In this document: piece after piece, positions 1-64,000 of the stretch | How the letters are laid out: each line of letters opens with the position of its first letter | Numbering within the stretch: the first letter of the stretch is position 1 | Made by a program: the position numbers and the translations under genes | Assembly: GCF_001049755.1 (NCBI RefSeq) | Contig: NZ_CVLB01000001.1 | Location: 186,001 to 250,000 of the forward strand | Length of the DNA: 64,000 bases | From: Brachyspira suanatina | Lineage (GTDB): Bacteria > Spirochaetota > Brachyspiria > Brachyspirales > Brachyspiraceae | Reading direction: 5' to 3' | Notes under the pieces: model-generated | What the model saw: the letters and a program-made list of their open reading frames with translations, nothing else | What the model was told of the DNA's origin: nothing | Databases searched by the model: none

Positions 1-501
1 TTCTTTGAACTTTTCATTAATTGTATTTGCAACAATTTCTGTACTTTCAGCATTAGGAGTCATTTTATTTATTTGTATGATATTTTTTACAGTTTCGATT
101 TCATCTATATTGATTTTTTTATCTACTTTGAAAGGAAGATAATCATTACCTTCTTTTGATTTTATAGACATCACATAATTATCATTTGCTATTTCTACTG
201 TACCTCCGAACTTTTCATGCAGAAATCTTATAACTTTATACGATACTTCATCATCAATAGTATCTTTAAATATTATTTCTCTTTTATTATTAAATACCAA
301 AGCTCCGTTATTTGCTATTAGATAATCAAATTCTAAACCATGTCTGTCAATATGCTCAAATATAGAAAATTTATTTCTTCCTGTTGCTATAGTAAATATA
401 TTTCCAGCTTTTCTCCATTTCTTTACAGCATCAAAAACACTATCATCAATTTTTTCATGAATATATATAGTCATATCATAATCGCTAAAAAACAATTTCA
501 T
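1..501 (-). CDS. HAD-superfamily hydrolase (Cof-like), 3' end outside window
   Basis: The reverse-strand frame is open from an ATG at 501 to the window edge (167 codons), so the C-terminal part is missing. The N terminus reads FFSDYDMT, the HAD motif I (DxDxT) with the nucleophile Asp and the acid/base Asp two residues on. It is followed by a TIATGRN segment (motif II, Thr/Ser) and an IANNGA segment, both typical of Cof/YbiV-type phosphatases. Such enzymes dephosphorylate small phosphometabolites in the cytosol; the substrate cannot be read from the sequence. It lies upstream of the S66 peptidase gene and on the same strand. Confidence 0.85.
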   Translation of the reverse strand, partial: MKLFFSDYDMTIYIHEKIDDSVFDAVKKWRKAGNIFTIATGRNKFSIFEHIDRHGLEFDYLIANNGALVFNNKREIIFKDTIDDEVSYKVIRFLHEKFGGTVEIANDNYVMSIKSKEGNDYLPFKVDKKINIDEIETVKNIIQINKMTPNAESTEIVANTINEKFKE

Positions 502-545
502 AATAACTCTCTTAATTTATATTTAATTTTTATTGTTTAATTTTT

Positions 546-1502
546 TTAAATCAATACATTTTCTAATGTTTCAAAACTTTTATTTTTTGCATCAATCTTT
601 ACCATAGTACCATGTGCCATAGTAAGTTTAGTTTTTCCATGTCCGCATTTTACATTTGTGAGTACAGGTATATTTAAATTGCTTAATCTTTCTATTATAG
701 TTTCTTTAGCAGTTCTAAAACCTGTTTCTTTTTCGCCTTCAACTAAATCGCAGTTTTCAAAATCTCCTACTACAATTCCTTTTATCGATCTGCCTATTTC
801 TTTTGAATTAAATATAGTAGATATAACTCTGTCAATTTTATAAGGTTTTTCATCTATTTCTTCTATATATAGAATATAATCTTTATTTAATTTTGGAAAA
901 TATTCTGTACCGAAACTAGACATCATTACAATGAAATTTCCTCCTATAAGTATGCCTTCTGCTTTTCCATTATCTCCATAAGATATGCTTTCAAATTCTG
1001 AGCAGTCTGGATTTTTATAAATGATTTTTTCCCTGCTTTCTAAAACATCGAACATATTATTTAATGAAGCCTCATCGAATGATTTTCCTTTTACCATATC
1101 TATACTTACCATAGGTGCATGAAATGTTATAAGCCCTGTTTTTTCATAAAAAGCCAAATGAAAAGAAGTTATATCGCTGTATCCTGCAAATATTTTAGGG
1201 TTATTTTTTATAATATCATAATCTAATTTATCAAGTATCCTAACAGCTCCGTAACCGCCTCTTGAGCATATAATAGCATCAACTTCATCATCTTCAAAGA
1301 AGTTATTTAAATCTTCCGCCCTTGCTTCATCTGTTCCGCCGTATCCATTATGATTATCAAGTACATGTTTTGACAATTTGACTTTGTATCCTCTATTTTC
1401 TAAATATGCTATTCCTTCATCAAGTTTATCTTTTGGGCATGCACTTGAAGGGGTTATTATTCCTATGGTATTTCCTTTTTCTAATCTTTTTGGCTTTATC
1501 AT
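546..1502 (-). CDS. Peptidase S66 (LD-carboxypeptidase/MccF-like)
   Basis: 318 residues, usual for the family. The nucleophile Ser is in GYSD (about residue 109). The EEIDEKPYKIDR stretch carries the catalytic Glu, and a GHGKTKL segment near the C terminus carries the His. There is no signal peptide, so it is cytosolic. Family members remove the terminal D-Ala from tetrapeptides during murein recycling or cleave microcin-C-type conjugates; the sequence does not separate these roles. It lies 8 nt downstream of the YjbQ gene on the same strand and is probably co-transcribed with it. Confidence 0.9.
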   Translation of the reverse strand: MIKPKRLEKGNTIGIITPSSACPKDKLDEGIAYLENRGYKVKLSKHVLDNHNGYGGTDEARAEDLNNFFEDDEVDAIICSRGGYGAVRILDKLDYDIIKNNPKIFAGYSDITSFHLAFYEKTGLITFHAPMVSIDMVKGKSFDEASLNNMFDVLESREKIIYKNPDCSEFESISYGDNGKAEGILIGGNFIVMMSSFGTEYFPKLNKDYILYIEEIDEKPYKIDRVISTIFNSKEIGRSIKGIVVGDFENCDLVEGEKETGFRTAKETIIERLSNLNIPVLTNVKCGHGKTKLTMAHGTMVKIDAKNKSFETLENVLI

Positions 1503-1510
1503 AAAATTAA

Positions 1511-1927
1511 TTATTCTCCTATAATTTTTATCAATACTCTTTTTACTCTTTTTCCGTCATATTCTCCGTAGAAAATCTGCTCCCAAGTTCCGAAATCAAG
1601 TTTTCCCTCTGTAACAGCCACAACAACTTCTCTTCCCATTAATTGTCTTTTCATATGAGCATCAGCATTATCTTCATAGCCGTTATGATTGTATTGACTA
1701 TGAGGTTTTTCAGGAGCCAATTTTTCAAGCCATACTTCAAAATCCTGATGGAGTCCGCTTTCATCATCATTAATAAATACGCTTGCTGTTATATTCATAG
1801 CATTGCATAAAACAAGTCCTTCTTTAATGCCGCTTTCATTTAAGCATTTTTGAACTTCAGGAGTGATATTTATATAACCTCTCCTTTTAGGGTAATTTAT
1901 TTCCAAAACTTTTCTATAAGATTTCAT
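1511..1927 (-). CDS. YjbQ / UPF0047 family protein
   Basis: 138 residues covering the whole UPF0047 fold. It has the conserved [14 protein letters not shown] core, an [18 protein letters not shown] segment with the family's His and Asp cluster, and a [12 protein letters not shown] motif near the end. Members were linked to weak thiamine-phosphate synthase activity, but the physiological role is unsettled. The gene has an AGGAG ribosome site just upstream and a good promoter at 1955-1983. It leads a two-gene unit with the S66 peptidase. Confidence 0.9.
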
Positions 1928-1954
1928 TTTATTCTCCTAAAAAATTTTATTATC

Positions 1955-1983
1955 ATGATATAATAAAATTTCAAGCATGACAA
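1955..1983 (-). promoter_or_regulatory. Sigma-70-type promoter of yjbQ-S66 unit
   Basis: On the minus strand TTGTCA is followed after 17 nt by TATCAT, with the start codon about 28 nt downstream. Pattern match only. Confidence 0.55.
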
Positions 1984-2037
1984 GTTGTAACATACAGTTA
2001 TATTAATATTTTTTATAATTAAATTATATTATTTTGT

Positions 2038-2133
2038 ACTAGTCGTACCGGCATTACTTATTTTTATCAAATGTAAATTATATGCGACCGAAGTAAGTAC
2101 CTTAACAAAGGAAGGTATGTGAATCGTACTTTT
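2038..2133. repeat. Possible small intergenic element with GTACGA ends
   Basis: The 258-nt gap between yjbQ and the radical-SAM gene contains a patch with more GC than its surroundings. On the minus strand both ends carry GTACGA. It includes a TACCTT/AAGGTA hairpin (2098-2117) followed by a TACTTCGGTCGC segment. It could be a terminator for the radical-SAM gene or a copy of a dispersed repeat. Only one copy lies in this window. Confidence 0.3.
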
Positions 2134-2185
2134 TATTATACAGTGAAATATTAATAAAAAATTAATAACCCAATAAAAACAATAA

Positions 2186-4597
2186 TTATACTAATTCCAA
2201 CTTTCTAATATTTTTTATGTTTATATTATTCTTTGAAAGATAGCTTTTTATGTCGCGTACTCTTATAGCTTTTTCATTGCTTTCTAAAAGTGTTATGAGT
2301 AAATCATTGCCTTTCTTTATAGCTAAATAATCTCCTTTTCTCTCTTCGCTTATTCTTAAATCTTCCTTGTTTGATAATATTTTTAATGCTTCTTCATCAT
2401 TATTAGTTTCTATTTTGTAAATGGTGTTCTTTGGAAGAGATTGAATATTTTTAGCATTTAAAGGAGTAGATACTGCACTAATTATTTCAATGCCTATATG
2501 AGAAAGTAAATTGTTTATTTTGTTTTTTAATAAGTCTATGTCTATGATATCAGTTAAACTTATTTCCATATACTCTGCTTCACTCTCGCATGCAAATGGA
2601 GTAGGGGGAGTAAATACAACTTTTTCTAATGGGTGAAAGCCTTTGCTTAAAGCTATGCTTGCCCCTGCTATTTTTAAAGCACAAATCATAACTCTTGATA
2701 AATCATGCATTCCCAAAAGTGATGATATGCCTTCTTTTTTGAATTTCATTAATACTTTATAATTTACAGCAAATATATCTCTTTTCTTTAAAGTTTTTAA
2801 TTCTTCAACCATTTGAGTAAAGTTTGTATTTAAAACTTCTTTTTTGTATTTATGACAGTATTTTTTATAATCTATACCGCAGTTCTGACAATTTCCAGTA
2901 AAGCAGTAATCTGTAAATTTGCCGTTTTGAAATCTTTCATATTCTTTATCAAAAAATGTCTGACTTACAAGAGTATCAATGCATTTCCAAGGCGTATTTA
3001 TTTTTTTACTTAATAATTCTTTTATAGTGTATCCGCTTTCTTCTACTACTTCTTTCCAAACATCATATTTAAAATATTCTACCCAAGCATCAAATTTTGC
3101 ACCTTTCTTATACGCTTTGTAAATAATATCTCCGATTTTTTCATCGCCTCTTGATATTATGCCTTCAATTTCTGCCATTCTAGGAGGGTGATATTTTATA
3201 GCTACTTTAGTACCTCTAAAATAATCGCGTACCTTTCCTATATAAGTAATTGCTTCTTCATCTGTAAGCTGATTATTATTTTCTAAAGGCGTGTGAGGCT
3301 TTGGAATAAATACATTAATAGCCGCATTTATTTTTACTTTATTCTTTGATACCTTTATCATTTTTTCAAGGGCTTCTATTATTTCATCTGCTTCTTTATC
3401 TGGATTATCAGTGAATCCTATCATAAAATAAATTTTTACTATTTTCCAGCCCATTTTTTGAACATCTGCAAGTATATTGTATATGGCATCTTCGTCCATT
3501 TCCTTATTGATTTTTTCTCTTAATTCATGGCTTCCTACTTCTAATGCAAATGTTAATCCTGTTTTTCTAAATTGTGCTATTCTGTCTGCAGTGTCCTTAT
3601 CAAATGAGTCTATTCTTAATGAAGGCAGAGAAAGAGAAAATCCTTTATGTTCTCCTAATGTCTGTAAATATTCTATTAATTCCCCGATATGAGGATAGTC
3701 ATCAGCAGAAAGAGAGAATAAATTTAAAGTATTAGCTCCAGTTGCCTCAAGTGACTCCATTGCTATATCAACTATTTTTTCTATAGTACGGTTTCTTACT
3801 GGGCGATAAGTAATACCAGCTAAACAGAATCTACAGCTATGAGTACAGCCTCTAGCTATTTCAACGGATATTCTGTTTTGAATGCCTTCAACAAGAGGAA
3901 CTAAAGGCTTCTTTACATAAGGCATTTCATTAATATTTTCAACGAATATTCTTTTTACATGTTTCCTTGGATATTTTGGAACATAAGCGTATTCAAGTTT
4001 TGAAAGCTCTTTTAATATATCATCTCTTTTTGCACCGTTTTTTTTGAGATTATAAATTATATCAACAAAGTTTTTCATCTCAAAATCAAACTCACCGAAT
4101 AAAAATACATCAATAAAATCAGCCAAAGGGAATGGATTAAATACGCTTGGGCCTCCTGCTGCTATTATAGGTACATCATCTCCTCTTTCATCTCTATGTA
4201 TAGGTATTTGGCTTAATTCGAGTACTTGTAGTATATTTGTATATATAAGCTCATACTGCAAAGTAAATCCTAAAACATCGGCGTCTTTTACTCTGCTGAA
4301 AGTTTCTAAAGTATAAAGCGGTATATTTTTTTCTCTTAAAAGTTTTTCAAAGTCTTCAGCAACGGCATAAACTCTTTCACATGAAGCGTATTCTATAGAG
4401 TTAATAACCTCATAAAGTATAGAAAGCCCTAAATTACTAATTGCTATTTCATACATATCTGCAAAGCACATAACGAATTTAAAAGGCATATCAGGTTTTA
4501 TTATAGCATTTATTTCACCGCCTAAATATCTAGTAGGCTTTATTATATCTTCACTTTTAACAAGTGCTAGTATTTCGTTTTTTAAATTTTCACTCAT
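2186..4597 (-). CDS. B12-binding-type radical SAM protein fused to DUF2344
   Basis: 803 residues. The N-terminal ~200 residues form a B12-binding-like Rossmann region (TIGR03960 type) with the IAAGGPSVFNPFPLADFID signature. The radical-SAM core follows, with the 4Fe-4S cysteines C251, C255 and C258 (CTHSCRFC). A cysteine-rich linker (about 570-600) leads into a DUF2344 domain (about 610-800). In many bacteria these are two adjacent genes; here they are one chain. The role is unknown, with proposed links to RNA or ribosome-related modification. Transcription starts from the promoter at 4631-4659. Confidence 0.9.
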   Translation of the reverse strand: MSENLKNEILALVKSEDIIKPTRYLGGEINAIIKPDMPFKFVMCFADMYEIAISNLGLSILYEVINSIEYASCERVYAVAEDFEKLLREKNIPLYTLETFSRVKDADVLGFTLQYELIYTNILQVLELSQIPIHRDERGDDVPIIAAGGPSVFNPFPLADFIDVFLFGEFDFEMKNFVDIIYNLKKNGAKRDDILKELSKLEYAYVPKYPRKHVKRIFVENINEMPYVKKPLVPLVEGIQNRISVEIARGCTHSCRFCLAGITYRPVRNRTIEKIVDIAMESLEATGANTLNLFSLSADDYPHIGELIEYLQTLGEHKGFSLSLPSLRIDSFDKDTADRIAQFRKTGLTFALEVGSHELREKINKEMDEDAIYNILADVQKMGWKIVKIYFMIGFTDNPDKEADEIIEALEKMIKVSKNKVKINAAINVFIPKPHTPLENNNQLTDEEAITYIGKVRDYFRGTKVAIKYHPPRMAEIEGIISRGDEKIGDIIYKAYKKGAKFDAWVEYFKYDVWKEVVEESGYTIKELLSKKINTPWKCIDTLVSQTFFDKEYERFQNGKFTDYCFTGNCQNCGIDYKKYCHKYKKEVLNTNFTQMVEELKTLKKRDIFAVNYKVLMKFKKEGISSLLGMHDLSRVMICALKIAGASIALSKGFHPLEKVVFTPPTPFACESEAEYMEISLTDIIDIDLLKNKINNLLSHIGIEIISAVSTPLNAKNIQSLPKNTIYKIETNNDEEALKILSNKEDLRISEERKGDYLAIKKGNDLLITLLESNEKAIRVRDIKSYLSKNNINIKNIRKLELV

Positions 4598-4630
4598 TAT
4601 TTTTTATAATCCCGATTATTATTTTGAATT

Positions 4631-4659
4631 ATTATATAGTAAAGTTTAGTATAATACAA
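4631..4659 (-). promoter_or_regulatory. Promoter of radical-SAM gene
   Basis: TTGTAT, 17 nt, TATAAT on the minus strand, about 34 nt before the start codon. Confidence 0.6.
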
Positions 4660-4719
4660 ATTATATTATAAATATATTAATTTTTTATTTTTATGATTAA
4701 AATATATATATTGTTTTAA

Positions 4720-4748
4720 TTGATATCAAAATTATTATAATCTATAAT
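4720..4748 (+). promoter_or_regulatory. Promoter of TPR gene
   Basis: TTGATA, 17 nt, perfect TATAAT, with a predicted start of RNA about 20 nt before the GGAG/ATG. Confidence 0.6.
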
Positions 4749-4774
4749 AAATAATCTATTAAATGGAGTATATA

Positions 4775-6727
4775 ATGGATTTTAGTACTGAAATGGAAAA
4801 CTTATTGGCTAAAAAAGAGCTTGATAAAGTTATTAAAAGATGTAAAGAATTAATAGAATCTAGTTTGAAACATCAATCAGACAATAGTAAATTATTTGAT
4901 TTAGCTTTAGCATATTATTATTTAGGAAGAGCTCAATCTGATCATAATCAAGCTATAGAATGTTATAATAAATCTGTAAAATATTGCGATGAATTAATAA
5001 AATTAAATTCATATTCTAATATGAATAAAGTATATCATATAAGAGGATTAGACAATCATTATTTGGCAAAATATAAAGAAGCTGTTAAAGATTATGATAA
5101 AGCTATAGAATTAAATAGAAATGATTATAATACAATATATAATAAGACTTTATCTTTATCTCAATTAAAAGAATATCAAGAAAGTATTGATATACTTAAA
5201 AAAATTGTAGATAAAGTAGATCATAAATTAAAAATTGATATATATAATAATATTGGGCTTTATTTATATTATTTAGGGTATTTTAAAGAATCTTTACATT
5301 ATTTAAATGAATCAATAAAACGGAATGATAAACATTATTCAGCCTATTTTAATAGAGGAATTACAAAAGCTGCTTTATTAGAATATAATGAAGCTATAGA
5401 AGATTTTAATATTGGAATATCAATAAATAGCCATGATTTTAGAGCTTATTATTATAGAGCAATATTAAGACTTGAAATTAAGAATTATGAATATGCAATA
5501 TTAGACTTTGATAAAATGGCTAGTTTGGATGAAAATTTTGGGATACTTAATATTCTAAATATAATTATGGATTTTGATTATTGTTTAGAAAATATAGATG
5601 CTATTTTTAATAAATTGATATCTTGTGATAATATATGGAAAAATGATAAAATATTTTCTATTTTATATGATAATGATGCAATTAAAAAAAATGATAACAT
5701 AATAAAATATATAAAAACTAATTTACTCTATCAATATTATTTACTTACTATTCTTTCTTTTAATAATAGTTTTTTAGGAAATCATTATAATGATAAAGTT
5801 AATGTAAACTATTATTTAACATTAAATAAATTAATGCTATTATTGAACGAGAATACAACTGACAGAGTAAATGCAAATAGCATTAGAATAACAAATATAA
5901 CAACGGCAAATGATTCAAAGGAAGGAAAAATATTAGAAAAAATTTTACAAATAAATAATAGGATAATAAAAATAGAAAACATAGATAATTTAATAACATT
6001 TCAAAAATCTTTTTCAAGAAATACAGATTCTTTAACTATGTTCAGATTATATGGAAAAGAAAATGATAAAGAATTTACAGGAGCATCATTAATTATAAAG
6101 AAAGATTATTTCAATGATAATAAAATAATGTCAAAATTAATTCCTATGGATATTTTTAATCAAAATTATTTAAAGAGAAATTTATATTGGATTTTATACT
6201 ATAATGAAAAAGAAAATATATTAGTTTTTAATCCTACAAATTCTAAATATACAAATGTTGTTATAGATTTAAAAGAAATTGATACCATAGATAATAGCAA
6301 TTATAAATATGCCAATATAGTAAATATTATAAAAAAAGTTTTTAAAAATATTTTTGAAACAGTAGATTTTATAAATCTCAATGTAAATGATGATAATGTT
6401 AAAAATTATATATTTAGTTATTTATTTGAAAATATAAAATATATTATTAAACATGAAGCATTTTTTGAGGAAAAAGAACTAAGAATGTTAGTCGTATACG
6501 ATATTGAATCACAATATATAAAAATAGATACAAAGATAAAAAAATTATATGTTGATTATCTTAAATTATTTGATGATAAATCGAATTATATAAAAGAAAT
6601 TATTGTGGGCTCTAAAGTTGAAAATGTAGAATCCATGATAGAATATATTAGAAAATTGTTATCAAGTAAACAAAATAAAGAATTGCATAGTATCCCTGTA
6701 ACTTTTTCAAAAGCACCGCTAAGATAA
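4775..6727 (+). CDS. TPR protein with DUF2971-like C-terminal domain
   Basis: 650 residues from the ATG at 4775. An in-frame ATG at 4763 lies before the GGAG (4765-4768), so the later start is preferred. Residues ~30-260 are tandem tetratricopeptide repeats (patterns such as YNKSVKY, YDKAIELN, FNIGISIN). The C-terminal ~240 residues contain FQKSFSRNTDSLTMFRLYG and a late EEKELRM...EIIVGSK stretch, which resembles DUF2971 (SFS...W..YG; E.E.R; I.G). No signal peptide is seen. The TPR array suggests protein binding; function is unknown. DUF2971 proteins often occur in accessory or defence neighbourhoods, but this copy sits among housekeeping genes. Confidence 0.75.
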   Translation: MDFSTEMENLLAKKELDKVIKRCKELIESSLKHQSDNSKLFDLALAYYYLGRAQSDHNQAIECYNKSVKYCDELIKLNSYSNMNKVYHIRGLDNHYLAKYKEAVKDYDKAIELNRNDYNTIYNKTLSLSQLKEYQESIDILKKIVDKVDHKLKIDIYNNIGLYLYYLGYFKESLHYLNESIKRNDKHYSAYFNRGITKAALLEYNEAIEDFNIGISINSHDFRAYYYRAILRLEIKNYEYAILDFDKMASLDENFGILNILNIIMDFDYCLENIDAIFNKLISCDNIWKNDKIFSILYDNDAIKKNDNIIKYIKTNLLYQYYLLTILSFNNSFLGNHYNDKVNVNYYLTLNKLMLLLNENTTDRVNANSIRITNITTANDSKEGKILEKILQINNRIIKIENIDNLITFQKSFSRNTDSLTMFRLYGKENDKEFTGASLIIKKDYFNDNKIMSKLIPMDIFNQNYLKRNLYWILYYNEKENILVFNPTNSKYTNVVIDLKEIDTIDNSNYKYANIVNIIKKVFKNIFETVDFINLNVNDDNVKNYIFSYLFENIKYIIKHEAFFEEKELRMLVVYDIESQYIKIDTKIKKLYVDYLKLFDDKSNYIKEIIVGSKVENVESMIEYIRKLLSSKQNKELHSIPVTFSKAPLR

Positions 6728-6758
6728 TTGAATATATAAAATAGTTTATAAATAAAAA

Positions 6759-6787
6759 AAGAGGCTTACTAAAAAAGCAAACCTCTT
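6759..6787. terminator. Bidirectional terminator between TPR gene and rseP
   Basis: AAGAGG and CCTCTT pair across an ~17-nt loop, with T-rich tracts on both sides in the respective sense. It sits between two converging genes. Confidence 0.6.
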
Positions 6788-6814
6788 ATATTTTTATTAT
6801 TTTTTATAAATGTT

Positions 6815-8179
6815 TTATCTGAATAATTGTGTTATATCATTTATAGTTATGAATATAGCCAAAGTTATTAAGAAAGCAGCACCTACAGCCTGTATCTTAG
6901 TTAAAACTTTTCTGTCTATAGGTCTTCTCATTATAAGTTCTATAAATGAAAATACTATCATTCCTCCATCCACTACAGGTAAAGGAAGAAGATTCATTAA
7001 GAAAAGTATCAAACTTATAGTAGCAGTAAATGAAAGTATAGTTCTAAGTCTGTATTCTACATCAACAGAAATAACCTGTGATGAAATCTGTATTATTCTA
7101 ACAGGGCCGCCTAAATTTTCACGTACTGATAATTTTCCAGTGAAAAGAAGTTTAAGTCCATTGATATATGATACTATATAATTTCCTGTTTCTTTAAAAG
7201 CCTCTGGTATAGATTTTGGGAAAGGTGTTCCGGCAACTTTTTCAACTCTCATAGGAGTGCTGTCAAACTCTACTCCTAAACTTCCATAAGTTCCAAGTGC
7301 TTTTGAAGTTACAGGTCTTGGTATAGCCTCTCTTGTAATCTCTTCACCATTTCTAAGAATTGTTATATTTATTTTTTGAGAAGCATTATCCATTACTATA
7401 GGTCTGAAATCTGCTATATTATTAGCATTCATTCCGTTAATAGATATTATTTTATCTCCAGCCATAAGTCCTGCTTCAGAAGCAGCAGAATCAGCAATTA
7501 CATTTTTTATTATAAGGTCATTTCCAAAATATAATCCTAATGCTCTTTCTCCGCTTAAAGCCTTTAACATTTCAACAGAAGGTATTACTATATCTAAAGT
7601 TTCACCGTTTCTGTTTAATGTGAAAGTTATATTTTCAGCAGCTTTCTGTATTGCCTCATCATTTATTGTTTTTAATATATCATTATCAGATTCTACTTTT
7701 ATACCGTTTATAGCTGTTATAGTATCTCCGCTTTGTATGCCGTATTCATAAGCTAATGTTATGCCTGATTTTGAATGCATATATCTTCCGTCTTTGAATA
7801 CCGATACAGTAGGCGAATATAAATCTATCTTTGATGGCATAGAAACCAATACAGCTAAAAGTATAAAAGCAAATAGATAATTAAAGAAAGGACCGGCAAA
7901 ATAAACTATTATTCTTCTTAAAGGAGACATATTCAAAAAATCTCCTTCTTCTACTTTACCATCTTCAGCAATTTCACCTTTAAATTTACAGTATCCTCCA
8001 AAAGGTATTGCAGAAAATCTGAAATCTATTCCTTTAATTTCCTTTTTAAAAAGTATAGGGCCAAAACCAATAGAAAAAGCTTCAGCCTTTATTCCAACTG
8101 CTAAGCCAGCAAGTAAGTGTCCCATTTCATGAACAAATACAAGTACGCTTAATAGTATAATAGCACCTATCCAACTCAA
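6815..8179 (-). CDS. rseP: RIP zinc metalloprotease RseP (site-2 protease)
   Basis: 454 residues, full length. HEMGH at residues 17-21 gives the two zinc His and the catalytic Glu in the first membrane helix. The C-terminal NLLPLPVVDGG segment supplies the third ligand, Asp. Two PDZ-like domains lie between (about 115-190 and 200-285; GIQSGDTITAING and GLMAGDKIISING loops). The enzyme cuts transmembrane segments of anti-sigma factors and remnant signal peptides in the inner membrane. It starts at TTG, with GGAGG spaced 6 nt before it. Convergent with the TPR gene. Confidence 0.95.
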   Translation of the reverse strand: MSWIGAIILLSVLVFVHEMGHLLAGLAVGIKAEAFSIGFGPILFKKEIKGIDFRFSAIPFGGYCKFKGEIAEDGKVEEGDFLNMSPLRRIIVYFAGPFFNYLFAFILLAVLVSMPSKIDLYSPTVSVFKDGRYMHSKSGITLAYEYGIQSGDTITAINGIKVESDNDILKTINDEAIQKAAENITFTLNRNGETLDIVIPSVEMLKALSGERALGLYFGNDLIIKNVIADSAASEAGLMAGDKIISINGMNANNIADFRPIVMDNASQKINITILRNGEEITREAIPRPVTSKALGTYGSLGVEFDSTPMRVEKVAGTPFPKSIPEAFKETGNYIVSYINGLKLLFTGKLSVRENLGGPVRIIQISSQVISVDVEYRLRTILSFTATISLILFLMNLLPLPVVDGGMIVFSFIELIMRRPIDRKVLTKIQAVGAAFLITLAIFITINDITQLFR

Positions 8180-8231
8180 ATTAAGCCTCCTAAAATTGTT
8201 TTGTTATTCTTATTAAGAATAATTACTAATA

Positions 8232-8260
8232 AGTATATATTCAATACAAATTTATTTCAA
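8232..8260 (-). promoter_or_regulatory. Promoter of rseP
   Basis: TTGAAA, 17 nt, TATACT on the minus strand, about 50 nt before the TTG start. Confidence 0.5.
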
Positions 8261-8350
8261 TAAGTTTTACAAAAATTATAAATATAATATATCATAATTT
8301 TAGAATTTACAATACATTTACATTTATATCTTTTAAATATAAGAAAAATA

Positions 8351-8379
8351 TTGACAAAATATATTAAATTTGTTAAATT
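8351..8379 (+). promoter_or_regulatory. Promoter abutting a start codon (possible leaderless mRNA)
   Basis: Perfect TTGACA, 17 nt, TAAATT. The expected first RNA base falls on or next to the ATG at 8386, and no Shine-Dalgarno sequence precedes that ATG. Confidence 0.45.
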
Positions 8380-8385
8380 TTAAAT

Positions 8386-8997
8386 ATGAAAAGAATAATT
8401 ATATTAATTTTATCAATTTTTTGTCTCTTTCTGTCAGGCTGTAGTTATCAAGTATTAAATCCAAATAATGATAGCAGTTCAAATTCATCTAATAATAATG
8501 GAAATTCAGGAAATAATAACGGCAATAATAATAGCGGTACTACAAAAACTATGTACTTTAAATTTAAAGTATCAGGTAAATCTTCTTTGAATAAATTTAA
8601 ATATGGAAATGAACATATTTATCCAAAGGAAGTAAGTATAGAAAATTATCAAAATAAAAAAACTTTTTCTTATACAGGTAAATGGGGTGATCCTGGATTT
8701 ATTACTATTTTTTACTTTTGTGATGATAAAATAGGAAATAGTATGAGTATTCCTTTCTATATAGGAGATTCTAAATTATCAGTAGTATATGATGATAAAA
8801 GTAATGAAATAACATATAATGGATATATTTGGATTTTAAATTCTGGAAAGGGATTTTTTAGAAATGATTTCTCTTGTACCATACCTTTAAAAGATTTTGA
8901 TGAATCTAAAAATAATAATACGGCTTTAATATCAATAGTTTTATATCCTGATTCTGATTCATATATTTGTACATTTGACGGTTTTGAAAGTAAATAG
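8386..8997 (+). CDS. Secreted lipoprotein of unknown function
   Basis: 203 residues. A lipoprotein signal peptide ends in the lipobox LSGC (Cys19), so the mature protein is predicted to be lipid-anchored. A low-complexity Asn/Ser/Gly linker (about 25-53) follows, then a ~150-residue domain rich in beta-strand and aromatic residues with no family I recognise. The start is fixed by the signal peptide although no ribosome site is present. The long Asn-rich tether is typical of surface-displayed spirochaete lipoproteins; localisation is inferred. Confidence 0.75.
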   Translation: MKRIIILILSIFCLFLSGCSYQVLNPNNDSSSNSSNNNGNSGNNNGNNNSGTTKTMYFKFKVSGKSSLNKFKYGNEHIYPKEVSIENYQNKKTFSYTGKWGDPGFITIFYFCDDKIGNSMSIPFYIGDSKLSVVYDDKSNEITYNGYIWILNSGKGFFRNDFSCTIPLKDFDESKNNNTALISIVLYPDSDSYICTFDGFESK

Positions 8998-9033
8998 TTA
9001 TAAAATTTGTGTAAATTTTGCAATATTTTTAAT

Positions 9034-9062
9034 TTGATTATATGTAGAAACTACTATATAAT
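9034..9062 (+). promoter_or_regulatory. Promoter of CHAT-amidase unit
   Basis: TTGATT, 17 nt, perfect TATAAT, about 40 nt before the ATG at 9105. Confidence 0.6.
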
Positions 9063-9104
9063 AACTTAAACTAATTAATATAAATTTACTTAAATAATAT
9101 TTTG

Positions 9105-10427
9105 ATGATAGAATATAAATCATATATTGCAACACAAAATAGAGATTACTTTTTATCTCATAATATGGAATATATTACTTTAAAAAACTCCTCTGTAAAA
9201 AAGATTTTAAAAAATACAAAAAAACATGATAGTTTAATAAATATATTTCTATATGATAATGACAAGAATAAATTATATGGGTATTATGAAGTAGATTTTA
9301 ATAATAGAAAACAAATAGATGATAATTATACTAATATAAATATAAGTGATAACTATAAAAGAAGAAGAGGAATATATTATAAATTGGAAGAAAAATATTC
9401 AGATTTTTCAATATACGAAGTAGATTCAAAAACATTTTTAAAATTAAAAGATAGATTAATACTTTTGAATGATAATATATCGCAAACATTTTTTTCTTGT
9501 TCTATAGATAATAATATTTTTAAATACCAAGCTATAGAGACATATCCTTCACTTTATGTAGCAGAGTATGAAAAGCATTTTGATAATAAGGCTTATGAGA
9601 GTATATATAAAGAATATATTCGTTTATCAAAATACTCGAATAGTGAAAATAATAATATAGATAGATATATAGAGCTTGGAAGCTATTTAATGAATATGCT
9701 TATTCCGGAAAAAGATTTCAGAGAACATTTGCTTGACGGATTTAGAATAGTTTATCTTCATCTTGATGATAATACATATACTATTCCTTGGGATATACTT
9801 TCTTTTGATGGAAAATTTTTATCCGAAAATATAATTTTTTCATATAGCAATGCATCTAATGTTTTGCCCAATAAAAAAACTGATAATAAAAAATTAAAAA
9901 TGGCCGTTATTTCAATACCAAATGATGATATTGTATACGATAAACAAGAGATTGATTATATTTTATCATTACAGAATAACATAAAAAATATAGAAATAGA
10001 TTTATATAAAAAAGAGCATAATTATTTTGAGTTTGTTAAAATATTAGAAAGTTATGATATAGTACATATTATAACTCATGGATATAAAGACGGAATAAAA
10101 TTGAGCGAGGATTATATACTAAATTCAGTAACAGCATTACAAAACCCGCCTTCGCTTATTTTTATTAATGCATGCAATATGGAAGAAGCTGATAATAAAC
10201 TTACAAAATCACTTCTTTCTTCAGGGGTAAGTACTGTTATTTCTGGTATTGGTTCTTTGGCTGATGGTATGTATTTAGATTTTATTTATAGTTTTTATAG
10301 TAATTTGCTTCATAAGCATGCCAGAATCAATACTGCACAGGCATATTATTTTGCTTATGTTGAAGTTAAAGAGTTTTATAAAGGGTTTATACGATATAGA
10401 TTTAATGGAGTTCCTGTATATGTTTAA
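9105..10427 (+). CDS. CHAT-domain (caspase-like) protease
   Basis: 440 residues from ATG 9105 (a TTG one codon earlier is also possible). The C-terminal ~200 residues form a CHAT domain: IPWDILSF entry segment, catalytic His325 in IITHG, catalytic Cys357 in FINACN, and the following GVSTVISG strand. The N-terminal ~200 residues match no family I know and carry no signal peptide or TPRs. CHAT proteases are clan CD cysteine peptidases, used in gram-negative cell-death and defence circuits. The 3' end overlaps the amidase start by 8 nt (ATGTTTAA), so the two are translationally coupled. Confidence 0.85.
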   Translation: MIEYKSYIATQNRDYFLSHNMEYITLKNSSVKKILKNTKKHDSLINIFLYDNDKNKLYGYYEVDFNNRKQIDDNYTNINISDNYKRRRGIYYKLEEKYSDFSIYEVDSKTFLKLKDRLILLNDNISQTFFSCSIDNNIFKYQAIETYPSLYVAEYEKHFDNKAYESIYKEYIRLSKYSNSENNNIDRYIELGSYLMNMLIPEKDFREHLLDGFRIVYLHLDDNTYTIPWDILSFDGKFLSENIIFSYSNASNVLPNKKTDNKKLKMAVISIPNDDIVYDKQEIDYILSLQNNIKNIEIDLYKKEHNYFEFVKILESYDIVHIITHGYKDGIKLSEDYILNSVTALQNPPSLIFINACNMEEADNKLTKSLLSSGVSTVISGIGSLADGMYLDFIYSFYSNLLHKHARINTAQAYYFAYVEVKEFYKGFIRYRFNGVPVYV

Positions 10428-11451
10428 ATTGATTAGATTTATTTATTTATTAATAATAATATTAGTAATTACATCATGCAATAATGATGAGAATATAACC
10501 CCTATAAGAACTAGGAAAATAGCTCCTAAAGTTTCAAGTGCTTTTAAATCTCCTGCATATAATTTGAGAATAAAATATATTATACTTCATTATACTGCTT
10601 TAAATGATGATTTATCTTTTAAAGTATTAACTGATCCAGGAGTATCTGCTCATTATCTTATTACTACAAGAGAAGATGAACCTATATATAAACTTGTTGA
10701 TGATAATGACAGAGCTTGGCATGCAGGTATTACTATGTTTGATAATAGACATAGTATGAATGATACTTCTATTGGTATAGAAATAGTAAATTTAGGATTT
10801 TTACAAAAAGTTACAAATACTTATGAAGATTTAAGAAGAATGACAAAAAAACAAAGAGAGGAGTTATTTTTTATTCCTTATGATGAATATATAGAATTTG
10901 AGGACAGTCAAATAGAGAAGGTAGCATATTTGCTTAAAGAGTTAATAGAAAAGTATGGTATAAAACCTTATAATATATTAGGGCATTCGGATATAGCTCC
11001 TTATAGAAAAAAAGATCCAGGACCTAAATTCCCATGGAAAAGACTTTATGATGAATATCATTTAGGCATGTGGTATGATGAATATGATTACAGCAATTTT
11101 TTAAATGACAATGAATATAGAAAAGCAAAGGTAATGGATATAAAAGAAGAGTTTATAAAATACGGATATACAAGCATGCCTACAAATAATGTGTGGGATT
11201 TTGATTCAAGAAAGGTGCTTTATGCTTTTCAATGTCATTTCAGACCTGAAAAAATAGATGGAAATATTGATAATGAAACTTATGCTGTTATTAGGGCTTT
11301 AAATCTTAAAGTAAAAAAGATTAATGAAATGGAAGAGCGTTCTAAAGCTAATAACTTCCTTACTAATACATTCTTTACTAATATATTTATAAGCAATAAT
11401 ATAATAAGCACAAATTGGAGCTACAATACAAATACTTCATTAAGGAAATAG
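10420..11451 (+). CDS. N-acetylmuramoyl-L-alanine amidase lipoprotein (AmiD-like)
   Basis: 343 residues. The chosen start at 10420 has GGAG 9 nt upstream and gives a lipoprotein signal with lipobox ITSC (Cys18). The longer frame from 10318 lies inside the CHAT gene and would bury the signal. The Amidase_2 domain spans ~40-215: zinc ligands in LHYTA, GHSD and the Asp of DPGP, plus the AWHAG and SIGIEIVN motifs. A peptidoglycan-binding-like helical domain follows (~235-305). Predicted to cleave the MurNAc-L-Ala bond at the outer membrane in murein recycling. Confidence 0.9.
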   Translation: MFKLIRFIYLLIIILVITSCNNDENITPIRTRKIAPKVSSAFKSPAYNLRIKYIILHYTALNDDLSFKVLTDPGVSAHYLITTREDEPIYKLVDDNDRAWHAGITMFDNRHSMNDTSIGIEIVNLGFLQKVTNTYEDLRRMTKKQREELFFIPYDEYIEFEDSQIEKVAYLLKELIEKYGIKPYNILGHSDIAPYRKKDPGPKFPWKRLYDEYHLGMWYDEYDYSNFLNDNEYRKAKVMDIKEEFIKYGYTSMPTNNVWDFDSRKVLYAFQCHFRPEKIDGNIDNETYAVIRALNLKVKKINEMEERSKANNFLTNTFFTNIFISNNIISTNWSYNTNTSLRK

Positions 11452-11461
11452 GATTTTATAT

Positions 11462-12142
11462 ATGCTTACTGTTTACATTGCTGCAAGAGATATAGGTAAT
11501 TATAAAGATAATACTGAAAGATTAAAAGAGGTTTTAATTGAAAGCGATATTGTCTTAGTTGAAAGTTTTAGAGAGGCTACTACACTTTTTAAAGCACTTA
11601 ATATAAGTAAAGATAAAGAATGCTTGATAGAGTTTAGCGAACATACAAAAAAATCCAAAGATATTGATGAAATAATTACAAAGATTATAAACTGCCAAAC
11701 TGTTACTCTTATAAGTGATTGCGGCACTCCAATATTAGAGGATCCTGGAAGATTATTACTTGAATATTGTTATGCTCATAATATAAAGGTTCGTCCTATA
11801 GCAGGTGTAAGCAGTGTTACGGCAGCTATTATGTGCCTGCCTTTTAACTTCAAAGAATTTTATTATGCTGGGCTTTTGCCGCGTGATGACAGAGAACGCG
11901 AAAAAAAATTATCATATTTAAAAAGATTAAATGTTCCTGTTATTATATTAGATACTCCTTATAGATTAGGAAAAGTACTTAATGCCATCAAAAAAGTATA
12001 TTCAAAAGATAAAGAAATAGCTTTATGTTTGGATATTACAACTGAAAGCGAAGAAATCATTATAGATAGAGTATCAGATATATTGGCTAAATATCAGGAA
12101 AGCAAAAAAAGAGAATTTGTAATTGTTATAAGCTCATTATAA
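11462..12142 (+). CDS. rsmI: Short RsmI-like SAM methyltransferase
   Basis: 226 residues of the tetrapyrrole-methylase fold. SDCGTPILEDPG corresponds to the RsmI motif SDAGTPxxxDPG, and AGVSSVTAAI matches the PGxSAxxxA motif. RsmI 2'-O-methylates C1402 of 16S rRNA. This protein is about 50 residues shorter than typical RsmI, lacks the C-terminal helical domain, and does not start with the usual substrate-side segment. It is either a compact RsmI or a related methylase. AGGA precedes the ATG, 10 nt after the amidase gene. Confidence 0.75.
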   Translation: MLTVYIAARDIGNYKDNTERLKEVLIESDIVLVESFREATTLFKALNISKDKECLIEFSEHTKKSKDIDEIITKIINCQTVTLISDCGTPILEDPGRLLLEYCYAHNIKVRPIAGVSSVTAAIMCLPFNFKEFYYAGLLPRDDREREKKLSYLKRLNVPVIILDTPYRLGKVLNAIKKVYSKDKEIALCLDITTESEEIIIDRVSDILAKYQESKKREFVIVISSL

Positions 12143-12149
12143 TTTTTAA

Positions 12150-12363
12150 TCGCACGCTGAGTGATGCTAAAAATATAAAATTGATTATCAATTCAAACTA
12201 AATTTCTTATCAAGATGCATTCACCGTGCGTTTAGAAAATTTTTAAATTTAATTAACGCTTGGGCGGGTATTCCTTTTTCTAATTAAAGCTTTTGATATA
12301 AATAAAATTTTAAAGTCTTAATAGGTTAATAAACCTAAAGGGCGGGGTATGTAAATAAAGCAA
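12150..12363. repeat. Dispersed imperfect-palindrome repeat, copy 1 (right part only)
   Basis: It shares with the copy at 13341-13682 the core CGCACG...CGTGCG pair (12151-12156, 12235-12240), the intervening AAAATATAAAATTGATTAT and TATCAAGATGCATT segments, then a GGGCGGGT block and a terminal GGGCGGGG block. The expected left arm is absent because rsmI coding sequence lies there. It fills the 250-nt gap between rsmI and mrr. Confidence 0.75.
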
Positions 12364-12392
12364 AAAATTTTAGATTATATTATTATTTAATA

Positions 12393-13280
12393 CTATATTA
12401 TAACATCATAAATATTTCTTGTTTCAAGTACTTTCACACCCACTTCATATTCACGCATATATTTAGCAAGCCTGTATCCGTTAATCAGAATTATTTTTAT
12501 ATCTTTTAATTCCTCTACAACTTTTTTAGCCTGCGGAGTGTAATCTGAAGTTGTTATAAAAATTCCTCTGTTTATGCCATTAACATTTTTAAGCCCATGT
12601 GCAAATTTAGTTATTTCGGTATCATTAACTTTATTATTTTCTTTATAGCATTTGCATTGTATTCCTACCATATCAAAACCGAATTTATCCATAGTAAGAG
12701 TGCCGTCAATTCCTCTGTCTCCGCTTCCACCTGTTCTATACTTTTTACCATAACCCATTTTCTCAAGCAGCTCTAAACATATATTTTCAAATTTAGTACC
12801 TTTATCAACATTGTTATCACCCATAGACTGCAAACGATCAAGTATATCTTTCTCTACACTCTCATAATATTCTTCAATGCTCTTTTCTATTTCATTTCTA
12901 TTTTCATCTTCTATTTCCTCTATGTCATCATCATCTGAATTATTTTTGCTGTTTTCTAAATATGGAGTTTTTTCTTTTAATGTTTTGAAATCAAAGTTAG
13001 GATTTTCCTCATAGAATTTTTTACCGAAGTCAGTTATTTGATATACTCCTCTTTCTATGTTTTCTATTAATTGAGCTTTTTTAAGATAAGTTAATGACCA
13101 ATCAACTCTATCACTAAATTTAGAATATTTATTTTCTTTTACTAGTTTTAAATCTTCTTCAGAAGGTTTTGTATATTCTTTTATTTTTTCATATATTTTA
13201 TTTTTATGTACAGCTTCTTTTATATCATATAAATATTTTAGTACATACTTGTCATAATCTCTGTATTTCAAAAGTGCCAT
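12393..13280 (-). CDS. mrr: Mrr-family type IV restriction endonuclease
   Basis: 295 residues. The N-terminal ~100 residues are an Mrr_N winged-helix domain for DNA binding. An acidic linker (about 108-150) leads to the catalytic domain, with GTKFENICLELLEKMGY, the metal-binding Asp in GDRGIDG, and the QCKCY (Q-x-K) motif of the PD-(D/E)xK fold. It is expected to cut modified DNA and act without a cognate methylase; none is nearby. The gene is flanked on both sides by copies of the dispersed palindromic repeat, which suggests movement as a cassette. Confidence 0.9.
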   Translation of the reverse strand: MALLKYRDYDKYVLKYLYDIKEAVHKNKIYEKIKEYTKPSEEDLKLVKENKYSKFSDRVDWSLTYLKKAQLIENIERGVYQITDFGKKFYEENPNFDFKTLKEKTPYLENSKNNSDDDDIEEIEDENRNEIEKSIEEYYESVEKDILDRLQSMGDNNVDKGTKFENICLELLEKMGYGKKYRTGGSGDRGIDGTLTMDKFGFDMVGIQCKCYKENNKVNDTEITKFAHGLKNVNGINRGIFITTSDYTPQAKKVVEELKDIKIILINGYRLAKYMREYEVGVKVLETRNIYDVII

Positions 13281-13306
13281 TTATAAAACTCCTAAGCTAT
13301 ATATAA

Positions 13307-13335
13307 ATCATACTTTAATAATCTATTTTTTACAA
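13307..13335 (-). promoter_or_regulatory. Promoter of mrr
   Basis: TTGTAA, 17 nt, TATGAT on the minus strand, followed by a TAGGAG ribosome site. Confidence 0.55.
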
Positions 13336-13340
13336 TGTTT

Positions 13341-13682
13341 TTTATTTTATTCTGAAATCCCTCCCTTTATTCTATATTGTTTAAATAAATAATTGCACTT
13401 TTATTTTCTTTATTGCCTCATTATAAATTTTACCCCCCCAAGTTTTATTTAAATTTGTTATGTTTTCACCGCACGTTAAGTGATACTAAAAATATAAAAT
13501 TGATTATTAATTCAAATTAAATTTATTATCAAGATGCATTTACCGTGCGTTGAGAAATTTTAAAATTTAATTAAAGTTTGGGTGGGCATGCTTTTTCTAA
13601 TTTAAGCTTTTTATATAAATAAAATTTTTTAATTGAAATTAAAACTATAAATTTAAAAGGGTGGGGATTCAAAATAAAACAA
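13341..13682. repeat. Dispersed imperfect-palindrome repeat, copy 2 (full, ~342 bp)
   Basis: The outer arms are inverted relatives: TTTTATTCTGAAATCCCTCCC near 13345 against GGGTGGGGATTCAAAATAAAA ending near 13680. Next inward come CCCCCCCA (13433-13440) and TTTGGGTGGGCA (13577-13588), then the CGCACG/CGTGCG pair (13470-13475, 13544-13549) around a central AT-rich loop. The element could fold into one long hairpin. No open reading frame spans it. It resembles a MITE or foldback element; mobility is inferred. Confidence 0.75.
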
Positions 13683-13813
13683 AAAAGTAAAATTATTATA
13701 TTTTTAGATAAATTAAAAAATTGTATCAACTTTTTGGATTCGCCAAAGTTGCAAAAAGACAAATGTTATAATAATAAAAAAAATTAAAATATTTTTATAT
13801 ATAATTAAAATAG

Positions 13814-14361
13814 ACTTGTTTCAAAAGTACTTGGCAAAATTAGTTGTATAATTTTTAACAAAATTTTAGTTATAAAATAATGTTTAACATATTGTATAAT
13901 GAATTGTTTTAGTATATACCTAAACAACTACATTTTGTCAATTTTAGTTTTTTTAATTTTATTGTTTGTGGGGACTAGCCCCCAAACCCTCACTTCTTTT
14001 GTTGCCACAAAGAAGCAGCCACAGCCCGCCTTCGGCGAAAGGCTATATTTGAACTTAAATGTAATAAATTATTTTACATGTAAGACAATTTTAGTATGAT
14101 TTAGTACTAATTTTATACTTGCTTTTTTGCAACTTTTTGCGGCGGGAAAAGTTGAATAAAAAAATGACAAACTTAAAAATTTTCAGTATATATAAAAATG
14201 CAGTTCTTTTGGTTCTCGCTGAAGGCGGGCTTCGCCTTATATCAATAAAAGAACTGGAGTTTTGCAAAGCACACAGCGTGGTGGGCAAAGCCCTAACTAT
14301 AAATTTAAAACATAAAAAAATTAAATAGTGGAATATCTATTAATTTAGTTTTGAAACAAGT
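13814..14361. repeat. GC-rich repeat island bounded by a 13-bp inverted repeat
   Basis: A 13-bp perfect inverted repeat (ACTTGTTTCAAAA at 13814, its complement at 14349-14361) encloses about 520 bp with two unusually GC-rich patches. One patch is at 13967-14045 and contains a CGCC/GGCG hairpin. The other is at 14215-14295 and contains AAGGCG/CGCCTT. Short frames across it (such as 13899-14099) look incidental. I believe similar patches recur in Brachyspira intergenic DNA, but this is from memory and unchecked. Confidence 0.5.
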
Positions 14362-14546
14362 TTAATATAAATTTTATAAAAACTAATAAGTGCTTTCGCT
14401 TTGCATGCTGACGAAGTCCACCTGCGGTGTAGGCAGCAACCGAGAAAAATTGAGATAAAAATTATTTATGTAAAATAATATAGTTTTGAAATTGAAAAAT
14501 ATATAAAAGAATGTAGAATCATAAAAAACATTAAGGAAACATAATA
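14362..14546. other. Intergenic: second GC-rich patch plus promoter region
   Basis: A further short GC-rich patch at 14390-14445 sits between the inverted-repeat island and the LRR gene. A weak TTGAAA-16-TAGAAT promoter (14492-14519) follows, then AAGGA before the ATG at 14547. Confidence 0.4.
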
Positions 14547-16055
14547 ATGAAATACAATCCTCAGACAAAAGAAGAATTAAAAGAATTAGTAGAAGATAAT
14601 AATGTTTACTTGTTTGATATTGATACAAGTTTAATTACTGATATGAGTGTATTATTCAAAGAATCAACAAGAAACAAATTTGATGGTATAGAAAATTGGG
14701 ACACTTCTAATGTTATAGATATGCATGATATGTTTTTTAATTGCAGAACATTCAATAGCGATATATCAAAATGGAATGTATCTAAGGTTGAGAATATGGC
14801 TTGTATGTTTTTCGGTGCTGAAGAATTTAATCAGTATATAGGTGATTGGGATGTTTATAGAGTTAAAGATATGAACAGTATATTTTTTGATTGCAAAAAG
14901 TTTAATCAAAATTTAAATAGCTGGAACACATCTAATGTTGAAAATATGAGCTTTATGTTTTATGGGGCATCATCTTTCAATCAGCCTTTGAATAATTGGA
15001 ATGTAAGTAATGTTAAAAATATGTACGGAATGTTTAGCGGATGCAAAAAATTTAATCAGGATTTAAATAGTTGGAATGTATCTAATGCTGAGAATATGAG
15101 CTGCATGTTTTTTGAGGCAGAAAATTTTGATCAATCTATTAGTAATTGGAATGTAGTTAATGTTACTAAAATGTATAGCATGTTTGAGAGATGTAAGAAT
15201 TTTAATCAGAGTTTGAATGATTGGAATGTTTCTAATGTTACGGATATGAACAGCATGTTTAAATGTGCTGAAAATTTTAATCAGCCTTTAAATAATTGGG
15301 ACACTTCTAAAGTTGAAAATATGCGTTCTATGTTTGAAGAGGCATATAGATTTAATTCTGATATAAATAATTGGAATACAAGTAATGTAAAAGATATGAG
15401 TAATATGTTTTGCAAATGTAAAAGTTTCAATAAGCCATTATACAAATGGGATACTTCAAATGTAGTAAATATGAAATGTATGTTTTTTGAAGCGGAAAAT
15501 TTTAATCAAGATATTAATAATTGGAATGTAAGTAAAACAGAAAATATGCTTGGTATGTTTGAGAATGCGTATAGCTTTAATCAGCCTTTAAATAATTGGG
15601 ATATATCTAATGTTTTTTATATGAACCGTATGTTTTTTAATTGTAAGAAATTTAATCAAGATTTAAATACTTGGAATGTTTCTAATGTTAAAAATATGAA
15701 AAGTATTTTTTCCGGATGTGAAAGTTTTAATAAATCAATAGGTGAGTGGAAAATTAATAAAACTTGTGTTATTGATGATATTTTTGAGAATGCAGTTTCT
15801 TTAAAAAATGTTAAATCAATACTCAATATTTATTTTCTTGCCAGAGGAAATCATAGGAAACAACTTTTAAAGATGTTTGAAAATTGCGATTTAAAAGAAG
15901 TGTATATAGAAGTTATAAAATATAATAATGCTGGTATAAAAGATTTTATTAAAAAGCTTGAAAATACATGTTACGATGAATTAAAAGAGTTGATTGATCA
16001 AAAAGAAAATATTATAAAAGAATATAAACAAAAATCTAAAAACAAAAAAATATGA
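14547..16055 (+). CDS. BspA/DUF285-type repeat protein, 15 units
   Basis: 502 residues. Residues 48-422 are 15 consecutive 25-residue units of the pattern (L/I)xxWN(V/T)SNVxxMxxMFxxAxxFNQ, the DUF285 or BspA-like leucine-rich repeat. A ~47-residue N-terminal cap and a basic helical C-terminal tail (ending KSKNKK) flank them. Most BspA proteins are exported surface proteins; this one has no signal peptide, lipobox or membrane segment, so it is predicted cytosolic or exported by another route. Such repeats mediate protein binding. The 75-bp DNA period makes it prone to copy-number change. Confidence 0.9.
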   Translation: MKYNPQTKEELKELVEDNNVYLFDIDTSLITDMSVLFKESTRNKFDGIENWDTSNVIDMHDMFFNCRTFNSDISKWNVSKVENMACMFFGAEEFNQYIGDWDVYRVKDMNSIFFDCKKFNQNLNSWNTSNVENMSFMFYGASSFNQPLNNWNVSNVKNMYGMFSGCKKFNQDLNSWNVSNAENMSCMFFEAENFDQSISNWNVVNVTKMYSMFERCKNFNQSLNDWNVSNVTDMNSMFKCAENFNQPLNNWDTSKVENMRSMFEEAYRFNSDINNWNTSNVKDMSNMFCKCKSFNKPLYKWDTSNVVNMKCMFFEAENFNQDINNWNVSKTENMLGMFENAYSFNQPLNNWDISNVFYMNRMFFNCKKFNQDLNTWNVSNVKNMKSIFSGCESFNKSIGEWKINKTCVIDDIFENAVSLKNVKSILNIYFLARGNHRKQLLKMFENCDLKEVYIEVIKYNNAGIKDFIKKLENTCYDELKELIDQKENIIKEYKQKSKNKKI

Positions 16056-16212
16056 AACATAAAATAAAAAGAATAATTAATTTGGTATAAAACGAAGTAT
16101 TTATTAAAAAATAGTAAAAGAATAGATTTTGCCTGTATAGAAACTTTATATATTTCAAATATAAATTTTATGTTAGGAGCATTTTTGAAAGTACAAAAAT
16201 AAATTTTTAATT

Positions 16213-16953
16213 TTATTCTTGTTTTAATTTAATTATATCAGTTTCATTTTCTTCTTTGTATTCGTTCTCTTCATTTGAGTCATTTATTATTACAAACTGG
16301 CACTTTCTATCTTTATCGCTATATTCAGAAGAATGAGTAGAACCATATCCTATATATCTAAGTCTTTCCTTATCTATACCTTTATATATTAATCTATCAA
16401 ATATTGCTTTAGCTCTGTTTTCAGATAAAAGTATATTGTAATTAAAATCTCCGATGCTGTCGCTATGTCCTTCAATTATTAGATTAATATCTTGATTATT
16501 GTTTAAATACTGACAAATTTCATTTATACCTTCATCATATTCATTTTTCAATTCATAAGAATCAAAATCAAAAGATATTATATTAGCAGTAATAAGAATT
16601 TCATTATCATCTTGCTGTATAACTTCAGTTTGTTTTATAATTTGAGGTTTTTCTTCTTCTAATGCATCATTATTTGTAAGTTCTTCTTTTTTTGTTTCCT
16701 CTTTTACTTCTTCAATTATTTGTGCCTGAGTATTTGTATATTCTTCTTTTTCTATTATAGAATCTGCTACAGTTGTAATATCATCTTCCTGCGTATATGT
16801 TTTTGAGGCTGTTTTTGTAGCCTGACTATTATCATTATAAAGCACGGCATGAAGCTGCTTGCTGAAAGCTAATACTACAACATGTTTATCATTAGTAGAA
16901 CATGAAATTACCAAAATTGATATAAAGATTAAAGTTAAAATTTTGTTTATCAT
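16213..16953 (-). CDS. OmpA-family lipoprotein (peptidoglycan-associated)
   Basis: 246 residues. A lipoprotein signal with lipobox VISC (Cys18) is followed by a Glu/Thr-rich tether (about 55-120). The C-terminal OmpA domain (~125-225) has FDFDSYELK, the EGHSDSIGDFNYNILLSENRAKAI peptidoglycan-binding core, and RLRYIGYGS. It probably links the outer membrane to murein, like Pal. An acidic Glu-rich tail ends the protein. It is the last gene of the seven-gene outer-membrane operon starting at 20788. Confidence 0.9.
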   Translation of the reverse strand: MINKILTLIFISILVISCSTNDKHVVVLAFSKQLHAVLYNDNSQATKTASKTYTQEDDITTVADSIIEKEEYTNTQAQIIEEVKEETKKEELTNNDALEEEKPQIIKQTEVIQQDDNEILITANIISFDFDSYELKNEYDEGINEICQYLNNNQDINLIIEGHSDSIGDFNYNILLSENRAKAIFDRLIYKGIDKERLRYIGYGSTHSSEYSDKDRKCQFVIINDSNEENEYKEENETDIIKLKQE

Positions 16954-16975
16954 AATAACCTTCTTAAATATAATA

Positions 16976-17617
16976 TTATCTTATGGTAAACCTAGCTCCT
17001 AGAAGTACCTCATGAGCATCATGGAAACCAAACCCTAATAGGTATCTGTATCCCAAATCTACAGCAAACCAATCAAGTATATTATACGCTAAACCTGCAT
17101 TAATTCCAAATGCAAAAGAACTTCTAGTAATAAGAGCTTTTCCTATAGTATCGGTATAGTTATGATACATTTGATATAATCTGTTTCCAAAAGATAGCCC
17201 AAAATATATACTCATATTAGGAACTCTATTATAAAGAGCTCTTGTACTAAGAGTATCTAATTCATTGTTTTTTACAAAAAATATATTTATATCATAATAT
17301 ATGCTTGCCATAATACTTTGCATCCAAGTTTCTTGTTTATCAATTACGCCTTGGAACATATATTCAATATCAATTCTTAAAGGCACCAATCTAGTTTTTC
17401 TGAATAAATCATATCCTACAGCAAAACCGCCGCCTATATAATTATTTTTTTCAAGAAAAGGAAGCTTTCCTAATTCCAATTTATTGGTTTTATTAAGAGC
17501 CTCATGTTTGAAATTAATTTTAGGGGCTATATAAACACCTGAGAAAATTGCTGCTGAGAGATTTTTATTTGAAAAGGCAACAATAAAAAATAATAATACA
17601 ATCACTAATCGTTTCAT
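16976..17617 (-). CDS. Outer-membrane beta-barrel protein
   Basis: 213 residues. A signal peptide ends near residue 22 (SNKNLSAA). The rest alternates polar and aromatic/hydrophobic residues in strand-like stretches (GGGFAVGYDLF, LRIDIEYMFQG, AFGINAGLAYNI) and ends in RFTIR, consistent with a small 8-strand barrel. It is clearly related to the 18573 product: both have APK, an xPLRxxxEYxF strand, ASxYYDxxxxxxK, and an FGYR-type last strand. It is a paralogue within the same operon, 12 nt from the upstream lipoprotein gene. Confidence 0.75.
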   Translation of the reverse strand: MKRLVIVLLFFIVAFSNKNLSAAIFSGVYIAPKINFKHEALNKTNKLELGKLPFLEKNNYIGGGFAVGYDLFRKTRLVPLRIDIEYMFQGVIDKQETWMQSIMASIYYDINIFFVKNNELDTLSTRALYNRVPNMSIYFGLSFGNRLYQMYHNYTDTIGKALITRSSFAFGINAGLAYNILDWFAVDLGYRYLLGFGFHDAHEVLLGARFTIR

Positions 17618-17629
17618 ATAACAACCCTT

Positions 17630-17902
17630 TTATTTTAAATAAACAAAATTTTTTCTAAATAAATTATTAGTATTAAAAATACCATTATTGAATAAACTAT
17701 TATTTAAATAATTATTCATACCTAAATAACTGTTATTTAAATTAGAATAACTATTAAAATTATATCTGCCTTTCTCTCCTGAATGAGTTTGAGGAGGATA
17801 TGCAGGCATCTGAACATTTTGTACAGGCATTATAATCATAGTTCCTGTTCGACATGAAGCAAGTGCAATTGATAGTAATAATAATAAAGCTATTTTTTTC
17901 AT
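17630..17902 (-). CDS. Small Asn/Tyr-rich lipoprotein
   Basis: 90 residues from the ATG at 17902, which is preceded by AGGA at a 10-nt spacing; an ATG at 17911 overlaps the previous stop and sits too close to that ribosome site. Lipobox LASC places the lipidated Cys at residue 17. The mature part is Asn/Tyr/Ser-rich (repeated NNYLNNS-like strings) with no known domain. It sits between two related barrel genes and is probably an outer-membrane accessory protein of the operon. Confidence 0.65.
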   Translation of the reverse strand: MKKIALLLLLSIALASCRTGTMIIMPVQNVQMPAYPPQTHSGEKGRYNFNSYSNLNNSYLGMNNYLNNSLFNNGIFNTNNLFRKNFVYLK

Positions 17903-17907
17903 AATTA

Positions 17908-18573
17908 TCATTTCCTAAGATCCGGTATTGGGAATCTTGCTGCTATAGCAAATTCATGTGATAAAACATTATCTAAACCATATAATATTCTGTATCCAAA
18001 ATCCAAATTAAGGAAACTAGTAACATATATGTCAACTCCCACAGCACCTCCAATTGCAAATGTAGGACTAGGTACTGTTACAGTAGCTTTAACTCTTCCA
18101 TTTTCTTCAAACCATCTATCATAAGTGTTTGCATTTATTTTAGTACCCATTAAAAGCCCTAAATATAAAGACATTAAAGGAGTTCTGCTATATATTTCCT
18201 CAGCTGTAACAGTTCTCAATTCACTTTTTTTAATGTGATATATATGCATGCTGTAATAAGCGGCTGCTAATATAGAATGTTGGGATTGTTTAACTATGTT
18301 TGCTGTATGATAGTTTCCAGTCATACCATCTTTGAAAGTATACTCTAATTCTAATCTCAAAGGTATGTTTCTTTGGTATCTATAGAAGTCAAATCCTGTA
18401 GAAAATCCAGCTCCTAGATAATTATTCATTATGCTCTGACTTTTCTGATTTTTGAAGCCAGAATCATTGAAATTATATACAATTTTAGGTGCTATATAAA
18501 ATGCATCTATTATTGGAAACAGAGATGAACTCATAAAGCAAGTTATTATTGATACTAATAAAATTTTTTTCAT
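17908..18573 (-). CDS. Outer-membrane beta-barrel protein, paralogue of 16976 product
   Basis: 221 residues from the ATG at 18573, which has AAGG 9 nt upstream and begins a clean signal peptide (MKKILLVSIITC...). The longer frame from 18600 would add nine residues before the signal. Strand-like blocks include GAGFSTGFDFYRY, LRLELEYTF, AAYYSMHIY and LDFGYRILYG. It shares spacing and motifs with the 213-residue barrel two genes downstream. It is likely an outer-membrane pore or adhesin; no substrate can be inferred. Confidence 0.7.
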   Translation of the reverse strand: MKKILLVSIITCFMSSSLFPIIDAFYIAPKIVYNFNDSGFKNQKSQSIMNNYLGAGFSTGFDFYRYQRNIPLRLELEYTFKDGMTGNYHTANIVKQSQHSILAAAYYSMHIYHIKKSELRTVTAEEIYSRTPLMSLYLGLLMGTKINANTYDRWFEENGRVKATVTVPSPTFAIGGAVGVDIYVTSFLNLDFGYRILYGLDNVLSHEFAIAARFPIPDLRK

Positions 18574-18603
18574 ACTAAAAACCTTACAAAACATTATCAA
18601 TTA

Positions 18604-19314
18604 TTAAAAAGATATACCTATGGCTAATCTAGGAAGAGGTATGAATCTTATACCTGGTGTGAAAGAATAACCTATATCAAGTAGAGATATATCTATAAAA
18701 GGACGAACTTCCCAATCATTACCCATTTGAGAAAATAAATCTATTCTAAATCCCATTTCTCCTGATATATAAAAGTCATAAACAGTAGTAGATTTATATC
18801 TTGTACTTCCGTCATTTCTTAACTCTTTACCATTAACTATAAATGTTGTCATACCAACTTTAGGAAGAAGGAAAAAACCGTTAGGAGTATCGCTTTTGTT
18901 GAAGTAAAATCTTACACCTATAGAAGCAGGTATAGCTATTGTGCTTCCATTATAAAATTTACTTATAGTACCTGAATTTATAATATTACCTGCACCATCC
19001 CTTACAGGCTCTGAATAATCACCATAATGAGTATCAAAAGCATAAAAACCTAATGTAGCATCTATTGACTGTTTAGGGAGATAAGTATAATTATATGTTA
19101 GTCTTATTCCAAATTTACCATCATAAAATTTACCGCTTGCTCCTTCTTGTGTTTTAAATATTAATTCTGTGATAAGCGGCATAGTACCCATAGAAAATAA
19201 TGTAGTACCAAAATCTATCCCTAAAGAATGCTTTAAATAATTTTGAGCATTAACTATATTTGCTGATGTAAAAATTAGTACAGATATAAAAATTATAATT
19301 TTCTTTATATTCAT
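18604..19314 (-). CDS. Outer-membrane beta-barrel protein
   Basis: 236 residues. The signal peptide ends at about residue 23 (ANIVNA before QNY). Amphipathic strands run to a C-terminal LAIGISF, with the terminal Phe typical of BAM-inserted barrels. Motifs such as GIRLTYNYTYLP, SIGVRFYFN and GEMGFRIDLF recur in the preceding gene product (GVKFYG, YELGWNIELF), so the two are diverged paralogues. Operon spacing is 12 nt. Confidence 0.75.
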   Translation of the reverse strand: MNIKKIIIFISVLIFTSANIVNAQNYLKHSLGIDFGTTLFSMGTMPLITELIFKTQEGASGKFYDGKFGIRLTYNYTYLPKQSIDATLGFYAFDTHYGDYSEPVRDGAGNIINSGTISKFYNGSTIAIPASIGVRFYFNKSDTPNGFFLLPKVGMTTFIVNGKELRNDGSTRYKSTTVYDFYISGEMGFRIDLFSQMGNDWEVRPFIDISLLDIGYSFTPGIRFIPLPRLAIGISF

Positions 19315-19326
19315 AATTCAAACCCA

Positions 19327-20230
19327 TTAAAATCTTAAACTAAATCCAATTCTAGGAAATAATGCAAATCTTATATTTGCAAGATATTTTGCCCAATCTG
19401 GGAAACTGTTCCAAGCAGGTATATTGAATGCGGAGAAACCAGCAGTCAAAGAAGTAACGCCTCCTGTTACAGTATTATATACATTTCCAGTCCAAGGTCT
19501 TACATAATATCCTACCTCAAGAATTGCTATATCTATAGTTGGTTTTACTCTCCATTCCTTAGTAGGGAATAATTCTATATTCCAACCCAACTCATAAGAA
19601 ATATATAAAGCAGCATCATGAACTTTATGTTCTGTTTTTATACCTGTAAGTCCATTTTCTGTAGATACAGTATAAAAGAATGCATCTATTCCAAAACGAA
19701 ATGCATTATAGAACTGTCTTTTAGGTCCGTAAAATTTTACTCCGAAAGTAACCGGCATAAATATAAATGATGCATTGAAAGTTGTATCTTTACCAACAAC
19801 TCCAGCATAATTTCCTTGTCCTAATGCTTCCAACAATTTTCCAGCATTTTCTTTTGTTATAGTCAAATTATAAGTACTTGAATAAAGCCCTATTCCTGTT
19901 TCCAAAGCTATTTGATTATGAACAAATAATGAATATGAAATAGCAGGTATATACCAAGCAGAACCTTTGGCATCAGCATAATCAAAATATTTATTTATAT
20001 CCCCTAAATCCATTCCAATTAATCCGCTTAAATTTGCTGCATTATTCACAATTGTATTAAATAGTAATGGATAAAAAACAGCACCGCCCGGATTTAAGTT
20101 AACGCTTATCATTTGTCTTCCCTTAATCCAGCTGTAATCTTCGCCTGTTACTTCTGTAGAAAGAGGAAGTCCTTTAGCAGAAGCATAGGCGCTAAAACAA
20201 AATAGATAATAATATACAAATTTTTTTCAT
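19327..20230 (-). pseudogene. Outer-membrane beta-barrel gene with frameshifted signal peptide
   Basis: An open frame from 20112 to 19327 encodes a 261-residue barrel ending IGFSLRF, but it lacks a signal peptide. Upstream, an ATG at 20230 starts MKKICILLSILF and then hits TAG. The barrel frame reads through SAYASAKGLPLSTEVTG before 20112. The two frames are offset by one base. Removing one base from the four-T run (coding sense, 20194-20197) gives MKKICILLSILFSAYASA, a textbook signal peptide. The gene is therefore an OFF phase variant, a recent pseudogene or a sequencing error. The downstream paralogue is intact. Confidence 0.75.
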
Positions 20231-20248
20231 AATAAGAACCGATATATT

Positions 20249-20788
20249 TTATTTAATAGCTTCTCCGGCAGTGAATCCGCCTTGAGAATTTTTTAATATA
20301 TTTTCAATTTCAGCTTTTTTATCAGCAGGTAAATTAGTACCTTTTAATATTTCATCAGAATTGCTTAAATCTATTTTATCAGCACCATTATCTATAACAG
20401 CACTTATTAAATTTCCAACAACAGCTTCTCCTCCTTCATCATCAAGAATATCAAGTATAGCATCTACTGCTTTTTTAGCTTCATCATTCATTTTTACAAC
20501 ATAAAGTTCATTTCCAGCAGGAGCAGCCATTATATATCCGCCATTACTATCTTTATATACTCCTCCTATACCTAGTACAGGTTCTTCAAAAGTATAATTT
20601 CCGTTTAAACCAGTACTTCCGCTAATATTAAGTGTATTTCCATTTGCAGATGCTCCAGCCCAATTTCCGCTTTGCATTTTTGAAAGTATCAAGTCTGCTC
20701 CAGGTTTAGTAACTTTTACCCCATAATCTTTTGTACATGAAATTATTAATAGAATAGATACAATTGAAATAATAGATAGTGTTTTCAT
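20249..20788 (-). CDS. Lipoprotein of unknown function, first gene of OMP operon
   Basis: 179 residues. Lipobox IISC puts the lipidated Cys at residue 18. The mature part has a Gly/Asn-rich region (about 30-90) and a helical C-terminal half (DEEGG, DKIDLSNSDEIL, LPADKKAEIENILKNS). No family is recognised. It heads the operon and has its own promoter at 20820-20848. Confidence 0.7.
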   Translation of the reverse strand: MKTLSIISIVSILLIISCTKDYGVKVTKPGADLILSKMQSGNWAGASANGNTLNISGSTGLNGNYTFEEPVLGIGGVYKDSNGGYIMAAPAGNELYVVKMNDEAKKAVDAILDILDDEGGEAVVGNLISAVIDNGADKIDLSNSDEILKGTNLPADKKAEIENILKNSQGGFTAGEAIK

Positions 20789-20819
20789 AGCATATTTCCA
20801 TAAATTAAAATATTTTTAT

Positions 20820-20848
20820 ATTATAAATCACTAAGTAAAATATTACAA
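20820..20848 (-). promoter_or_regulatory. Promoter of the outer-membrane operon
   Basis: TTGTAA, 17 nt, TATAAT on the minus strand, about 30 nt before the ATG at 20788. Confidence 0.6.
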
Positions 20849-21153
20849 TTTTTAATTATAGATTTTTATATATTTTTTTTGTATTTTTTTACATTTTTAT
20901 TATTTTTTTTAAGTTTTTTTAAAAAAAATTAGATATATATTTTACATTTTTATTTTTTTAGATTACGAACTTTATAATGTATGTTAATTTTATTAAATTT
21001 ACATTTGAATTTGTTTTAAATGAAAAATAAAATATATATTTTTTCTAATTTTTCTGAAGTAATAAAATTTTTTATGTATATATTTGTATAATAGTGATTC
21101 TTTTATAATTGAATTTTTATAAGATTAAAAATATTATGTATTAGAATTTTGTA
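20849..21153. other. AT-rich intergenic region
   Basis: About 300 nt of nearly pure A/T between hisIE and the outer-membrane operon. I see no open frame, strong hairpin or repeat. Transcription from hisIE runs through it toward the operon promoter. Confidence 0.5.
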
Positions 21154-21816
21154 TTATTTCATGCTTTTTTGTTTTTCTTTTTTGTCTATTATAGATCTGC
21201 TTGCTAATTCGTCTTTTATATCATTAATAGTTATACCTTTTTCCACCATTAAAACTAAACTATGATAAAGCAAATCTGACAATTCATATATAGTTTCTTT
21301 ATTGCTGTCATTTTTAGCACCTATTATAACTTCTGTGCATTCTTCACCAACTTTTTTTAATATTTTATCTATTCCGCTATTAAATAAATAAGTTGTATAT
21401 GATCCTTCTGTTTGATTAATTTTTCTGCCCTCTATAAGTTTATAAAGTTTATCAATAGAAAAGTATTTGTAATCTTCTTTTGAATACACTTCATTAAAGA
21501 AACAAGATTCGCTTCCTGTATGACAAGCAGGTCCGTCTTTTATAACTTCTATAACTAAAGCATCATTATCGCAATCACTTTTTATTGATTGTATATGCTG
21601 ATAATTTCCAGATGTTTCACCCTTTCTCCATAATTCTTGTCTGCTTCTGCTGTAGAAACAAGTTTTTTCTTCTTTGATGCTTATTTCAAGACTTTCTTTG
21701 TTCATATATGCTAGGGTTAAAACTTCTTTTGTATAATAATCTATAACTATGGTTGGTATTAAACCTTTATCATCGAATTTTAATTTTGATATTTCGTTTT
21801 GATTTATATTGTTCAT
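21154..21816 (-). CDS. hisIE: Bifunctional HisIE (PR-AMP cyclohydrolase / PR-ATP pyrophosphatase)
   Basis: 220 residues. HisI half (~10-115): [26 protein letters not shown], the metal-binding DCDNDALV, and CHTGSESCF. HisE half (~125-210): [16 protein letters not shown] and [13 protein letters not shown], the MazG-like metal-binding helices. Catalyses steps 2 and 3 of histidine biosynthesis in the cytosol. No other his genes are in the window, so the pathway genes are dispersed. Confidence 0.95.
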
Positions 21817-22375
21817 AAATAATTCCTAAAATATTATTGATAGTAATTATGCTATAAATATAATTTTTTTGCAATATTTTATATTGAATTATATTGTATT
21901 TAATTAAGATTTTAGATTTCGTTTTTATAATTTGAAAATATATATAATTTATTAAAAAAAATGTTATATTTAATTATATAATTAATTTGATTTTTTAAAC
22001 TTTTTTATTTTTTAAGATAGAAAATCAAAAAAATCTAAAAAAATATAATAATTACAAAGTGATAAAATTATAAGTATTTATTAGCGACTAATAATAAGAA
22101 AATATTAGTGAAAATATTAAAAAATAGTAAAAAAACTATTAAAAACTATTGATTTTTTTGTATAGTTGCTTTATAATGCTCTCACTTTCATAAAAGCGAT
22201 TAAAGCGTATAGTATGGTTTTCTCACTATTAATTAGGTTTTAATACTATAATTGCTCAGTTGATATATACTGTTTCGTGTTTGAAGTTTTATTAAGATAA
22301 AAATATTAATGTTGTCATTCATTGAAAAATGGATTGGCTTGTAAAAAAAATAAAGAATTAGAGGTTTTGTATTTT
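21817..22375. other. Intergenic region with divergent promoters and rpsL leader
   Basis: It holds the hisIE promoter (minus; TTGCAA at 21869-21874, 17 nt, CATAAT at 21846-21851). About 270 nt later comes the str operon promoter at 22149-22177. From there to rpsL is a ~190-nt leader with no long open frame. Such leaders can carry regulation, but I recognise no riboswitch. Confidence 0.5.
22149..22177 (+). promoter_or_regulatory. Promoter of the str-S10-spc-alpha superoperon
   Basis: TTGATT, 17 nt, perfect TATAAT. It is the only strong promoter before rpsL. Confidence 0.65.
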
Positions 22376-22750
22376 ATGCCTACAATTAATCAATTAGTAA
22401 GAAAAGGTCGCAAGCGTATAATAAACAAGACAAAATCGCCTGCATTAATGAAATGTCCGCAAAGAGAAGGGGTTTGTACTCGTGTAACAACAACTACACC
22501 AAAAAAACCTAACTCAGCTATGCGTAAAATTGCTCGTGTAAGAGTAACTAACGGTATGGAAGTAACAGCTTATATTCCTGGTATAGACCATACATTACAG
22601 GAACACAACCGTGTACTTATAAGAGGCGGAAGGGTTAAAGACTTACCTGGTTGTCGTTATCACATAGTTCGCGGAAGCCGTGAAGCTACAGGTGTAGAAA
22701 AGAGAATGAAAGCTAGAAGTAAATATGGTACTAAAAAACCAAAGGCTTAA
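22376..22750 (+). CDS. rpsL: 30S ribosomal protein S12
   Basis: 124 residues from the ATG at 22376 ([11 protein letters not shown] is the standard N terminus). A TTG-started frame from 22322 adds 18 non-homologous residues and is rejected; TAGAGG lies about 11 nt before the chosen ATG. The decoding-site loops [13 protein letters not shown] and [13 protein letters not shown] are intact, including the lysine and proline positions where streptomycin-resistance changes occur. First gene of the str unit. Confidence 0.97.
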
Positions 22751-22764
22751 TGGAGTAAAATAAT

Positions 22765-23235
22765 ATGGCTAGAAGAAGAAGAGCACAAACTAGAAAAATA
22801 GATGCTGATCCAATTTATGGAAGCGTTGTTATTAGTAAATTTATAAATAAGCTAATGTATGACGGTAAAAAAAGCAAAGCTGAAAATATATTTTATAAAG
22901 CTATGGATTTAGTTAAAGAAAAAACAGGTAAAGATGGTTTAGAAGCTTTTAATGAAGCTATAGAAAATATTAAGCCTCGTGTAGAAGTAAAGTCAAGAAG
23001 AGTTGGCGGTTCTACATATCAGGTTCCTGTTGATGTAAGGCCAGACAGACAAAATTCTTTAGCATTCACATGGCTTATAGATGCTTCAAGAAAAAGAGGC
23101 GGAAGAAGCATGATTGAACGTTTATCAAATGAAATAGTAGATGCTATAGATGGTAAAGGTCAGGCAGTTGCTAAGAGAGATACAGTTCATAGAATGGCTG
23201 AAGGTAACAAAGCATTCGCACACTTTAGGTGGTAG
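22765..23235 (+). CDS. rpsG: 30S ribosomal protein S7
   Basis: 156 residues, normal length. It starts [11 protein letters not shown] and contains [20 protein letters not shown] and the C-terminal [13 protein letters not shown]. It binds the 3' domain of 16S rRNA at the E site. It lies 14 nt after rpsL. Confidence 0.97.
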
Positions 23236-23255
23236 TTTTTAAGGAGAATATTTAA

Positions 23256-25337
23256 GTGGCACGTCAAATTTCATTAGAAAATACACGTAATATTGGTATT
23301 ATGGCTCACATCGATGCTGGTAAGACTACTTTAAGTGAGCGTATATTATTCTTTACAGGTAAAACACATAGATTAGGTGAGGTTCATGAAGGTGCAGCTG
23401 AAATGGACTGGATGGAACAGGAAAGAGAAAGAGGTATTACAATTACTTCTGCTGCAACAACTTGTTTTTGGAATGGTCATAGAATCAATTTGATAGACAC
23501 TCCGGGACACGTTGACTTTACTGCTGAGGTAGAAAGATCTTTGAGAGTATTAGATAGTGCAGTAGGTGTTTTCTGTTCAGTAGGAGGCGTTCAACCTCAG
23601 AGTGAAACAGTTTGGAGACAAGCAAGTAACTATAAAATCCCTAGAGCTATTTTTGTTAATAAAATGGATAGAATAGGTGCTAATTTCTATGCTGTTTTAG
23701 ATCAAACTAGAGAAAGATTAAAAGCTAACAGTCACCCTGTAGTTATACCTATAGGTGCAGAAAGTAATTTCGAGGGTGTTGTTGACTTAGTAAATATGAA
23801 AGAGATAATTTGGGTTTCTGAAGACGGCATGAAAATGGAAGAGAGAGAAATCAGACCTGAATTAAAAGAAAAAGCAGAAGAATATAGAAATTCTTTATTA
23901 GAAGCAATCGTTGAATATGATGATGATGCTATGAATAAGTTCTTTGAAGGTGAGGAAATTGATGTTCCAACTATAAAAAGACTTATAAGAACAGCTACAT
24001 TAACAGCTGATTTCTTCCCAATGTTCTGCGGTACAGCATTCAAAAACAAAGGTATTCAAGTATTAATAAATGGTGTTGTTGATTATTTACCATCTCCTAT
24101 AGATAAACCTGAAGTAGAAGGTACTGATTTAGATGGTAATGTTATAAAAAGAAAAATTGCTGATGATGAAAAATTCAGTGCATTAGCATTCAAAATAATG
24201 ACAGACCCACACGTTGGAAAAATAGCATTCTTAAGAGTTTATTCTGGAATATTAGAATCTGGTTCTTATGTTCTTAATGCTACAAAAGGTAAAAGAGAGC
24301 GTATCGGAAGAATACTTCAGATGCATGCTAATAAAAGAGAAGAAATTGAACAGGTATATGCTGGTGATATAGCAGCAGCAGTAGGGCTTAAAGATACTAC
24401 AACAGGTGATACATTATGTCCTGAAAATGCTCCTATTATCTTGGAATCAATCAACTTCCCAGAGCCAGTAATTAACGTTGCTATAGAGCCTAAAACAAAA
24501 GGCGATAGAGATAAAATGTCAGTTGCTTTATCAAGACTTGCTGAAGAAGATCCAACATTCAGAGTTAGCTTTGATGAAGAAACAGGTCAGACAATCATCG
24601 CAGGTATGGGTGAGCTTCACTTAGAAATCATCTGTGATAGAATGAAAAGAGAATACAAAGTTGAGGCAAATGTTGGTCGTCCTCAAGTATCTTATAGAGA
24701 AGGTATCAAGAAAACAGTTGAGGTACAAGGTAAATTCGTACGTCAATCAGGCGGTAAAGGTCAGTACGGTGATGTATGGCTAAGAATCGGACCTAATGAA
24801 CCTAATGGTGGATTCAAATTCAACAATGAAATAGTTGGAGGAGCAGTACCAAGAGAATATATACCAGCTGTAGAAAAAGGCTGTGTAGAATCTATGAATA
24901 CAGGTGTTCTTGCTAACTATCCGATGCTTGACGTTGTAGTATCAGCATTTGACGGTTCATTCCACCCAGTAGATTCATCAGAAATGGCATTCAAAATTGC
25001 TGCTTCTATGGGATTCAAAGACGGATGTAAAAAAGCAGATCCTTATTTGTTAGAGCCTATGATGACAGTAGAAGTTGTAACTCCTGAAGATTATATGGGT
25101 GATATAATAGGTGACTTGGCTTCAAGAAGAGGACAGGTTCACGGATTTACAGATAAATCTGGTTATAAATCTATCAATGCTACAGTACCTCTTGCAGAGA
25201 TGTTCGGTTATACAACAAGTATAAGAAACGTATCTCAAGGTAGAGCTAGCTATACAATGCAGTTCTCACATTATGAGGAAGTGCCTAAAAACGTAGCAGA
25301 AGAGATAATCGGTGCTAGAATGGGTAATAATAAGTAA
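23256..25337 (+). CDS. fusA: Elongation factor G
   Basis: 693 residues, starting at GTG with AAGGAG upstream. G1 [10 protein letters not shown]2 [14 protein letters not shown]3 DTPGHVDF and G4 NKMDRIG are all canonical. Domains II-V follow, including the GGKGQYGDV and [11 protein letters not shown] segments. It drives ribosome translocation and, with RRF, recycling. A single copy lies in the usual str position. Confidence 0.97.
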
Positions 25338-25412
25338 GTAAGTAACTAATAAAATATTAGTATTAAAATAAAAAACAAATTTCATAAAGGATAAAATAAT
25401 TGGAGGATTAAA

Positions 25413-26639
25413 ATGGCTAAAGGAACTTACGAAGGTAATAAAACACACGTAAACGTTGGTACTATTGGACACGTTGACCATGGTAAAACAACATTAACAT
25501 CAGCAATAACAGCAGTATCATCTGCTATGTTCCCAGCAACAGTACAGAAAGTTGCTTATGACTCAGTAGCAAAAGCTTCTGAAAGTCAAGGTAGAAGAGA
25601 CCCAACAAAAATATTAACAATCGCAACATCACACGTAGAATACGAATCTGACAACAGACACTACGCACACGTAGACTGTCCAGGTCACGCTGACTACATT
25701 AAAAACATGATTACAGGTGCTGCTCAGATGGACGGTGCTATCTTAGTAGTATCAGCAGAAGACGGTGTAATGCCACAAACAAAAGAACACGTACTTCTTT
25801 CTAGACAAGTAGGTGTAAACTACATCGTTGTATTCTTAAACAAATGTGATAAATTAGATGACCCAGAAATGGCTGAAATAGTAGAAGCAGAAGTAATAGA
25901 CGTATTAGACCACTATGGTTTTGATGGTTCTAAAACTCCTATCATTAGAGGTTCTGCAATCAAAGCTATTCAAGCAATTGAAGCTGGAAAAGATCCTAGA
26001 ACTGATCCAGATTGTAAATGTATATTAGACTTATTAAATGCATTAGATACATATATTCCAGATCCAGTACGTGAAGTAGATAAAGACTTCTTAATGTCAA
26101 TCGAAGACGTATACTCAATTCCTGGAAGAGGTACAGTTGTTACAGGAAGAATTGAAAGAGGTAAAATTGAGAAAGGTAACGAAGTTGAAATCGTTGGTAT
26201 CAGACCTACTCAAAAAACAACTTGTACTGGTGTAGAAATGTTCAAGAAAGAAGTTGTTGGTATAGCTGGTTATAACGTTGGATGTCTTTTAAGAGGTATT
26301 GAACGTAAAGCAGTAGAAAGAGGACAGGTATTGGCTAAACCAGGTACAATCACACCTCACAAAAAATTCGAAGCTGAAGTTTATATCTTGAAAAAAGAAG
26401 AAGGCGGAAGACACAGCGGTTTCGTAAGCGGTTACAGACCACAAATGTACTTCAGAACAACAGACGTAACAGGAGTAATCAACTTAGCAGAAGGTGCACA
26501 AATGATTATGCCTGGTGACAATGCTAACTTAACTATCGAACTTATCACTCCAATCGCTATGGAAGAAAAACAAAGATTCGCTATACGTGAAGGTGGTAAA
26601 ACAGTAGGTAACGGTGTTGTAACAAAAATATTAGAATAA
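25413..26639 (+). CDS. tuf: Elongation factor Tu with altered switch I
   Basis: 408 residues, about 14 longer than E. coli EF-Tu. G1 [10 protein letters not shown]3 DCPGHADY and G4 NKCD are canonical. The effector loop is unusual: residues 60-72 read [13 protein letters not shown] where most bacteria have KARGITINT. The switch Thr (T69) is kept but the preceding Arg-Gly is Lys-Ile. A Cys-containing insertion ([10 protein letters not shown], about 197-206) lies near the end of the G domain. It delivers aminoacyl-tRNA to the ribosome. GGAGG precedes the ATG. Confidence 0.97.
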
Positions 26640-26653
26640 TTTAGAGCGAAATA

Positions 26654-26688
26654 AAAGGGTATACCTTTTAATAAAAGATATACCCTTT
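26654..26688 (+). terminator. Stem-loop between tuf and rpsJ (attenuator or partial terminator)
   Basis: AAAGGGTATA pairs perfectly with TATACCCTTT over a 15-nt loop. The downstream tract is only moderately T-rich (AATAAATT), so read-through into the S10 genes is likely. Confidence 0.5.
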
Positions 26689-26720
26689 AATAAATTAAGA
26701 GAAAGCGAGTAATTCAAGCT

Positions 26721-27026
26721 ATGAAAGAACAGAAAATACGAGTTAAACTAAAAGCCTTTGATATTGAGCTTATTGATCAATCAGCTCAGTCTATAGTAGC
26801 TAGTGTAAAGAAAACAGGTGCTAGAGTATCAGGACCTATACCATTGCCTACAAGTATACGTAAGGTAACAGTAATAAGAAGTCCGCATGTAAACATTAAG
26901 TCAAGAGAACAATTTGAGATGCGCATATATAAAAGATTAATAGATATCTTTGATGTAACACCTCAGACAACAGAGTCTCTTAAGAAATTGGCGCTTCCAG
27001 CTGGGGTTGATGTTCAGCTTAAATAA
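26721..27026 (+). CDS. rpsJ: 30S ribosomal protein S10
   Basis: 101 residues. It has [10 protein letters not shown], the [21 protein letters not shown] loop, and a C-terminal LPAGVDVQL. It assembles into the 30S head and also serves as NusE in antitermination. First gene of the S10 block, with about 100 nt between it and rplC. Confidence 0.96.
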
Positions 27027-27130
27027 GCGTTTAATTAAAAAATATTAAAGATAAAGCTTTACTACGTTTTATCTGTAATAGTTTGAAACATTAAAAAGTA
27101 GTAAGTAAAATCATTATAGAGGATTCGCCG

Positions 27131-27784
27131 ATGGTAGGAATAATTGGCAAAAAATTGGGTATGACAACAGTTTTCGATGAGACTGGTAATGCTATAGCAG
27201 TAACAGTTGTAGAGGCTGGACCATGCACAGTTATGCAGATAAGAGATAATGAGAAAGATGGCTACAGTGCTATTCAATTAGGCTACGGTGCCGTAAAAGA
27301 AAAGCATTTAAAAAAGCCTCAGATAGGTCAATTTAAAAAAGCAAATTTAGAGCCTAAGAAATATTTAAAAGAGTTCAGAATGGACGATGCTAGTTCTTAC
27401 ACAGTAGGTCAAGAGCTTAAAGCAGATATATTTCAAGCAGGCGATTTTATAGATGTTAGTTCTTTGAGTAAAGGTAGAGGTTTTGCCGGCGTAATGAAAA
27501 GACATAATTATGACGGCGGTCCTATGAGCCATGGTTCTAACTTTAGAAGAAGAGCAGGTTCTATAGGTTGTAACAGCTACCCTGCAAGAGTATGGAAAGG
27601 TAAAGGTATGCCTGGACATATGGGTAATACTTTGACTACTATACAAAACTTAAAAGTAGTTGAAATAAGACCAGATGATAATTTGATTATGATAAAAGGT
27701 GCTATACCAGGTGCTATAAATAGCATAGTGAAATTAACATCAGCAGTAAAGAAACGTAATAAGAAGAAAAACTCAATGAATTAA
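27131..27784 (+). CDS. rplC: 50S ribosomal protein L3
   Basis: 217 residues. It starts GIIGKKLGMTTVFDETG, has the GRGFAGVMKRHNYDGGPMSHGSNFRR central extension that approaches the peptidyl-transferase centre, and contains KGKGMPGHMG. Length is normal. Confidence 0.96.
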   Translation: MVGIIGKKLGMTTVFDETGNAIAVTVVEAGPCTVMQIRDNEKDGYSAIQLGYGAVKEKHLKKPQIGQFKKANLEPKKYLKEFRMDDASSYTVGQELKADIFQAGDFIDVSSLSKGRGFAGVMKRHNYDGGPMSHGSNFRRRAGSIGCNSYPARVWKGKGMPGHMGNTLTTIQNLKVVEIRPDDNLIMIKGAIPGAINSIVKLTSAVKKRNKKKNSMN

Positions 27785-27812
27785 TAGAGTGAAATAATAA
27801 CAGGATGATAAA

Positions 27813-28460
27813 ATGGAAGTAGTAATACTAAATGAAAATGGAGATAGCGTAGGCAATTTAGAGATTGTTGACGAGATATTTAAATCAGAAGTTAACAATA
27901 ATCTACTTTACGAAGCAATCAAAAATGAATTAGCTAACAGACGTCAGGGAACTCACTCTACAAAAACAAGAGCAGAAGTTTCAGGAGGCGGTAAAAAGCC
28001 TTGGAGACAAAAAGTCACAGGAAGAGCTAGAGCAGGTTCTACTAGATCCCCAATTTGGGTAGGCGGTGGTAAAACACATACTCCTAAGCCTAGAGATTAT
28101 AGCTACAGATTGCCAAAGAAAATGAAACGTAAGGCTCTATTGTCTGTTTTATCTTTAAAATATGGAAGCAATGTTCTTAAAGTTTTTGAGGATTTTACAT
28201 TTGACGCTCCAAAAACAAAAAGAATGGCTAGTTTTATAAGTAAGGTTAAAGAACCAAATACAAGAAAGGTGGCATTTGTAGTAGGTAAAGATGAATCTTT
28301 AGGAGATAATTATAATAAATTATTATTATCTTTAAGAAACATCAAAGATTTAAAGCTTGTAAATGCAGACAGTATGTCTATACATCCTTTATTTTATGCT
28401 GATGAGGTATATTTTACTAAAACAGCTTTATCTAAATTAAATGCTAGAATTAAGGGTTAA
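27813..28460 (+). CDS. rplD: 50S ribosomal protein L4
   Basis: 215 residues. The loop GTHSTKTRAEVSGGGKKPWRQKVTGRAR lines the exit tunnel. In E. coli L4 represses its own operon, but I see no matching leader structure here. Confidence 0.96.
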   Translation: MEVVILNENGDSVGNLEIVDEIFKSEVNNNLLYEAIKNELANRRQGTHSTKTRAEVSGGGKKPWRQKVTGRARAGSTRSPIWVGGGKTHTPKPRDYSYRLPKKMKRKALLSVLSLKYGSNVLKVFEDFTFDAPKTKRMASFISKVKEPNTRKVAFVVGKDESLGDNYNKLLLSLRNIKDLKLVNADSMSIHPLFYADEVYFTKTALSKLNARIKG

Positions 28461-28465
28461 AAAAT

Positions 28466-28765
28466 ATGAGCATGTATTCACTTTTAATTGAGCCTATACT
28501 TACAGAAAAAAGTAATATGCTTAGAACTGAGCCTAGAGGAACAGAGAAGCGTTATTATGTATTTAAAGTAAGACAGGACGCTAATAAGACAGAATTAAAG
28601 AAAGCGGTTGAAAAAATATTTAATGTACATCCGCTAGATTGTAAGATAATAAATGTTAAGCCTAAGAAGAAAAATCGCAGAATGAGCAGACGCGGATATA
28701 CACGCAGCTATAAAAAAGCGATAATAGTTCTTGACGGCAAAGAATCAATAGATATAGTAAAATAA
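28466..28765 (+). CDS. rplW: 50S ribosomal protein L23
   Basis: 99 residues. It opens with LIEPILTEKSN and has FKVRQDANKTELKKAVEKIFNV. It forms the exit-tunnel docking site for trigger factor and SRP. It lies 5 nt from rplD. Confidence 0.95.
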   Translation: MSMYSLLIEPILTEKSNMLRTEPRGTEKRYYVFKVRQDANKTELKKAVEKIFNVHPLDCKIINVKPKKKNRRMSRRGYTRSYKKAIIVLDGKESIDIVK

Positions 28766-28777
28766 TGAGGGATACCG

Positions 28778-29614
28778 ATGGCTATTAAGAAATTTAAACC
28801 GACAACACCAAGTTTGCGTTATCGTACAGTAGTAGATTTTTCGGATATTACAACAAATGAGCCTTGTAAATCATTAGTATGCGGAAAAAAACGTATAAGC
28901 GGACGCGGTTCAAATGGTCGTATAACTATGCGTCGTCGCGGAGGCGGACATAAAAAACTATTTAGATTTGTAGATTTTAGAAGAGATAAACATGATGTAG
29001 AAGCTAAAGTAGTTTCTATAGAGTATGATCCTAACAGAACAGCTCGTATAGCTTTACTACACTACACAGATGGCGAGAAAAGATACATAATATGGCCATT
29101 GGGACTTAATGTAGGCGATAGAGTAGTAAGCGGTGAAAATGCAAAAGTTAAAATTGGATGCAGTTTACCATTGAAAAAAATTCCATTAGGTACTATAATA
29201 CATAACATTGAAATAACTCCTGGAAAAGGCGGTCAGCTTGTTAGAGCAGCAGGAGGTGGTGCTCAAATCACAGCTAAATCAGGCGGTTATTGTGTAATAA
29301 GACTTCGTTCAGGCGAAGAAAGAAGAATACTAGAGAATTGTTATGCTACTATAGGTCAGATTGGAAATTTAGATCATTTCAATACTACAGACGGTAAAGC
29401 TGGAACTACTAGACATAAAGGTAGAAGACCTAAAGTAAGAGGTGTTGTAATGAACCCAGTAGATCACCCACACGGCGGTGGTGAAGGTAAAAGCGGACAG
29501 GGTAACCCACATCCGGTTTCACCTACAGGTGTACCTACTAAGGGATACAAGACTAGAAAGAAACACAAGTATTCTGACAGATTAATAATCAAGAGAAGAG
29601 GGGGTAAGAAATAA
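28778..29614 (+). CDS. rplB: 50S ribosomal protein L2
   Basis: 278 residues. It carries [19 protein letters not shown] near the N terminus and the conserved [14 protein letters not shown] loop with the His needed for peptidyl transfer and subunit joining. Its stop overlaps the rpsS start (TAATG). Confidence 0.97.
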
Positions 29615-29883
29615 TGTCTCGCTCTATTAAAAAAGGACCTTTTGTAGATAAGAATCTTTTTAAGAAGATACAAGCTGGAGATAATAAGCATCAAATAAAA
29701 ACTTATAGCCGTGCTTCAACAATTATTCCAGAAATGATAGGTTTTACTATAAATGTTCATAACGGAAAAACATTTGTAGCAGTTTATATACAAGAAAATA
29801 TGATAGGTCATAAATTAGGCGAATTTGCACCAACAAGAAAATTTATATCTCATGCCGGTGCCGCTAAAGTAGGTAAGAAATAA
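29614..29883 (+). CDS. rpsS: 30S ribosomal protein S19
   Basis: 89 residues. [12 protein letters not shown] start, [17 protein letters not shown] and [12 protein letters not shown] are family hallmarks. Coupled to rplB by a one-base overlap. Confidence 0.96.
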
Positions 29884-29894
29884 GGATTTAGACT

Positions 29895-30302
29895 ATGGAT
29901 TATAAAGTAAAGGTACGTTATTTACGCATTGGTCGCAGAAAAGTAGCAAGACTGCTTCCTTTTGTTAAAGGTGAGTATGTTAACCATGCTATATCTAATC
30001 TAGCAACAATGCCTCAGATGTCATCAGTAGTTCTAAGAAAGGCTATTAAGAGCGGAATAGCTAATGCTATATTCCAATCAAGAAATATCAATCCAGATAC
30101 ATTATGGGTAAAAACTGCTTATGTTGATAAAGCACCTACTCTTAAAAGAATACGTGCAGCAAGCAGAGGTAGTGCTGATCCAATATTAAAAAGACTTTCA
30201 CATATTACTATAATTTTAAGTGATGATAAAAAACCTGAAAAGAAAAAATTAAAAGCTAAGAGTGCTAAAACAGAAGAAGCACCTAAAGCAGCGGAGGTAT
30301 AA
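29895..30302 (+). CDS. rplV: 50S ribosomal protein L22
   Basis: 135 residues. It has LRIGRRKVARLLPFVKG, KSGIANA and the IRAASRGSADPILKRLSHITIIL hairpin that lines the tunnel. A Lys/Ala/Glu-rich C-terminal tail of about 20 residues extends beyond the usual end. Confidence 0.95.
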   Translation: MDYKVKVRYLRIGRRKVARLLPFVKGEYVNHAISNLATMPQMSSVVLRKAIKSGIANAIFQSRNINPDTLWVKTAYVDKAPTLKRIRAASRGSADPILKRLSHITIILSDDKKPEKKKLKAKSAKTEEAPKAAEV

Positions 30303-30305
30303 ACT

Positions 30306-31043
30306 ATGGGTCAAAAGGTTAGTCCAATAGGCTTAAGACTCGGAATTAACAAAACTTGGTCTAGTAAATGGTTTGAAGATAGCAGAACTTATGCAGACAG
30401 TTTGCATGAAGATTTATCTATCAGACGCTATATAATGAATTATTATTATAAAACATTAAAAGAAGAACAAAAGAAAATCGGCGGAAAAAAAGAGTCTTTT
30501 GACCCTGCTATATCTGATATACAAATAGTACGTTTCCCAGATAGAATAAATATTTTCATCTCTACTGCAAGAGCAGGAGTTGTAATAGGTCCTAAAGGAC
30601 AGAGAGTTGAAACTGTAAAAACAACTGTTCAAAAAATGGTTAAAAAACCAGTTCATTTCTCTATTACAGAAATCAGAGATGCAGAGTTAGATGCTAATTT
30701 AGCAGCACAAAGCGTAGCTCGTCAATTAGAAATGCGTGTTGCTTTCAGAAGAGCTATGAAAAGTGTTATAACTCAGGCTATGAAGAAAGGTGCTAAAGGT
30801 ATAAAAGTTATGTGTTCTGGTCGTTTAGCAGGTGCTGATATTGCTAGAACAGAACAATATAAAAATGGTTCAGTACCATTACATACATTGAGAGCTAATA
30901 TAGATTATGGCACTGCAGAAGCACTTACTACATTCGGTATTATCGGAATAAAAGTGTGGATCTATAAGGGTGAAATTCTTGATAAGAAAGAACATAAACA
31001 AGATGATGCAGGTAAAGTTATCAGTGCCAAAGGAGATAGATAA
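30306..31043 (+). CDS. rpsC: 30S ribosomal protein S3
   Basis: 245 residues. [14 protein letters not shown] start, a KH domain with [12 protein letters not shown], and the C-terminal domain with [30 protein letters not shown]. It forms part of the mRNA entry channel. Confidence 0.97.
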
Positions 31044-31456
31044 TGTTACAACCATCAAGAATGAAATATCGTAAACATCATAGAGGCAGAATGAAAGGCA
31101 AATCTAAGAGAGGAAGTAATTTGACTTTCGGAGATTATGGTCTTATGGCATTAGAGCCTGTATGGCTTACAGATAGACAAATTGAGGCTGCACGTATTGC
31201 TATATCAAGACATGTTAAGCGTGTAGGTAAAATGTGGATAAAAGTATTTCCTGATAAGCCTTATACTAAAAAACCTGCTGAAACTAGAATGGGTAAAGGT
31301 AAAGGTAACGTTGAATATTGGGTAGCTGTAGTTAAGCCTGGAAAAGTAATATTTGAAATAGCAGGTGTTCCAGAAGAATTAGCTCAATCAGCTTTCAGAC
31401 TAGCTGGTTTCAAGCTCCCTATCAAAACTAAGTTCATTAAGAGGGAGGCTATATAA
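31043..31456 (+). CDS. rplP: 50S ribosomal protein L16
   Basis: 137 residues. [17 protein letters not shown] and [19 protein letters not shown] are diagnostic. It overlaps both neighbours by one base (TAATG). Confidence 0.96.
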
Positions 31457-31662
31457 TGGCTAAGAACACTAAAGATTATAAGTCATTAGGTTTAGAAGAG
31501 CTTAAAGGTGAACTTCTAAAATTAGAAAAAGAATATCAAGAGCATAGATTTGAAAAAGTAGTTGGTGATGCTAGACAAACTCATCAATTAAAGAAAGCTC
31601 GTAAAGATATAGCTAGAGTTAAGACATTTATTCGTCAGCATGAACTTGGCATAAAAAAATAG
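31456..31662 (+). CDS. rpmC: 50S ribosomal protein L29
   Basis: 68 residues, two-helix protein with LGLEELKGELLKLEKEYQEHRF and KKARKDIARVKTFIRQHE. Coupled to rplP. Confidence 0.94.
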   Translation: MAKNTKDYKSLGLEELKGELLKLEKEYQEHRFEKVVGDARQTHQLKKARKDIARVKTFIRQHELGIKK

Positions 31663-31674
31663 TGAGGTATTACT

Positions 31675-32037
31675 GTGGAAAGCAAAGCAAAAAAATATAA
31701 AAGAGTACTTGAGGGAATTGTAGTTTCTGATAAAATGGATAAAACTATAGTTGTTAAAGTAGAAAGCAAGCAGAAACACCCGCTTTATGGTAAAACTATT
31801 AGTAAAAATAAAAGATATAAAGCTCATGATGAAAAAAATGAATGTCATGAAGGCGATTTAGTAAGAGTGATAGAGTGCAGACCTCTTAGTAAAGATAAAA
31901 AATTCAGATTAACAAAAATAATCAAGAAAGCAGAGCGTATAGAAAAAGATTCTATAGACAGCGATGTAGAGAATGTTTTAAAACGTGAAAAACATGCTCC
32001 AGAAGCAGCAGTTTCTTCACAGGTTGAAGGAGAGTAA
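31675..32037 (+). CDS. rpsQ: 30S ribosomal protein S17 with C-terminal extension
   Basis: 120 residues, starting at GTG. The OB-fold core ([42 protein letters not shown]) ends near residue 86. An extra ~35 residues (acidic and Ala-rich, ending QVEGE) go beyond the usual length. It binds helices in the 5' domain of 16S rRNA. Confidence 0.95.
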
Positions 32038-32042
32038 GAACT

Positions 32043-32411
32043 ATGATACAAGTACCAAGCACTCTTAATGTAGCTGATAATACAGGCGTTAAAAAGTTAA
32101 AATGTATTAAGGTATTAGGCGGAAGCAGACGCAGATATGCTACTTTAGGTGATGTAATTATCTGTTCTGTAACAGATATAATACCTACTTGCTCTATAGA
32201 AAAAGGTAAAGTAGTAAAAGCTGTAATAGTAAGAGTAAAAAAAGAAGTTAGACGCCCTGACGGTTCATATATTCGTTTCGACGAGAATGCTGCTGTTATA
32301 GTAGATGATAAGAAAGAGCCACGCGGTAAACGTATATTCGGACCTGTAGCTCGTGAACTTAGAGACAGAGGCTTTATGAAGATAGTATCACTTGCACCAG
32401 AGGTAATATAA
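32043..32411 (+). CDS. rplN: 50S ribosomal protein L14
   Basis: 122 residues. [15 protein letters not shown] start, and [19 protein letters not shown] end. Standard length. Confidence 0.96.
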
Positions 32412-32413
32412 TT

Positions 32414-32755
32414 ATGATAAAGAAACAAGATTTAAGTAAGACAAAATACAAAGTAAAAAAAGGCGATACTGTTGAGGTAATAGCTGGAGAGCAAAGCGGA
32501 GAACGCGGAGAGGTATTGTCTGTAGATAGAACAAGAGGCAGAGTTTTAGTAAAAAACATCAATATGGTTAAAAAAACTATGCCTAAAAGCCAAGAGAATC
32601 AAAAAGGCGGAATAGTTGAGAAAGAAGCTTCAATACATATATCCAATGTAATGGTAGTAAACAAAGCAGGAAAAGCTACTAGAGTTGGAAGAAAAGAAGT
32701 AGACGGTAAACTAAAAAGATATGCCAAAAAATCAGGCGAAGTTCTTGATAAGTAA
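32414..32755 (+). CDS. rplX: 50S ribosomal protein L24
   Basis: 113 residues. KOW motif at VKKGDTVEVIAGEQSGERGEVL, followed by MVKKTMPKSQENQKGGI. It initiates 50S assembly. It lies 2 nt after rplN. Confidence 0.95.
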   Translation: MIKKQDLSKTKYKVKKGDTVEVIAGEQSGERGEVLSVDRTRGRVLVKNINMVKKTMPKSQENQKGGIVEKEASIHISNVMVVNKAGKATRVGRKEVDGKLKRYAKKSGEVLDK

Positions 32756-32772
32756 GTAGGAGAAAATAAATT

Positions 32773-33336
32773 ATGTCAGTATTGAAAGATAGGTATGAAA
32801 ACGAGATTAAACAGTCTCTTCTAAAAGATATGAATTTAAGCTCTACTATGGCTATCCCTAAAATAGAAAAAATCATAATCAATATGGGAGTAACTCAGGC
32901 TGTAACAGACAAAAAATATGTTGATTCTGCTGTAGAAGAACTAAGCCAAATAGCAGGACAGAGAGCTGTTGTAACAAGAGCTAAAAAGTCTATAGCTAAC
33001 TTCAAATTAAGACAAGGTATGCCTATAGGCTGCAGAGTAACTTTAAGAGGCGAAAGAATGTATGACTTCTTAGAGAGATTAATATTCATAGCATTACCAA
33101 GAGTAAGAGACTTCCAAGGTATTCCTAGAAGAGGTTTCGATGGTAATGGTAATTACAACTTAGGAATAAAAGAACATACTATATTCCCAGAAATAAGTTT
33201 TGATAAAACAGATGCCGTAAAAGGCTTAAATATAACAATAGTAACTACTGCAGATAATGACGATATGGCACGCACTTTATTAGAAAGAGTTGGTTTGCCA
33301 TTCCGTGCAGCACCTAAAAGTCAGGAGAATAAATAA
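32773..33336 (+). CDS. rplE: 50S ribosomal protein L5
   Basis: 187 residues. It carries [24 protein letters not shown]-type and [18 protein letters not shown] segments, and IFPEISFDK. It binds 5S rRNA. One-base overlap with the S14 gene. Confidence 0.96.
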
Positions 33337-33521
33337 TGGCTAGATTGGCACTTAAAGTTAAAGCTACAAAAAAACAAAAATATAAAACAAGACAATATAA
33401 TCGTTGCCCAATATGCGGCAGACCTCGTGCTTATATAAGACAGTACAAGATGTGCAGAATATGTTTTAGAGATTTAGCAAATAAAGGTTTGATACCGGGC
33501 GTAACTAAGTCTAGTTGGTAA
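33336..33521 (+). CDS. rpsZ: 30S ribosomal protein S14, zinc-binding short form
   Basis: 61 residues, the C+ form of S14 with two CxxC pairs (CPIC and CRIC) that bind zinc. It ends [10 protein letters not shown]. The short form is the one expected inside the spc operon of many non-proteobacterial lineages. Confidence 0.96.
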
Positions 33522-33537
33522 TTTAAGGAGAATATGA

Positions 33538-33939
33538 ATGAGTGTACATGATCCAATAGCAGATGCTTTAACTATAATAAGAAATGGTTGTAGAGCAAAA
33601 AAAGAGTCTGTTACTATACCTTTTTCTACAAAAATGGAAAATATACTTGCAATTTTAAAGAAAGAAGGTTATATTAATGACTTCAAAAAAGTAGAAGTAA
33701 AAGATAAAAATTTCTTCCGCATAGAAATAGATTTGAAATATTATGAGGGAAGTTCAGTAATAGAAGGAATTCAAAGAGTATCAACTCCAGGTTTAAGAGT
33801 TTATACATCAGTAGATACTATACCTCAAGTAAAAAACGGTTTCGGTATATCTGTAATATCTACAAGTAAAGGTGTAATGACAGATAAAGAGGCTAGAAAA
33901 GAAAAAGTTGGCGGCGAAGTTTTATGCTACGTTTGGTAA
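33538..33939 (+). CDS. rpsH: 30S ribosomal protein S8
   Basis: 133 residues. DPIADALTIIRNG start and GFGISVISTSKGVMTDKEARKEKVGGEVLCYVW end. It is a central-domain assembly protein and, in E. coli, the spc repressor. Confidence 0.96.
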   Translation: MSVHDPIADALTIIRNGCRAKKESVTIPFSTKMENILAILKKEGYINDFKKVEVKDKNFFRIEIDLKYYEGSSVIEGIQRVSTPGLRVYTSVDTIPQVKNGFGISVISTSKGVMTDKEARKEKVGGEVLCYVW

Positions 33940-33963
33940 TAAATTATTAAGAGGGTATTAATA

Positions 33964-34536
33964 ATGAGTAGATTAGCAAATAAACCTATAGCGATACCTC
34001 AAGGCGTTGAAGTTAAGATAGACGGACATAAAGTAATCGTAAAAGGTAAAAGAGGGGAGTTGACAAGAGAGTTTTTTGATTATATAATATTTGAACTCGA
34101 AAATAATTCTCTTTGGGTTAAACCTCCTAAGATTGAAAGTACTGACGAGAAAGCTATTAAAGAAAATAAAGCTAAGTACTCTGCACAATTAGGTTTAGTG
34201 TGGAAGCTTATTTCTAATATGATAGAAGGCGTTACTAACGGATATAAAAAAGTTCTTCAATTAGAAGGTACAGGTTATCGTTCTAATGTTCAAGGAGATA
34301 CTATAACATTGCAATTAGGTTTTTCTAGTGATGTTAAAATGAAAATACCAGAAGGTATTAAAGTAACAGTAGAAAAAGATACTAAAATCATTATTGAAGG
34401 CAATGATAAAGAACAAGTAGGCGAGCTTGCTATGAATATCAAAAAGAAAAGACCTGTTGAGCCTTATAAAGGTAAAGGTGTTAGATTTGACGGCGAGCAT
34501 GTAAAATATAAAGAAAGTAAAAAAGCTGCTAAGTAA
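33964..34536 (+). CDS. rplF: 50S ribosomal protein L6
   Basis: 190 residues, slightly long. It has two repeats with the GVTNGYKKVLQLEGTGYR and GNDKEQVGELAMNIKKKRPVEPYKGKG motifs. Confidence 0.96.
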   Translation: MSRLANKPIAIPQGVEVKIDGHKVIVKGKRGELTREFFDYIIFELENNSLWVKPPKIESTDEKAIKENKAKYSAQLGLVWKLISNMIEGVTNGYKKVLQLEGTGYRSNVQGDTITLQLGFSSDVKMKIPEGIKVTVEKDTKIIIEGNDKEQVGELAMNIKKKRPVEPYKGKGVRFDGEHVKYKESKKAAK

Positions 34537-34546
34537 GGGGTTTTTT

Positions 34547-34903
34547 ATGAGTTTAAGAGAAAAGATTAAAGCTCAACGCGAAAGAAGAAAAAGAAGTATA
34601 CGTATAAAAATAGAAGGAAGCTCAGAGCGTCCAAGACTTACAGTTCATAAAAGTCTTAAATATGTATCTGCTCAAATAATAGATGATAGTAAAGGTATCA
34701 CTTTAGCATCAGCATCTTCTCAAGAAAAAGATTTAAAAAGCGGTAAGAATGTGGATATAGCTAAAGAAATAGGTAAAGTTTTAGCTACTAGAGCAAAAGA
34801 GAAAAATATAAGTGAAGTTGTATTTGATAGAAACGGATATATATATCATGGAAAAATAAAATCCCTAGCTGACGGTGCTCGTGAAGCAGGATTGAAATTT
34901 TAA
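34547..34903 (+). CDS. rplR: 50S ribosomal protein L18
   Basis: 118 residues. [33 protein letters not shown] and [26 protein letters not shown] are typical. It binds 5S rRNA with L5. Confidence 0.95.
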
Positions 34904-34914
34904 GGAGTATTACC

Positions 34915-35433
34915 TTGGCACACGATATAAATAACAACGAAGAAAAAAGTATGTATGAAGAGCGTCTAATAACTTTAAACAGAGTAGCTAAAGTTATGAA
35001 AGGCGGAAGACGTTTTAGATTTGCCGCTTTAATGGTTTTAGGCGATAAAAATGGTCATGTTGGTTTAGGTTACGGTAAAGCAAACGAAGTACCAGATGCT
35101 ATAAGAAAAGCTATAGAGCAAGCTAAGAAAAACATGATAGAAGTTAACTTAAAAGGTGAAACTATACCTCATAATACAGTTGGTGTATTTAGAAGCAGCA
35201 GAATAGTTATGAAACCAGCTTCTAAAGGTACAGGAGTTATTTCTGGAGGTCCTGCTCGTGCAGTATTGGAATTAGCAGGAGTTAAAAACATTCTTTCTAA
35301 ATCTTTAGGAAATAACAACTCTATGAACCTAGCTAAAGCTACTTTTGAAGGTTTAAAATCTTTGAAAACAGTAGAGTATATGGCTAATAAAAGAGGTGTA
35401 AGTATAGATCAAATTTATGGGAGGGTAGAATAA
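34915..35433 (+). CDS. rpsE: 30S ribosomal protein S5
   Basis: 172 residues, starting at TTG with AAGGAG upstream. The dsRNA-binding-like domain has [28 protein letters not shown], and the C-terminal half has [26 protein letters not shown]. It helps keep decoding accurate. Confidence 0.96.
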
Positions 35434-35612
35434 TGGCTAAAGTTGTAATAACATTAGTAAAATCTCCTATAGGCTATGAGAAATCTCAAAGAGCTACAGT
35501 TGTAGCTTTGGGTTTCAAAAAGGGCAAAAGAGTTGTAGAAAAAGAAGCAACTCCTCAAATAAATGGAATGATAAATAAAATATCACATCTTCTTAAAGTA
35601 GAGTATAAGTGA
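35433..35612 (+). CDS. rpmD: 50S ribosomal protein L30
   Basis: 59 residues, found by translating between rpsE and rplO. It starts [20 protein letters not shown] and has [10 protein letters not shown], matching L30. The start overlaps the rpsE stop (TAATG). Easily missed because of size. Confidence 0.95.
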
Positions 35613-35623
35613 GGTTCTTAAAA

Positions 35624-36115
35624 ATGGCACAAGAAAATAAAAAAATATTAAGAGCTCCTAAGGGATCTAGTAAAAAACGTCATAGAGTAGGACGTGGACA
35701 AGGTTCTGGTTGGGGCTGTACAGCAGGCAGAGGTGATAAAGGTGCTCAGTCTCGTGCCGGTTACAGCAGAAGAGCTGGTTTTGAAGGCGGACAAATGCCT
35801 TTACATAGAAGAATTCCAAAAAGCGGATTCACTAATGCAGCTTTCAAAAAATGTGTAAATATTATTAATGTTGGTGATTTAGATTCTATAGGCGGTAATG
35901 AAATCACAAGAGAAACTTTACTTCAAATGGGTTTCTTATCATCTAAGAGAGATTATATTAAACTTCTTTCTATGGGTGAAGTAAAAAATGCTGTTACTAT
36001 AACAGTTGATATGGCTAGTAAAAAAGCTATAGAAAAAATAGAGAAATCTGGCGGTAAAGTTGTAATACATGAACGCAAAAAATATATTAGAAAAAAAGAA
36101 GATAAAAAGTCTTAA
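35624..36115 (+). CDS. rplO: 50S ribosomal protein L15
   Basis: 163 residues from ATG 35624; the GTG at 35609 overlaps rpmD and lies within the ribosome site (GTGAGG), so it is rejected. GRGQGSGWGCTAGRGDKGAQSR and GFEGGQMPLHRRIPKSGF are diagnostic. Confidence 0.96.
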   Translation: MAQENKKILRAPKGSSKKRHRVGRGQGSGWGCTAGRGDKGAQSRAGYSRRAGFEGGQMPLHRRIPKSGFTNAAFKKCVNIINVGDLDSIGGNEITRETLLQMGFLSSKRDYIKLLSMGEVKNAVTITVDMASKKAIEKIEKSGGKVVIHERKKYIRKKEDKKS

Positions 36116-36126
36116 GGTAGATTATA

Positions 36127-37467
36127 ATGTTTAAATCGTTTGCTAATATATTTAGAGTACAAGAATTAAGAAGCAGAATCTTATTTACTGTTATTGCTAT
36201 ATTAGTTTATAGAATAGGAAGCCATATTCCAACACCTGGTATAGATCCTACAGCTCTTTTAGGTTTTTTGTCCTCATCTCAAGGTGGAGGAGGACTTTTA
36301 ACTATAATGGATTTATTTTCAGGTGGTGCTTTATTTAGATTTTCTATATTAGCGCTTGGTATTATGCCTTATATTTCTGCTTCAATTATAATGCAGCTTC
36401 TTGGTGTAGTTATTCCTGCTTTGGAAAGAATGCAAAAAGAAGGTGAGAGCGGTCGTAAAAAAATAAATCAGTATGTTAGATATCTAACTCTTGTTCTTTG
36501 TATAGTACAATCTGCAGCTATGGCTAGCTGGATTCAGAGTATAAATGAAGGTGCTATGATATTTATGAATCCTGGTATAGGTTTCATACTTCTAGTGGTT
36601 GTAACAGCTACTGCTGGTACCATGTTCTTGATGTGGCTAGGTGACCAGATTACAGAACGCGGCCTTGGTAACGGTATATCTGTTATAATCTTTGCTGGAA
36701 TTGTTGCTCGTATTCCTGCTGGGGTTTATGATGTTATACAAAAGAGAGAAAGTGAATATTTGAATTCTTTAGTAATAGTTCTTTTCTTTATAATTTTCGC
36801 AATAGTAATATTCTGTGTAGTTTATGAAGAAAGCGGACAAAGAAGAATTCCTGTTCAGTATGCTAAAAGAGTTGTAGGCAGAAAAGTATTCGGAGCTCAA
36901 TCAACTCATATACCTTTCAAAATCAACCCATCCGGTGTAATTCCTATAATATTTGCTTCAGCTTTAATGGCAATTCCTGCTCAAATAGCTAGCTTAACTA
37001 GAGGAGTTCAATGGAGATGGCTTGATGCATTGCTTAGATTCTTCTCTTATGGAAGTTGGGCATACATAATTCTTTATTGTTTATTAGTTATAATGTTTGC
37101 CTATGTTTATACATCAGTACAGTTCAATCCTGATGATATAGCTGAGAATCTTAAAAAGTCCGGCGGTTTTATACCAGGTTACAGACCAGGTACTCAAACT
37201 GCAGAATATTTAAAGACAGTATTAAGCAGAATAACTATAGGCGGTTCAATATTCTTAGCAGCAATAGCAGTATTTCCAGATTTAATGTCTAAGATTCCTA
37301 TATTTGCTCCTTTCAGAGGTACAAATAATTCGCTTGTTTATTTGATGGGTGGAACATCAGTAATGATTAGTGTAAGTGTTGCTGTTGAGTTATTAAAACA
37401 AATAGAGTCTTATTTGCAAATGCATAACTATGACGGTATATTAAAGAAATCTAAGGTGAGAAGGTAA
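36127..37467 (+). CDS. secY: Protein translocase subunit SecY
   Basis: 446 residues, ten membrane helices expected. [13 protein letters not shown] after TM1, the [13 protein letters not shown] plug/loop area, [22 protein letters not shown], and [16 protein letters not shown] before TM9 are all conserved. It forms the SecYEG channel in the inner membrane. adk and map, which follow secY in many spc operons, are absent; infA follows after 4 nt. Confidence 0.97.
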
Positions 37468-37471
37468 TAAT

Positions 37472-37690
37472 ATGGCTGAAAGAGAAACTATAGAAGTAGA
37501 GGGTACTGTAGTAGAGCCTCTTCCAAATGCTACTTTTAGAGTAGAGTTAGAGAATGGTCATAAGATATTGGCTCATATATCAGGCAAAATGCGTATGAAT
37601 TTTATCCGCATACTTCCTGGAGATAAAGTAACTATAGAAATGTCTCCCTATGATTTAACAAAGGGTAGAATAATTTATCGTTATAAGTAA
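37472..37690 (+). CDS. infA: Translation initiation factor IF-1
   Basis: 72 residues, S1/OB fold: [24 protein letters not shown] and [23 protein letters not shown]. It binds the A site of the 30S subunit during initiation. Confidence 0.97.
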
Positions 37691-37714
37691 TAAATTAAAT
37701 GGAGATTAGTTACA

Positions 37715-37831
37715 ATGAAAGTAAAAAGTTCTATAAAAAAACGTTGTAATGACTGCCAAATAGTGAAGAGAAAAGGCGTCGTTAGAGTTATATGTAAGAA
37801 AAACCCAAGACATAAACAAAAACAGAAGTAA
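37715..37831 (+). CDS. rpmJ: 50S ribosomal protein L36
   Basis: 38 residues, found by translating between infA and rpsM. It starts [20 protein letters not shown] and keeps the zinc ligands C11, C14, C27 and H33 (the C+ form). TGGAG precedes the ATG. Confidence 0.95.
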
Positions 37832-37853
37832 TTAATTTAAGGAGATAATTAAT

Positions 37854-38243
37854 ATGGCACGCTTAATGGGTGTTGAAATAAGAAATAATAAAAGAATAGA
37901 AATAGCCCTTACTGATATATATGGTATAGGACGTACTCTTGCTCATGTTATTTGTGATAAAGCTAATATAGATTATTCTATTAAAGCTAAAGATTTAACA
38001 GATGCACAAATTACTGCTTTAAGAGATGCTATAGAAGCCACTACTAAAGTAGAAGGTGATTTACGTACAGAGCTTTATAATAATATAAAACGTTTGAAAG
38101 ACATTCACTCATACCGCGGAATGCGTCATATTAAGAGGCTTCCTGTACATGGTCAACGCACTCGTACAAACTCTCGTAATGCTAGAGGTGGCGGTGCTAG
38201 AAAAGCTATTGCTGGTAAGAAAAAAGCACCAGGTAAAAAATAA
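37854..38243 (+). CDS. rpsM: 30S ribosomal protein S13
   Basis: 129 residues. DIYGIGRTLAHVIC helix-hairpin-helix and RGMRHIKRLPVHGQRTRTNSRNARG end. It bridges to the 50S subunit. Confidence 0.96.
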   Translation: MARLMGVEIRNNKRIEIALTDIYGIGRTLAHVICDKANIDYSIKAKDLTDAQITALRDAIEATTKVEGDLRTELYNNIKRLKDIHSYRGMRHIKRLPVHGQRTRTNSRNARGGGARKAIAGKKKAPGKK

Positions 38244-38259
38244 TTAATGGGGGATAATA

Positions 38260-38670
38260 GTGGCTACTCAAAAAGGTAAAAAAACTCTAAAAGATAAAAA
38301 AATTAAAAAAGATAGAAAAGTTGAAGCTTTTGGTATAGTACATATAAAGGCTAGCTTTAATAATACAATAGTTACTATAACTGATAGAAATGGTGACACT
38401 TTATCATGGGCTAGTGCAGGTTTAGATGGAGATTACAAAAGTAGTAAAAAATCTACACCTTTTGCAGCACAAGTTGCTAGTGAAAAAGCATCTAAAAAAG
38501 CTTATGAAATGGGTGTGAGAGAAGTAGAAGTTTACGTTAAAGGTCCTGGAATGGGAAGAGAAAGCTCAATAAGAGCAGTTGAAGCTTCAGGTCTTAAAGT
38601 TAAACTTATTAAGGACGTTACTCCAATGCCTCATAATGGCTGCCGTCCTAGAAAAAGAAGAAGAATATAA
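38260..38670 (+). CDS. rpsK: 30S ribosomal protein S11
   Basis: 136 residues, starting at GTG. It has [50 protein letters not shown] and [13 protein letters not shown]. Confidence 0.96.
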
Positions 38671-38712
38671 TAGTTAATTAAGAATTGTATTGATAATAGG
38701 AGATAAATAATT

Positions 38713-39339
38713 ATGGCAAGATATAGAGATGCTAGTTGCAGATTATGTCGCCGCGAAAAAATGAAACTTATGTTGAAAGGCGATAGATGTCTTACTGCTA
38801 AATGTGCTATAACAAAAAAGAGAGATGTACCTGGTCCTGCTAACCGTAAAATGAAACAGTTATCAGAATATGGTATTCAGATGAGAGAAAAACAGAAAGT
38901 TAAACGTATTTACGGCGTTTTAGAAAAACAATTTAGAAATTATTATCATGAGGCTATTCGTGTAGCTGGTGTATCCGGTGAAAACTTACTTAGATTATTA
39001 GAGCTTCGTTTGGATAATGTTGTTTACAGGCTTGGACTTGCTAAAAGCAGAAATCAAGCTAGACAATTTGTAGCTCATGGTTTTATATCTGTTAATGGTA
39101 AAAGAATGACAATTCCTTCTTATTGTGTTAAAGTAGGTGATAAAGTTTCTTTCACTGAAAGAGGTAACGCAGTAGCTGAAGTAAAAACTATAGTGGAAGG
39201 TTTAAAAAGTGAGTATGTTCCTGCTTGGTTAAGTTTAGATCTTTCTAATAAGACAGGTGAAATCGTAACTTTACCTATAAGAGAGCATATAGAGTATCCT
39301 ATTAATGAACAGCTCATCATTGAGTATTATTCTAAGTAA
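38713..39339 (+). CDS. rpsD: 30S ribosomal protein S4, zinc-type N terminus
   Basis: 208 residues. The N terminus has Cys9, Cys12, Cys26 and Cys31, a zinc-finger arrangement found in one S4 subtype. The S4 RNA-binding domain has LLRLLELRLDNVVYRLGLAKSRNQARQFVAHGFISVNG. It nucleates 30S assembly. Together with the zinc-type S14 and L36, three zinc ribosomal proteins occur in this operon. Confidence 0.96.
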   Translation: MARYRDASCRLCRREKMKLMLKGDRCLTAKCAITKKRDVPGPANRKMKQLSEYGIQMREKQKVKRIYGVLEKQFRNYYHEAIRVAGVSGENLLRLLELRLDNVVYRLGLAKSRNQARQFVAHGFISVNGKRMTIPSYCVKVGDKVSFTERGNAVAEVKTIVEGLKSEYVPAWLSLDLSNKTGEIVTLPIREHIEYPINEQLIIEYYSK

Positions 39340-39369
39340 TGGAACTCTTTTATAAGGGGTATTTTAAGA

Positions 39370-40344
39370 ATGGCATTAAAAGAAATATTAGAATCTATTA
39401 GACATCCTCATAGAGTTACTTTTGAAAAGAAGGATTTAACTCCTACTTATGGTAAATTTATAGCTCAGCCTTTTGAGAGAGGATATGCGGTAACAGTTGG
39501 TAATGCTTTAAGAAGAGTACTATTATCTTCTATACCTGGTTATGCTATCACTACTATAAAAATTGATGGTGTTAGCAATGAATTTGAAAATGTTCCTGGA
39601 ATGAAAGAGGACACAATCGTTATGATTATGCACCTTAAAAATGTAGTAGTTTCTCTTCCTCCTCATATGGATACTAAAACTATTCATATGAAAAAAGAAG
39701 GTCCATGTGTTATCACTGCTGGAGATTTAGTGGCTGATGATACTGAAGCTCAAGTGCATAATCCTGACTATTATATAGCTACAATCGCTGAGGGATATAC
39801 TTTTGAGATGGATATTCAAATTGAAGGCGGATACAGCTATGTACCTGCTGAAATGAATATTGAATTATTAGAAGATATTAATGCTATAGCTATAGATGCT
39901 ATTTATTCTCCTATTGTAAGTGTAAAATATAATGTTGATCCTATCAGAGTGGGTCAGCGTATAGATTATGGTAAACTTACTCTTGAGATAGAAACTAAGG
40001 GTAATATAGCTCCTGATAAGGCTTTATCCCAAGCTGCTAAAATTTTAAGAGATAATTTAAAGCATTTTATGGATCCTGAAGAGGCTAATGGAGATGATGA
40101 AAAAATAGAAGAAACTCCTAAAGATTCTGTGCTTGATTCTCTTAAAGGTAAACATATTGAAGAGGTAGAATTCTCTGTTAGAACTGCTAATTTCTTAATG
40201 GCTTCTGATCTTAAAACTTTAGATAAAGTTGCAGTAAAAACTGATGCTGATTTATTAAGATTAATCGGTGCTAATGAAATGATCATCGAAGAAATTAAGG
40301 AAAAGCTAGCTGAGTATAATGCTCATCTTGGTATGAGAGGATAA
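39370..40344 (+). CDS. rpoA: RNA polymerase alpha subunit
   Basis: 324 residues. The N-terminal domain has YGKFIAQPFERGYAVTVGNALRRVLLSSIPGYA (dimerisation and beta contacts). A short acidic linker (about 235-250) leads to the C-terminal DNA-binding domain with VRTANFLMASDLKTLDKVAVKTDADLLRLIGAN. Confidence 0.97.
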   Translation: MALKEILESIRHPHRVTFEKKDLTPTYGKFIAQPFERGYAVTVGNALRRVLLSSIPGYAITTIKIDGVSNEFENVPGMKEDTIVMIMHLKNVVVSLPPHMDTKTIHMKKEGPCVITAGDLVADDTEAQVHNPDYYIATIAEGYTFEMDIQIEGGYSYVPAEMNIELLEDINAIAIDAIYSPIVSVKYNVDPIRVGQRIDYGKLTLEIETKGNIAPDKALSQAAKILRDNLKHFMDPEEANGDDEKIEETPKDSVLDSLKGKHIEEVEFSVRTANFLMASDLKTLDKVAVKTDADLLRLIGANEMIIEEIKEKLAEYNAHLGMRG

Positions 40345-40385
40345 GAGAATAATATAAAAGTTAATAAACTTTCAAGGATAGTAAA

Positions 40386-40772
40386 ATGAGACATAGAGTT
40401 ACAGTAAAAAAATTTAATAGAACAAGTGCACATAAAAAAGCTATGCTTTCTAATATGCTTACTTCTCTTTTCAAATATGAAAAAATAGAGACTACTAAAG
40501 AAAAAGGTAGAGCTATTAAGCAATTAGCTGATAAAACAATATATAAAGCTAAAGTTGATAATGTTCATAATAGAAGAACTATAGCAAAGTATATTAAAGA
40601 TAAAGATGTACTTGCTAAACTTTTTAAAGATATAGCTCCTAGATATGCTGGTAAAAACGGCGGTTATGTAAGAAAAATTTTATCATACAAGAGATTCGGT
40701 GATGCTGCTGACATGTGTGTTGTTATGCTTTGCGAATCTGACAGCAGTTCTGCTAAAACTGAAAATAAATAA
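40386..40772 (+). CDS. rplQ: 50S ribosomal protein L17
   Basis: 128 residues. MRHRVTVKKFNRTSAHKKAMLSNMLTSLF start and GGYVRKILSYKRFGDAADM. Last gene of the superoperon. Confidence 0.96.
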   Translation: MRHRVTVKKFNRTSAHKKAMLSNMLTSLFKYEKIETTKEKGRAIKQLADKTIYKAKVDNVHNRRTIAKYIKDKDVLAKLFKDIAPRYAGKNGGYVRKILSYKRFGDAADMCVVMLCESDSSSAKTENK

Positions 40773-40839
40773 ATTAAAAATAAATTAAATCAAGTTTATA
40801 AATCTAATATAAGCTAATTAAGATAAATATTATCATGTA

Positions 40840-40863
40840 GTTATAGCGAGTATTCGCTATAAC
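40840..40863 (+). terminator. Hairpin before rho
   Basis: Perfect 9-bp stem GTTATAGCG/CGCTATAAC with a 6-nt loop, followed by a T-rich stretch. It may end ribosomal transcription or attenuate rho. Confidence 0.55.
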
Positions 40864-40896
40864 TTGTTATGATTATTATTTATCGGAGGAATTATT

Positions 40897-42396
40897 ATGC
40901 CTTTTCCAACTAAAAAACGTGTGAAAGTATCTAATGAAAATGAGGAAATTGAAGTATCACCTGCACAGCCAAAAAAAGTTGTTAGAAAAAAGGTTGTAAA
41001 GCAGGTTATTGCAGAAGCTAATGAAGAAAATACAAATAATTCAGAAATTGTACAGGAAAAAGATGAATTTGATAAAGAAATAGAAAATAATGATGAAGTA
41101 AAAGAAATAAAAAGACCTCATGATATACTTTATATTAGTAAATTAAGTGTTTTAACTTTTGAGGAATTATTAGAATTTGCTGAGTCTTATGGTATAAAGA
41201 AAGACACTAGTAATAATATAAGACGTCAGGAACTTATGCATGCTATATTAAAGGCACAGATTGCTCTAGAGGGAAAAATAGTTGCTGAAGGCACTTTAGA
41301 AACTTTACAAGATGGTTTTGGTTTTTTACGTTCTAAAAATAGCAATTATTTGGTTGGACCTGATGATATATATATTTCTCCTGCTCAAATAAGACTTTTT
41401 GGACTGAGAACTGGTGATTTAATTACAGGAGAAGTGAGACCTCCTAAAGATAATGCAGGAGAGAAATTTTTTGCTTTACTTAGAATAGAAACTGTTAATG
41501 GTGAGGAACCTAATAATCTATATAAAAGACCTCATTTTGATAAATTAACTCCTATTTTCCCTAATGAACGTATAGATTTGGAGTTCGCTCCTAATAAAAT
41601 CTCTACTCGTATCATCAATCTTGTTTCACCTATAGGTAAAGGTCAAAGAGGATTAATCGTTGCACCTCCTAAAGCTGGTAAAACTATGATGCTTCAGGAA
41701 ATTGCTAATGCTATATGTAAAAATTATCCTGATATTAAACTTTTCATTCTTCTTATAGATGAACGTCCTGAAGAAGTTACCGATATGAAAAGACAAGTAC
41801 CTGAAGCTGAAGTTATAGCTTCTACTTTTGATGAAACTCCTGATAAACATTGTCAGGTTTCTGAAATGGTATTAGAAAAAGCTAAGAGATTAGTTGAAAA
41901 TAAACATGATGTTGTTATTATATTAGACTCTATTACTAGACTTTCAAGAGCCTACAACTTAGTAGTTCCTGCAAGCGGTAAGGTATTAACAGGCGGTGTT
42001 GATTCCAATGCTTTGCATAAACCAAAAAGATTCTTTGGTGCTGCTCGTAATATAGAAGAGGGTGGATCTCTTACTATTATTGCTTCTGCTTTAGTTGATA
42101 CAGGAAGTAAGATGGATGATTATATTTATGAGGAGTTCAAAGGCACTGGTAATATGGAGCTTCATTTAGATAGAAAACTTGCTAATAGAAGACTTTTCCC
42201 TGCTATTGATATTGATTCTTCTTCTACTAGAAGAGAGGATTTACTTCTTACTGAAGAAGAAAAAAATAAAATGTGGGCATTGAGAAAATATATGCAGTCT
42301 CAAGGTATAGATGAAGATCAATTAATAGAAACTGTTGTTGATAAAATGAATTCTACTAAAGATAATGCAGAATTTTTAAAATTATTAAATTCATAA
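40897..42396 (+). CDS. rho: Transcription termination factor Rho
   Basis: 499 residues, about 80 longer than E. coli Rho. The extra N-terminal segment (1-75) is charged and low complexity. It continues with the Rho_N helical domain, the cold-shock RNA-binding domain ([12 protein letters not shown]), Walker A at [23 protein letters not shown] (Walker B/Q-loop) and [16 protein letters not shown]. It is a hexameric RNA helicase. A GGAGG ribosome site precedes the ATG. Confidence 0.97.
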
Positions 42397-42420
42397 ATTA
42401 TTTTTTAGGATTTTATCAAT

Positions 42421-43002
42421 ATGCCAAAGAACTCTGAAGATGAAGAAAGAAGATTATTTGAATTCTATTTGGAGCATGGATATCTTCCTGATGAGTTTAA
42501 TAATAAAAAAGAAAATATAAAAAAAGAATTTAATAAAGATAAAGTTCATAAAGAAAATAATATTAATAAAGAAATTCAAATTGATTATAAAGAAGAATTA
42601 GCCTACACAAAAGAAGATGAAGAAATGTTTTTAAGTGCAATTGAGAATCTCGATTGCACTAATCATTCTAAAAAATCAATTCATGACAGAAGAGTTAATA
42701 CTAAATTCAAGCCTAATATAAAAAATGCTATTCCAAAAGATAGATTAGATCTGCATGGACTTACAAGTGAAAGAGCTTTAATAGAAATTAAACATTTTAT
42801 TTATGAATGCAAAAAAAATAAAATAAGCCCAATACTAATAATACATGGTAAAGGTTTCGGAAGTGAGAATAGAATACCTGTTTTAAAAAATCTAGTTGAA
42901 TATTATTTAGCTACAGAAGGAAAAAATTATATAAAATTTTCTTCTGATGCTCCTATAAATCTTGGAGGAAGTGGTGCTAAAATAATTTATTTGGATATAT
43001 AA
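42421..43002 (+). CDS. Smr-domain protein
   Basis: 193 residues. The N-terminal half is charged and probably disordered. The C-terminal ~85 residues form an Smr domain: RLDLHGLTSERALIEI (LDxHG), ILIIHGKGFGSE (HGxG) and the late GGSGAKIIYL. Stand-alone Smr proteins nick RNA or DNA; E. coli SmrB rescues stalled ribosomes by cutting mRNA. It lies 24 nt after rho and may be co-transcribed. Confidence 0.85.
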   Translation: MPKNSEDEERRLFEFYLEHGYLPDEFNNKKENIKKEFNKDKVHKENNINKEIQIDYKEELAYTKEDEEMFLSAIENLDCTNHSKKSIHDRRVNTKFKPNIKNAIPKDRLDLHGLTSERALIEIKHFIYECKKNKISPILIIHGKGFGSENRIPVLKNLVEYYLATEGKNYIKFSSDAPINLGGSGAKIIYLDI

Positions 43003-43010
43003 TATTTTAT

Positions 43011-43352
43011 TTGTTGACTTATTTTAAATCCCCCCTATATGTTTTTTGTTTAATTTAGAATATTTAATTAATTTTCTTTTTCTAGTTTATTTTGAAATTA
43101 TAACTGCCCACCCAAAGTTTAATTATATTTTTATCTTATCACCGAACGCAGAACAAAGTTATGAATATAGATGTATTAATAATAGCAAATTAATAATGTA
43201 TAAAGTTTAATCAACCGTGCGTTAAATATATTTTTAAATTTAAAAACAAATTGTGTGGGTTTTCATTTTCTAAATAAATTAAAAATACAAATTGATTTTT
43301 ATATTAAGAGTAAAATCATTAAAGAATAAAGAGCGGGGGAATGTGAGTGAAT
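43011..43352. repeat. Dispersed imperfect-palindrome repeat, copy 3 (full, ~342 bp)
   Basis: Same plan and length as the 13341-13682 copy: CCCCCC left arm and GCGGGGG right arm, an inner TGCCCACCCAAAGTTTAAT (43104-43122) that is the reverse complement of the right inner arm of copy 2, and an ACCGAACG/ACCGTGCG core pair. It fills the gap between the converging Smr and GHKL genes and could act as a bidirectional terminator. Confidence 0.75.
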
Positions 43353-43361
43353 TTTAAAACT

Positions 43362-44171
43362 TTAATATTTATTATATACCACAAGAGAGAATTGTTTTTT
43401 GATAGGAAGTATTAATTTTGAATGAGTTTTATGATTTTCATCGTATATTTGTAAATGATTATGCGGTTCTAAAGTTTGATTAAATAATCTTAAATCGCAT
43501 AATGCAAGTCCGAATCCTGCACTTTCTGTATTATCTAATTGCTCCATAAAAAATTTTTCTACTAAATTATTTTTATAATATTCTTTAAAAGTTAATCTCT
43601 TAGAGTCTATTCTTGTTCTGCTTATCATTGTAAGAGGAGCATCATTTATTATTTCAAATTCTATATTATTTTTATTAAATCTCACTACTAATGTTATGGT
43701 AAGTTTGCTATTGCATAATAATAATTTTGAGTATTTATTTTCATCAATTTCAATATTATTGTCAATATCTTTTATAAGTTTATTTTCTAATTTTATAAAT
43801 TCTTTTAATTGTTTTATAGTTTCTTCATCTTTTAATATATTAGAATATTCACTCATTATATCATAATCATTGAAATATTCTTCATTTTTTATTTTTTCTA
43901 TAAAATCTGGAAATTTTTCTATTAAAGTATTAATTGTAATAGTATGAAGATATCTAGCTTTTATAGCATTTGAGATAAGCTCCATTATAATATAATGTGC
44001 ATCATTTGTATATTTACTTATATTATACTTTTTTAATATTTCTTCTAAAATGAAATTTATCCTTTGTTTAGAAGAATTATCAAGCCAAGTAATATTAAAT
44101 TTAATAGGTTCTTTTTTATGGTTTTTAATATATTTTTTTATTTCTTCTATATCAGTTTTGGAATCTATCAT
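43362..44171 (-). CDS. GHKL (histidine-kinase-type) ATPase-like protein
   Basis: 269 residues. IIMELISNAIKA (about 67-78) resembles the N-box. FEIINDAPLT resembles the G1 region (usual DNG replaced by NDA). ESAGFGLALCDLRL resembles the G2 glycine box. No dimerisation/phosphoacceptor His domain, sensor or membrane segment is seen. It may be an anti-sigma/SpoIIAB-like kinase or a degenerate ATP-binding regulator. It overlaps the end of lpxB by 4 nt, so it belongs to the fabZ-lpxA-lpxB operon. Confidence 0.65.
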   Translation of the reverse strand: MIDSKTDIEEIKKYIKNHKKEPIKFNITWLDNSSKQRINFILEEILKKYNISKYTNDAHYIIMELISNAIKARYLHTITINTLIEKFPDFIEKIKNEEYFNDYDIMSEYSNILKDEETIKQLKEFIKLENKLIKDIDNNIEIDENKYSKLLLCNSKLTITLVVRFNKNNIEFEIINDAPLTMISRTRIDSKRLTFKEYYKNNLVEKFFMEQLDNTESAGFGLALCDLRLFNQTLEPHNHLQIYDENHKTHSKLILPIKKQFSLVVYNKY

Positions 44172-45298
44172 GAATTTATAATCTCTTTTGCTATACGTTC
44201 TAGCACATTTTTTTCACCCAAAGTTTCTCTTACTCTAAGCAAATTATTACTAACTTTTTTGTAGTATTCTTTATCAGTTAAATATTTTATAATATGACTT
44301 GTAATAGCATTTGGATTGCAGTCATTTTGTAAAAGCTCGGGTGCAGCTTCTTCATTAAGTAAAACATTAGGCATACCAACATATTTTATATTTGTAAGCA
44401 GTTTACCAAGAAAAAAAGTTATGTATGATATTTTATAACATATAACCATAGGTTTTCCATAGCATGCTGCTAAAAGGCTAGCAGTACCGCTTGACATTAT
44501 TAATGCATCAGAATAAGAATAAACATAATCTTTATCATCACCGCATAATAAAGAATATGAAACATTTTCTAATAAATTTTTATAATTATCTAGAATTTTT
44601 TCTATAGGTTCTTTATATTCAGGATATGCTATAGGTATTACAAATCTTATATTTGAAGAAAGCATATCATTGAGCATCTTCATAGATTTTATAAATACAG
44701 GAGCTAATTTTTTTATTTCTTGATTTCTGCTTCCAAACAAAACTCCAACAGTATATTCTTTTTTAGGCATATTTAATTCAGGAACATTTTTATTATAGTC
44801 CAAATCGGCAAATGGATGTCCGCTATAAATAACATCACATCCAAATTTTTTATATACTTCATAATCAAATAGAAAAGGAGTAATTATTTTTTTTGCAGAA
44901 AGGAGTCTTTTAGCATTCCAAGCCCCCCATATACCAACATGCGGGGGAAAATAATACATATATGGTATATTATTAGCTTTACAATATTTTGCTAATAGTA
45001 AGTTTACACCTTGATTATCTACAAGAAGCATAATATCAACTTTATTGTTTTTTAAATATTCTTTTAATCTGTTAAAAGCACCAAGATTTTTGAATGCTAC
45101 TTTAGGATTAGCTCCTTCAAATATGCCTATAGTTGATAAAGTAGACATATCTGACAATATATTTACATTAGCTTTTTGCATTTCAACACCGCCAAATCCA
45201 TCTAATATGATGTTAGGATCTAACTCTTTTATTTTTCTTGCTAATAAGGCACCTTGAATGTCGCCTGAAACTTCTCCTGTGGCTATAAATATTCTCAT
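44168..45298 (-). CDS. lpxB: Lipid-A-disaccharide synthase
   Basis: 376 residues, GT-B glycosyltransferase of family 19. ATGEVSGDIQGALLARK start, VDNQGVNL, YFPPHVGIWGAW (the conserved P.vWAW area) and SSGTASLLAACYGKPMVICYK in the C-terminal domain. It condenses UDP-diacylglucosamine with lipid X on the inner membrane. It implies that this spirochaete makes lipid A. Confidence 0.95.
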   Translation of the reverse strand: MRIFIATGEVSGDIQGALLARKIKELDPNIILDGFGGVEMQKANVNILSDMSTLSTIGIFEGANPKVAFKNLGAFNRLKEYLKNNKVDIMLLVDNQGVNLLLAKYCKANNIPYMYYFPPHVGIWGAWNAKRLLSAKKIITPFLFDYEVYKKFGCDVIYSGHPFADLDYNKNVPELNMPKKEYTVGVLFGSRNQEIKKLAPVFIKSMKMLNDMLSSNIRFVIPIAYPEYKEPIEKILDNYKNLLENVSYSLLCGDDKDYVYSYSDALIMSSGTASLLAACYGKPMVICYKISYITFFLGKLLTNIKYVGMPNVLLNEEAAPELLQNDCNPNAITSHIIKYLTDKEYYKKVSNNLLRVRETLGEKNVLERIAKEIINS

Positions 45299-45313
45299 AA
45301 TTTATTTTATTTA

Positions 45314-46108
45314 TTAAACAGTTTTTCTAGGAGTTATTCCTCTTCTAGCTTTGGATATAAACTCTACAATATCTCTAGCTATTGGATTTAAAGAAGTATC
45401 GTTTAAATATGTATCTAAAAATTCTTGTTTTGTTTTATTCCAATTGAACCACATATCATAAGCCTTTTCAGCTTGGGAAATTTGCTCTGAAGTAAATCCA
45501 GCTCTTCTCATACCTACTAAATTAAGCTTATATATAATTGCTTCACCTGCATGAGCAGTTAATGCAAATGGAAGTATATCCCTTCCTACGGCAGACATAC
45601 CGCTTATCATAGCATACTGACCTATAGCACAGAACTGATGTACTACACAATTTCCAGATATGAATGCCCCTTTTTCAACTCTTACATGTCCTGCTACTAA
45701 AGCACCGTTACATATTATAACATTATCATTTATTTCACAGTCATGAGCGACATGCCCAGTAGCCATTATATAGCAGTTATTTTTTATGATAGTTTTAGCA
45801 TTTTCTTTAGATGCTCTATGAAGATTGGCAAATTCTCTAATTTCATTTCCATCACCTATTTCAAGGAAACTCACTGTTTTTCTATCAAAATGTATATCTT
45901 GAGGAAGATTTCCTATAACAGCATGATCATGTATTATATTATTTTTACCTATTGTTGTATATTCTTTTATTACAGAATGTGCTCCGATAGTTGTATTTTC
46001 TCCTATACTAACTTCACCTTCTATAATAGCATAAGGTCCAATTTCTGCATTATCTGCTATTTTGGCAGAATCAGAAATTATAGCAGTTGGATGTATATTA
46101 TTTGACAT
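45314..46108 (-). CDS. lpxA: UDP-N-acetylglucosamine acyltransferase
   Basis: 264 residues of left-handed beta-helix hexapeptide repeats (IGENTTIGAHSVI, IGKNNIIHDHAVIG). The catalytic His is in the MATGHVAHDCEI segment. It ends with a C-terminal helical domain. First step of lipid A synthesis. It lies 15 nt from lpxB. Confidence 0.96.
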   Translation of the reverse strand: MSNNIHPTAIISDSAKIADNAEIGPYAIIEGEVSIGENTTIGAHSVIKEYTTIGKNNIIHDHAVIGNLPQDIHFDRKTVSFLEIGDGNEIREFANLHRASKENAKTIIKNNCYIMATGHVAHDCEINDNVIICNGALVAGHVRVEKGAFISGNCVVHQFCAIGQYAMISGMSAVGRDILPFALTAHAGEAIIYKLNLVGMRRAGFTSEQISQAEKAYDMWFNWNKTKQEFLDTYLNDTSLNPIARDIVEFISKARRGITPRKTV

Positions 46109-46135
46109 TTACTTTCCTTATTTTATTTAAGCTAA

Positions 46136-46600
46136 TTATTTATCTATTTTCATAGCTTCTTTATCAACTAAAAATAAACCTAAATCACCAGAGCAAGCTA
46201 ATTTATCATTAACTTTTACTTCCCCATGAGTTTTAAGTAGATTATTACTGAATGCTTCAACAGTAACAAACATATCCATAACATCTCCAGGTATTACAGG
46301 ATTTTTAAACTTAACATTATCTATTTTAGCAAAGAACATGAATTTTTTATCATATTCATCAGGCTTTAAAATTTTTGTATAGCAATAAATACCAGAAGTC
46401 TGAGCTAATGCTTCAATCATTAAAACACCAGGCATAATAGGACTTTCTGGAAAATGTCCTGTAAATTGAGGTTCATTAAAAGTTACATTTTTTATTGCAT
46501 GTATTTTTCCTTCTTCAACGCTTTCTACTCTATCAACTAGTAAGAAAGGGTATCTATGAGGTAATAATTCCATTATTTTATTTATATTAATTTTTTCCAT
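46136..46600 (-). CDS. fabZ: 3-hydroxyacyl-ACP dehydratase FabZ
   Basis: 154 residues, hotdog fold. LLPHRYPFLLVDRV start and the active-site segment FTGHFPESPIMPGVLMIEALAQ with catalytic His and Glu. Leads the operon fabZ-lpxA-lpxB-GHKL, a common pairing that supplies and uses hydroxyacyl-ACP. Confidence 0.96.
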   Translation of the reverse strand: MEKININKIMELLPHRYPFLLVDRVESVEEGKIHAIKNVTFNEPQFTGHFPESPIMPGVLMIEALAQTSGIYCYTKILKPDEYDKKFMFFAKIDNVKFKNPVIPGDVMDMFVTVEAFSNNLLKTHGEVKVNDKLACSGDLGLFLVDKEAMKIDK

Positions 46601-46651
46601 TTTCTAATTAATCCTTAAATTAAGTATTAAAAGTATATTATATAGAATTTT

Positions 46652-46679
46652 ATTATATCATATAATAGTAAAGTTACAA
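46652..46679 (-). promoter_or_regulatory. Promoter of fabZ-lpxA-lpxB
   Basis: TTGTAA, 16 nt, TATAAT on the minus strand. Confidence 0.5.
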
Positions 46680-46889
46680 GCATAAAAATAAGTTTAAAAT
46701 CTTAATGGATATAGTTTTATGTATTTAAAATAAAAAATGATTCTAAATTATAAGAATACCTTATAAAAGATCATTTTAATGTACTTTTAATCTAGCTTTC
46801 CTATATCACAATAAAAAATCTTTTCATTACTACTGGCTATAAAAATATTATAACTTTAGTTATAATATTTTTGTCATTTATATCTTTAT

Positions 46890-47466
46890 CTCTCAATTTT
46901 TCAGTATAAAAGTATTTAATATCGTTCATATTTTCGTATATTTTTCATACAATAGTCTTTTATATTCATTATCATTTATTAAATCATTTTTATTTATATC
47001 AAATAATTCTATAAAAGATTTAATATATTATATTGAATCTTTTTATTCCGTACTTTTGTATTATTTAGTAGCAAGTGAATCAGCTTATTTTTATCTAAAA
47101 CAGGATATGAACCTAGACTTTCTTATGAATTTTAATTTATAAAACATTTTATTATGCTTCCTAACATGTGTTAATTCATGTTCAATTGCAAATGGAAAAC
47201 ATTTCTGATCTTCAAATGTATCGTATACAAATATTGTTTTATAATATAATAAATCTGTTCCGCATACAGGCATGGATCTAAAAATACATGGTATAAATTA
47301 TTTAGTTCCATATCAATTTTTGATGAAAAATAATTTGATGGATTAGAAGCATCTTTAAAAGTAGCTTTTATTATATTGTCTTTTGTTTATTCTTTATTAG
47401 AAGTTATTAAATCATTTTGAGATAATAAATTTTTTATTTTTCTATTTCTAAATCTAAATAATTCAT
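46890..47466 (-). pseudogene. Remnant of a zinc metallopeptidase gene
   Basis: Fragments in several reverse frames look coding but are broken by stops and shifts. The longest, 47273-47091, contains FAIEHELTHVRKHN, an HExxH zinc site followed by a charged stretch as in M56/M48-type peptidases. Upstream fragments include NPSNYFSSKIDMELNNLY; a downstream one includes NDLINDNEYKRLLYEKY. At least two stops and two frameshifts separate them. It opens the decayed border of the accessory island. Confidence 0.5.
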
Positions 47467-47673
47467 TTTTATATTTTTTTATTAATTAATATTTACTCTT
47501 ATTATATTTTATCAAAATTTATATATGTTTAGTAAATAAATATAAATCTAATCCTATTTATACATAGTATTATAAAATTCAACATTAACTATATGGGTAA
47601 CATCAATACTTTATTTTAAATAAAATATAATCTCGTTTTCCTACATTACCAATAAAAAAATCTCGCCAAAATG

Positions 47674-47710
47674 TGCTGACAACTAAAGTTATCAGCACCT
47701 CAATTTTTTA
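47674..47710 (+). terminator. Hairpin with T-tract (terminator or small RNA end)
   Basis: GTGCTGACAAC pairs with GTTATCAGCAC (one mismatch in 11) over a 4-nt loop, followed by CTCAATTTTTT. It occurs once; it is not a CRISPR array. Confidence 0.5.
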
Positions 47711-47910
47711 TAGTAGAATTGCACATACTGAGTAGGGTATCGAGAAAGCTTTTTTAAGACTTTATAAACTCTTCACATTAATATGTATTTTACATCTTAA
47801 TGTCAAAGAACTTGTTCTCAGTATAATACATTTTTTTGTTTTGCAAATTATATTGTATGTTTATATTAAATAAAAATTCTTCTAAAATTGTATATTTATA
47901 ATGTATATTA

Positions 47911-47938
47911 TTGATTTTATAATTTTTATTTATATACT
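47911..47938 (+). promoter_or_regulatory. Promoter of the dual-HEPN gene
   Basis: TTGATT, 16 nt, TATACT, about 32 nt before the ATG at 47970. Confidence 0.45.
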
Positions 47939-47969
47939 AAAATTATTATATGTAAATTGTGGAGATAAT

Positions 47970-50801
47970 ATGTCAGTTCATAAAATTCCATATATTAAAG
48001 ATATTTATTATTTTATAAGAGATGGTAAAAGTAGTTATAAAGTAAAAAATTATTAACTATACTAACAACATTTATATATAGAAAATAGTGCATTTAATAA
48101 AGATTCTAATAATGAAAAAAAGTTGGAAGAAAAAATTAGTAAGTCAATATATAGAACACAATTTGAAACTGTATTTAAATTAAAATATTCAAAATTGGAA
48201 TGTGCAAGATTAAAATGTGCTAAATTAAATTCCAAAGATTGCTAGTATGTGATAAAAGAGAAAAAGATAAAGAAGATAAAAAAAGATAATTTTTATAGAG
48301 AGGATAAAGAGAATTTACAAAAAGTTATAGATACTTCATATCAACAAGCTATTTGTTTTATTATGGATTTTAGAAATATTCTTATACATAAAAATGTAAG
48401 AAATGATCACTTTGATCATTGTCAATTTAAAGAATTTAATGGAGAATTGTTTAATTTCCTTAAATTATGTTTGGATAATGAAATAAATTTAAATGCTCGA
48501 TATATAGAAAAGATTAAAAATGAGAATCCAGAACTATCTTTACAAAAATATAAAGACAAAGATTTATATATAAAAGAAGCATTAAATGTAGACTTTTCTG
48601 AAATGGAAACTTCATTCAAAAATGTGCCTTTTGTATATGCTTTAATGATTATCTCCATGTTTACAGAAAAAAAGAATATCAAAGAAATATTGGATTTAAT
48701 AAAATTGAGAGCTTATATTAAGGAATTGATTTTATCCTTTTCATTAAGAGTAGGATATAAAACTCTTGTACCGAGCGTAGAATTTGATGATGATAAACTT
48801 TATTTAAATCAAATAAAATTAAAAGAGAAATTTAATAGTGAAGTATTCAATGAATTTGGAAGAATAAAGAAAACTATAAAAGATTTTGCAGATGAATCTA
48901 ATACCGACAATAAAACTAATGATTTGGAAGATATTATAAGAAATGATAAAGCAAATAAATTGATAGAAATAAAAAAAGATAAAATAGATAAAAATGAAAA
49001 GATCAATGAAAAAATAAAAGAAAAGGAAAAAATAGAAAATTCTAAAGAAGAAATAGAAAGATCTTTAATCAATGTATTTAGAAATGAAGATATATTTATG
49101 AAAGAGGCTTTAAATTTTACTACTGAATATGGTAAATTAGGAAATTTAAAAAGCTCTTTTTTTGAAGATACTTGGTCTATAGTTGGAAATGCTGCTATAT
49201 GGGCAGTACCTATCTATAAAATAGTTTATAATGATATTGAGAAGAAAAATATAGATATGATAAAATACAGTATTAATAAATATAATCTTACAGCTTTACT
49301 TACATATATAATGATCTCTGATGATGTAATATTTTATAATTTACAGCAGACAGCATCATTTTCTTATATAAAAAAAGAATGTAAAAATGATAATAAAAAA
49401 TACAAAGTAATATTATTAGAATATATTTTAAAGGAAAAAGTAAGTAAATATAGTGTATATCAAAAAACTAAATTTTGTGTAAGAGTTATAAGAAGGAAAA
49501 TAGTTAAAAATCAGCATATACATCAAAGAGACAGCATTGTTTTTCATGAAAAGTTAATGATGATTATATCAAAACTCTATAAGGTTAATAATAATATTTC
49601 TTATGGGGCAATTAAAAAAGTGTTTGATTTTGTTCATATAAATATTCCTAAACATATGGAAGATATATTAAAAATAAAAACTCTTGATGGTATTACAGAT
49701 GAGCGCATAAAACTTACTGTGAAATTTGCAGAGAATAAGAAAAATATAGAAAAGAAGCCTAAAGATGAAACTAATGTTTTATATAAAAGTTGGAGTAAAT
49801 ATGCTTTTTCTCCTAATTATTCTATGAACAAAGATAAAAATGACTATTATAAAGACACAGATGATAGAATTTATAAGGCTTTGAGATGGGATAATATAAA
49901 AGAAAATTTGTTTTCAAAAGAATTTGATGATTATAAAACTGGAAAATATGATTTATTATCTATATTATTAAAATATTTCAAAACTAAAAATTATACTATC
50001 CCTGTAATTGTTAGTTTTTATGAGGAATATAAATATAAAAATAAAATAAAAAAATTTAGAGATAATGAAATAAGAAATATATTCTCTCAGGAGATGGTTC
50101 TTGCATTAATTTCTCAGAAATATTCTAATTTGATTGTACATAAAAATAAAAAACTAGGAAAAAATGTACCTATTATTTTTCAGTATAATAAAAATGGTAA
50201 AGGTATTTTTGATTTAGTTTGTATATTAAAAACACATATTAGAATTAATATTAGAGATTACTATAAAAAAGATGTTAGAAATGCATTGGAATGGCTTCTT
50301 GATCCGCAAATAATAAATAAATCATCAATGAAAAAAGAGGATTTGTATCTTTCCATATCTAATTCTATAGAGGCATTTAATATTATAGTTCAAGATAATG
50401 TTTTGAAAAAATTTATTAATCCTACAATTAGTGAATTAAAAGAAGGAGAAGAATTAGATAGAGTAAAAGTTAAAGAGTTGGTTTGTATATTGATGTGGGC
50501 TGCTAAAGAGTTTTTATATTTTGTATGTGCTATATGGTTGCATTTAATTTATAAATGTCATAAAGCCGATGGGATTAAATATATAATAACAAAAAATGGA
50601 TATGTAGAGTTCGAAGATTTAGTCGATTTTAATAATAATAAAATGACTCCAAATATAGGAGAACTATAAAAGATGTCAGGAATATGATTTATCATATGAG
50701 AGAAAGACTATGCGTATAAAACTGCAATTGATTATAAGAGAAATGTATTGAAAGTTTTAGGACTAAAAGATATTTATAAATCTTATAATGATATAAGTTA
50801 A
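47970..50801 (+). pseudogene. Interrupted dual-HEPN (Cas13-like) gene, full ancestral extent
   Basis: The ancestral reading frame seems to run 944 codons from the ATG at 47970 (GGAGA upstream) to the TAA at 50799-50801, next to the ribosome site of the following gene. The same frame (frame 0) is used at both ends. It is broken by TAA at 48054, TAA at 48063 and TAG at 48243. Near 50640-50669 it shifts to another frame, which reads IKDVRNMIYHMRE. It then returns to frame 0 and reads KDYAYKTAIDYKRNVLKVLG to the final stop. Thus a second RNxxxH HEPN motif sits at about residues 903-908, and the first, RNILIH, at 135-140. This spacing matches Cas13b-like effectors. Confidence 0.6.
48249..50669 (+). 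CDS. Long open part of the Cas13-like HEPN protein (806 codons)
   Basis: Open from a GTG at 48249, without a ribosome site, to TAA at 50667. R42-N-I-L-I-H47 (RNILIH) is a full HEPN RNase motif in a helical context. Residues 131-151 (ALMIISMFTEKKNIKEILDLI) recall the SLFLEKKEI..FL segment after HEPN1 in Cas13b. IRNIFSQEMVLALISQK (about 608-624) recalls the IRxxKxQDxxLxxMA segment before HEPN2. A Lys/Glu-rich coiled coil lies at ~215-275. RNALEW at 677 lacks the His. These are remembered family patterns, not alignments. Other HEPN RNase families, such as Abi-type, are alternatives. Confidence 0.45.
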   Translation: MIKEKKIKKIKKDNFYREDKENLQKVIDTSYQQAICFIMDFRNILIHKNVRNDHFDHCQFKEFNGELFNFLKLCLDNEINLNARYIEKIKNENPELSLQKYKDKDLYIKEALNVDFSEMETSFKNVPFVYALMIISMFTEKKNIKEILDLIKLRAYIKELILSFSLRVGYKTLVPSVEFDDDKLYLNQIKLKEKFNSEVFNEFGRIKKTIKDFADESNTDNKTNDLEDIIRNDKANKLIEIKKDKIDKNEKINEKIKEKEKIENSKEEIERSLINVFRNEDIFMKEALNFTTEYGKLGNLKSSFFEDTWSIVGNAAIWAVPIYKIVYNDIEKKNIDMIKYSINKYNLTALLTYIMISDDVIFYNLQQTASFSYIKKECKNDNKKYKVILLEYILKEKVSKYSVYQKTKFCVRVIRRKIVKNQHIHQRDSIVFHEKLMMIISKLYKVNNNISYGAIKKVFDFVHINIPKHMEDILKIKTLDGITDERIKLTVKFAENKKNIEKKPKDETNVLYKSWSKYAFSPNYSMNKDKNDYYKDTDDRIYKALRWDNIKENLFSKEFDDYKTGKYDLLSILLKYFKTKNYTIPVIVSFYEEYKYKNKIKKFRDNEIRNIFSQEMVLALISQKYSNLIVHKNKKLGKNVPIIFQYNKNGKGIFDLVCILKTHIRINIRDYYKKDVRNALEWLLDPQIINKSSMKKEDLYLSISNSIEAFNIIVQDNVLKKFINPTISELKEGEELDRVKVKELVCILMWAAKEFLYFVCAIWLHLIYKCHKADGIKYIITKNGYVEFEDLVDFNNNKMTPNIGEL

Positions 50802-50811
50802 AGGAGTAATA

Positions 50812-53457
50812 ATGCTAAAGAATAATACAAATATCATAACTTTTAAAGATGTTTTTAATGGATTAGGTAATAATTATAAAGAAAACTTAATTGAATTAAT
50901 TAATAGTATCAATAATGATTATATAAAAAGTAAAATTTCTATCAAAGAAGAAAAGGAAGAAAATATTTTTAACTATAATATAGCTAATCTTAATAATAAT
51001 GAGATTACTTATATAAAAAATTATATAAATCTATGTTTAAATAATTGTAATGATATAAAAGATGCATCTTTTGTGAGGCAGTATATAGATAAAGTTTTTA
51101 AATTTAAGATAAAAAATAATAATGAAGATTTTCCATTTTTATATTTGCTTTTATTGTTGAAATTATATTCTGATGATTATAAAAGTTTATATATATTTAT
51201 GAACAATATTGGGATATATTATGATATTATCAAATTGATATTTTTTGATATAGAAGTATATGATATTTATATAGATGAAAGTGGTAATATAGATTATGAT
51301 AAGGAAGAAAAAAAACTTTTTGTTGTAGGAGGGTATTATACTAAAAATATTAGATATGATGATTGGGAAAAGGAAACTAAAGCAGAATTAAAAAGACTTT
51401 CAGAAAAATATTCAATTGATGATAATATTATATATCATAGAACAAAAATAGAAGATTTTAATGTTAGAAAATCAATAACAAAAGAAATTTTTAATTTTAT
51501 AAAAGAAAATAAAGGAAAATTTGTATGTATATATGAAAATAAGCCAAATGGTATTGAGTTTACAAAGCAGTATTATTTAGATTTAGTTTCAAAATTAATA
51601 GTTAATACATTAAAGAAAATTTTATCAGATGAAGAGCTAGATTTTGATTCTAAGAAAATACTTCTCATTATACATATTGCTAAGAGAGGAGATAAAGATA
51701 ACAATGCTTTAGACATATATAATTTTGGAGGTGTTAAGAAGTTTTTGAATTATATTGTTGATAATAAAATAGAGATTGATAAAATAGTTGAAGAATGGGA
51801 ATCTCATAATGAAGAATACTTTCAAGAAGTTACTAATGTACCTAAATCCGATATAAAATCAAAAGTTTATGAAAGTATAGAAGAATGGAAAATAAAATAT
51901 TCAGTTACAGATAAAAATATAAATTATGAATTATCCAATCCTTCTGATGCACTAAAAGACAGCACATTAGTTTTTGCTGATTATTTTTGCAATACTTTTT
52001 ATAACCGCAGCGGTTCAGATTCTAAAGAAATATTTAAAGATTTTGATATATATTTGCAAATTAAGTATAGTTTTTTAGATAAAGATACTATTGATTTTTA
52101 TTTTTATAAATATGACTATTATACAATATTAAACAGATATATTTTTTATAAGAAGTTAATAAATCAAGAAAATATAACTAAAAGGACAAAAGATTTTGCT
52201 GAAAATGGCAGTAAAGAAATATTGCAGTTTTTTAAGAAAGATAATTTAAAGAGAAGAGTAAATTATTTAGTTCATGCTGTAAAAAGTATATTAGATAATT
52301 TAGAAATAGAGTCTAATAATGAGTTTAAATATGATAATATATTGGGAAGCTGTGATATATTAATAGATTTGCTCGAAAAAATAAAACAAGATAATTCAAA
52401 TGATTTTGTATTAAGAAAAATTTATTCTATGATATTTATGATTAATACTGCTAAACTTTCTGTTTATAATCATAGTGATAATACAGAAAAATCTTTGGAA
52501 ATGGTTAAAACAAATATAGATTATATAAATAATATAGATAATGATAATTTCTTTTTTAGAGAAAAGATACTTTTTGATAATATCAGTACAGTCGCTCAAT
52601 GGGATTTTTATGAATGTGATTATATTATAAAATATATAAAAAAAGTTTTGGAAGACATTAAGTGTTATGAAAAATTATATATAGATGATATAGCAAGATT
52701 ATACGGTACGCTTGGACAGACATATATTATTCATTATTATGTTACAGAAAATACTAAAGATTTAGATAAAGCTAAAGAGTGTTTTTTTGAATCTAAAAAG
52801 TTATTTAAAGATGATAAAGGAAATACAAGCAGAACATATAGTAATTTAATGCTTTATGCTATAACATCAGGTATGGAAGATGAATTTTTAGATTATCTTT
52901 ATAAATATATTACAGAAAAAGAAGAAAGTTTTGATAATATTGATTTGTTAATTGAAAAATTAGTTTCTTATATAGATAATAATAATCAGCCTGATAAAAG
53001 CGATAAATATTTAATAATAAGGCTATTAAGATATTGCAAAAATTTTGATACAGAATATAGTAAAAAAATAGCTAATATACTTATAGAAAAAAGCAGTAAT
53101 TTCTATGATGATAAAAAAAGAAAAGAATCTTCAGAGGATGTTGATATAGAAAAAGATTATTGTTTTGTTTACTATAAAATAAAGAAAGAAAAAATTTCTT
53201 TGTCAAATAGTTATATATTTGTAGAAAATTTACAAGGATATTTCCAGTATATGAGAAAATTATCTTTATATTTAACAGAGATTTTAACAGGAGATGAAAG
53301 CTATTTTGATAAAGCTGTAGATATATTAGAAGAAATGGTTAATATGCAAGATACTAATTATAAAAAAGCATTTGGAAAGTTTTTTGAAGAAAGTGCTAAA
53401 CCTAATTTAGATAAATATAAATGGGCTTATAATTTAAGTAAAAAATTATATATGTGA
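50812..53457 (+). CDS. DUF3800 (RNase H-like) protein with helical repeat C terminus
   Basis: 881 residues, AAAGGAG before the ATG and only 10 nt after the ancestral stop of the HEPN gene. Residues ~150-410 match DUF3800: IYIDESGNIDYD with Asp155/Glu156, FVVGGYYT, and the late LVFADYF with Asp390 that completes an RNase H-fold acidic site. The N-terminal 150 and C-terminal ~440 residues are helical; the latter has TPR-like pairs. DUF3800 proteins occur in mobile and defence loci with no defined activity. No signal peptide or membrane segment. Confidence 0.75.
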   Translation: MLKNNTNIITFKDVFNGLGNNYKENLIELINSINNDYIKSKISIKEEKEENIFNYNIANLNNNEITYIKNYINLCLNNCNDIKDASFVRQYIDKVFKFKIKNNNEDFPFLYLLLLLKLYSDDYKSLYIFMNNIGIYYDIIKLIFFDIEVYDIYIDESGNIDYDKEEKKLFVVGGYYTKNIRYDDWEKETKAELKRLSEKYSIDDNIIYHRTKIEDFNVRKSITKEIFNFIKENKGKFVCIYENKPNGIEFTKQYYLDLVSKLIVNTLKKILSDEELDFDSKKILLIIHIAKRGDKDNNALDIYNFGGVKKFLNYIVDNKIEIDKIVEEWESHNEEYFQEVTNVPKSDIKSKVYESIEEWKIKYSVTDKNINYELSNPSDALKDSTLVFADYFCNTFYNRSGSDSKEIFKDFDIYLQIKYSFLDKDTIDFYFYKYDYYTILNRYIFYKKLINQENITKRTKDFAENGSKEILQFFKKDNLKRRVNYLVHAVKSILDNLEIESNNEFKYDNILGSCDILIDLLEKIKQDNSNDFVLRKIYSMIFMINTAKLSVYNHSDNTEKSLEMVKTNIDYINNIDNDNFFFREKILFDNISTVAQWDFYECDYIIKYIKKVLEDIKCYEKLYIDDIARLYGTLGQTYIIHYYVTENTKDLDKAKECFFESKKLFKDDKGNTSRTYSNLMLYAITSGMEDEFLDYLYKYITEKEESFDNIDLLIEKLVSYIDNNNQPDKSDKYLIIRLLRYCKNFDTEYSKKIANILIEKSSNFYDDKKRKESSEDVDIEKDYCFVYYKIKKEKISLSNSYIFVENLQGYFQYMRKLSLYLTEILTGDESYFDKAVDILEEMVNMQDTNYKKAFGKFFEESAKPNLDKYKWAYNLSKKLYM

Positions 53458-53520
53458 TATTTTTTATAGAAAATAATTTGACTTATTAAAAAAACTTTAT
53501 ATAATAGAGATATATCATTT

Positions 53521-53541
53521 CTCTGGTATTTAGTCCCAGAG
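53521..53541 (+). terminator. Terminator after the DUF3800 gene
   Basis: CTCTGG/CCAGAG stem with a 9-nt loop, followed by TTTATTTATTATTTTTTT. Confidence 0.7.
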
Positions 53542-53852
53542 TTTATTTATTATTTTTTTGACTTTGTTTTTAGGCTTTTTGCTTATAAACAGTATTTTGG
53601 AATTAAATGTAATTATATTTAATTCTGTTTATTTTTTAATTTTTATATAAAAGTAATAATTTAAACTTTAATGGGCTAAGTATATCTAGTAAAAAATTAT
53701 TTATTACAGTTTTAACTCCATTAAAATTTGTTATTATTGCTTAGCTATAATTATGCATTTAATATATAGTATATTTTTTACATTATAAGTATTATTTTTT
53801 TATTAAAGTTAATTTTTTTATAGTTTTTTTTAATAATTTATAAATATTATAC

Positions 53853-53880
53853 TTGATATATTTTGTGAATATGCTATTAT
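53853..53880 (+). promoter_or_regulatory. Promoter of the small-peptide/helicase unit
   Basis: TTGATA, 16 nt, TATTAT. It is the first promoter-like site after the terminator. Confidence 0.4.
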
Positions 53881-54050
53881 TAGTTCATAAAATAAAAATA
53901 TTTAGCTACTGCTAAAGTTTGAAAATATCATTTTTTTATGAATTTGTTTCTTCTATTAATTAGGTAGAAACGGTATTTGTGATTAGGTAATTTCTTAATT
54001 ACAGTTTGATTGTTTACTGATATTTTTAATTAAACTTAAAGGAGCTAAAT

Positions 54051-54269
54051 ATGTCTATTAACTTTTTTTCTAATAAAAGTAATCTCAATACTACTTATTA
54101 TATAGTGAGTAGTCTATTAATTTGTAACAACACTATTGGTCCTATATTAAAAATAAATAAAAATGTAGAAAAATCTTTTTCAAAGAAGAAATCCATAGAA
54201 AAAAACAAATTTTTCATACTATCAAAAAATCATAACATCAAATTTATGGATAAAGTATTTCTAATATAG
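54051..54269 (+). CDS. Small basic protein of unknown function
   Basis: 72 residues with a strong AAAGGAG ribosome site 7 nt before the ATG. A short hydrophobic stretch (YYIVSSLLIC, residues 16-25) is followed by a Lys/Asn-rich half (KKKSIEKNK). No family recognised. Because of the good ribosome site and the structured leader I consider it probably translated; it could also be a leader peptide. Confidence 0.4.
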   Translation: MSINFFSNKSNLNTTYYIVSSLLICNNTIGPILKINKNVEKSFSKKKSIEKNKFFILSKNHNIKFMDKVFLI

Positions 54270-54481
54270 TGCATCATTTTTTTAAAGTTTTAAATGTTTG
54301 TGTATTTTAATTAATTTATTAATTTATGCATACATTAAGGTGTTTTCATAAAAGGAGTTTGTTAGGTATAAAAAATTATTATTAGTGTCATTTTTAGTAT
54401 AGCTAAATTTGTTATTACCTATTTTATAAAGAAAAATAGATAATAAGTTTACAAGCAATGCTCGCATATTTTTATTAGTAA

Positions 54482-54497
54482 TTTATGCCGGCATAAA
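54482..54497. promoter_or_regulatory. 16-bp perfect palindrome, possible operator
   Basis: TTTATGCCGGCATAAA is its own reverse complement, 24 nt before the ATG at 54522. It is GC-rich in the centre, against a very AT-rich background. Confidence 0.4.
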
Positions 54498-54521
54498 GAA
54501 ATCTATAAAAGGAGAGCAGCT

Positions 54522-54611
54522 ATGAGTAATCCTGTATTAATAGTAAAATTAATTAAAATGGCAGTGGAAGTATTAGAAGAATATTTACTCGGTAAAGATG
54601 GAAATAAGTAA
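54522..54611 (+). CDS. 29-residue amphipathic peptide
   Basis: MSNPVLIVKLIKMAVEVLEE begins a 29-residue peptide ending GKDGNK. AAAGGAG precedes the ATG at good spacing. The first ~24 residues form an amphipathic or hydrophobic helix. No cleavable signal. Similar in size to type I toxins and phenol-soluble-modulin-like peptides, without detectable identity. Confidence 0.45.
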   Translation: MSNPVLIVKLIKMAVEVLEEYLLGKDGNK

Positions 54612-54628
54612 ATTAAGGAGGTCTTATA

Positions 54629-54721
54629 ATGTTTCTAAAAAATATCATATTAGGTTTAGTCCCTGTTGTATTAAGTATTATAGCAGAGGAAGTATTAAAA
54701 ACAGTTATTAAAAGATCCTAA
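54629..54721 (+). CDS. 30-residue hydrophobic peptide
   Basis: MFLKNIILGLVPVVLSIIAE starts a 30-residue peptide ending KRS. A near-perfect TTAAGGAGGT ribosome site lies 6 nt before the ATG. A ~20-residue hydrophobic helix is flanked by Lys residues. It lies 17 nt after the 29-residue gene, so the two may act as a pair. Confidence 0.45.
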   Translation: MFLKNIILGLVPVVLSIIAEEVLKTVIKRS

Positions 54722-54815
54722 GTTTGTAAGCGTGCCTGCATATCTTTTTAAGGTCTGCGCATATTAAGGAAGAAAATGATTATTAATTTATTATTTTTTA
54801 GGAGTTTAATTTAAT

Positions 54816-56795
54816 ATGATTGATAAAATAAATTATAACAAAACAAATTTAAAAAATATAAGTAGTAAAAATATGGATTATATTGGAAATGATGAATTTA
54901 TATCAGAGTTAAATTTGAATAAATACAAAAGTGCTTCAGATGAAAAAATAGACATTAATAATCAATATTCAAATTCTATTTCAAATGCAAATAGTAAGAA
55001 ATATAGTATGAAGCGTGAAGTATTAGATAACAGAATTGATAATTATGATGATGAAATAAATAATACTATTACTAGAAAAGATGGAGGGCTAAAGGAAACA
55101 AGCGTATTGAATGAACAGGGTAATGTTTCCGAAACCCATCATAAAGAAACATTCAATATAGATTCAGCAGCTCAGGGAAGAGAAAATAAAACTCATGCTG
55201 AAAAAACAAAATATGGAGATCCAACTACTGATATAAGGGTTACAGATGGGGATAATACAAAAGATTATCAATTAAAATATGAAAAAGATCCTAAGTCAAA
55301 TGTAGACTCTCTTTCAAATCCTAAATATTCAGGTGGCGATAAAGTTGCACCTTCAGATCAGGTTGATGATATAAAAAGAATAGCATCAAATAAAACTAAT
55401 ACAGAAAATAAAGACTATGCACATACTAGTGAAAATACATACGATAGAATTTCAAGTGAAGACGGTAAAGTTAATAGTGATCCATTGACAAGAGATGAAG
55501 CTATTGAATTAACAGAAAAAGCAAGAAAAGGAGAGAAAATAGAATATAAATATGCTGATGAAAAAAGAAATATACAATTTCGTAATCAATTACTAAAATC
55601 AACGTTATTAGGAGGAGCTTTCGCGGCAGGCGGTGCTTTATTTGGTGAAATAATGAAGTTGATTGACAATGGAGGTAATTTAACAGAAGATGAGTTTATA
55701 CAAGGATTTTTTAATGTTGTTAGTGCTGGTGTAGATGGAGCTTCTAAAAGTGCACTTGCTGTTAGTCTTCACTATTTAGGAAAAAATATAGGTTCTTCTA
55801 TACTTTCAAATCCTTATGTAGGAGGAGGAATTGCAGTTGTTACTATAGATACATTAAAGAGCCTTTATAAATTTGCTATAGGTCAAATTAATGATATAGA
55901 ACTTATTGGAGATGTATCAAAAAATATAATTCAAACTACAACAACTTCTGTAGGAGCTTTTGCAGGTTCCACTTTAGCTTCTTCAATTTCATCATTAGTA
56001 ATTTCTAATATGACTATGAGTGCGGCCGCTGCAGCAACATTTAGTACTATAGCAACAGTTGTAGGTTCTGTTCTTGGAGGTTTGGCTTTTGGTTTGACAA
56101 CTGCCTATCTTATAGATTTAGATTCCAAAGCAGGCATTGAAATAGCAAAAAGAGATATAGAAGAAGCATACGAAGAATTTAAGAAAGATAAAAATTTATA
56201 CCAATTAGTTGATAAAATAGGAACACAAAAAGATTGGGAATTCAGTATTAAAAGTTTGATTCTATTTGGAGGTACATTTGCTCAGATAAGTGAATGCTGT
56301 ACTAGGAGTCAGGGACTTAAAAATATATCATCTCATTTAGATAAACAGTACAGTTATATAGATGAGGCAGAGAGAAGGGCTATAAATAATATAAAAGAAA
56401 AAGCAGCTATTATTGAAGATGATATGAAGCAGAAATTTTATGCTAATGTAAAGCATATGTTTCAAAATGATGTTGTTGAACTTCATAATGACTTAATGAA
56501 TTTTTTAAATGCAAAAAGAAATATATTGGCTTTAAATGAGAAGAAATATATTAATGAACTCAAATGTATAGATGAAGATAATGCAGCTTTACAGGAAAGA
56601 GCTTACAGAGATGAGCTATTTTATGATGAAGTTAATAATTTGATAGAGATGATAGAAAAATCTGATATTGAAGTTAAAGAAAATATTATAGGGGTATTGG
56701 CATATATAGCTTCAGAAAAATTTTCTGAGAATTTGAATTCTGATATAAGAGATTTTTATGAACTATTAATTGAAGATAATATAATAAATATTTGA
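54816..56795 (+). CDS. Membrane protein with nuclease-like N-terminal motif
   Basis: 659 residues. Residues 1-90 are Asn/Lys-rich. A conserved-looking block follows: HHKETFN (108-114), THAEK (126-130), TDIRV (138-142) and YQLKY (151-155), where D139...Q152-x-K154 resembles the PD-(D/E)xK site. SNPKYSGG...APSDQ comes next. Residues ~258-433 are Gly/Ala/Ser-rich hydrophobic helices (LLGGAFAAGGALFG, VGSVLGGLAFG), probably membrane-inserted. The C-terminal 220 residues are helical with charged coiled coil. It leads a four-gene operon ending in a helicase. No signal peptide. Confidence 0.55.
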   Translation: MIDKINYNKTNLKNISSKNMDYIGNDEFISELNLNKYKSASDEKIDINNQYSNSISNANSKKYSMKREVLDNRIDNYDDEINNTITRKDGGLKETSVLNEQGNVSETHHKETFNIDSAAQGRENKTHAEKTKYGDPTTDIRVTDGDNTKDYQLKYEKDPKSNVDSLSNPKYSGGDKVAPSDQVDDIKRIASNKTNTENKDYAHTSENTYDRISSEDGKVNSDPLTRDEAIELTEKARKGEKIEYKYADEKRNIQFRNQLLKSTLLGGAFAAGGALFGEIMKLIDNGGNLTEDEFIQGFFNVVSAGVDGASKSALAVSLHYLGKNIGSSILSNPYVGGGIAVVTIDTLKSLYKFAIGQINDIELIGDVSKNIIQTTTTSVGAFAGSTLASSISSLVISNMTMSAAAAATFSTIATVVGSVLGGLAFGLTTAYLIDLDSKAGIEIAKRDIEEAYEEFKKDKNLYQLVDKIGTQKDWEFSIKSLILFGGTFAQISECCTRSQGLKNISSHLDKQYSYIDEAERRAINNIKEKAAIIEDDMKQKFYANVKHMFQNDVVELHNDLMNFLNAKRNILALNEKKYINELKCIDEDNAALQERAYRDELFYDEVNNLIEMIEKSDIEVKENIIGVLAYIASEKFSENLNSDIRDFYELLIEDNIINI

Positions 56796-56830
56796 TTTAT
56801 ATATTTTATAAAAATAAATAGGAGTTAAAT

Positions 56831-57952
56831 ATGATTATAGATTTTTTATTAAATATAATGTGTAAGAAAAAATTAGAAAAACAAAGAGAAAAACTCAAAT
56901 TAAAAATAGCTGATCTTGAGAATTATAGGGATAGAGCTATACAAAGAGTTAATGAAGTTAAAGAGTATTATAATCAAAGATTGAATGATGTATTTGAGCA
57001 TTTGTCAAAGTTAGAAATTAATATCAAAAATAATTTTTATAAGATTGTGCATGATGAACTAATTGAAGTTTCTAATATAGTAAAACAGTCTTATGAAATA
57101 GTATTTCATATGATTGATTTAGATTGGCAGATAAAAATTTTAACATCAAGAAAGAATAATAAGAAAACAGAAATCACTATTCGTAAAAGAAGTAAAGATG
57201 AAGCTGTTAAAATTTTAAAAATATTATTTTCTTCTTACAAAAAAGATGCAAGGCTAAAATGGTTTAATGAAGTTAATGATAATAATATAAAATGCATAGA
57301 AGAATTAAATAAATTAAAAACAGAGGACAATAGTGAAGATATAAATATACTTATAGATCTATGTGAAAGAGATTTGATAAACCGCGATCATATAGTAACA
57401 ATAAAAAAATATATAAATACTGAGGATAAAATATTAAATATGCTTTTAAAAGATGTGGATTCTCTTAATGAGCAAATAAAAAATATAAAAAATAAAGCCA
57501 TTGATTGTTATATGAGATACAGAGAATTACAAAATCAATATTATGATTTATATAATAGACAAATTGATGATAATAAAATACTTCCTGGTTATCAAGCATT
57601 AATTCAACAAAAGGATCAATTAAAAATTATAAAAGGGAATTCGTATAAGAAAGCAGATGATTTCAGCAAGGATTTAAAAAATAGATGCATCAATAGAGAG
57701 AAGATAGTAAATTATGAGGATCTTAAATATGAGGAGAAAAAATTATGGGATAATTATAAAGACTATAAAGTATTATTTAAAGACTCTAATGATAATGTTA
57801 ATTATTACTATGAAACAATAAAATTTCTTATAGAAGAGCGAAAGAAAAGCATTAAGGAGCTTTATACAAAATCTATAATTACACTTAAGCAGGTTAATGA
57901 AATGGGTATAACTTATTATAAAAATAATAATTCTGATATAAAGGAGAATTAA
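56831..57952 (+). CDS. Coiled-coil protein
   Basis: 373 residues, almost wholly helical. Lys/Glu-rich heptads run at ~12-70 and ~205-245, with a Tyr-rich segment (YRELQNQYYDLYNRQ) near 230. The N-terminal MIIDFLLNIM is hydrophobic and may attach to the membrane or to the neighbouring membrane protein. No known domain. AGGAG precedes it, 36 nt after the membrane-protein gene and 3 nt before the next. Confidence 0.6.
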   Translation: MIIDFLLNIMCKKKLEKQREKLKLKIADLENYRDRAIQRVNEVKEYYNQRLNDVFEHLSKLEINIKNNFYKIVHDELIEVSNIVKQSYEIVFHMIDLDWQIKILTSRKNNKKTEITIRKRSKDEAVKILKILFSSYKKDARLKWFNEVNDNNIKCIEELNKLKTEDNSEDINILIDLCERDLINRDHIVTIKKYINTEDKILNMLLKDVDSLNEQIKNIKNKAIDCYMRYRELQNQYYDLYNRQIDDNKILPGYQALIQQKDQLKIIKGNSYKKADDFSKDLKNRCINREKIVNYEDLKYEEKKLWDNYKDYKVLFKDSNDNVNYYYETIKFLIEERKKSIKELYTKSIITLKQVNEMGITYYKNNNSDIKEN

Positions 57953-57955
57953 TAT

Positions 57956-58333
57956 ATGATGTATAAAATTAAAGTAAAAAGTAAATATTTAACAGGAATA
58001 AATAAAATGATAATTTGGGTTTTGAACAATGATTATCATAGACCTAAGGATATATTTAATATATTAAAAATATTTTACAGTAATACTTTAAAAATATATA
58101 TACAGAATATGCTTGAGTTAAATTTATTATGCATAAAAAAAGTTAATGGTATAGGAGGCATATATGTAAATAAGAATTTTGATGGGGAGTATTTTTATTT
58201 AAATATTGAAGATGATAGTATAAATTTGAATAGTTTGGACAAAAAAGAAAAATGCAAAATAATAAAAAATAATTTGATTAATAAAAGTACTATAAAGGCA
58301 TTAAGCTTAAAAAATATATCAGTTTGTTATTAA
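57956..58333 (+). CDS. Small winged-helix-like protein
   Basis: 125 residues (an adjacent ATG at 57959 is equally good). Residues ~12-65 (INKMIIWVLNN, RPKDIFNILKIF, LKIYIQNMLELNLLCIKKV) look like a winged helix-turn-helix with a recognition helix and wing, then a beta-rich and helical tail. It might regulate the operon or act as an adaptor for the helicase. The assignment is from pattern only. Its stop overlaps the helicase ribosome site. Confidence 0.5.
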   Translation: MMYKIKVKSKYLTGINKMIIWVLNNDYHRPKDIFNILKIFYSNTLKIYIQNMLELNLLCIKKVNGIGGIYVNKNFDGEYFYLNIEDDSINLNSLDKKEKCKIIKNNLINKSTIKALSLKNISVCY

Positions 58334-58344
58334 AGGAGATTATT

Positions 58345-59862
58345 ATGACATTTTTAGAATATTTATCAGCTTGGAAAAATTATTTGAATGTATTATCTGA
58401 TACTATGATAGATGATAAATTACGTATAAAATATTTAAGGCAGATAGAATATATAAAAAAAATAGAGTATGGAATTTTTATGGATGCAAAACTCTTTCAA
58501 ACTTTGAAAAGAACTTATGATAACAATATTGTATCTGAATCAAAAAAGGAAAATAATATTCATATTGATCCAATACAAGATATATATAAAAAAGGAAGTG
58601 GTGTATTTAATATTATAGAGAAAGCAATAAACAGCAAGAAATTATTTTGTTTAATGGGTCCTCCTGGTACAGGAAAAACTACAGCAATTGCTGAGATAAT
58701 ATTACAAACTATGAAAATGAATAGTAAATCTAAAATAGCTATATGCTCTGAAACACATATTGCAGTTGATAATGCTATAGAAAAATTGATATATGAATGC
58801 TGTAAAAGAAAATTGAATTATTCTATTATGAGATATGAAGAGTTTAAAGATAAGAGTGATAATTTGGCATATAATGTTTGCTATAATAATTATATAGATC
58901 ATTGGAAAAAATATGTAGCTTCTAGTTATGATAAAAAGTTTTGTGAGAATTTATTTTTTGAGTTTGAAAGAAATATAGGAAATAAAAAGAGAAATCATAA
59001 GTATATTTGTGATAATGTAAGTATATTAGGTATTACATGCAATCAAATTGGAAGATTTAAAATAGAAGAAACTGATGAGGCTTATGATTTAGTTATTATT
59101 GATGAAGTATCTAAAAATACTTTACCTGAAATTTTAATGCCTGCTTCTTTTGCTAAAAAGGTAATATTAGTTGGGGATCCTAATCAACTTCCTCCTGTAT
59201 TTTGCCGTAATGAAATAGAAACTATGAATGAAATAGATATTAATTTGCAAGAAACATTAATAGAAAATTCTTTAGTTGATAGATTATTTAAGAATTCTGA
59301 TAGAGATACAATGTTCGGTATGCTGGATACTCAATATAGAATGGAAGCAAAGATAGGTGATATTGTAAGCAGATTTTTTTATAATGGAGAATTAAAAAAT
59401 GCTACAGCATATTGTGATGATGAAAGTATATATTGGATAGATTATCATACAAATGAAAAATTTCCTAATAATTATAGAGGGGAATTATATAATCCTATAG
59501 AAATAGATTTAATAAATAATAGTATTGAAAACTTAAATACTAATGCAAATACATCTATAGCAATAATAACACCATATAAGAAACAAAAGTATGAAATTAG
59601 AAAAAAAATAAAAAATAATGAAAATCTGAAGCATTTAAATATAAAAATAGATACAATAGATGCTTTTCAGGGTAAAGAAGCTGATATAGTTTATTTTAGC
59701 GTTGTTAGAAATACAGGTTCTGCAAAATTCTTTTCTAATATAAAAAGACTTAATGTAGCAATATCAAGAGCAAAAAACAGATTGTATATGGTTGGTATGT
59801 CTAAGTATTGTAATAAGGTAGATATATTGAAAAATATTTATTCATTCTCAAAAGTGTGTTAA
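58345..59862 (+). CDS. SF1 helicase of Upf1/DNA2 type
   Basis: 505 residues from the ATG at 58345, which has AAAGGAG before it; a frame from 58324 overlaps the previous gene. Motif I GPPGTGKTT, Ia CSETHIAVDNA, II VIIDEVS (DEVS in place of DEAS), III GDPNQLPP, IV DTQYRM, V DAFQGKEADIV and VI NVAISRAKNRLY are all present. It is a compact helicase without fused nuclease or zinc domains; the N-terminal ~100 residues are helical. Upf1-like helicases unwind RNA or DNA 5' to 3'. It closes the operon. Confidence 0.85.
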   Translation: MTFLEYLSAWKNYLNVLSDTMIDDKLRIKYLRQIEYIKKIEYGIFMDAKLFQTLKRTYDNNIVSESKKENNIHIDPIQDIYKKGSGVFNIIEKAINSKKLFCLMGPPGTGKTTAIAEIILQTMKMNSKSKIAICSETHIAVDNAIEKLIYECCKRKLNYSIMRYEEFKDKSDNLAYNVCYNNYIDHWKKYVASSYDKKFCENLFFEFERNIGNKKRNHKYICDNVSILGITCNQIGRFKIEETDEAYDLVIIDEVSKNTLPEILMPASFAKKVILVGDPNQLPPVFCRNEIETMNEIDINLQETLIENSLVDRLFKNSDRDTMFGMLDTQYRMEAKIGDIVSRFFYNGELKNATAYCDDESIYWIDYHTNEKFPNNYRGELYNPIEIDLINNSIENLNTNANTSIAIITPYKKQKYEIRKKIKNNENLKHLNIKIDTIDAFQGKEADIVYFSVVRNTGSAKFFSNIKRLNVAISRAKNRLYMVGMSKYCNKVDILKNIYSFSKVC

Positions 59863-59871
59863 TATAGATCA

Positions 59872-59916
59872 TATAGTCAATCTAACTATTTATTTTTGAT
59901 AATTAGATTGACTATA
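59872..59916. terminator. Long stem-loop between converging genes
   Basis: TATAGTCAATCTAA pairs perfectly with TTAGATTGACTATA (14 bp, 17-nt loop). It separates the helicase operon from the alcohol dehydrogenase gene and probably terminates in both directions, although T-tracts are weak. Confidence 0.6.
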
Positions 59917-59926
59917 ATATAAAGTA

Positions 59927-61114
59927 TTAAACATTAGCCATTTTGAAAATATTATAAACATCTTCTTTATTTAAAGCTCTGAAATGTTTAAACTCTAACT
60001 TACCATCTTTGATGCATCTTCTTGTTAAATCTTGTAAAACTTCTTCACTTTGTATTCCCACTCCTAATTCCGTAAAGTTGGTAGGCATATTTATTTGCTT
60101 GAAATATTCTATAGTTTTTTCTATTCCTTTAAGTCCTGTATCATCATCTATATTCCAAACATTTTTTGAATATTGAATGAATCTTTCTTTTTTGTCTTTT
60201 AAACAGTATTTAGCCCAAGGTCCCCACATCACAGAAAGACTTGCTCCATGTGCACAATCAAATTTTGCACTCAATTCATGTCCGAATTTATGTACTATAA
60301 AATCGAAAGTAAGTCCTAGTCCTGTTAAAGTATTATGAGATAAACTTCCGCACCACATTAGTTCGCTCATAGCATCATAATCAGTTTTATCTTTCATAGC
60401 TATTAAGCCGTTTTTAAAAATAGTTCTTAAAACAGCTTCGGCAATCGCATCTGTTGTTTGATTGTTATCACCATTTACTGAATTTTCACTGTCTCCGAAA
60501 TATCTATCAAATGTATGCATAAGCATGTCAACTATTCCGCATGCTACTTGATAATAAGGTAATGTAAAAGTTAAGCATGGATTCATTATAGCAAATTTAG
60601 GACGATTAAATTCTGTAGGAAGTCCCCTTTTATCAAGAGTTTCTTCATTAGTAAGTACGGCAGAATTGCTTGTTTCACTTCCTGCAGCTGATATGGTAAG
60701 AACACATCCTATAGGAAGACTTTTTTCTAAAGTTTTTGATTTTGTCCAAAACTCCCATATATCAGTATCCGGATTAGCTGTACCATGTGCTATTGCTTTA
60801 GCAGTATCGATTACGCTTCCTCCTCCTATGCCAAGTATAAAGTCTGATTTAAAAGCTATAGATTTTTTTACCCCTTCTCTAGCATGAGATAATGTAGGAT
60901 TGGCTTTTACTCCTCCAAACATTTCATATTCTATATTTTCTTCTTTAATTATATTTTCTATTTTTTCTAATAATCCGCTTTCTTTTACGCTTTTTGTACC
61001 ATAAACTATAAATATTTTTTTACAGCCTAGCTTTTTTATTTCTTTAGCTGTCATGTTTTCTGTATCTTTTCCAAATATTACTTTTGTTGGATTATTATAT
61101 ATGAAACTTTGCAT
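59927..61114 (-). CDS. Iron-containing alcohol dehydrogenase (BdhA/YqhD-like)
   Basis: 395 residues. The Rossmann half has GGGSVIDTAKAIA (NAD(P) phosphate loop) and TISAAGSETSNSAV. Metal ligands are Asp in CGIVDMLMHTFDRYF, His in the same helix, and the two His in HKFGHELSAKFDCAHGASLSV. Closest in pattern to clostridial NADH-dependent butanol dehydrogenases. Likely reduces aldehydes during fermentation; substrate unproven. Confidence 0.9.
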   Translation of the reverse strand: MQSFIYNNPTKVIFGKDTENMTAKEIKKLGCKKIFIVYGTKSVKESGLLEKIENIIKEENIEYEMFGGVKANPTLSHAREGVKKSIAFKSDFILGIGGGSVIDTAKAIAHGTANPDTDIWEFWTKSKTLEKSLPIGCVLTISAAGSETSNSAVLTNEETLDKRGLPTEFNRPKFAIMNPCLTFTLPYYQVACGIVDMLMHTFDRYFGDSENSVNGDNNQTTDAIAEAVLRTIFKNGLIAMKDKTDYDAMSELMWCGSLSHNTLTGLGLTFDFIVHKFGHELSAKFDCAHGASLSVMWGPWAKYCLKDKKERFIQYSKNVWNIDDDTGLKGIEKTIEYFKQINMPTNFTELGVGIQSEEVLQDLTRRCIKDGKLEFKHFRALNKEDVYNIFKMANV

Positions 61115-61153
61115 GTTATTTTCCTTTATATAAAGATTTTTTACTAAAGTATT

Positions 61154-61182
61154 ATTATAATGATTTTATTATTATAATACAA
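61154..61182 (-). promoter_or_regulatory. Promoter of alcohol dehydrogenase gene
   Basis: TTGTAT, 17 nt, TATAAT on the minus strand, about 40 nt before the ATG. Confidence 0.6.
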
Positions 61183-61251
61183 TATTAAATTAAAAATACC
61201 AAAAAAATATTTTTAAATAAAAATTTTTTAAATATAAATTTTTTATTGTAC

Positions 61252-61279
61252 TTGATATTTATTTATTATCTAATATACT
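61252..61279 (+). promoter_or_regulatory. Promoter of ankyrin gene
   Basis: TTGATA, 16 nt, TATACT, about 36 nt before the GTG. Confidence 0.5.
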
Positions 61280-61315
61280 TATAAATATTACTTATTTTGA
61301 GATTGGAGTATAAAG

Positions 61316-63328
61316 GTGAAACATATTAGATTTTTGATTATACTATTGACTTTTAGCTATTCTGTATTCGCATTAACTGCAAATGAAACTAATCTATTTA
61401 ATGCAATTAATGAACAAAATTCAGATAATGTATCAAATATATTAAATGATTCTACAGATATAGATATAAATGTTCTAGATGCTGAAGGATATACTCCTTT
61501 GCATAGAGCGGTATTGAATAAAGATTTGAATACTATAAACGTACTTTTAGAAAATGAAAATATAGATATTAATTCAAAATTGGATATGAAAGTAAGTATA
61601 GATGGTTGGTATTTAGGAGGAGCAACTCCGTTAATATTAGCTTCATATATTGGAGATACTAATATTGTTTCAGTTTTACTAGATAATAATGCTGATATTA
61701 AAGCACAAGATGATGTTGATGGCAGTATGGCTATACATATGGCTTCTGCTAATGGTAATAATGATGTAGTAATTATGCTTCTTGATAAAGATCCTACTAC
61801 TATAAATGATGTAGATAATAGAGGAAATACTCCATTACACTGGGCTGCTATGAAAGATAAGCCTGAAACTGTTAAATTATTAATGGAAAATGGGGCAGAT
61901 ATAGAATCTAAAGATGCTGATGGATGGACACCTTTACATTACGCTGCTGCTTTCTCTTCTCTTCAAACTGTACAAACTCTTGTCGATTTAGGTGCTGATA
62001 AAACAAGTACAACTAAAGATGGAAATGAGCCTATATACTATGCAAGAGGAGATGATGTTAAAAACTATTTAGCAGGAAATGATAATATAGCAAGAGAAGG
62101 TACTCCTGAAGATAGTTTGGAAGGAGATGAAACAGTTGTAGCTGATAATAATACAGAAGATAATAATACAGAAGAAGCTATGAATAATGAGGAAGAAACA
62201 GCAGCAGAAGAAGAAGTTACAGCAGAAAATGAAGAATATGCTCAAAATGATACTGTAGATGAAGAAACTGAAGAAGTTTACACTGAAGATACTGTAAATG
62301 CTGCTGATTTAGATGTTAAACAATTAGAACTTTTAGTTGCTGTTAAAAATAATGATACAATAGCTTTGAATACTTTAATAAAAGAGGGTGTTAATCCTAA
62401 TTTTGTAGATGAAAATGGATATACTCCTTTACATTTGGCAGTTATAAATAATAATTTAGATACAGTAGAAGCTTTACTTAAATATAAAGATATCAATAAA
62501 GAGGCAAAACTTCCTTATAAAGCTACTTTGGATAATTGGTATTTAGGCGGTGCTACTCCTTTAATAGTTGCTTCTTATGTAGGTAATGCTGATATAGTTT
62601 ATACTTTAATAGAGGCAGGCTGTGATATGAGAGCTAGAGATGATATAGATGGTGCTATGCCTATACATGTGGCTTCAGCAAACGGCAATGATGATACTGT
62701 TATATTGTTATTAGAAAAAGATAAAACATTAGTAAATGAAGCTGACAAAAATGGAAATGATACTCCATTACATTGGGCCGCTATGAAAGATAAGCCATCT
62801 ACAGTTAATGTACTTTTGAAATACGGAGCTGATTCAAAAATTCAAAACTCTGATGGAAATACAGCTTTACATTATGCTGCAATGTATGCATCTTCTGATG
62901 TTATAAAAAATATAGTTGCTTCAGACAAATCAAGTGTTAATATGGCTAATAATGAAAATATGTATCCTATACATTATGCTGCTTTAGAAGATAATGTTGA
63001 TGCTTTAACAGCTTTAGTTCAAAACGGAAAAGCAGATGTTAATATAAAAGATTCTAATAATGATACAGCTTTACATTATGCTGCTGCTTATGGTAATATA
63101 GATAGTGTTATGGCTTTGGTAGAAAAATGTAATGCTGATAAAACATTAAAAGATAATGACGGTTATATCGCTGCTGATTTAGCTCTTGATAATGGTTATG
63201 AGAATATAGCCAATTATTTAAAAGGTGCTGCTTATATACCTGATAATAATCAAGAAATAGGTAATGAACAAGAATTAATACTTCCTGAGTACAATAAAAA
63301 GCCAAATTTGGATAAAAAATGGTGGTAA
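61316..63328 (+). CDS. Exported ankyrin-repeat protein with duplicated halves
   Basis: 670 residues, GTG start after GGAG. The signal peptide ends near residue 19-20 (SYSVFA before LTANE). Ankyrin block A (~25-255) and block B (~330-640) are joined by a Glu/Asn-rich acidic linker (~256-325). The blocks are homologous: both contain GYTPLH, WYLGGATPLI, IHxASANGN and TPLHWAAMKDKP in the same order; block B has about two extra repeats. Predicted periplasmic or surface protein-binding role. The C-terminal tail ends KKPNLDKKWW. Confidence 0.85.
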   Translation: MKHIRFLIILLTFSYSVFALTANETNLFNAINEQNSDNVSNILNDSTDIDINVLDAEGYTPLHRAVLNKDLNTINVLLENENIDINSKLDMKVSIDGWYLGGATPLILASYIGDTNIVSVLLDNNADIKAQDDVDGSMAIHMASANGNNDVVIMLLDKDPTTINDVDNRGNTPLHWAAMKDKPETVKLLMENGADIESKDADGWTPLHYAAAFSSLQTVQTLVDLGADKTSTTKDGNEPIYYARGDDVKNYLAGNDNIAREGTPEDSLEGDETVVADNNTEDNNTEEAMNNEEETAAEEEVTAENEEYAQNDTVDEETEEVYTEDTVNAADLDVKQLELLVAVKNNDTIALNTLIKEGVNPNFVDENGYTPLHLAVINNNLDTVEALLKYKDINKEAKLPYKATLDNWYLGGATPLIVASYVGNADIVYTLIEAGCDMRARDDIDGAMPIHVASANGNDDTVILLLEKDKTLVNEADKNGNDTPLHWAAMKDKPSTVNVLLKYGADSKIQNSDGNTALHYAAMYASSDVIKNIVASDKSSVNMANNENMYPIHYAALEDNVDALTALVQNGKADVNIKDSNNDTALHYAAAYGNIDSVMALVEKCNADKTLKDNDGYIAADLALDNGYENIANYLKGAAYIPDNNQEIGNEQELILPEYNKKPNLDKKWW

Positions 63329-63355
63329 TTTAATTTTATTATAATTGTGATTTTA

Positions 63356-63388
63356 AAAGGCTTGGAATTTTATAAATTTCAAGCCTTT
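63356..63388 (+). terminator. Rho-independent terminator after ankyrin gene
   Basis: AAAGGCTTGGAATTT pairs with AAATTTCAAGCCTTT (one G-T wobble), followed by ATTTTTTTATTTATTT. Confidence 0.85.
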
Positions 63389-63557
63389 ATTTTTTTATTT
63401 ATTTCAATAAAAAATATCTTTTTTCATAAAATCATAATATATTATAATTATATATTTGTTATAAATAATATTAGAAAAATAGTACAATAAAATTTGCAAT
63501 AGAAATAAATATATAATACAATATAAGATAATATATTAATTGAGAGGAATTAAGAAT

Positions 63558-64000
63558 ATGTTTAAAGGCACTACAATATGTGCAGTATGCAGAGACGGAG
63601 TTACGGCAATAGCTGGAGATGGACAAGTTACATTAGGCGAAACTGTAATGAAACCTAATGCTGTTAAATTAAGAAAATTATACGGTGGTAAAGTGATATC
63701 CGGTTTTGCTGGATCCACTGCTGATGCTTTTACATTATTTGAAAAATTTGAAAAAAGACTTCAGGAATTTTCAGGTGATTTAACCAGAGCGGCAGTTGAG
63801 CTTGCACGCGAATGGAGAACTGATAAAATGCTTAGAAATTTACAGGCGCTTATTATAGTGGCAAGTAAAGAAAAAATGCTTTTACTTTCCGGTAATGGTG
63901 ATGTTATAGAAAGTGAGAACAATATATTAGCTATAGGTAGCGGCGGACAGTATGCTAAAGCAGCTGCAATGGCATTAAGTGAAAATACAGACCTTTCCGC
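63558..64000 (+). CDS. hslV: ATP-dependent protease subunit HslV, 3' end outside window
   Basis: 147 codons to the window edge. After a 4-residue propeptide (MFKG) comes TTICAV with the catalytic Thr as the mature N terminus. [39 protein letters not shown] and [16 protein letters not shown] are HslV hallmarks. It forms the double hexamer peptidase of HslUV; hslU is expected just downstream. A GAGAGGA ribosome site precedes the ATG. Confidence 0.95.

Follow-up and report, generated by a model that had tools for sequence, protein, structure and literature searches.

The DNA analysed here, a 64,000-nt stretch of the Brachyspira suanatina genome (hereafter the window), contains three copies of an intergenic repeat, all read on the forward strand and recovered with nhmmer using a profile built from 17 two-armed copies. 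The copy that drew attention to the family, element C (43011..43352, +; profile match 42977-43395, 226.4 bits), occupies the space separating two convergent ORFs whose ends are at 43002 and 43362, the first being smr (42421-43002). It consists of a core flanked by two arms: the outer C motif CCCCCC (43030..43035) and the inner C motif CCCACCC (43107..43113) are followed by the core module, P1, which runs from CGAACG to CGTGCG (43143..43221), and then by a worn inner G motif, GTGTGGG (43253..43259), and the outer G motif GCGGGGG (43333..43339). Element B (13332..13715, +; profile positions 34-416, 213.9 bits) has the same arm-core-arm architecture, with CCCTCCC (13359..13365), CCCCCCC (13433..13439), a core from CGCACG to CGTGCG (13470..13549) and two copies of GGGTGGG (inner, 13580..13586; outer, 13659..13665). 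Element C is the more worn of the two, with CGAACG in place of CGCACG and GTGTGGG in place of the inner G motif. Element A (12141..12384, +; profile positions 164-405, 146.4 bits) comprises a core (12151..12230) and a single arm, and begins at the stop codon of a TP_methylase (rsmI-like) gene, directly 3' of it. Between elements A and B lies an Mrr-type restriction gene on the reverse strand (12393..13280), recognised by its Pfam Mrr_cat and Mrr_N domains.

The original prediction had described two full copies of equal length, at 13341-13682 and 43011-43352, of a long imperfect palindrome with nested inverted arms and no internal ORF. Both copies are indeed present with the nested inverted motifs, and the 43011 copy holds no ORF of at least 90 aa; the one-armed element A had been missed. 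The equal length is a consequence of fixed motif spacing: each of the two copies carries six GC-rich motifs as inverted pairs at set distances, in the order (start to start) CCCnCCC, ~78, CCCnCCC, 37, CGCACG, 74, CGTGCG, 37, GGGnGGG, ~78, GGGnGGG, yielding an element of ~340 bp whose outer motifs lie 300 bp (13359/13659) and 303 bp (43030/43333) apart.

We scanned 69 stretches around further sites together with the window; the 283 profile rows were reduced to 139 matches by requiring E ≤1e-8 and keeping the better of overlapping matches. These fall into 105 clusters with 115 cores, not counting 11 matches devoid of a recognisable hexamer pair. At an earlier stage, one duplicate core was removed. 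The family emerges as a mosaic of two modules, namely the core P1 of 84 bp (CGCACG...CGTGCG) and an arm, a, of 132 bp bearing GGGYGGG twice. Their geometry is tightly kept: the core measures 78-82 bp from hexamer to hexamer in 111 of the 115 cases, and in 105 of 132 arms the distance between core edge and outer G motif is 107-109 bp. The modules are combined as a'-P1-a, as P1-a and as P1-a-a'-P1, and also form longer arrays that repeat every ~345 bp. Both arms accompany 32 cores, one arm 76 and no arm seven, an arm being scored absent when its inner motif was not found within one mismatch, a criterion that misses a few worn arms (e.g. L126 2029). Most pieces terminate at core edges or arm ends: average conservation ceases within ~3 nt of the hexamer on the armless core sides (n=90), with an exception in G010, where ~25 nt of arm persist beside its first core, and the ends of the 11 core-less arms are fuzzier.

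The description as a long palindrome proved overstated. Among the cores with no more than one hexamer mismatch (n=107), the halves of the same copy score lower for complementarity (6.47) than halves of different copies do (7.04; 199 of 200 shuffles at or above), and outside the motifs their score is close to that of letter-shuffled halves (6.28). The 32 two-armed copies behave likewise over their whole arms (28.2 within against 30.6 between copies), and no difference is seen between the core edge and the inner motif (9.47 against 9.50). Since the spacers are thus non-complementary, the idea of true palindromes with hairpin ends was dropped. The paired motifs themselves also differ slightly. 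Many cores are polar: in 51 of 115, one side has C at the base inside the hexamer and the other has G; both sides have G in 10 cores and C in two. Where two arms meet, one of the facing GGGnGGG motifs has C as its variable base and the other T at 13 of 18 distinct junctions, and the two bases agree at three. Together, the non-complementary halves, the junction mismatch and the core polarity establish the sites as inverted and slightly unlike, with free spacers between them.

The prediction of a repeat family held genome-wide. The pattern CGCACG-N62..82-CGTGCG has 91 exact sites in the genome of origin (3.26 Mb, 34 contigs) and the reversed control pattern none, and a sequence/structure model of the core matches 23 of 26 Brachyspira genomes. 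The three genomes in which this model found no match (G005, G009, G021) indicate that the genus can do without the element. When element B served as the BLASTN query, all 25 genus genomes searched were matched, the same three only weakly (E ~1e-4), and weak matches came also from two of 16 non-Brachyspira genomes (G031, with 2.7e-5 at best, and G035, with 5.5e-4); we provisionally take the weak matches in these five genomes as chance similarity of AT-rich DNA. Element B matched nothing in the plasmid and phage collections. The only pattern match from IMG/VR (L237) was set aside as fortuitous, as it is 52% GC, lacks a profile match and lies inside an ORF that by eye resembles a polymerase subunit. 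In the titles and abstract openings of the open-access literature we found no published description of such a family, and the ~100-copy repeat goes unmentioned in the passages of Brachyspira genome papers available to us.

The elements show marked preferences in their placement. An overlap with an ORF exceeding 100 bp occurs in only two of the 105 clusters, as judged with our own simple ORF caller. The suggestion that they sit at gene ends is supported by the neighbouring genes: 133 of 208 adjoining gene ends are 3' ends, against 182 of 380 at element-free gaps, and 42 of the 103 clusters with a neighbour on both sides (two lack one) lie in convergent gaps, against 23 of 190 element-free gaps of the same stretches (P=5e-8). 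On a larger scale, with the position of dnaA as a stand-in for the origin (oriC is placed upstream of dnaA in B. pilosicoli in a passage of PMC2897892), the sites of G008 are concentrated away from it. Among the matches listed for this genome, 85 of 103 sites lie in the dnaA-distal half, and their counts by tenths toward the far point are 1, 5, 2, 3, 7, 9, 19, 15, 21 and 21; among those listed for G012 and G019, with genome lengths rounded, the distal half holds 22 of 24 and 24 of 25.

Comparison of corresponding loci points to insertion and subsequent turnover. At smr, the gap is occupied by the element in six genomes, with a tandem array in G010, where two cores 343 bp apart are identical by eye; in G007, G011, G002 and G015 it is empty and smr abuts the convergent gene. 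A tree of the rho-like and Smr proteins places the occupied genomes together and the empty relatives outside, with a support of 0.955 for the split, which fits a single gain on the branch to seven genomes. The flanks TATTTT/AATTTT could by eye be a target-site duplication, one inseparable from chance in such AT-rich DNA. In the gap behind an SMC-like gene (named by eye), cores counted by eye number one in MAG_SI, two in the genome of origin, MAG_BRZ_R and MAG_O21, and four in B. hampsonii; MAG_E20b180 has arms without cores, and B. innocens and B. alvinipulli have nothing. The far side of the gap has other genes in MAG_SI, MAG_E20b180 and the two element-free species, and the array sizes are thus anchored on one side only. 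At this locus in the genome of origin (C3 near 384 kb, L228 and L229 joined), two arms of an array are kept apart by ~150 bp of different sequence that looks by eye like another repeat; the corresponding arms abut in MAG_BRZ_R, MAG_O21 and B. hampsonii.

The neighbourhood of the Mrr-type gene varies in a comparable manner. By BLASTN of the relatives, the whole unit of element A, mrr and element B lies between non-matching flanks in G002, as do mrr and element B in G010, where element A is matched only in part, and in G007, where it is unmatched. Two copies of mrr accompanied by elements exist in G003; one adjoins rsmI, and the other the homologue of window positions 16.2-17.0 kb. A core-type profile match is present at the 3' end of each of three similar genes in L128 (2418-7916), one of these matches lacking clear hexamers, and the element therefore seems to travel with gene duplication. 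Among the 97 elements of the genome of origin with a match of at least 150 nt elsewhere in that genome, none reaches 90% identity (best 85%, median 73%). Given this absence of near-identical pairs and the turnover at the compared loci, the spread of the element is probably old or rare, and local duplication can be recent.

The resident copies change unevenly. We aligned four orthologous sets from three loci, 20 sequences in all (smr, 6; rsmI, 6; the first core behind the SMC-like gene, 5; the second, 3), chosen because a near relative or the genome of origin holds a copy, with the motif columns defined on those very alignments. Of 1158 comparisons at motif sites, 32 show a difference (2.8%), against 2214 of 10430 (21%) for spacer sites and 558 of 1388 (40%) for the G/C sites of the spacers. 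The least diverged set shows the weakest contrast (4/72 motif against 48/557 spacer differences), with one motif placed two bases off. As unselected G/C should be lost fastest in an AT-rich genome, the motifs of the compared resident copies seem to be maintained by selection in situ. Element C is itself a worn copy.

Among the explanations that might account for these features, a structured RNA, or a bidirectional 3'-end or terminator element working in transcripts, would agree with the location at gene 3' ends, with RNA folding energies below those of shuffles (z-scores of -2.95 and -5.60) and with the way in which abutting arms set GGGYGGG opposite CCCRCCC with T-rich DNA behind. However, RNAalifold on 41 cores predicted only the six hexamer pairs, none of which has a kept change on both sides; the original prediction, in proposing a structured RNA, had itself named arms without compensatory changes as the observation that would speak against it. 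The lower complementarity of same-copy halves and the C/T mismatches of the facing motifs likewise argue against function as a stem, some cores lie directly behind a separate hairpin with a T-run (by eye, e.g. L127 and L187), and Rfam gave no match in the window at the gathering score and none for 42980-43400 at E up to 1. The RNAalifold result, the same-copy against other-copy test and the empty Rfam search led us to reject this proposal, which we regard as improbable. Recombination sites of the integron type, with the core cut at its edge, were considered in view of the general attC box consensus RYYYAAC ... GTTRRRY: the right edge of many cores reads ..CGTGC-GTTAAAT, conservation stops abruptly on armless core sides, the arms behind the SMC-like gene lack their core in one MAG, and the mrr gene with one or both elements has different flanks in some species. 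Yet the resemblance was judged from the box consensus, the core-less arms have fuzzy ends, and the copies are dispersed behind ordinary chromosomal genes (by eye) rather than gathered in a single cassette array. Moreover, the integron integrase model TIGR02249 scored above its cut-off in none of the 26 genus genomes; PF00589 occurs in all 26, and the leading type of tyrosine recombinase is present also in the three without a core-model match. Integron-type sites were rejected for want of both an integrase over the cut-off and cassette arrays, and we consider them highly improbable; passages of PMC3607928 name Treponema as the only spirochete clade found carrying integrons.

A more serious contender is a plain selfish, MITE-like element, in which the motifs would be transposase-binding sites and the location at gene ends would reflect tolerance, with no function for the host. 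The foldback or MITE relationship suggested in the original prediction gains from the filled and empty sites at smr, and the two-armed form, being under 0.5 kb, free of ORFs and bearing inverted motifs at its outer ends, has a fitting anatomy; the rarity of overlaps with ORFs and the biases toward gene ends and away from dnaA are also expected of a tolerated selfish element. On the other hand, no matching transposase came from the families searched, Y1_Tnp and the tyrosine recombinases: Y1_Tnp, the RAYT domain, is found in none of the 26 genus genomes (against five of 14 control genomes), tyrosine recombinases occur also in the three genomes without a core-model match, and by eye no transposase was noticed among the ORFs of seven stretches. 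Furthermore, many copies end at the core edge rather than at the outer end, no pair in the genome of origin reaches 90% identity, and the retention of motifs in resident copies is unexpected for dead ones. We therefore see this as a possible, if somewhat unlikely, account of the family.

At roughly even odds (a probability of about 0.5), we instead favour the reading of the element as a modular, interspersed intergenic DNA repeat, a BIME-like mosaic spread by insertion and kept as arrays for the docking of a protein. Its working parts would be the two unlike, inverted half-sites of the core, ~74 bp apart, and the two GGGYGGG motifs per arm at their fixed spacing. These motifs are predicted to be bound by a host DNA-binding protein, which may form a complex of fixed geometry on the surrounding AT-rich DNA. 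New copies would arise by rare insertion and local tandem duplication, and resident copies would be kept since docking benefits the host. By analogy with what has been proposed for enterobacterial BIMEs, docking would most likely set a boundary or control topology where transcription units end. The concentration far from dnaA additionally makes a chromosome-organising role possible: the elements might be docking sites of a Brachyspira nucleoid protein organising the dnaA-distal half, and thereby a spirochete counterpart, by function only, of the Ter-domain systems, a rather doubtful extension that we offer tentatively.

Several known systems offer parallels. In the enterobacterial Ter domain, matS is present as many copies of a conserved inverted site; the Brachyspira elements are likewise numerous, inverted and mostly far from the origin, unlike matS being far longer and forming arrays. 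The BOX and other pneumococcal repeats (compare PMC3049150) are made up of modules combined in differing numbers between genes. This property is shared by the Brachyspira element, which differs, by description rather than by sequence, in that its motifs are inverted about two centres with a spacing fixed to 1-2 bp. The likeness to MITEs lies in short, ORF-free elements with inverted end motifs, inserted at sites that are empty elsewhere; the differences are that no parent transposase was found among Y1_Tnp and the tyrosine recombinases, and that core edges also act as ends. The closest resemblance is to BIMEs, which are extragenic, lie near gene 3' ends and are mosaics of alternating inverted units with suspected protein-binding sites (in part from passages of PMC2817692). 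The Brachyspira element shares all of these attributes along with variable arrays, whereas its modules measure ~80 and ~130 bp against 20-40 bp for the units of BIMEs. A REP/RAYT system was rejected, there being no Y1_Tnp in the 26 genomes; for want of this gene and of the hairpin complementarity of REP units, we have not filed the element under REP/BIME.

The family flags gene ends and the dnaA-distal part of the chromosome, and the variation of array length between species makes it a possible typing marker. Since selection appears to act on resident copies at a handful of GC-rich motifs, a simple pull-down should be able to reveal a DNA-binding partner, and if such a partner exists, it would open up chromosome organisation in a little-studied genus.

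The surroundings of element B hold two further features. A second interspersed intergenic repeat, of the CACTTCTTTTG...AAAGAAGCA type, adjoins it at window positions 13700-14120, and pieces related to this repeat are present in 20 of the 70 stretches (the window counted in). Beyond it, a protein of 502 aa with six DUF285 stretches is encoded at window positions 14547-16055.

Follow-up and report, generated by a model that had tools for sequence, protein, structure and literature searches.

An open DUF3800-TPR reading frame in a dead CRISPR-Cas13 locus of Brachyspira suanatina and its paired counterparts in other spirochaetes

Cas13 enzymes of several subtypes are guided by crRNA and cleave RNA indiscriminately upon binding of a target RNA; Cas13a, for example, cuts tRNA (as described in PMC11042736). 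The closest described relative of the locus studied here is subtype VI-F, which the main text of Makarova et al. 2025 (PMC12669027) presents as restricted to Brachyspira, with a gene of the DUF3800 family in some of its loci; what the accessory does is not stated there. A TPR-DUF3800 protein has also been described beside Cas12a2, in subtype V-A2, with a suggested role in interference or in crRNA biogenesis or degradation (Altae-Tran et al. 2023, PMC10910872). As portrayed there, it likewise joins DUF3800 and TPR parts beside a class 2 effector, sometimes with a helicase nearby. In subtype VI-B, the genes for Csx27 and Csx28 likewise lie beside Cas13 and may strengthen its response.

Here we analyze a stretch of 64,000 nucleotides of the Brachyspira suanatina genome (hereafter the window; contig NZ_CVLB01000001.1, positions 186,001 to 250,000). 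Its gene at 50812-53457 is almost certainly the DUF3800-TPR accessory of a subtype VI-F CRISPR-Cas13 locus, a frame that survived the decay of Cas13 and of the array; the VI-F name is taken from the genus and the DUF3800 partner, the effector having been matched through the Cas13gr13 profile and not the Cas13f profile. With published VI-F loci the window has in common the genus, a Cas13 whose HEPN motifs lie towards its two ends and an adjoining DUF3800 gene, and in its relatives the array and cas1-cas2 are likewise present. It differs in that the window copy is decayed, and a homologous pair is found here outside Brachyspira as well, in genome G099. The V-A2 effector is Cas12a2, not Cas13, and that system is likened by description, not by sequence. 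The Brachyspira proteins have a variable extra N-terminal region ahead of DUF3800, absent in G099, whereas the V-A2 text names TPR and DUF3800. Csx28 is a membrane pore, in contrast to the window gene, whose product is of DUF3800-TPR type and has candidate residues for nuclease activity.

A decayed locus with one open reading frame

The HEPN gene upstream of the accessory is a Cas13. Its longest open piece (48249-50669) matches the PADLOC profile Cas13gr13 nearly end to end (E = 1.5e-143), as well as Cas13 N- and C-terminal profiles. The pseudogene of VI-F type spans 47970-50801 on the + strand. Six stops interrupt its frame, each end is frameshifted and, relative to genome G118, two internal deletions have removed 26 and 21 codons. 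Given six stops and two deletions, its decay goes beyond a single sequencing error. The HEPN1 catalytic motif RNILIH (RxxxxH; 48372-48389, + strand) is intact, and the HEPN2 motif RNMIYH (50678-50695, + strand) follows the stop at 50667-50669 and is no longer in frame; two RxxxxH motifs in one readable protein are found in intact relatives but not in the window.

Upstream, at 47630-47746 on the + strand, stands a single mutated VI-F repeat, with halves of 17 and 16 nt and an 84-nt palindromic insert in the loop, at a site that holds a CRISPR array in two homologous loci (L033 and L035). The window contains no spacers, the intact repeat pattern has no match in the whole genome, and no Cas1 was found anywhere in that genome. 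With Cas13 reduced to a pseudogene and every spacer gone, the window copy is incapable of CRISPR immunity. This is a dead type VI locus, and the DUF3800 gene is its one intact reading frame. A search for DUF3800-linked ncRNA motifs gave no Rfam family at the gathering score in seven homologous loci and just two sub-threshold chance matches in the window (46500-54900).

The accessory gene (50812-53457, + strand) encodes 881 aa from an ATG preceded by AAAGGAG at 5 nt. Comparison with an intact relative by tblastn places the ancestral end of Cas13 at about 50801, with the TAA at 50799-50801, leaving the gap of 10 nt claimed in the initial annotation; in intact relatives the gap is 5, 9 or 14 nt. 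The spacing, the common strand and the absence of a terminator-like site on the + strand suggest that the two genes would be co-transcribed. Selective retention of the accessory after the death of Cas13 was considered and is not supported: dN/dS against the closest relative is 0.43 for DUF3800 and 0.375 for Cas13, both slightly higher than in other pairs.

Membership in the DUF3800 family is based on the motif, one score over threshold and published naming. In the genome search the Pfam family (PF12686) matches 51265-51735 on the + strand with 27.8 bits against a curated cut-off of 21; hmmscan run on that protein gives no hit, and the G099 homologue scores 17.4 bits. The DESG motif at residues 155-158 (51274-51285, + strand) provides the candidate acidic catalytic residues D155/E156 and lies in a block with a profile match to canonical DUF3800; profile comparison with the canonical Brachyspira proteins aligns just this DESG...GG block. 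Alignment further reveals an invariant His-Arg at 209-210 (51436-51441, + strand), candidate active-site or RNA-contact residues, and an Ala-Asp at 389-390 (51976-51981, + strand), the probable counterpart of the canonical QLAD motif. D155, E156, G158, H209-R210 and A389-D390 are invariant in 7/7 aligned homologues, down to 25% identity. Stand-alone Brachyspira DUF3800 proteins (L043-L046, 360-387 aa) likewise have a block of DESGN type and, close to the C-terminus, an Asp motif that reads QLAD in three of them; they differ in having no TPR region, and none lies beside Cas13 in the loci examined.

The initial annotation had read both the DESG and the AD motif correctly, and the long helical repeats that it described agree with a TPR-like C-terminal region at residues 485-863 (52264-53400, + strand), which in a weak model is helical and matches TPR domains. 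AlphaFold models from 3 and 2 sequences have mean pLDDT values of 50 and 43, which is low confidence, and the strand-helix order predicted near residues 148-242 is at most compatible with an RNase H fold. The top matches in structure comparison are TPR domains (Z 13.7, rmsd 12.1, 290 aligned; Z 13.2, rmsd 6.3, 235 aligned), with Z up to 13.7 being close to chance level for helical models. No RNase H match is listed in this comparison, which covered mainly the helical part and is not counter-evidence to the fold. Pfam TPR_8 appears in one homologue with E 8.2, and the solved structures include no sequence relative of this Cas13 or of the DUF3800 protein.

Intact loci and a pair beyond the genus

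The genome carrying the window has a close relative in B. hampsonii 30446. Across Brachyspira relatives the intact order is CRISPR array, cas1-cas2 (in three relatives), Cas13 and DUF3800 gene, and the loci sit between fabZ and alcohol dehydrogenase, as in the window, or at other places. Array, cas1, cas2, Cas13 and DUF3800 occur together in L034 and L035/L036; L040 has cas1-cas2-Cas13-DUF3800, with no array repeat in the stretch examined. In L034, L035 and L040 an intact Cas13 (about 1000 aa) is preceded by Cas2 and by Cas1, which scores E about 1e-86 in the two loci scanned, and the Cas13 proteins of relatives match Cas13gr13 with E from 1.7e-200 to 0. The DUF3800 gene follows Cas13 by 5-14 nt in L033, L034 and L040, while in G093 and G022 a further gene intervenes and 2-3 kb separate the two. 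Genome G167 (L035/L036) has them on separate contigs: its Cas13 reaches the contig end, and its DUF3800 piece begins mid-gene at a contig edge and also has a frame break. Arrays with spacers are present in L033, L034, L035, L038 and L088; the VI-F repeat reads ATCCCGCTTTCCTACAT-loop-AGTAGGGTATCGAGAC, and spacers measure 28-30 nt. Two spacers compared with viral contigs gave no exact match, and those contigs contain no relative of this Cas13 or of the DUF3800 protein; the latter has no relative in phages or plasmids either.

A gene-neighbourhood survey, suggested in the initial annotation, does associate the accessory with the HEPN (Cas13) gene. Among 26 Brachyspira genomes, DUF3800-TPR is present in 7/8 with this Cas13 and in 1/18 without it (Fisher p = 9e-5, or 3e-4 leaving out the window's own genome; the genomes are not independent). 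Distances between the Cas13 proteins and between the DUF3800 proteins correlate with r = 0.90, over pairs that are likewise non-independent. Genome G065 has a DUF3800 remnant only. The sole carrier without Cas13, G155, has an intact homologue of 1161 aa with extra N-terminal sequence (L039:5228-8710) at a locus with no Cas13 match and no repeats; the same locus in G093 has Cas13 and arrays. Conversely, G034 has this Cas13 and an array-like repeat tract with no DUF3800 homologue, from which it follows that the accessory is not essential. In that genome the array-like repeats ahead of the intact Cas13 (L041:7500-8250) vary strongly in sequence, and the array looks degenerate.

Of the two-gene HEPN and DUF3800 immune module first proposed, the linkage to a HEPN RNase gene within one immune locus stands. 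It is not a separate two-gene system: Cas13 is the HEPN gene, and where the locus is intact it forms a type VI CRISPR-Cas with an array and, in three relatives, cas1-cas2. Nor is the combination, first called unusual, without precedent: a 2025 paper (PMC12669027) describes DUF3800 at VI-F loci.

When 393 spirochaete genomes were searched by profile, one further high-significance homologue of each protein came up (E 1.7e-26 and 1.3e-131), both in G099, a member of another spirochaete family whose assembly is 89% complete with 1% contamination. There (L088:5788-12400) the Brachyspira order is reversed: the DUF3800-TPR gene (672 aa) immediately precedes Cas13 (996 aa), and the pair is flanked by arrays of a 36-nt repeat. 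This Cas13 matches Cas13gr13 with E 5.4e-145 and has the motifs RNMLMH and RNMLAH; the candidate catalytic residues of DUF3800 are conserved as far as this genome. Such a Cas13 is found in 0/12 relatives from the order of G099. We consider the reversed-order pair the best evidence that the two genes may form a functional pair.

A four-gene cassette at 54816-59862 (proteins of 659, 373 and 125 aa and an SF1 helicase of 512 aa matching PADLOC MkoA, E 7.5e-96) follows the Cas13 locus in several species. It was considered as a part of the Cas13 system and is treated as independent because genomes that lack Cas13 can also carry the first of its genes; it is possibly a separate defence system. Two tiny open reading frames just upstream of it, 54522-54611 (29 aa) and 54629-54721 (30 aa, hydrophobic), each stand behind a ribosome-binding-like site.

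Divergence of the accessory and inserts in the repeats

Between G123 and G118, Cas13 is 95% identical with dS 0.08, under the 0.21 of the neighbouring lpxB, and a probable transfer of Cas13 between species follows from this difference. The DUF3800 gene of the same two genomes has two parts, the first ~430 codons with dS of about 0.4-0.8 and the helical remainder with 0.04-0.27. L034:6172-8841 and L033:10505-13234 are 41-55% identical in the N-terminal and nuclease half and 89% in the helical half, beside Cas13 genes 95% identical, a contrast that points to recombination inside the DUF3800 gene. Between G093 and G022 Cas13 is 93% identical and DUF3800 53%, the G022 copy of DUF3800 being broken. 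The N-terminal part also varies in length, and the proteins range from 672 to 1161 aa. In these few genomes the accessory thus appears to be exchanged and diversified while Cas13 barely changes, which would suit an interference-side or phage-facing role more than a fixed processing role.

The repeats themselves range in length between 35 and 126 nt, and one array can mix short copies (35-36 nt) with expanded ones. Their hairpin loops contain inserts, mostly palindromic and some 21 to 103 nt long, with the outer stem kept. Inserts occur in Brachyspira and also, with unrelated sequence, in G099; insert-bearing repeats lie at L034:13175-15352, L035:6563-7511, L033:6861-7226, L038:4818-5064 and 8938-9116, in L037 (reverse), at L088:5788-6247 and 11669-12143, and at 47630-47746 of the window. 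The window insert at 47651-47709 (contig 233651-233709) belongs to a dispersed palindromic element family with 14 other copies in the same genome and members in 18/29 genomes searched. Its presence in CRISPR repeats may reflect the arrival of a small mobile or REP-like element.

A proposed role beside activated Cas13

DUF3800-TPR accompanies two unrelated effectors, Cas13 of VI-F and Cas12a2, of which Cas12a2 is also RNA-triggered. On the most economical reading, it would act in or after the RNA-triggered step. The best explanation overall, which we hold to be slightly more probable than not, is an accessory of VI-F Cas13 that serves as nuclease or regulator together with the target-activated effector. 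Its basis is the observed co-location, order, spacing, conserved motifs, co-occurrence and decay. At intact loci, crRNA-guided Cas13 would recognise phage RNA, and the HEPN domains of the target-bound enzyme would start collateral RNA cleavage. The TPR-like region may keep the DUF3800 protein near Cas13 or its products, and the protein would then be a second nuclease with an RNase H-like site made up of D155/E156, an acidic residue near 242 and D390; as an alternative within the same proposal, it would regulate Cas13 and make the response stronger or broader. We give this mechanism, a second nuclease or Cas13 regulator acting after target recognition, an even chance; the RNase H chemistry, the contact with Cas13 and the order of activation are what we infer. 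Since DUF3800 is intact in the window and in G155 with no working Cas13 beside it, it is probably harmless alone, as would be expected of a protein that needs activation.

The same harmlessness after array loss could mark a processing enzyme. A DUF3800 protein acting in crRNA biogenesis or turnover would trim or degrade the long loop-expanded VI-F repeats and make no post-recognition attack on phage or host RNA; such a crRNA role has been proposed for the TPR-DUF3800 protein linked to Cas12a2 (Altae-Tran 2023, PMC10910872), and repeats stretched to as much as 126 nt by loop inserts could require an extra nuclease. A processing enzyme should stay conserved with the repeat, yet the 93% identity of Cas13 between G093 and G022 stands against 53% for DUF3800, and G034 has repeats and lacks DUF3800, leaving a crRNA role rather unlikely. 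Less likely still, in our view, is a gene able to function by itself, as an autonomous defence gene or as a regulator (a Cas13 brake, for example), and tied to Cas13 by position only. The intact 1161-aa homologue of G155, at a locus without Cas13 match or repeat, and the open frame beside a dead Cas13 in the window agree with that idea; the strong co-occurrence (7/8 vs 1/18), the recurrence of the pair in another family and a dN/dS of DUF3800 in the window that does not fall below the value for the dead Cas13 (0.43 vs 0.375) speak against it. That the gene is a passenger in a defence island with no functional tie to Cas13 is very improbable: the cassette that follows (54816-59862) is found with or without Cas13, so island neighbours need not cooperate, but same-strand gaps of 5-14 nt in four loci, the same co-occurrence and a pair retained with reversed order in another family all argue for a tie.

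Going beyond the preferred reading of a nuclease or regulator with target-activated Cas13, DUF3800-TPR might be an exchangeable, fast-changing subunit of unrelated RNA-triggered effectors (Cas13 of VI-F and Cas12a2). Its variable N-terminal and nuclease part would be swapped between strains, with Cas13 staying almost constant, because what it recognises or destroys is something phages keep changing, and it would be able to persist as a defence gene in its own right once the effector is lost. We regard this broader idea as doubtful.

New here are the Cas13-DUF3800 pair outside Brachyspira, the allele exchange and the repeat loop inserts, which the main texts of PMC12669027 and PMC10910872 do not mention. 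In the window, decay has taken away effector and memory and left the accessory frame open, and a reading as HEPN plus nuclease can conceal a dead CRISPR locus. Subtype VI-F is among the least studied Cas13 systems, and we know of no experiment on any VI-F system. Conserved over two spirochaete families with its gene order reversed, the pair is a good experimental target.

Follow-up and report, generated by a model that had tools for sequence, protein, structure and literature searches.

A conserved four-gene unit pairing a PD-(D/E)XK nuclease-fold protein with a UPF1-like helicase as a candidate mobile defence system of bacteria

The window analysed here comprises 64,000 nt of Brachyspira suanatina DNA (contig NZ_CVLB01000001.1, positions 186,001 to 250,000), and coordinates are counted from its first letter unless another locus is named. 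At 54816-59862 it carries four same-strand genes, A, B, C and D, which form one operon with an AGGAG-type ribosome site ahead of each gene and intergenic gaps of 35 (A/B), 3 (B/C) and 11 nt (C/D); an initial annotation of the sequence had given the last two gaps as we find them and the first as 36. The C/D gap is counted from the ATG at 58345, to which we moved the start of D from TTG 58324 in the open reading frame listing because the starts of homologues and an AAGGAG site favour it. Table 1 collects the features of the locus.

Table 1. Features of the four-gene unit and its surroundings in the window.
Feature	Position	Strand	Size or basis
Accessory block, 13.2 kb, absent from the empty site of related Brachyspira	46691..59913	.	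locus comparison
DNA block with ~83% identical counterparts preceding the unit in L023, L024, L026	53458..54184	+	sequence comparison
Micro-ORF alpha, 29 aa, strong ribosome site; Brachyspira only	54522..54611	+	homologue comparison
Micro-ORF beta, 30 aa, hydrophobic/amphipathic, strong ribosome site; conserved upstream of A in Brachyspira	54629..54721	+	
Gene A: nuclease + Gly-zipper-like region + helical tail	54816..56795	+	659 aa
A residues 68-255: predicted PD-(D/E)XK nuclease domain, E106-D139-Q152xK154	55017..55580	+	AF2, fold matches, residue invariance
A residues 260-450: Gly/Ala/Ser-rich, GxxxG runs, possible membrane-inserting segment	55593..56165	+	composition; AF2 confidence low
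Gene B: probable coiled-coil protein, short hydrophobic/basic N-terminus	56831..57952	+	373 aa
Gene C: winged-helix protein	57956..58333	+	125 aa; AF2 + structural matches
Gene D: UPF1-like SF1 helicase, start ATG	58345..59862	+	505 aa

The AF2 model of A is confident only over the nuclease domain (pLDDT mostly 82-95), where it places in order a helix (97-119, with E106), three strands (126-130; 140-144, with D139; 147-153, with Q152-x-K154) and a further helix. This is the alpha-beta-beta-beta-alpha core of the PD-(D/E)XK superfamily, in which acidic residues are combined with an (E/Q)xK motif on the third strand. The initial annotation had recognized a D...QxK nuclease-like motif and suggested modelling residues 95-190; the model supplies the fold, and our alignment extends the motif to G102, E106, D139, Q152 and K154, identical in 25 of 25 full-length homologues. 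Foldseek alone found nothing significant for A. In the VIA structural comparison, the matches spanning the nuclease part were PD-(D/E)XK nucleases, each with a modest score (Z below 8): PaqCI 7.2, SPARDA 5.4, Hjc 5.3, Can2 4.7, HindIII 4.5 and EndoMS 4.5. Because fold, motif and invariance agree where each score alone is modest, we assign to A, on its modelled structure, a genuine PD-(D/E)XK nuclease domain, which would be expected to cleave nucleic acid.

Variants of A occur elsewhere. Stand-alone degenerate copies of its N-terminal nuclease region lie directly upstream of A in three loci (L023 6362-6928, L024 10550-11029, L025 421-1227); their catalytic residues are partly lost, and they might be inhibitors, regulators or products of decay. 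At L081 5985-10465, the gene immediately after an A-like 552-aa gene encodes 941 aa with a Walker A motif (AAA+-type by eye), which looks like a second partner arrangement for the family, without the helicase.

Beyond the nuclease domain, the Gly-rich region contains 36% G/A/S, and its zipper-like character is retained in all A homologues examined. The initial annotation had called it a Gly-rich membrane region; the composition holds, whereas the membrane part is less certain, given a single marginal 19-residue hydrophobic peak (KD 1.62 at 407-425) and low AF2 confidence, so that insertion is only possible. Helical-bundle VIA matches to residues 425-550 were set aside as generic. One way to read this architecture, close to what the initial annotation suggested, is as abortive infection, with a helicase complex that senses infection and a Gly-zipper region that forms pores, the nuclease-fold domain only binding nucleic acid. 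The retention of the region would fit such a role, as would the view of Bell et al. (2024, PMC11090510) that a relative of A is bacteriocin-like and its nuclease fold inactive, but an active-site E, D, Q and K without exception among the homologues is not expected of an inactive domain, E, D and QxK are present in a Klebsiella relative too, and the hydrophobicity is marginal. We consider this reading unlikely and, in view of the invariant catalytic residues, take the nuclease to be a likelier effector than the membrane part.

Gene B encodes a long, charged, helical-looking protein whose short hydrophobic/basic N-terminus recurs in most homologues. The coiled coil proposed for it in the initial annotation is compatible with this and probable, as a prediction from sequence. 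C was modelled as a winged helix with high confidence (mean pLDDT 92.9), and structural matches to ArsR/MarR-type winged helices (Z up to 10.3) agree with the earlier assignment. The SF1 Upf1-type helicase call for D likewise stands: D has AAA_12 (5e-41) and AAA_11 (2e-31) domains with SF1 motifs I, II, III, V and VI intact, and its nearest solved relatives are UPF1/NAM7 and SMUBP-2. These relatives, together with the occurrence of the A family in CoCoNuT operons, raise the possibility of an RNA-directed system, in which D would act on RNA or stalled ribosomes, as proposed for the CoCoNuT protein CnuH, and A would cleave RNA or both nucleic acids. That is rather unlikely in our estimation, since the fold matches of A are mainly DNA enzymes and D is without the long N-terminal part of the CoCoNuT helicase in locus L082.

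We found the unit well beyond Brachyspira. Searches with tblastn detected A in Streptococcus, Polaromonas and Acinetobacter plasmids, and a few genes further downstream these loci encode a helicase belonging to the same subfamily. Because the A alignment was too divergent for a genome scan, we chose as locus finder a degenerate pattern for the D motif S-E-T-H-[IV]-A-V-[DN]-N, present in all ten unit loci then known, which yielded 28 stretches from 84,980 species genomes and 2 from viral contigs; an A-based scan of viral contigs gave no match. In profile searches of the source genomes, 24 of the 27 records matched D at 1e-40 and 22 matched A; two stretches with no D match (L034, L042) were dropped. 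Gene calling gave A, two genes and then D in almost every locus, the exceptions being contig edges (L072 is cut by a contig end), split annotations and visibly decayed copies (L079 and L080 look decayed). The A-B-C-D order is intact in about 30 loci from at least five phyla: Brachyspira, beta-, gamma- and alpha-Proteobacteria, Bacillota, Bacteroidota and an oligoflexian, plus three plasmids and a viral contig. Hosts include Pseudomonas, Achromobacter, Rahnella, Pseudogulbenkiania, Asaia, Bowmanella, Methylobacter, Lachnospiraceae, Flavonifractor, Acetivibrio and Roseivirga; among E. coli genomes there was no near match to the Rahnella unit.

The trees of A, B and D also agree, their distances correlating at pairwise r of 0.93-0.97; for C against the other three the correlation is 0.69-0.76 (Mantel p 5e-4 in both cases). 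By profile comparison, A and D are homologous across all groups, and C proteins are weakly linked between groups. B is homologous among Brachyspira, Proteobacteria and the oligoflexian/Bacteroidota pair (1e-5 for Brachyspira against proteobacterial B), with no homology detectable by profile between these and the longer Bacillota B, which is equivalent by position only. The four-gene set is conserved across phyla far beyond chance. The initial annotation had held that the genes act together, had suggested searching genomes for conserved four-gene loci and had named variable D139, Q152 and K154 positions and varying neighbours as grounds for rejecting the idea; the shared order, the congruent A, B and D trees and the invariant motif all bear it out.

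In Brachyspira, the unit lies in the accessory block, which is flanked by two conserved genes, one of 154 aa and one for an alcohol dehydrogenase. These two genes are directly adjacent in five related genomes (L084, L086-L089), and a sixth locus (L085) bears a deletion scar in which pieces of the upstream block and the final ~124 nt of D survive. Locus L026 has the unit at the same site, without the Cas13-like and 881-aa genes that precede it in the window. The unit diverges far more quickly than the genes around it: between the window and L026, identity is 43% for A, 34% for B, 42% for C and 69% for D, compared with 94% for the dehydrogenase. UPF1-like helicases and PD-(D/E)XK nucleases also serve in repair, and an ordinary chromosomal repair or RNA-processing operon is therefore conceivable. 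The distribution is patchy, however, with A matched in 9 of about 26 Brachyspira genomes, the empty site and scar, and few species in the database scan, and we regard such a housekeeping role as highly improbable.

Other occupants of the block and of the site in related genomes are informative. In the window, the Cas13-like gene (47970-50795; PADLOC Cas13gr13, 1.5e-143) has in-frame stops near both ends; its homologue in L024 encodes 1004 aa with two RxxxxH (HEPN) motifs. The 881-aa gene (50812-53457) pairs with the Cas13-like gene in L023 and L024; by eye it has a DUF3800-like 'YIDESGN' stretch, for which Pfam gave no match. A 72-aa ORF in the upstream DNA block (54051-54269) has homologues in L023, L024 and L026. 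No CRISPR array was found within the window. At this chromosomal site, locus L083 (5939-12457) carries genes of the Csm6-like CARF-HEPN type together with a short CRISPR array of ~37-nt repeats, and in L021 a 71%-identical unit lies beside a CRISPR array. The L021 array (2892-4123; repeat GTTTTTAAACTCATTCCCCGTAAGGGGACGAAAAC) is located between the unit and the dehydrogenase gene and continues into variant repeats joined to other repeated sequence. The unit is accordingly accessory, mobile and found at a site common to other defence genes, which suggests an immunity-gene hotspot whose occupancy, as context, fits the behaviour of defence genes. The defence role proposed in the initial annotation gains a fitting context from the empty site, the scar and the Csm6, CRISPR and Cas13-like occupants; the role itself we infer. 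Elsewhere in the window, a same-strand cluster at 36127-43002 (GC ~33%) is possibly a VSH-1-type gene transfer agent; many of its genes have 95-100% identical counterparts in certain other Brachyspira species.

The two micro-ORFs, both amphipathic and overlooked in the initial annotation, are situated downstream of the conserved DNA block and ahead of A. In seven further Brachyspira loci the unit is preceded by homologues of alpha, of beta or of both, with up to four tandem copies of beta in L021; none was seen outside Brachyspira within 1.1 kb of A. Since the pair also precedes the Csm6 genes in L083, we treat it as a hotspot feature or shared small-peptide module and not as a core part of the unit. 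A resemblance of beta, by eye, to Fst-type toxins was discarded, Pfam giving no match.

Outside Brachyspira, the Acinetobacter copy sits among restriction genes and Menshen-like genes and the Polaromonas copy has a Lamassu-like gene nearby; when 20 flanking genes were tested individually, most matched no PADLOC family. Some copies have integrase or recombinase neighbours or occupy plasmids and a viral contig. Such neighbours and the plasmid-borne copies could also indicate that the unit serves a mobile element, through stabilization, transfer or competition between elements, and not host immunity. We think this very unlikely, as the Brachyspira copies share a chromosomal site with Csm6, CRISPR and Cas13-like genes and no transfer genes were linked to the unit in the loci read.

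Taken together, we consider the unit to be probably a horizontally mobile four-gene system that defends against phages or other invading nucleic acid. This reading draws on the shared gene order, the congruent trees, the invariant active site with its nuclease fold, the accessory insertion with empty site and scar, the fast divergence relative to the flanks, the hotspot, the plasmid, viral-contig and integrase settings, the Acinetobacter restriction genes and the relatives of A in CoCoNuT III-A operons (PMC11090510). In such a system, D and the winged-helix protein C would engage foreign nucleic acid, and coiled-coil B, through its short N-terminus, would hold the parts together, probably at the membrane. 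The resulting D-C-B complex could deliver substrate to A or switch it on, the PD-(D/E)XK domain would then cut the nucleic acid, and the Gly-zipper-like region may place A at or in the membrane. Counting against this explanation are the predominance of flanking genes elsewhere that match no PADLOC family, the weakly hydrophobic and poorly modelled membrane region, the Bacillota B that is not detectably homologous and the nuclease-fold Z scores below 8.

The initial annotation did not recognize the combination as a named defence system, and our searches agree: none of the models in PADLOC 2023, Pfam, NCBIfam or PHROGs identifies A, B or C, PDB sequence searches assigned these three to no family either, and D has generic helicase-domain matches. 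Weak matches to DUF697, FabI and apolipoprotein were judged chance and rejected as identities. Within the libraries and papers that our searches covered, the four-gene form is undescribed, and only the CoCoNuT papers proved relevant. The helicase domain of D matches the PADLOC model of MkoA from Mokosh (7.5e-96), but only over positions 622-1085 of a 1112-position profile, and A, B and C match no PADLOC model; with no full-length MkoA/MkoC match, we rejected a Mokosh identity. SNIPE (PMC13190303) could work alike, as a membrane-bound nuclease that cuts incoming phage DNA, but it is defined by DUF4041, and Pfam found neither DUF4041 nor GIY-YIG in A-D, which combine PD-(D/E)XK, helicase, winged helix and coiled coil.

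CoCoNuT offers the closest comparison. Its type II and III operons join the UPF1-like SF1 helicase CnuH to a winged-helix element, coiled coils and a nuclease, and this helicase, winged-helix and nuclease coupling recurs as CnuH/CnuE (Bell et al. 2024, PMC11090510); by analogy, the unit may couple its parts in a similar manner. It is nevertheless not a CoCoNuT, because it has no McrB/McrC homologue (searches of A-D and the two upstream genes gave no such domain, and the gene downstream runs convergently) and D, at 505 aa, falls short of half the length of the 1144-aa helicase of L082. Only the helicase core of D aligns with that protein, and D has no counterpart of the N-terminal OB/SPB/RTL domains of the long CnuH of types II and III-A. 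The unit's winged helix is a separate small upstream gene with no profile match to the CnuE of L082, and its nuclease is the Gly-zipper protein A. For extended type III-A operons, Bell et al. (2024, Fig. 7, PMC11090510) describe a glycine-zipper protein that is bacteriocin-like and whose PD-(D/E)XK fold they regard as inactivated, and in L082, where the order (VWA, A-like, AAA+, CARF, PP2C, kinase, helicase, DUF2357) is that of CoCoNuT III-A, this protein (19584-21155) is homologous to A (4e-18 over residues 69-372) with the same nuclease-then-Gly-rich layout, a kinship that the initial annotation had not noticed. It differs in its neighbours, a VWA gene on one side and a CDC48-like AAA+ gene on the other, and in being described as inactive (PMC11090510), whereas the active site of the unit is invariant; as it keeps the GFxAE, SVDVV and YQAK elements, the 'inactivated' label may merit a second look. 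The broader picture, which we find evenly balanced, is of an undescribed, pan-bacterial form of immunity built on a membrane-located nuclease of the PD-(D/E)XK type; a UPF1-like helicase, together with a winged-helix and a coiled-coil adaptor, would load or switch this nuclease, whose family is reused in CoCoNuT operons with AAA+ ATPases. The unit adds a conserved candidate immune system with three gene families (A, B and C) that no searched library names, its invariant active site (E106/D139/K154) makes helicase-coupled, possibly membrane-located nuclease cleavage directly testable as a defence strategy, and it connects a compact UPF1-like helicase core with a nuclease family that has until now been mentioned solely as an inactive CoCoNuT add-on.
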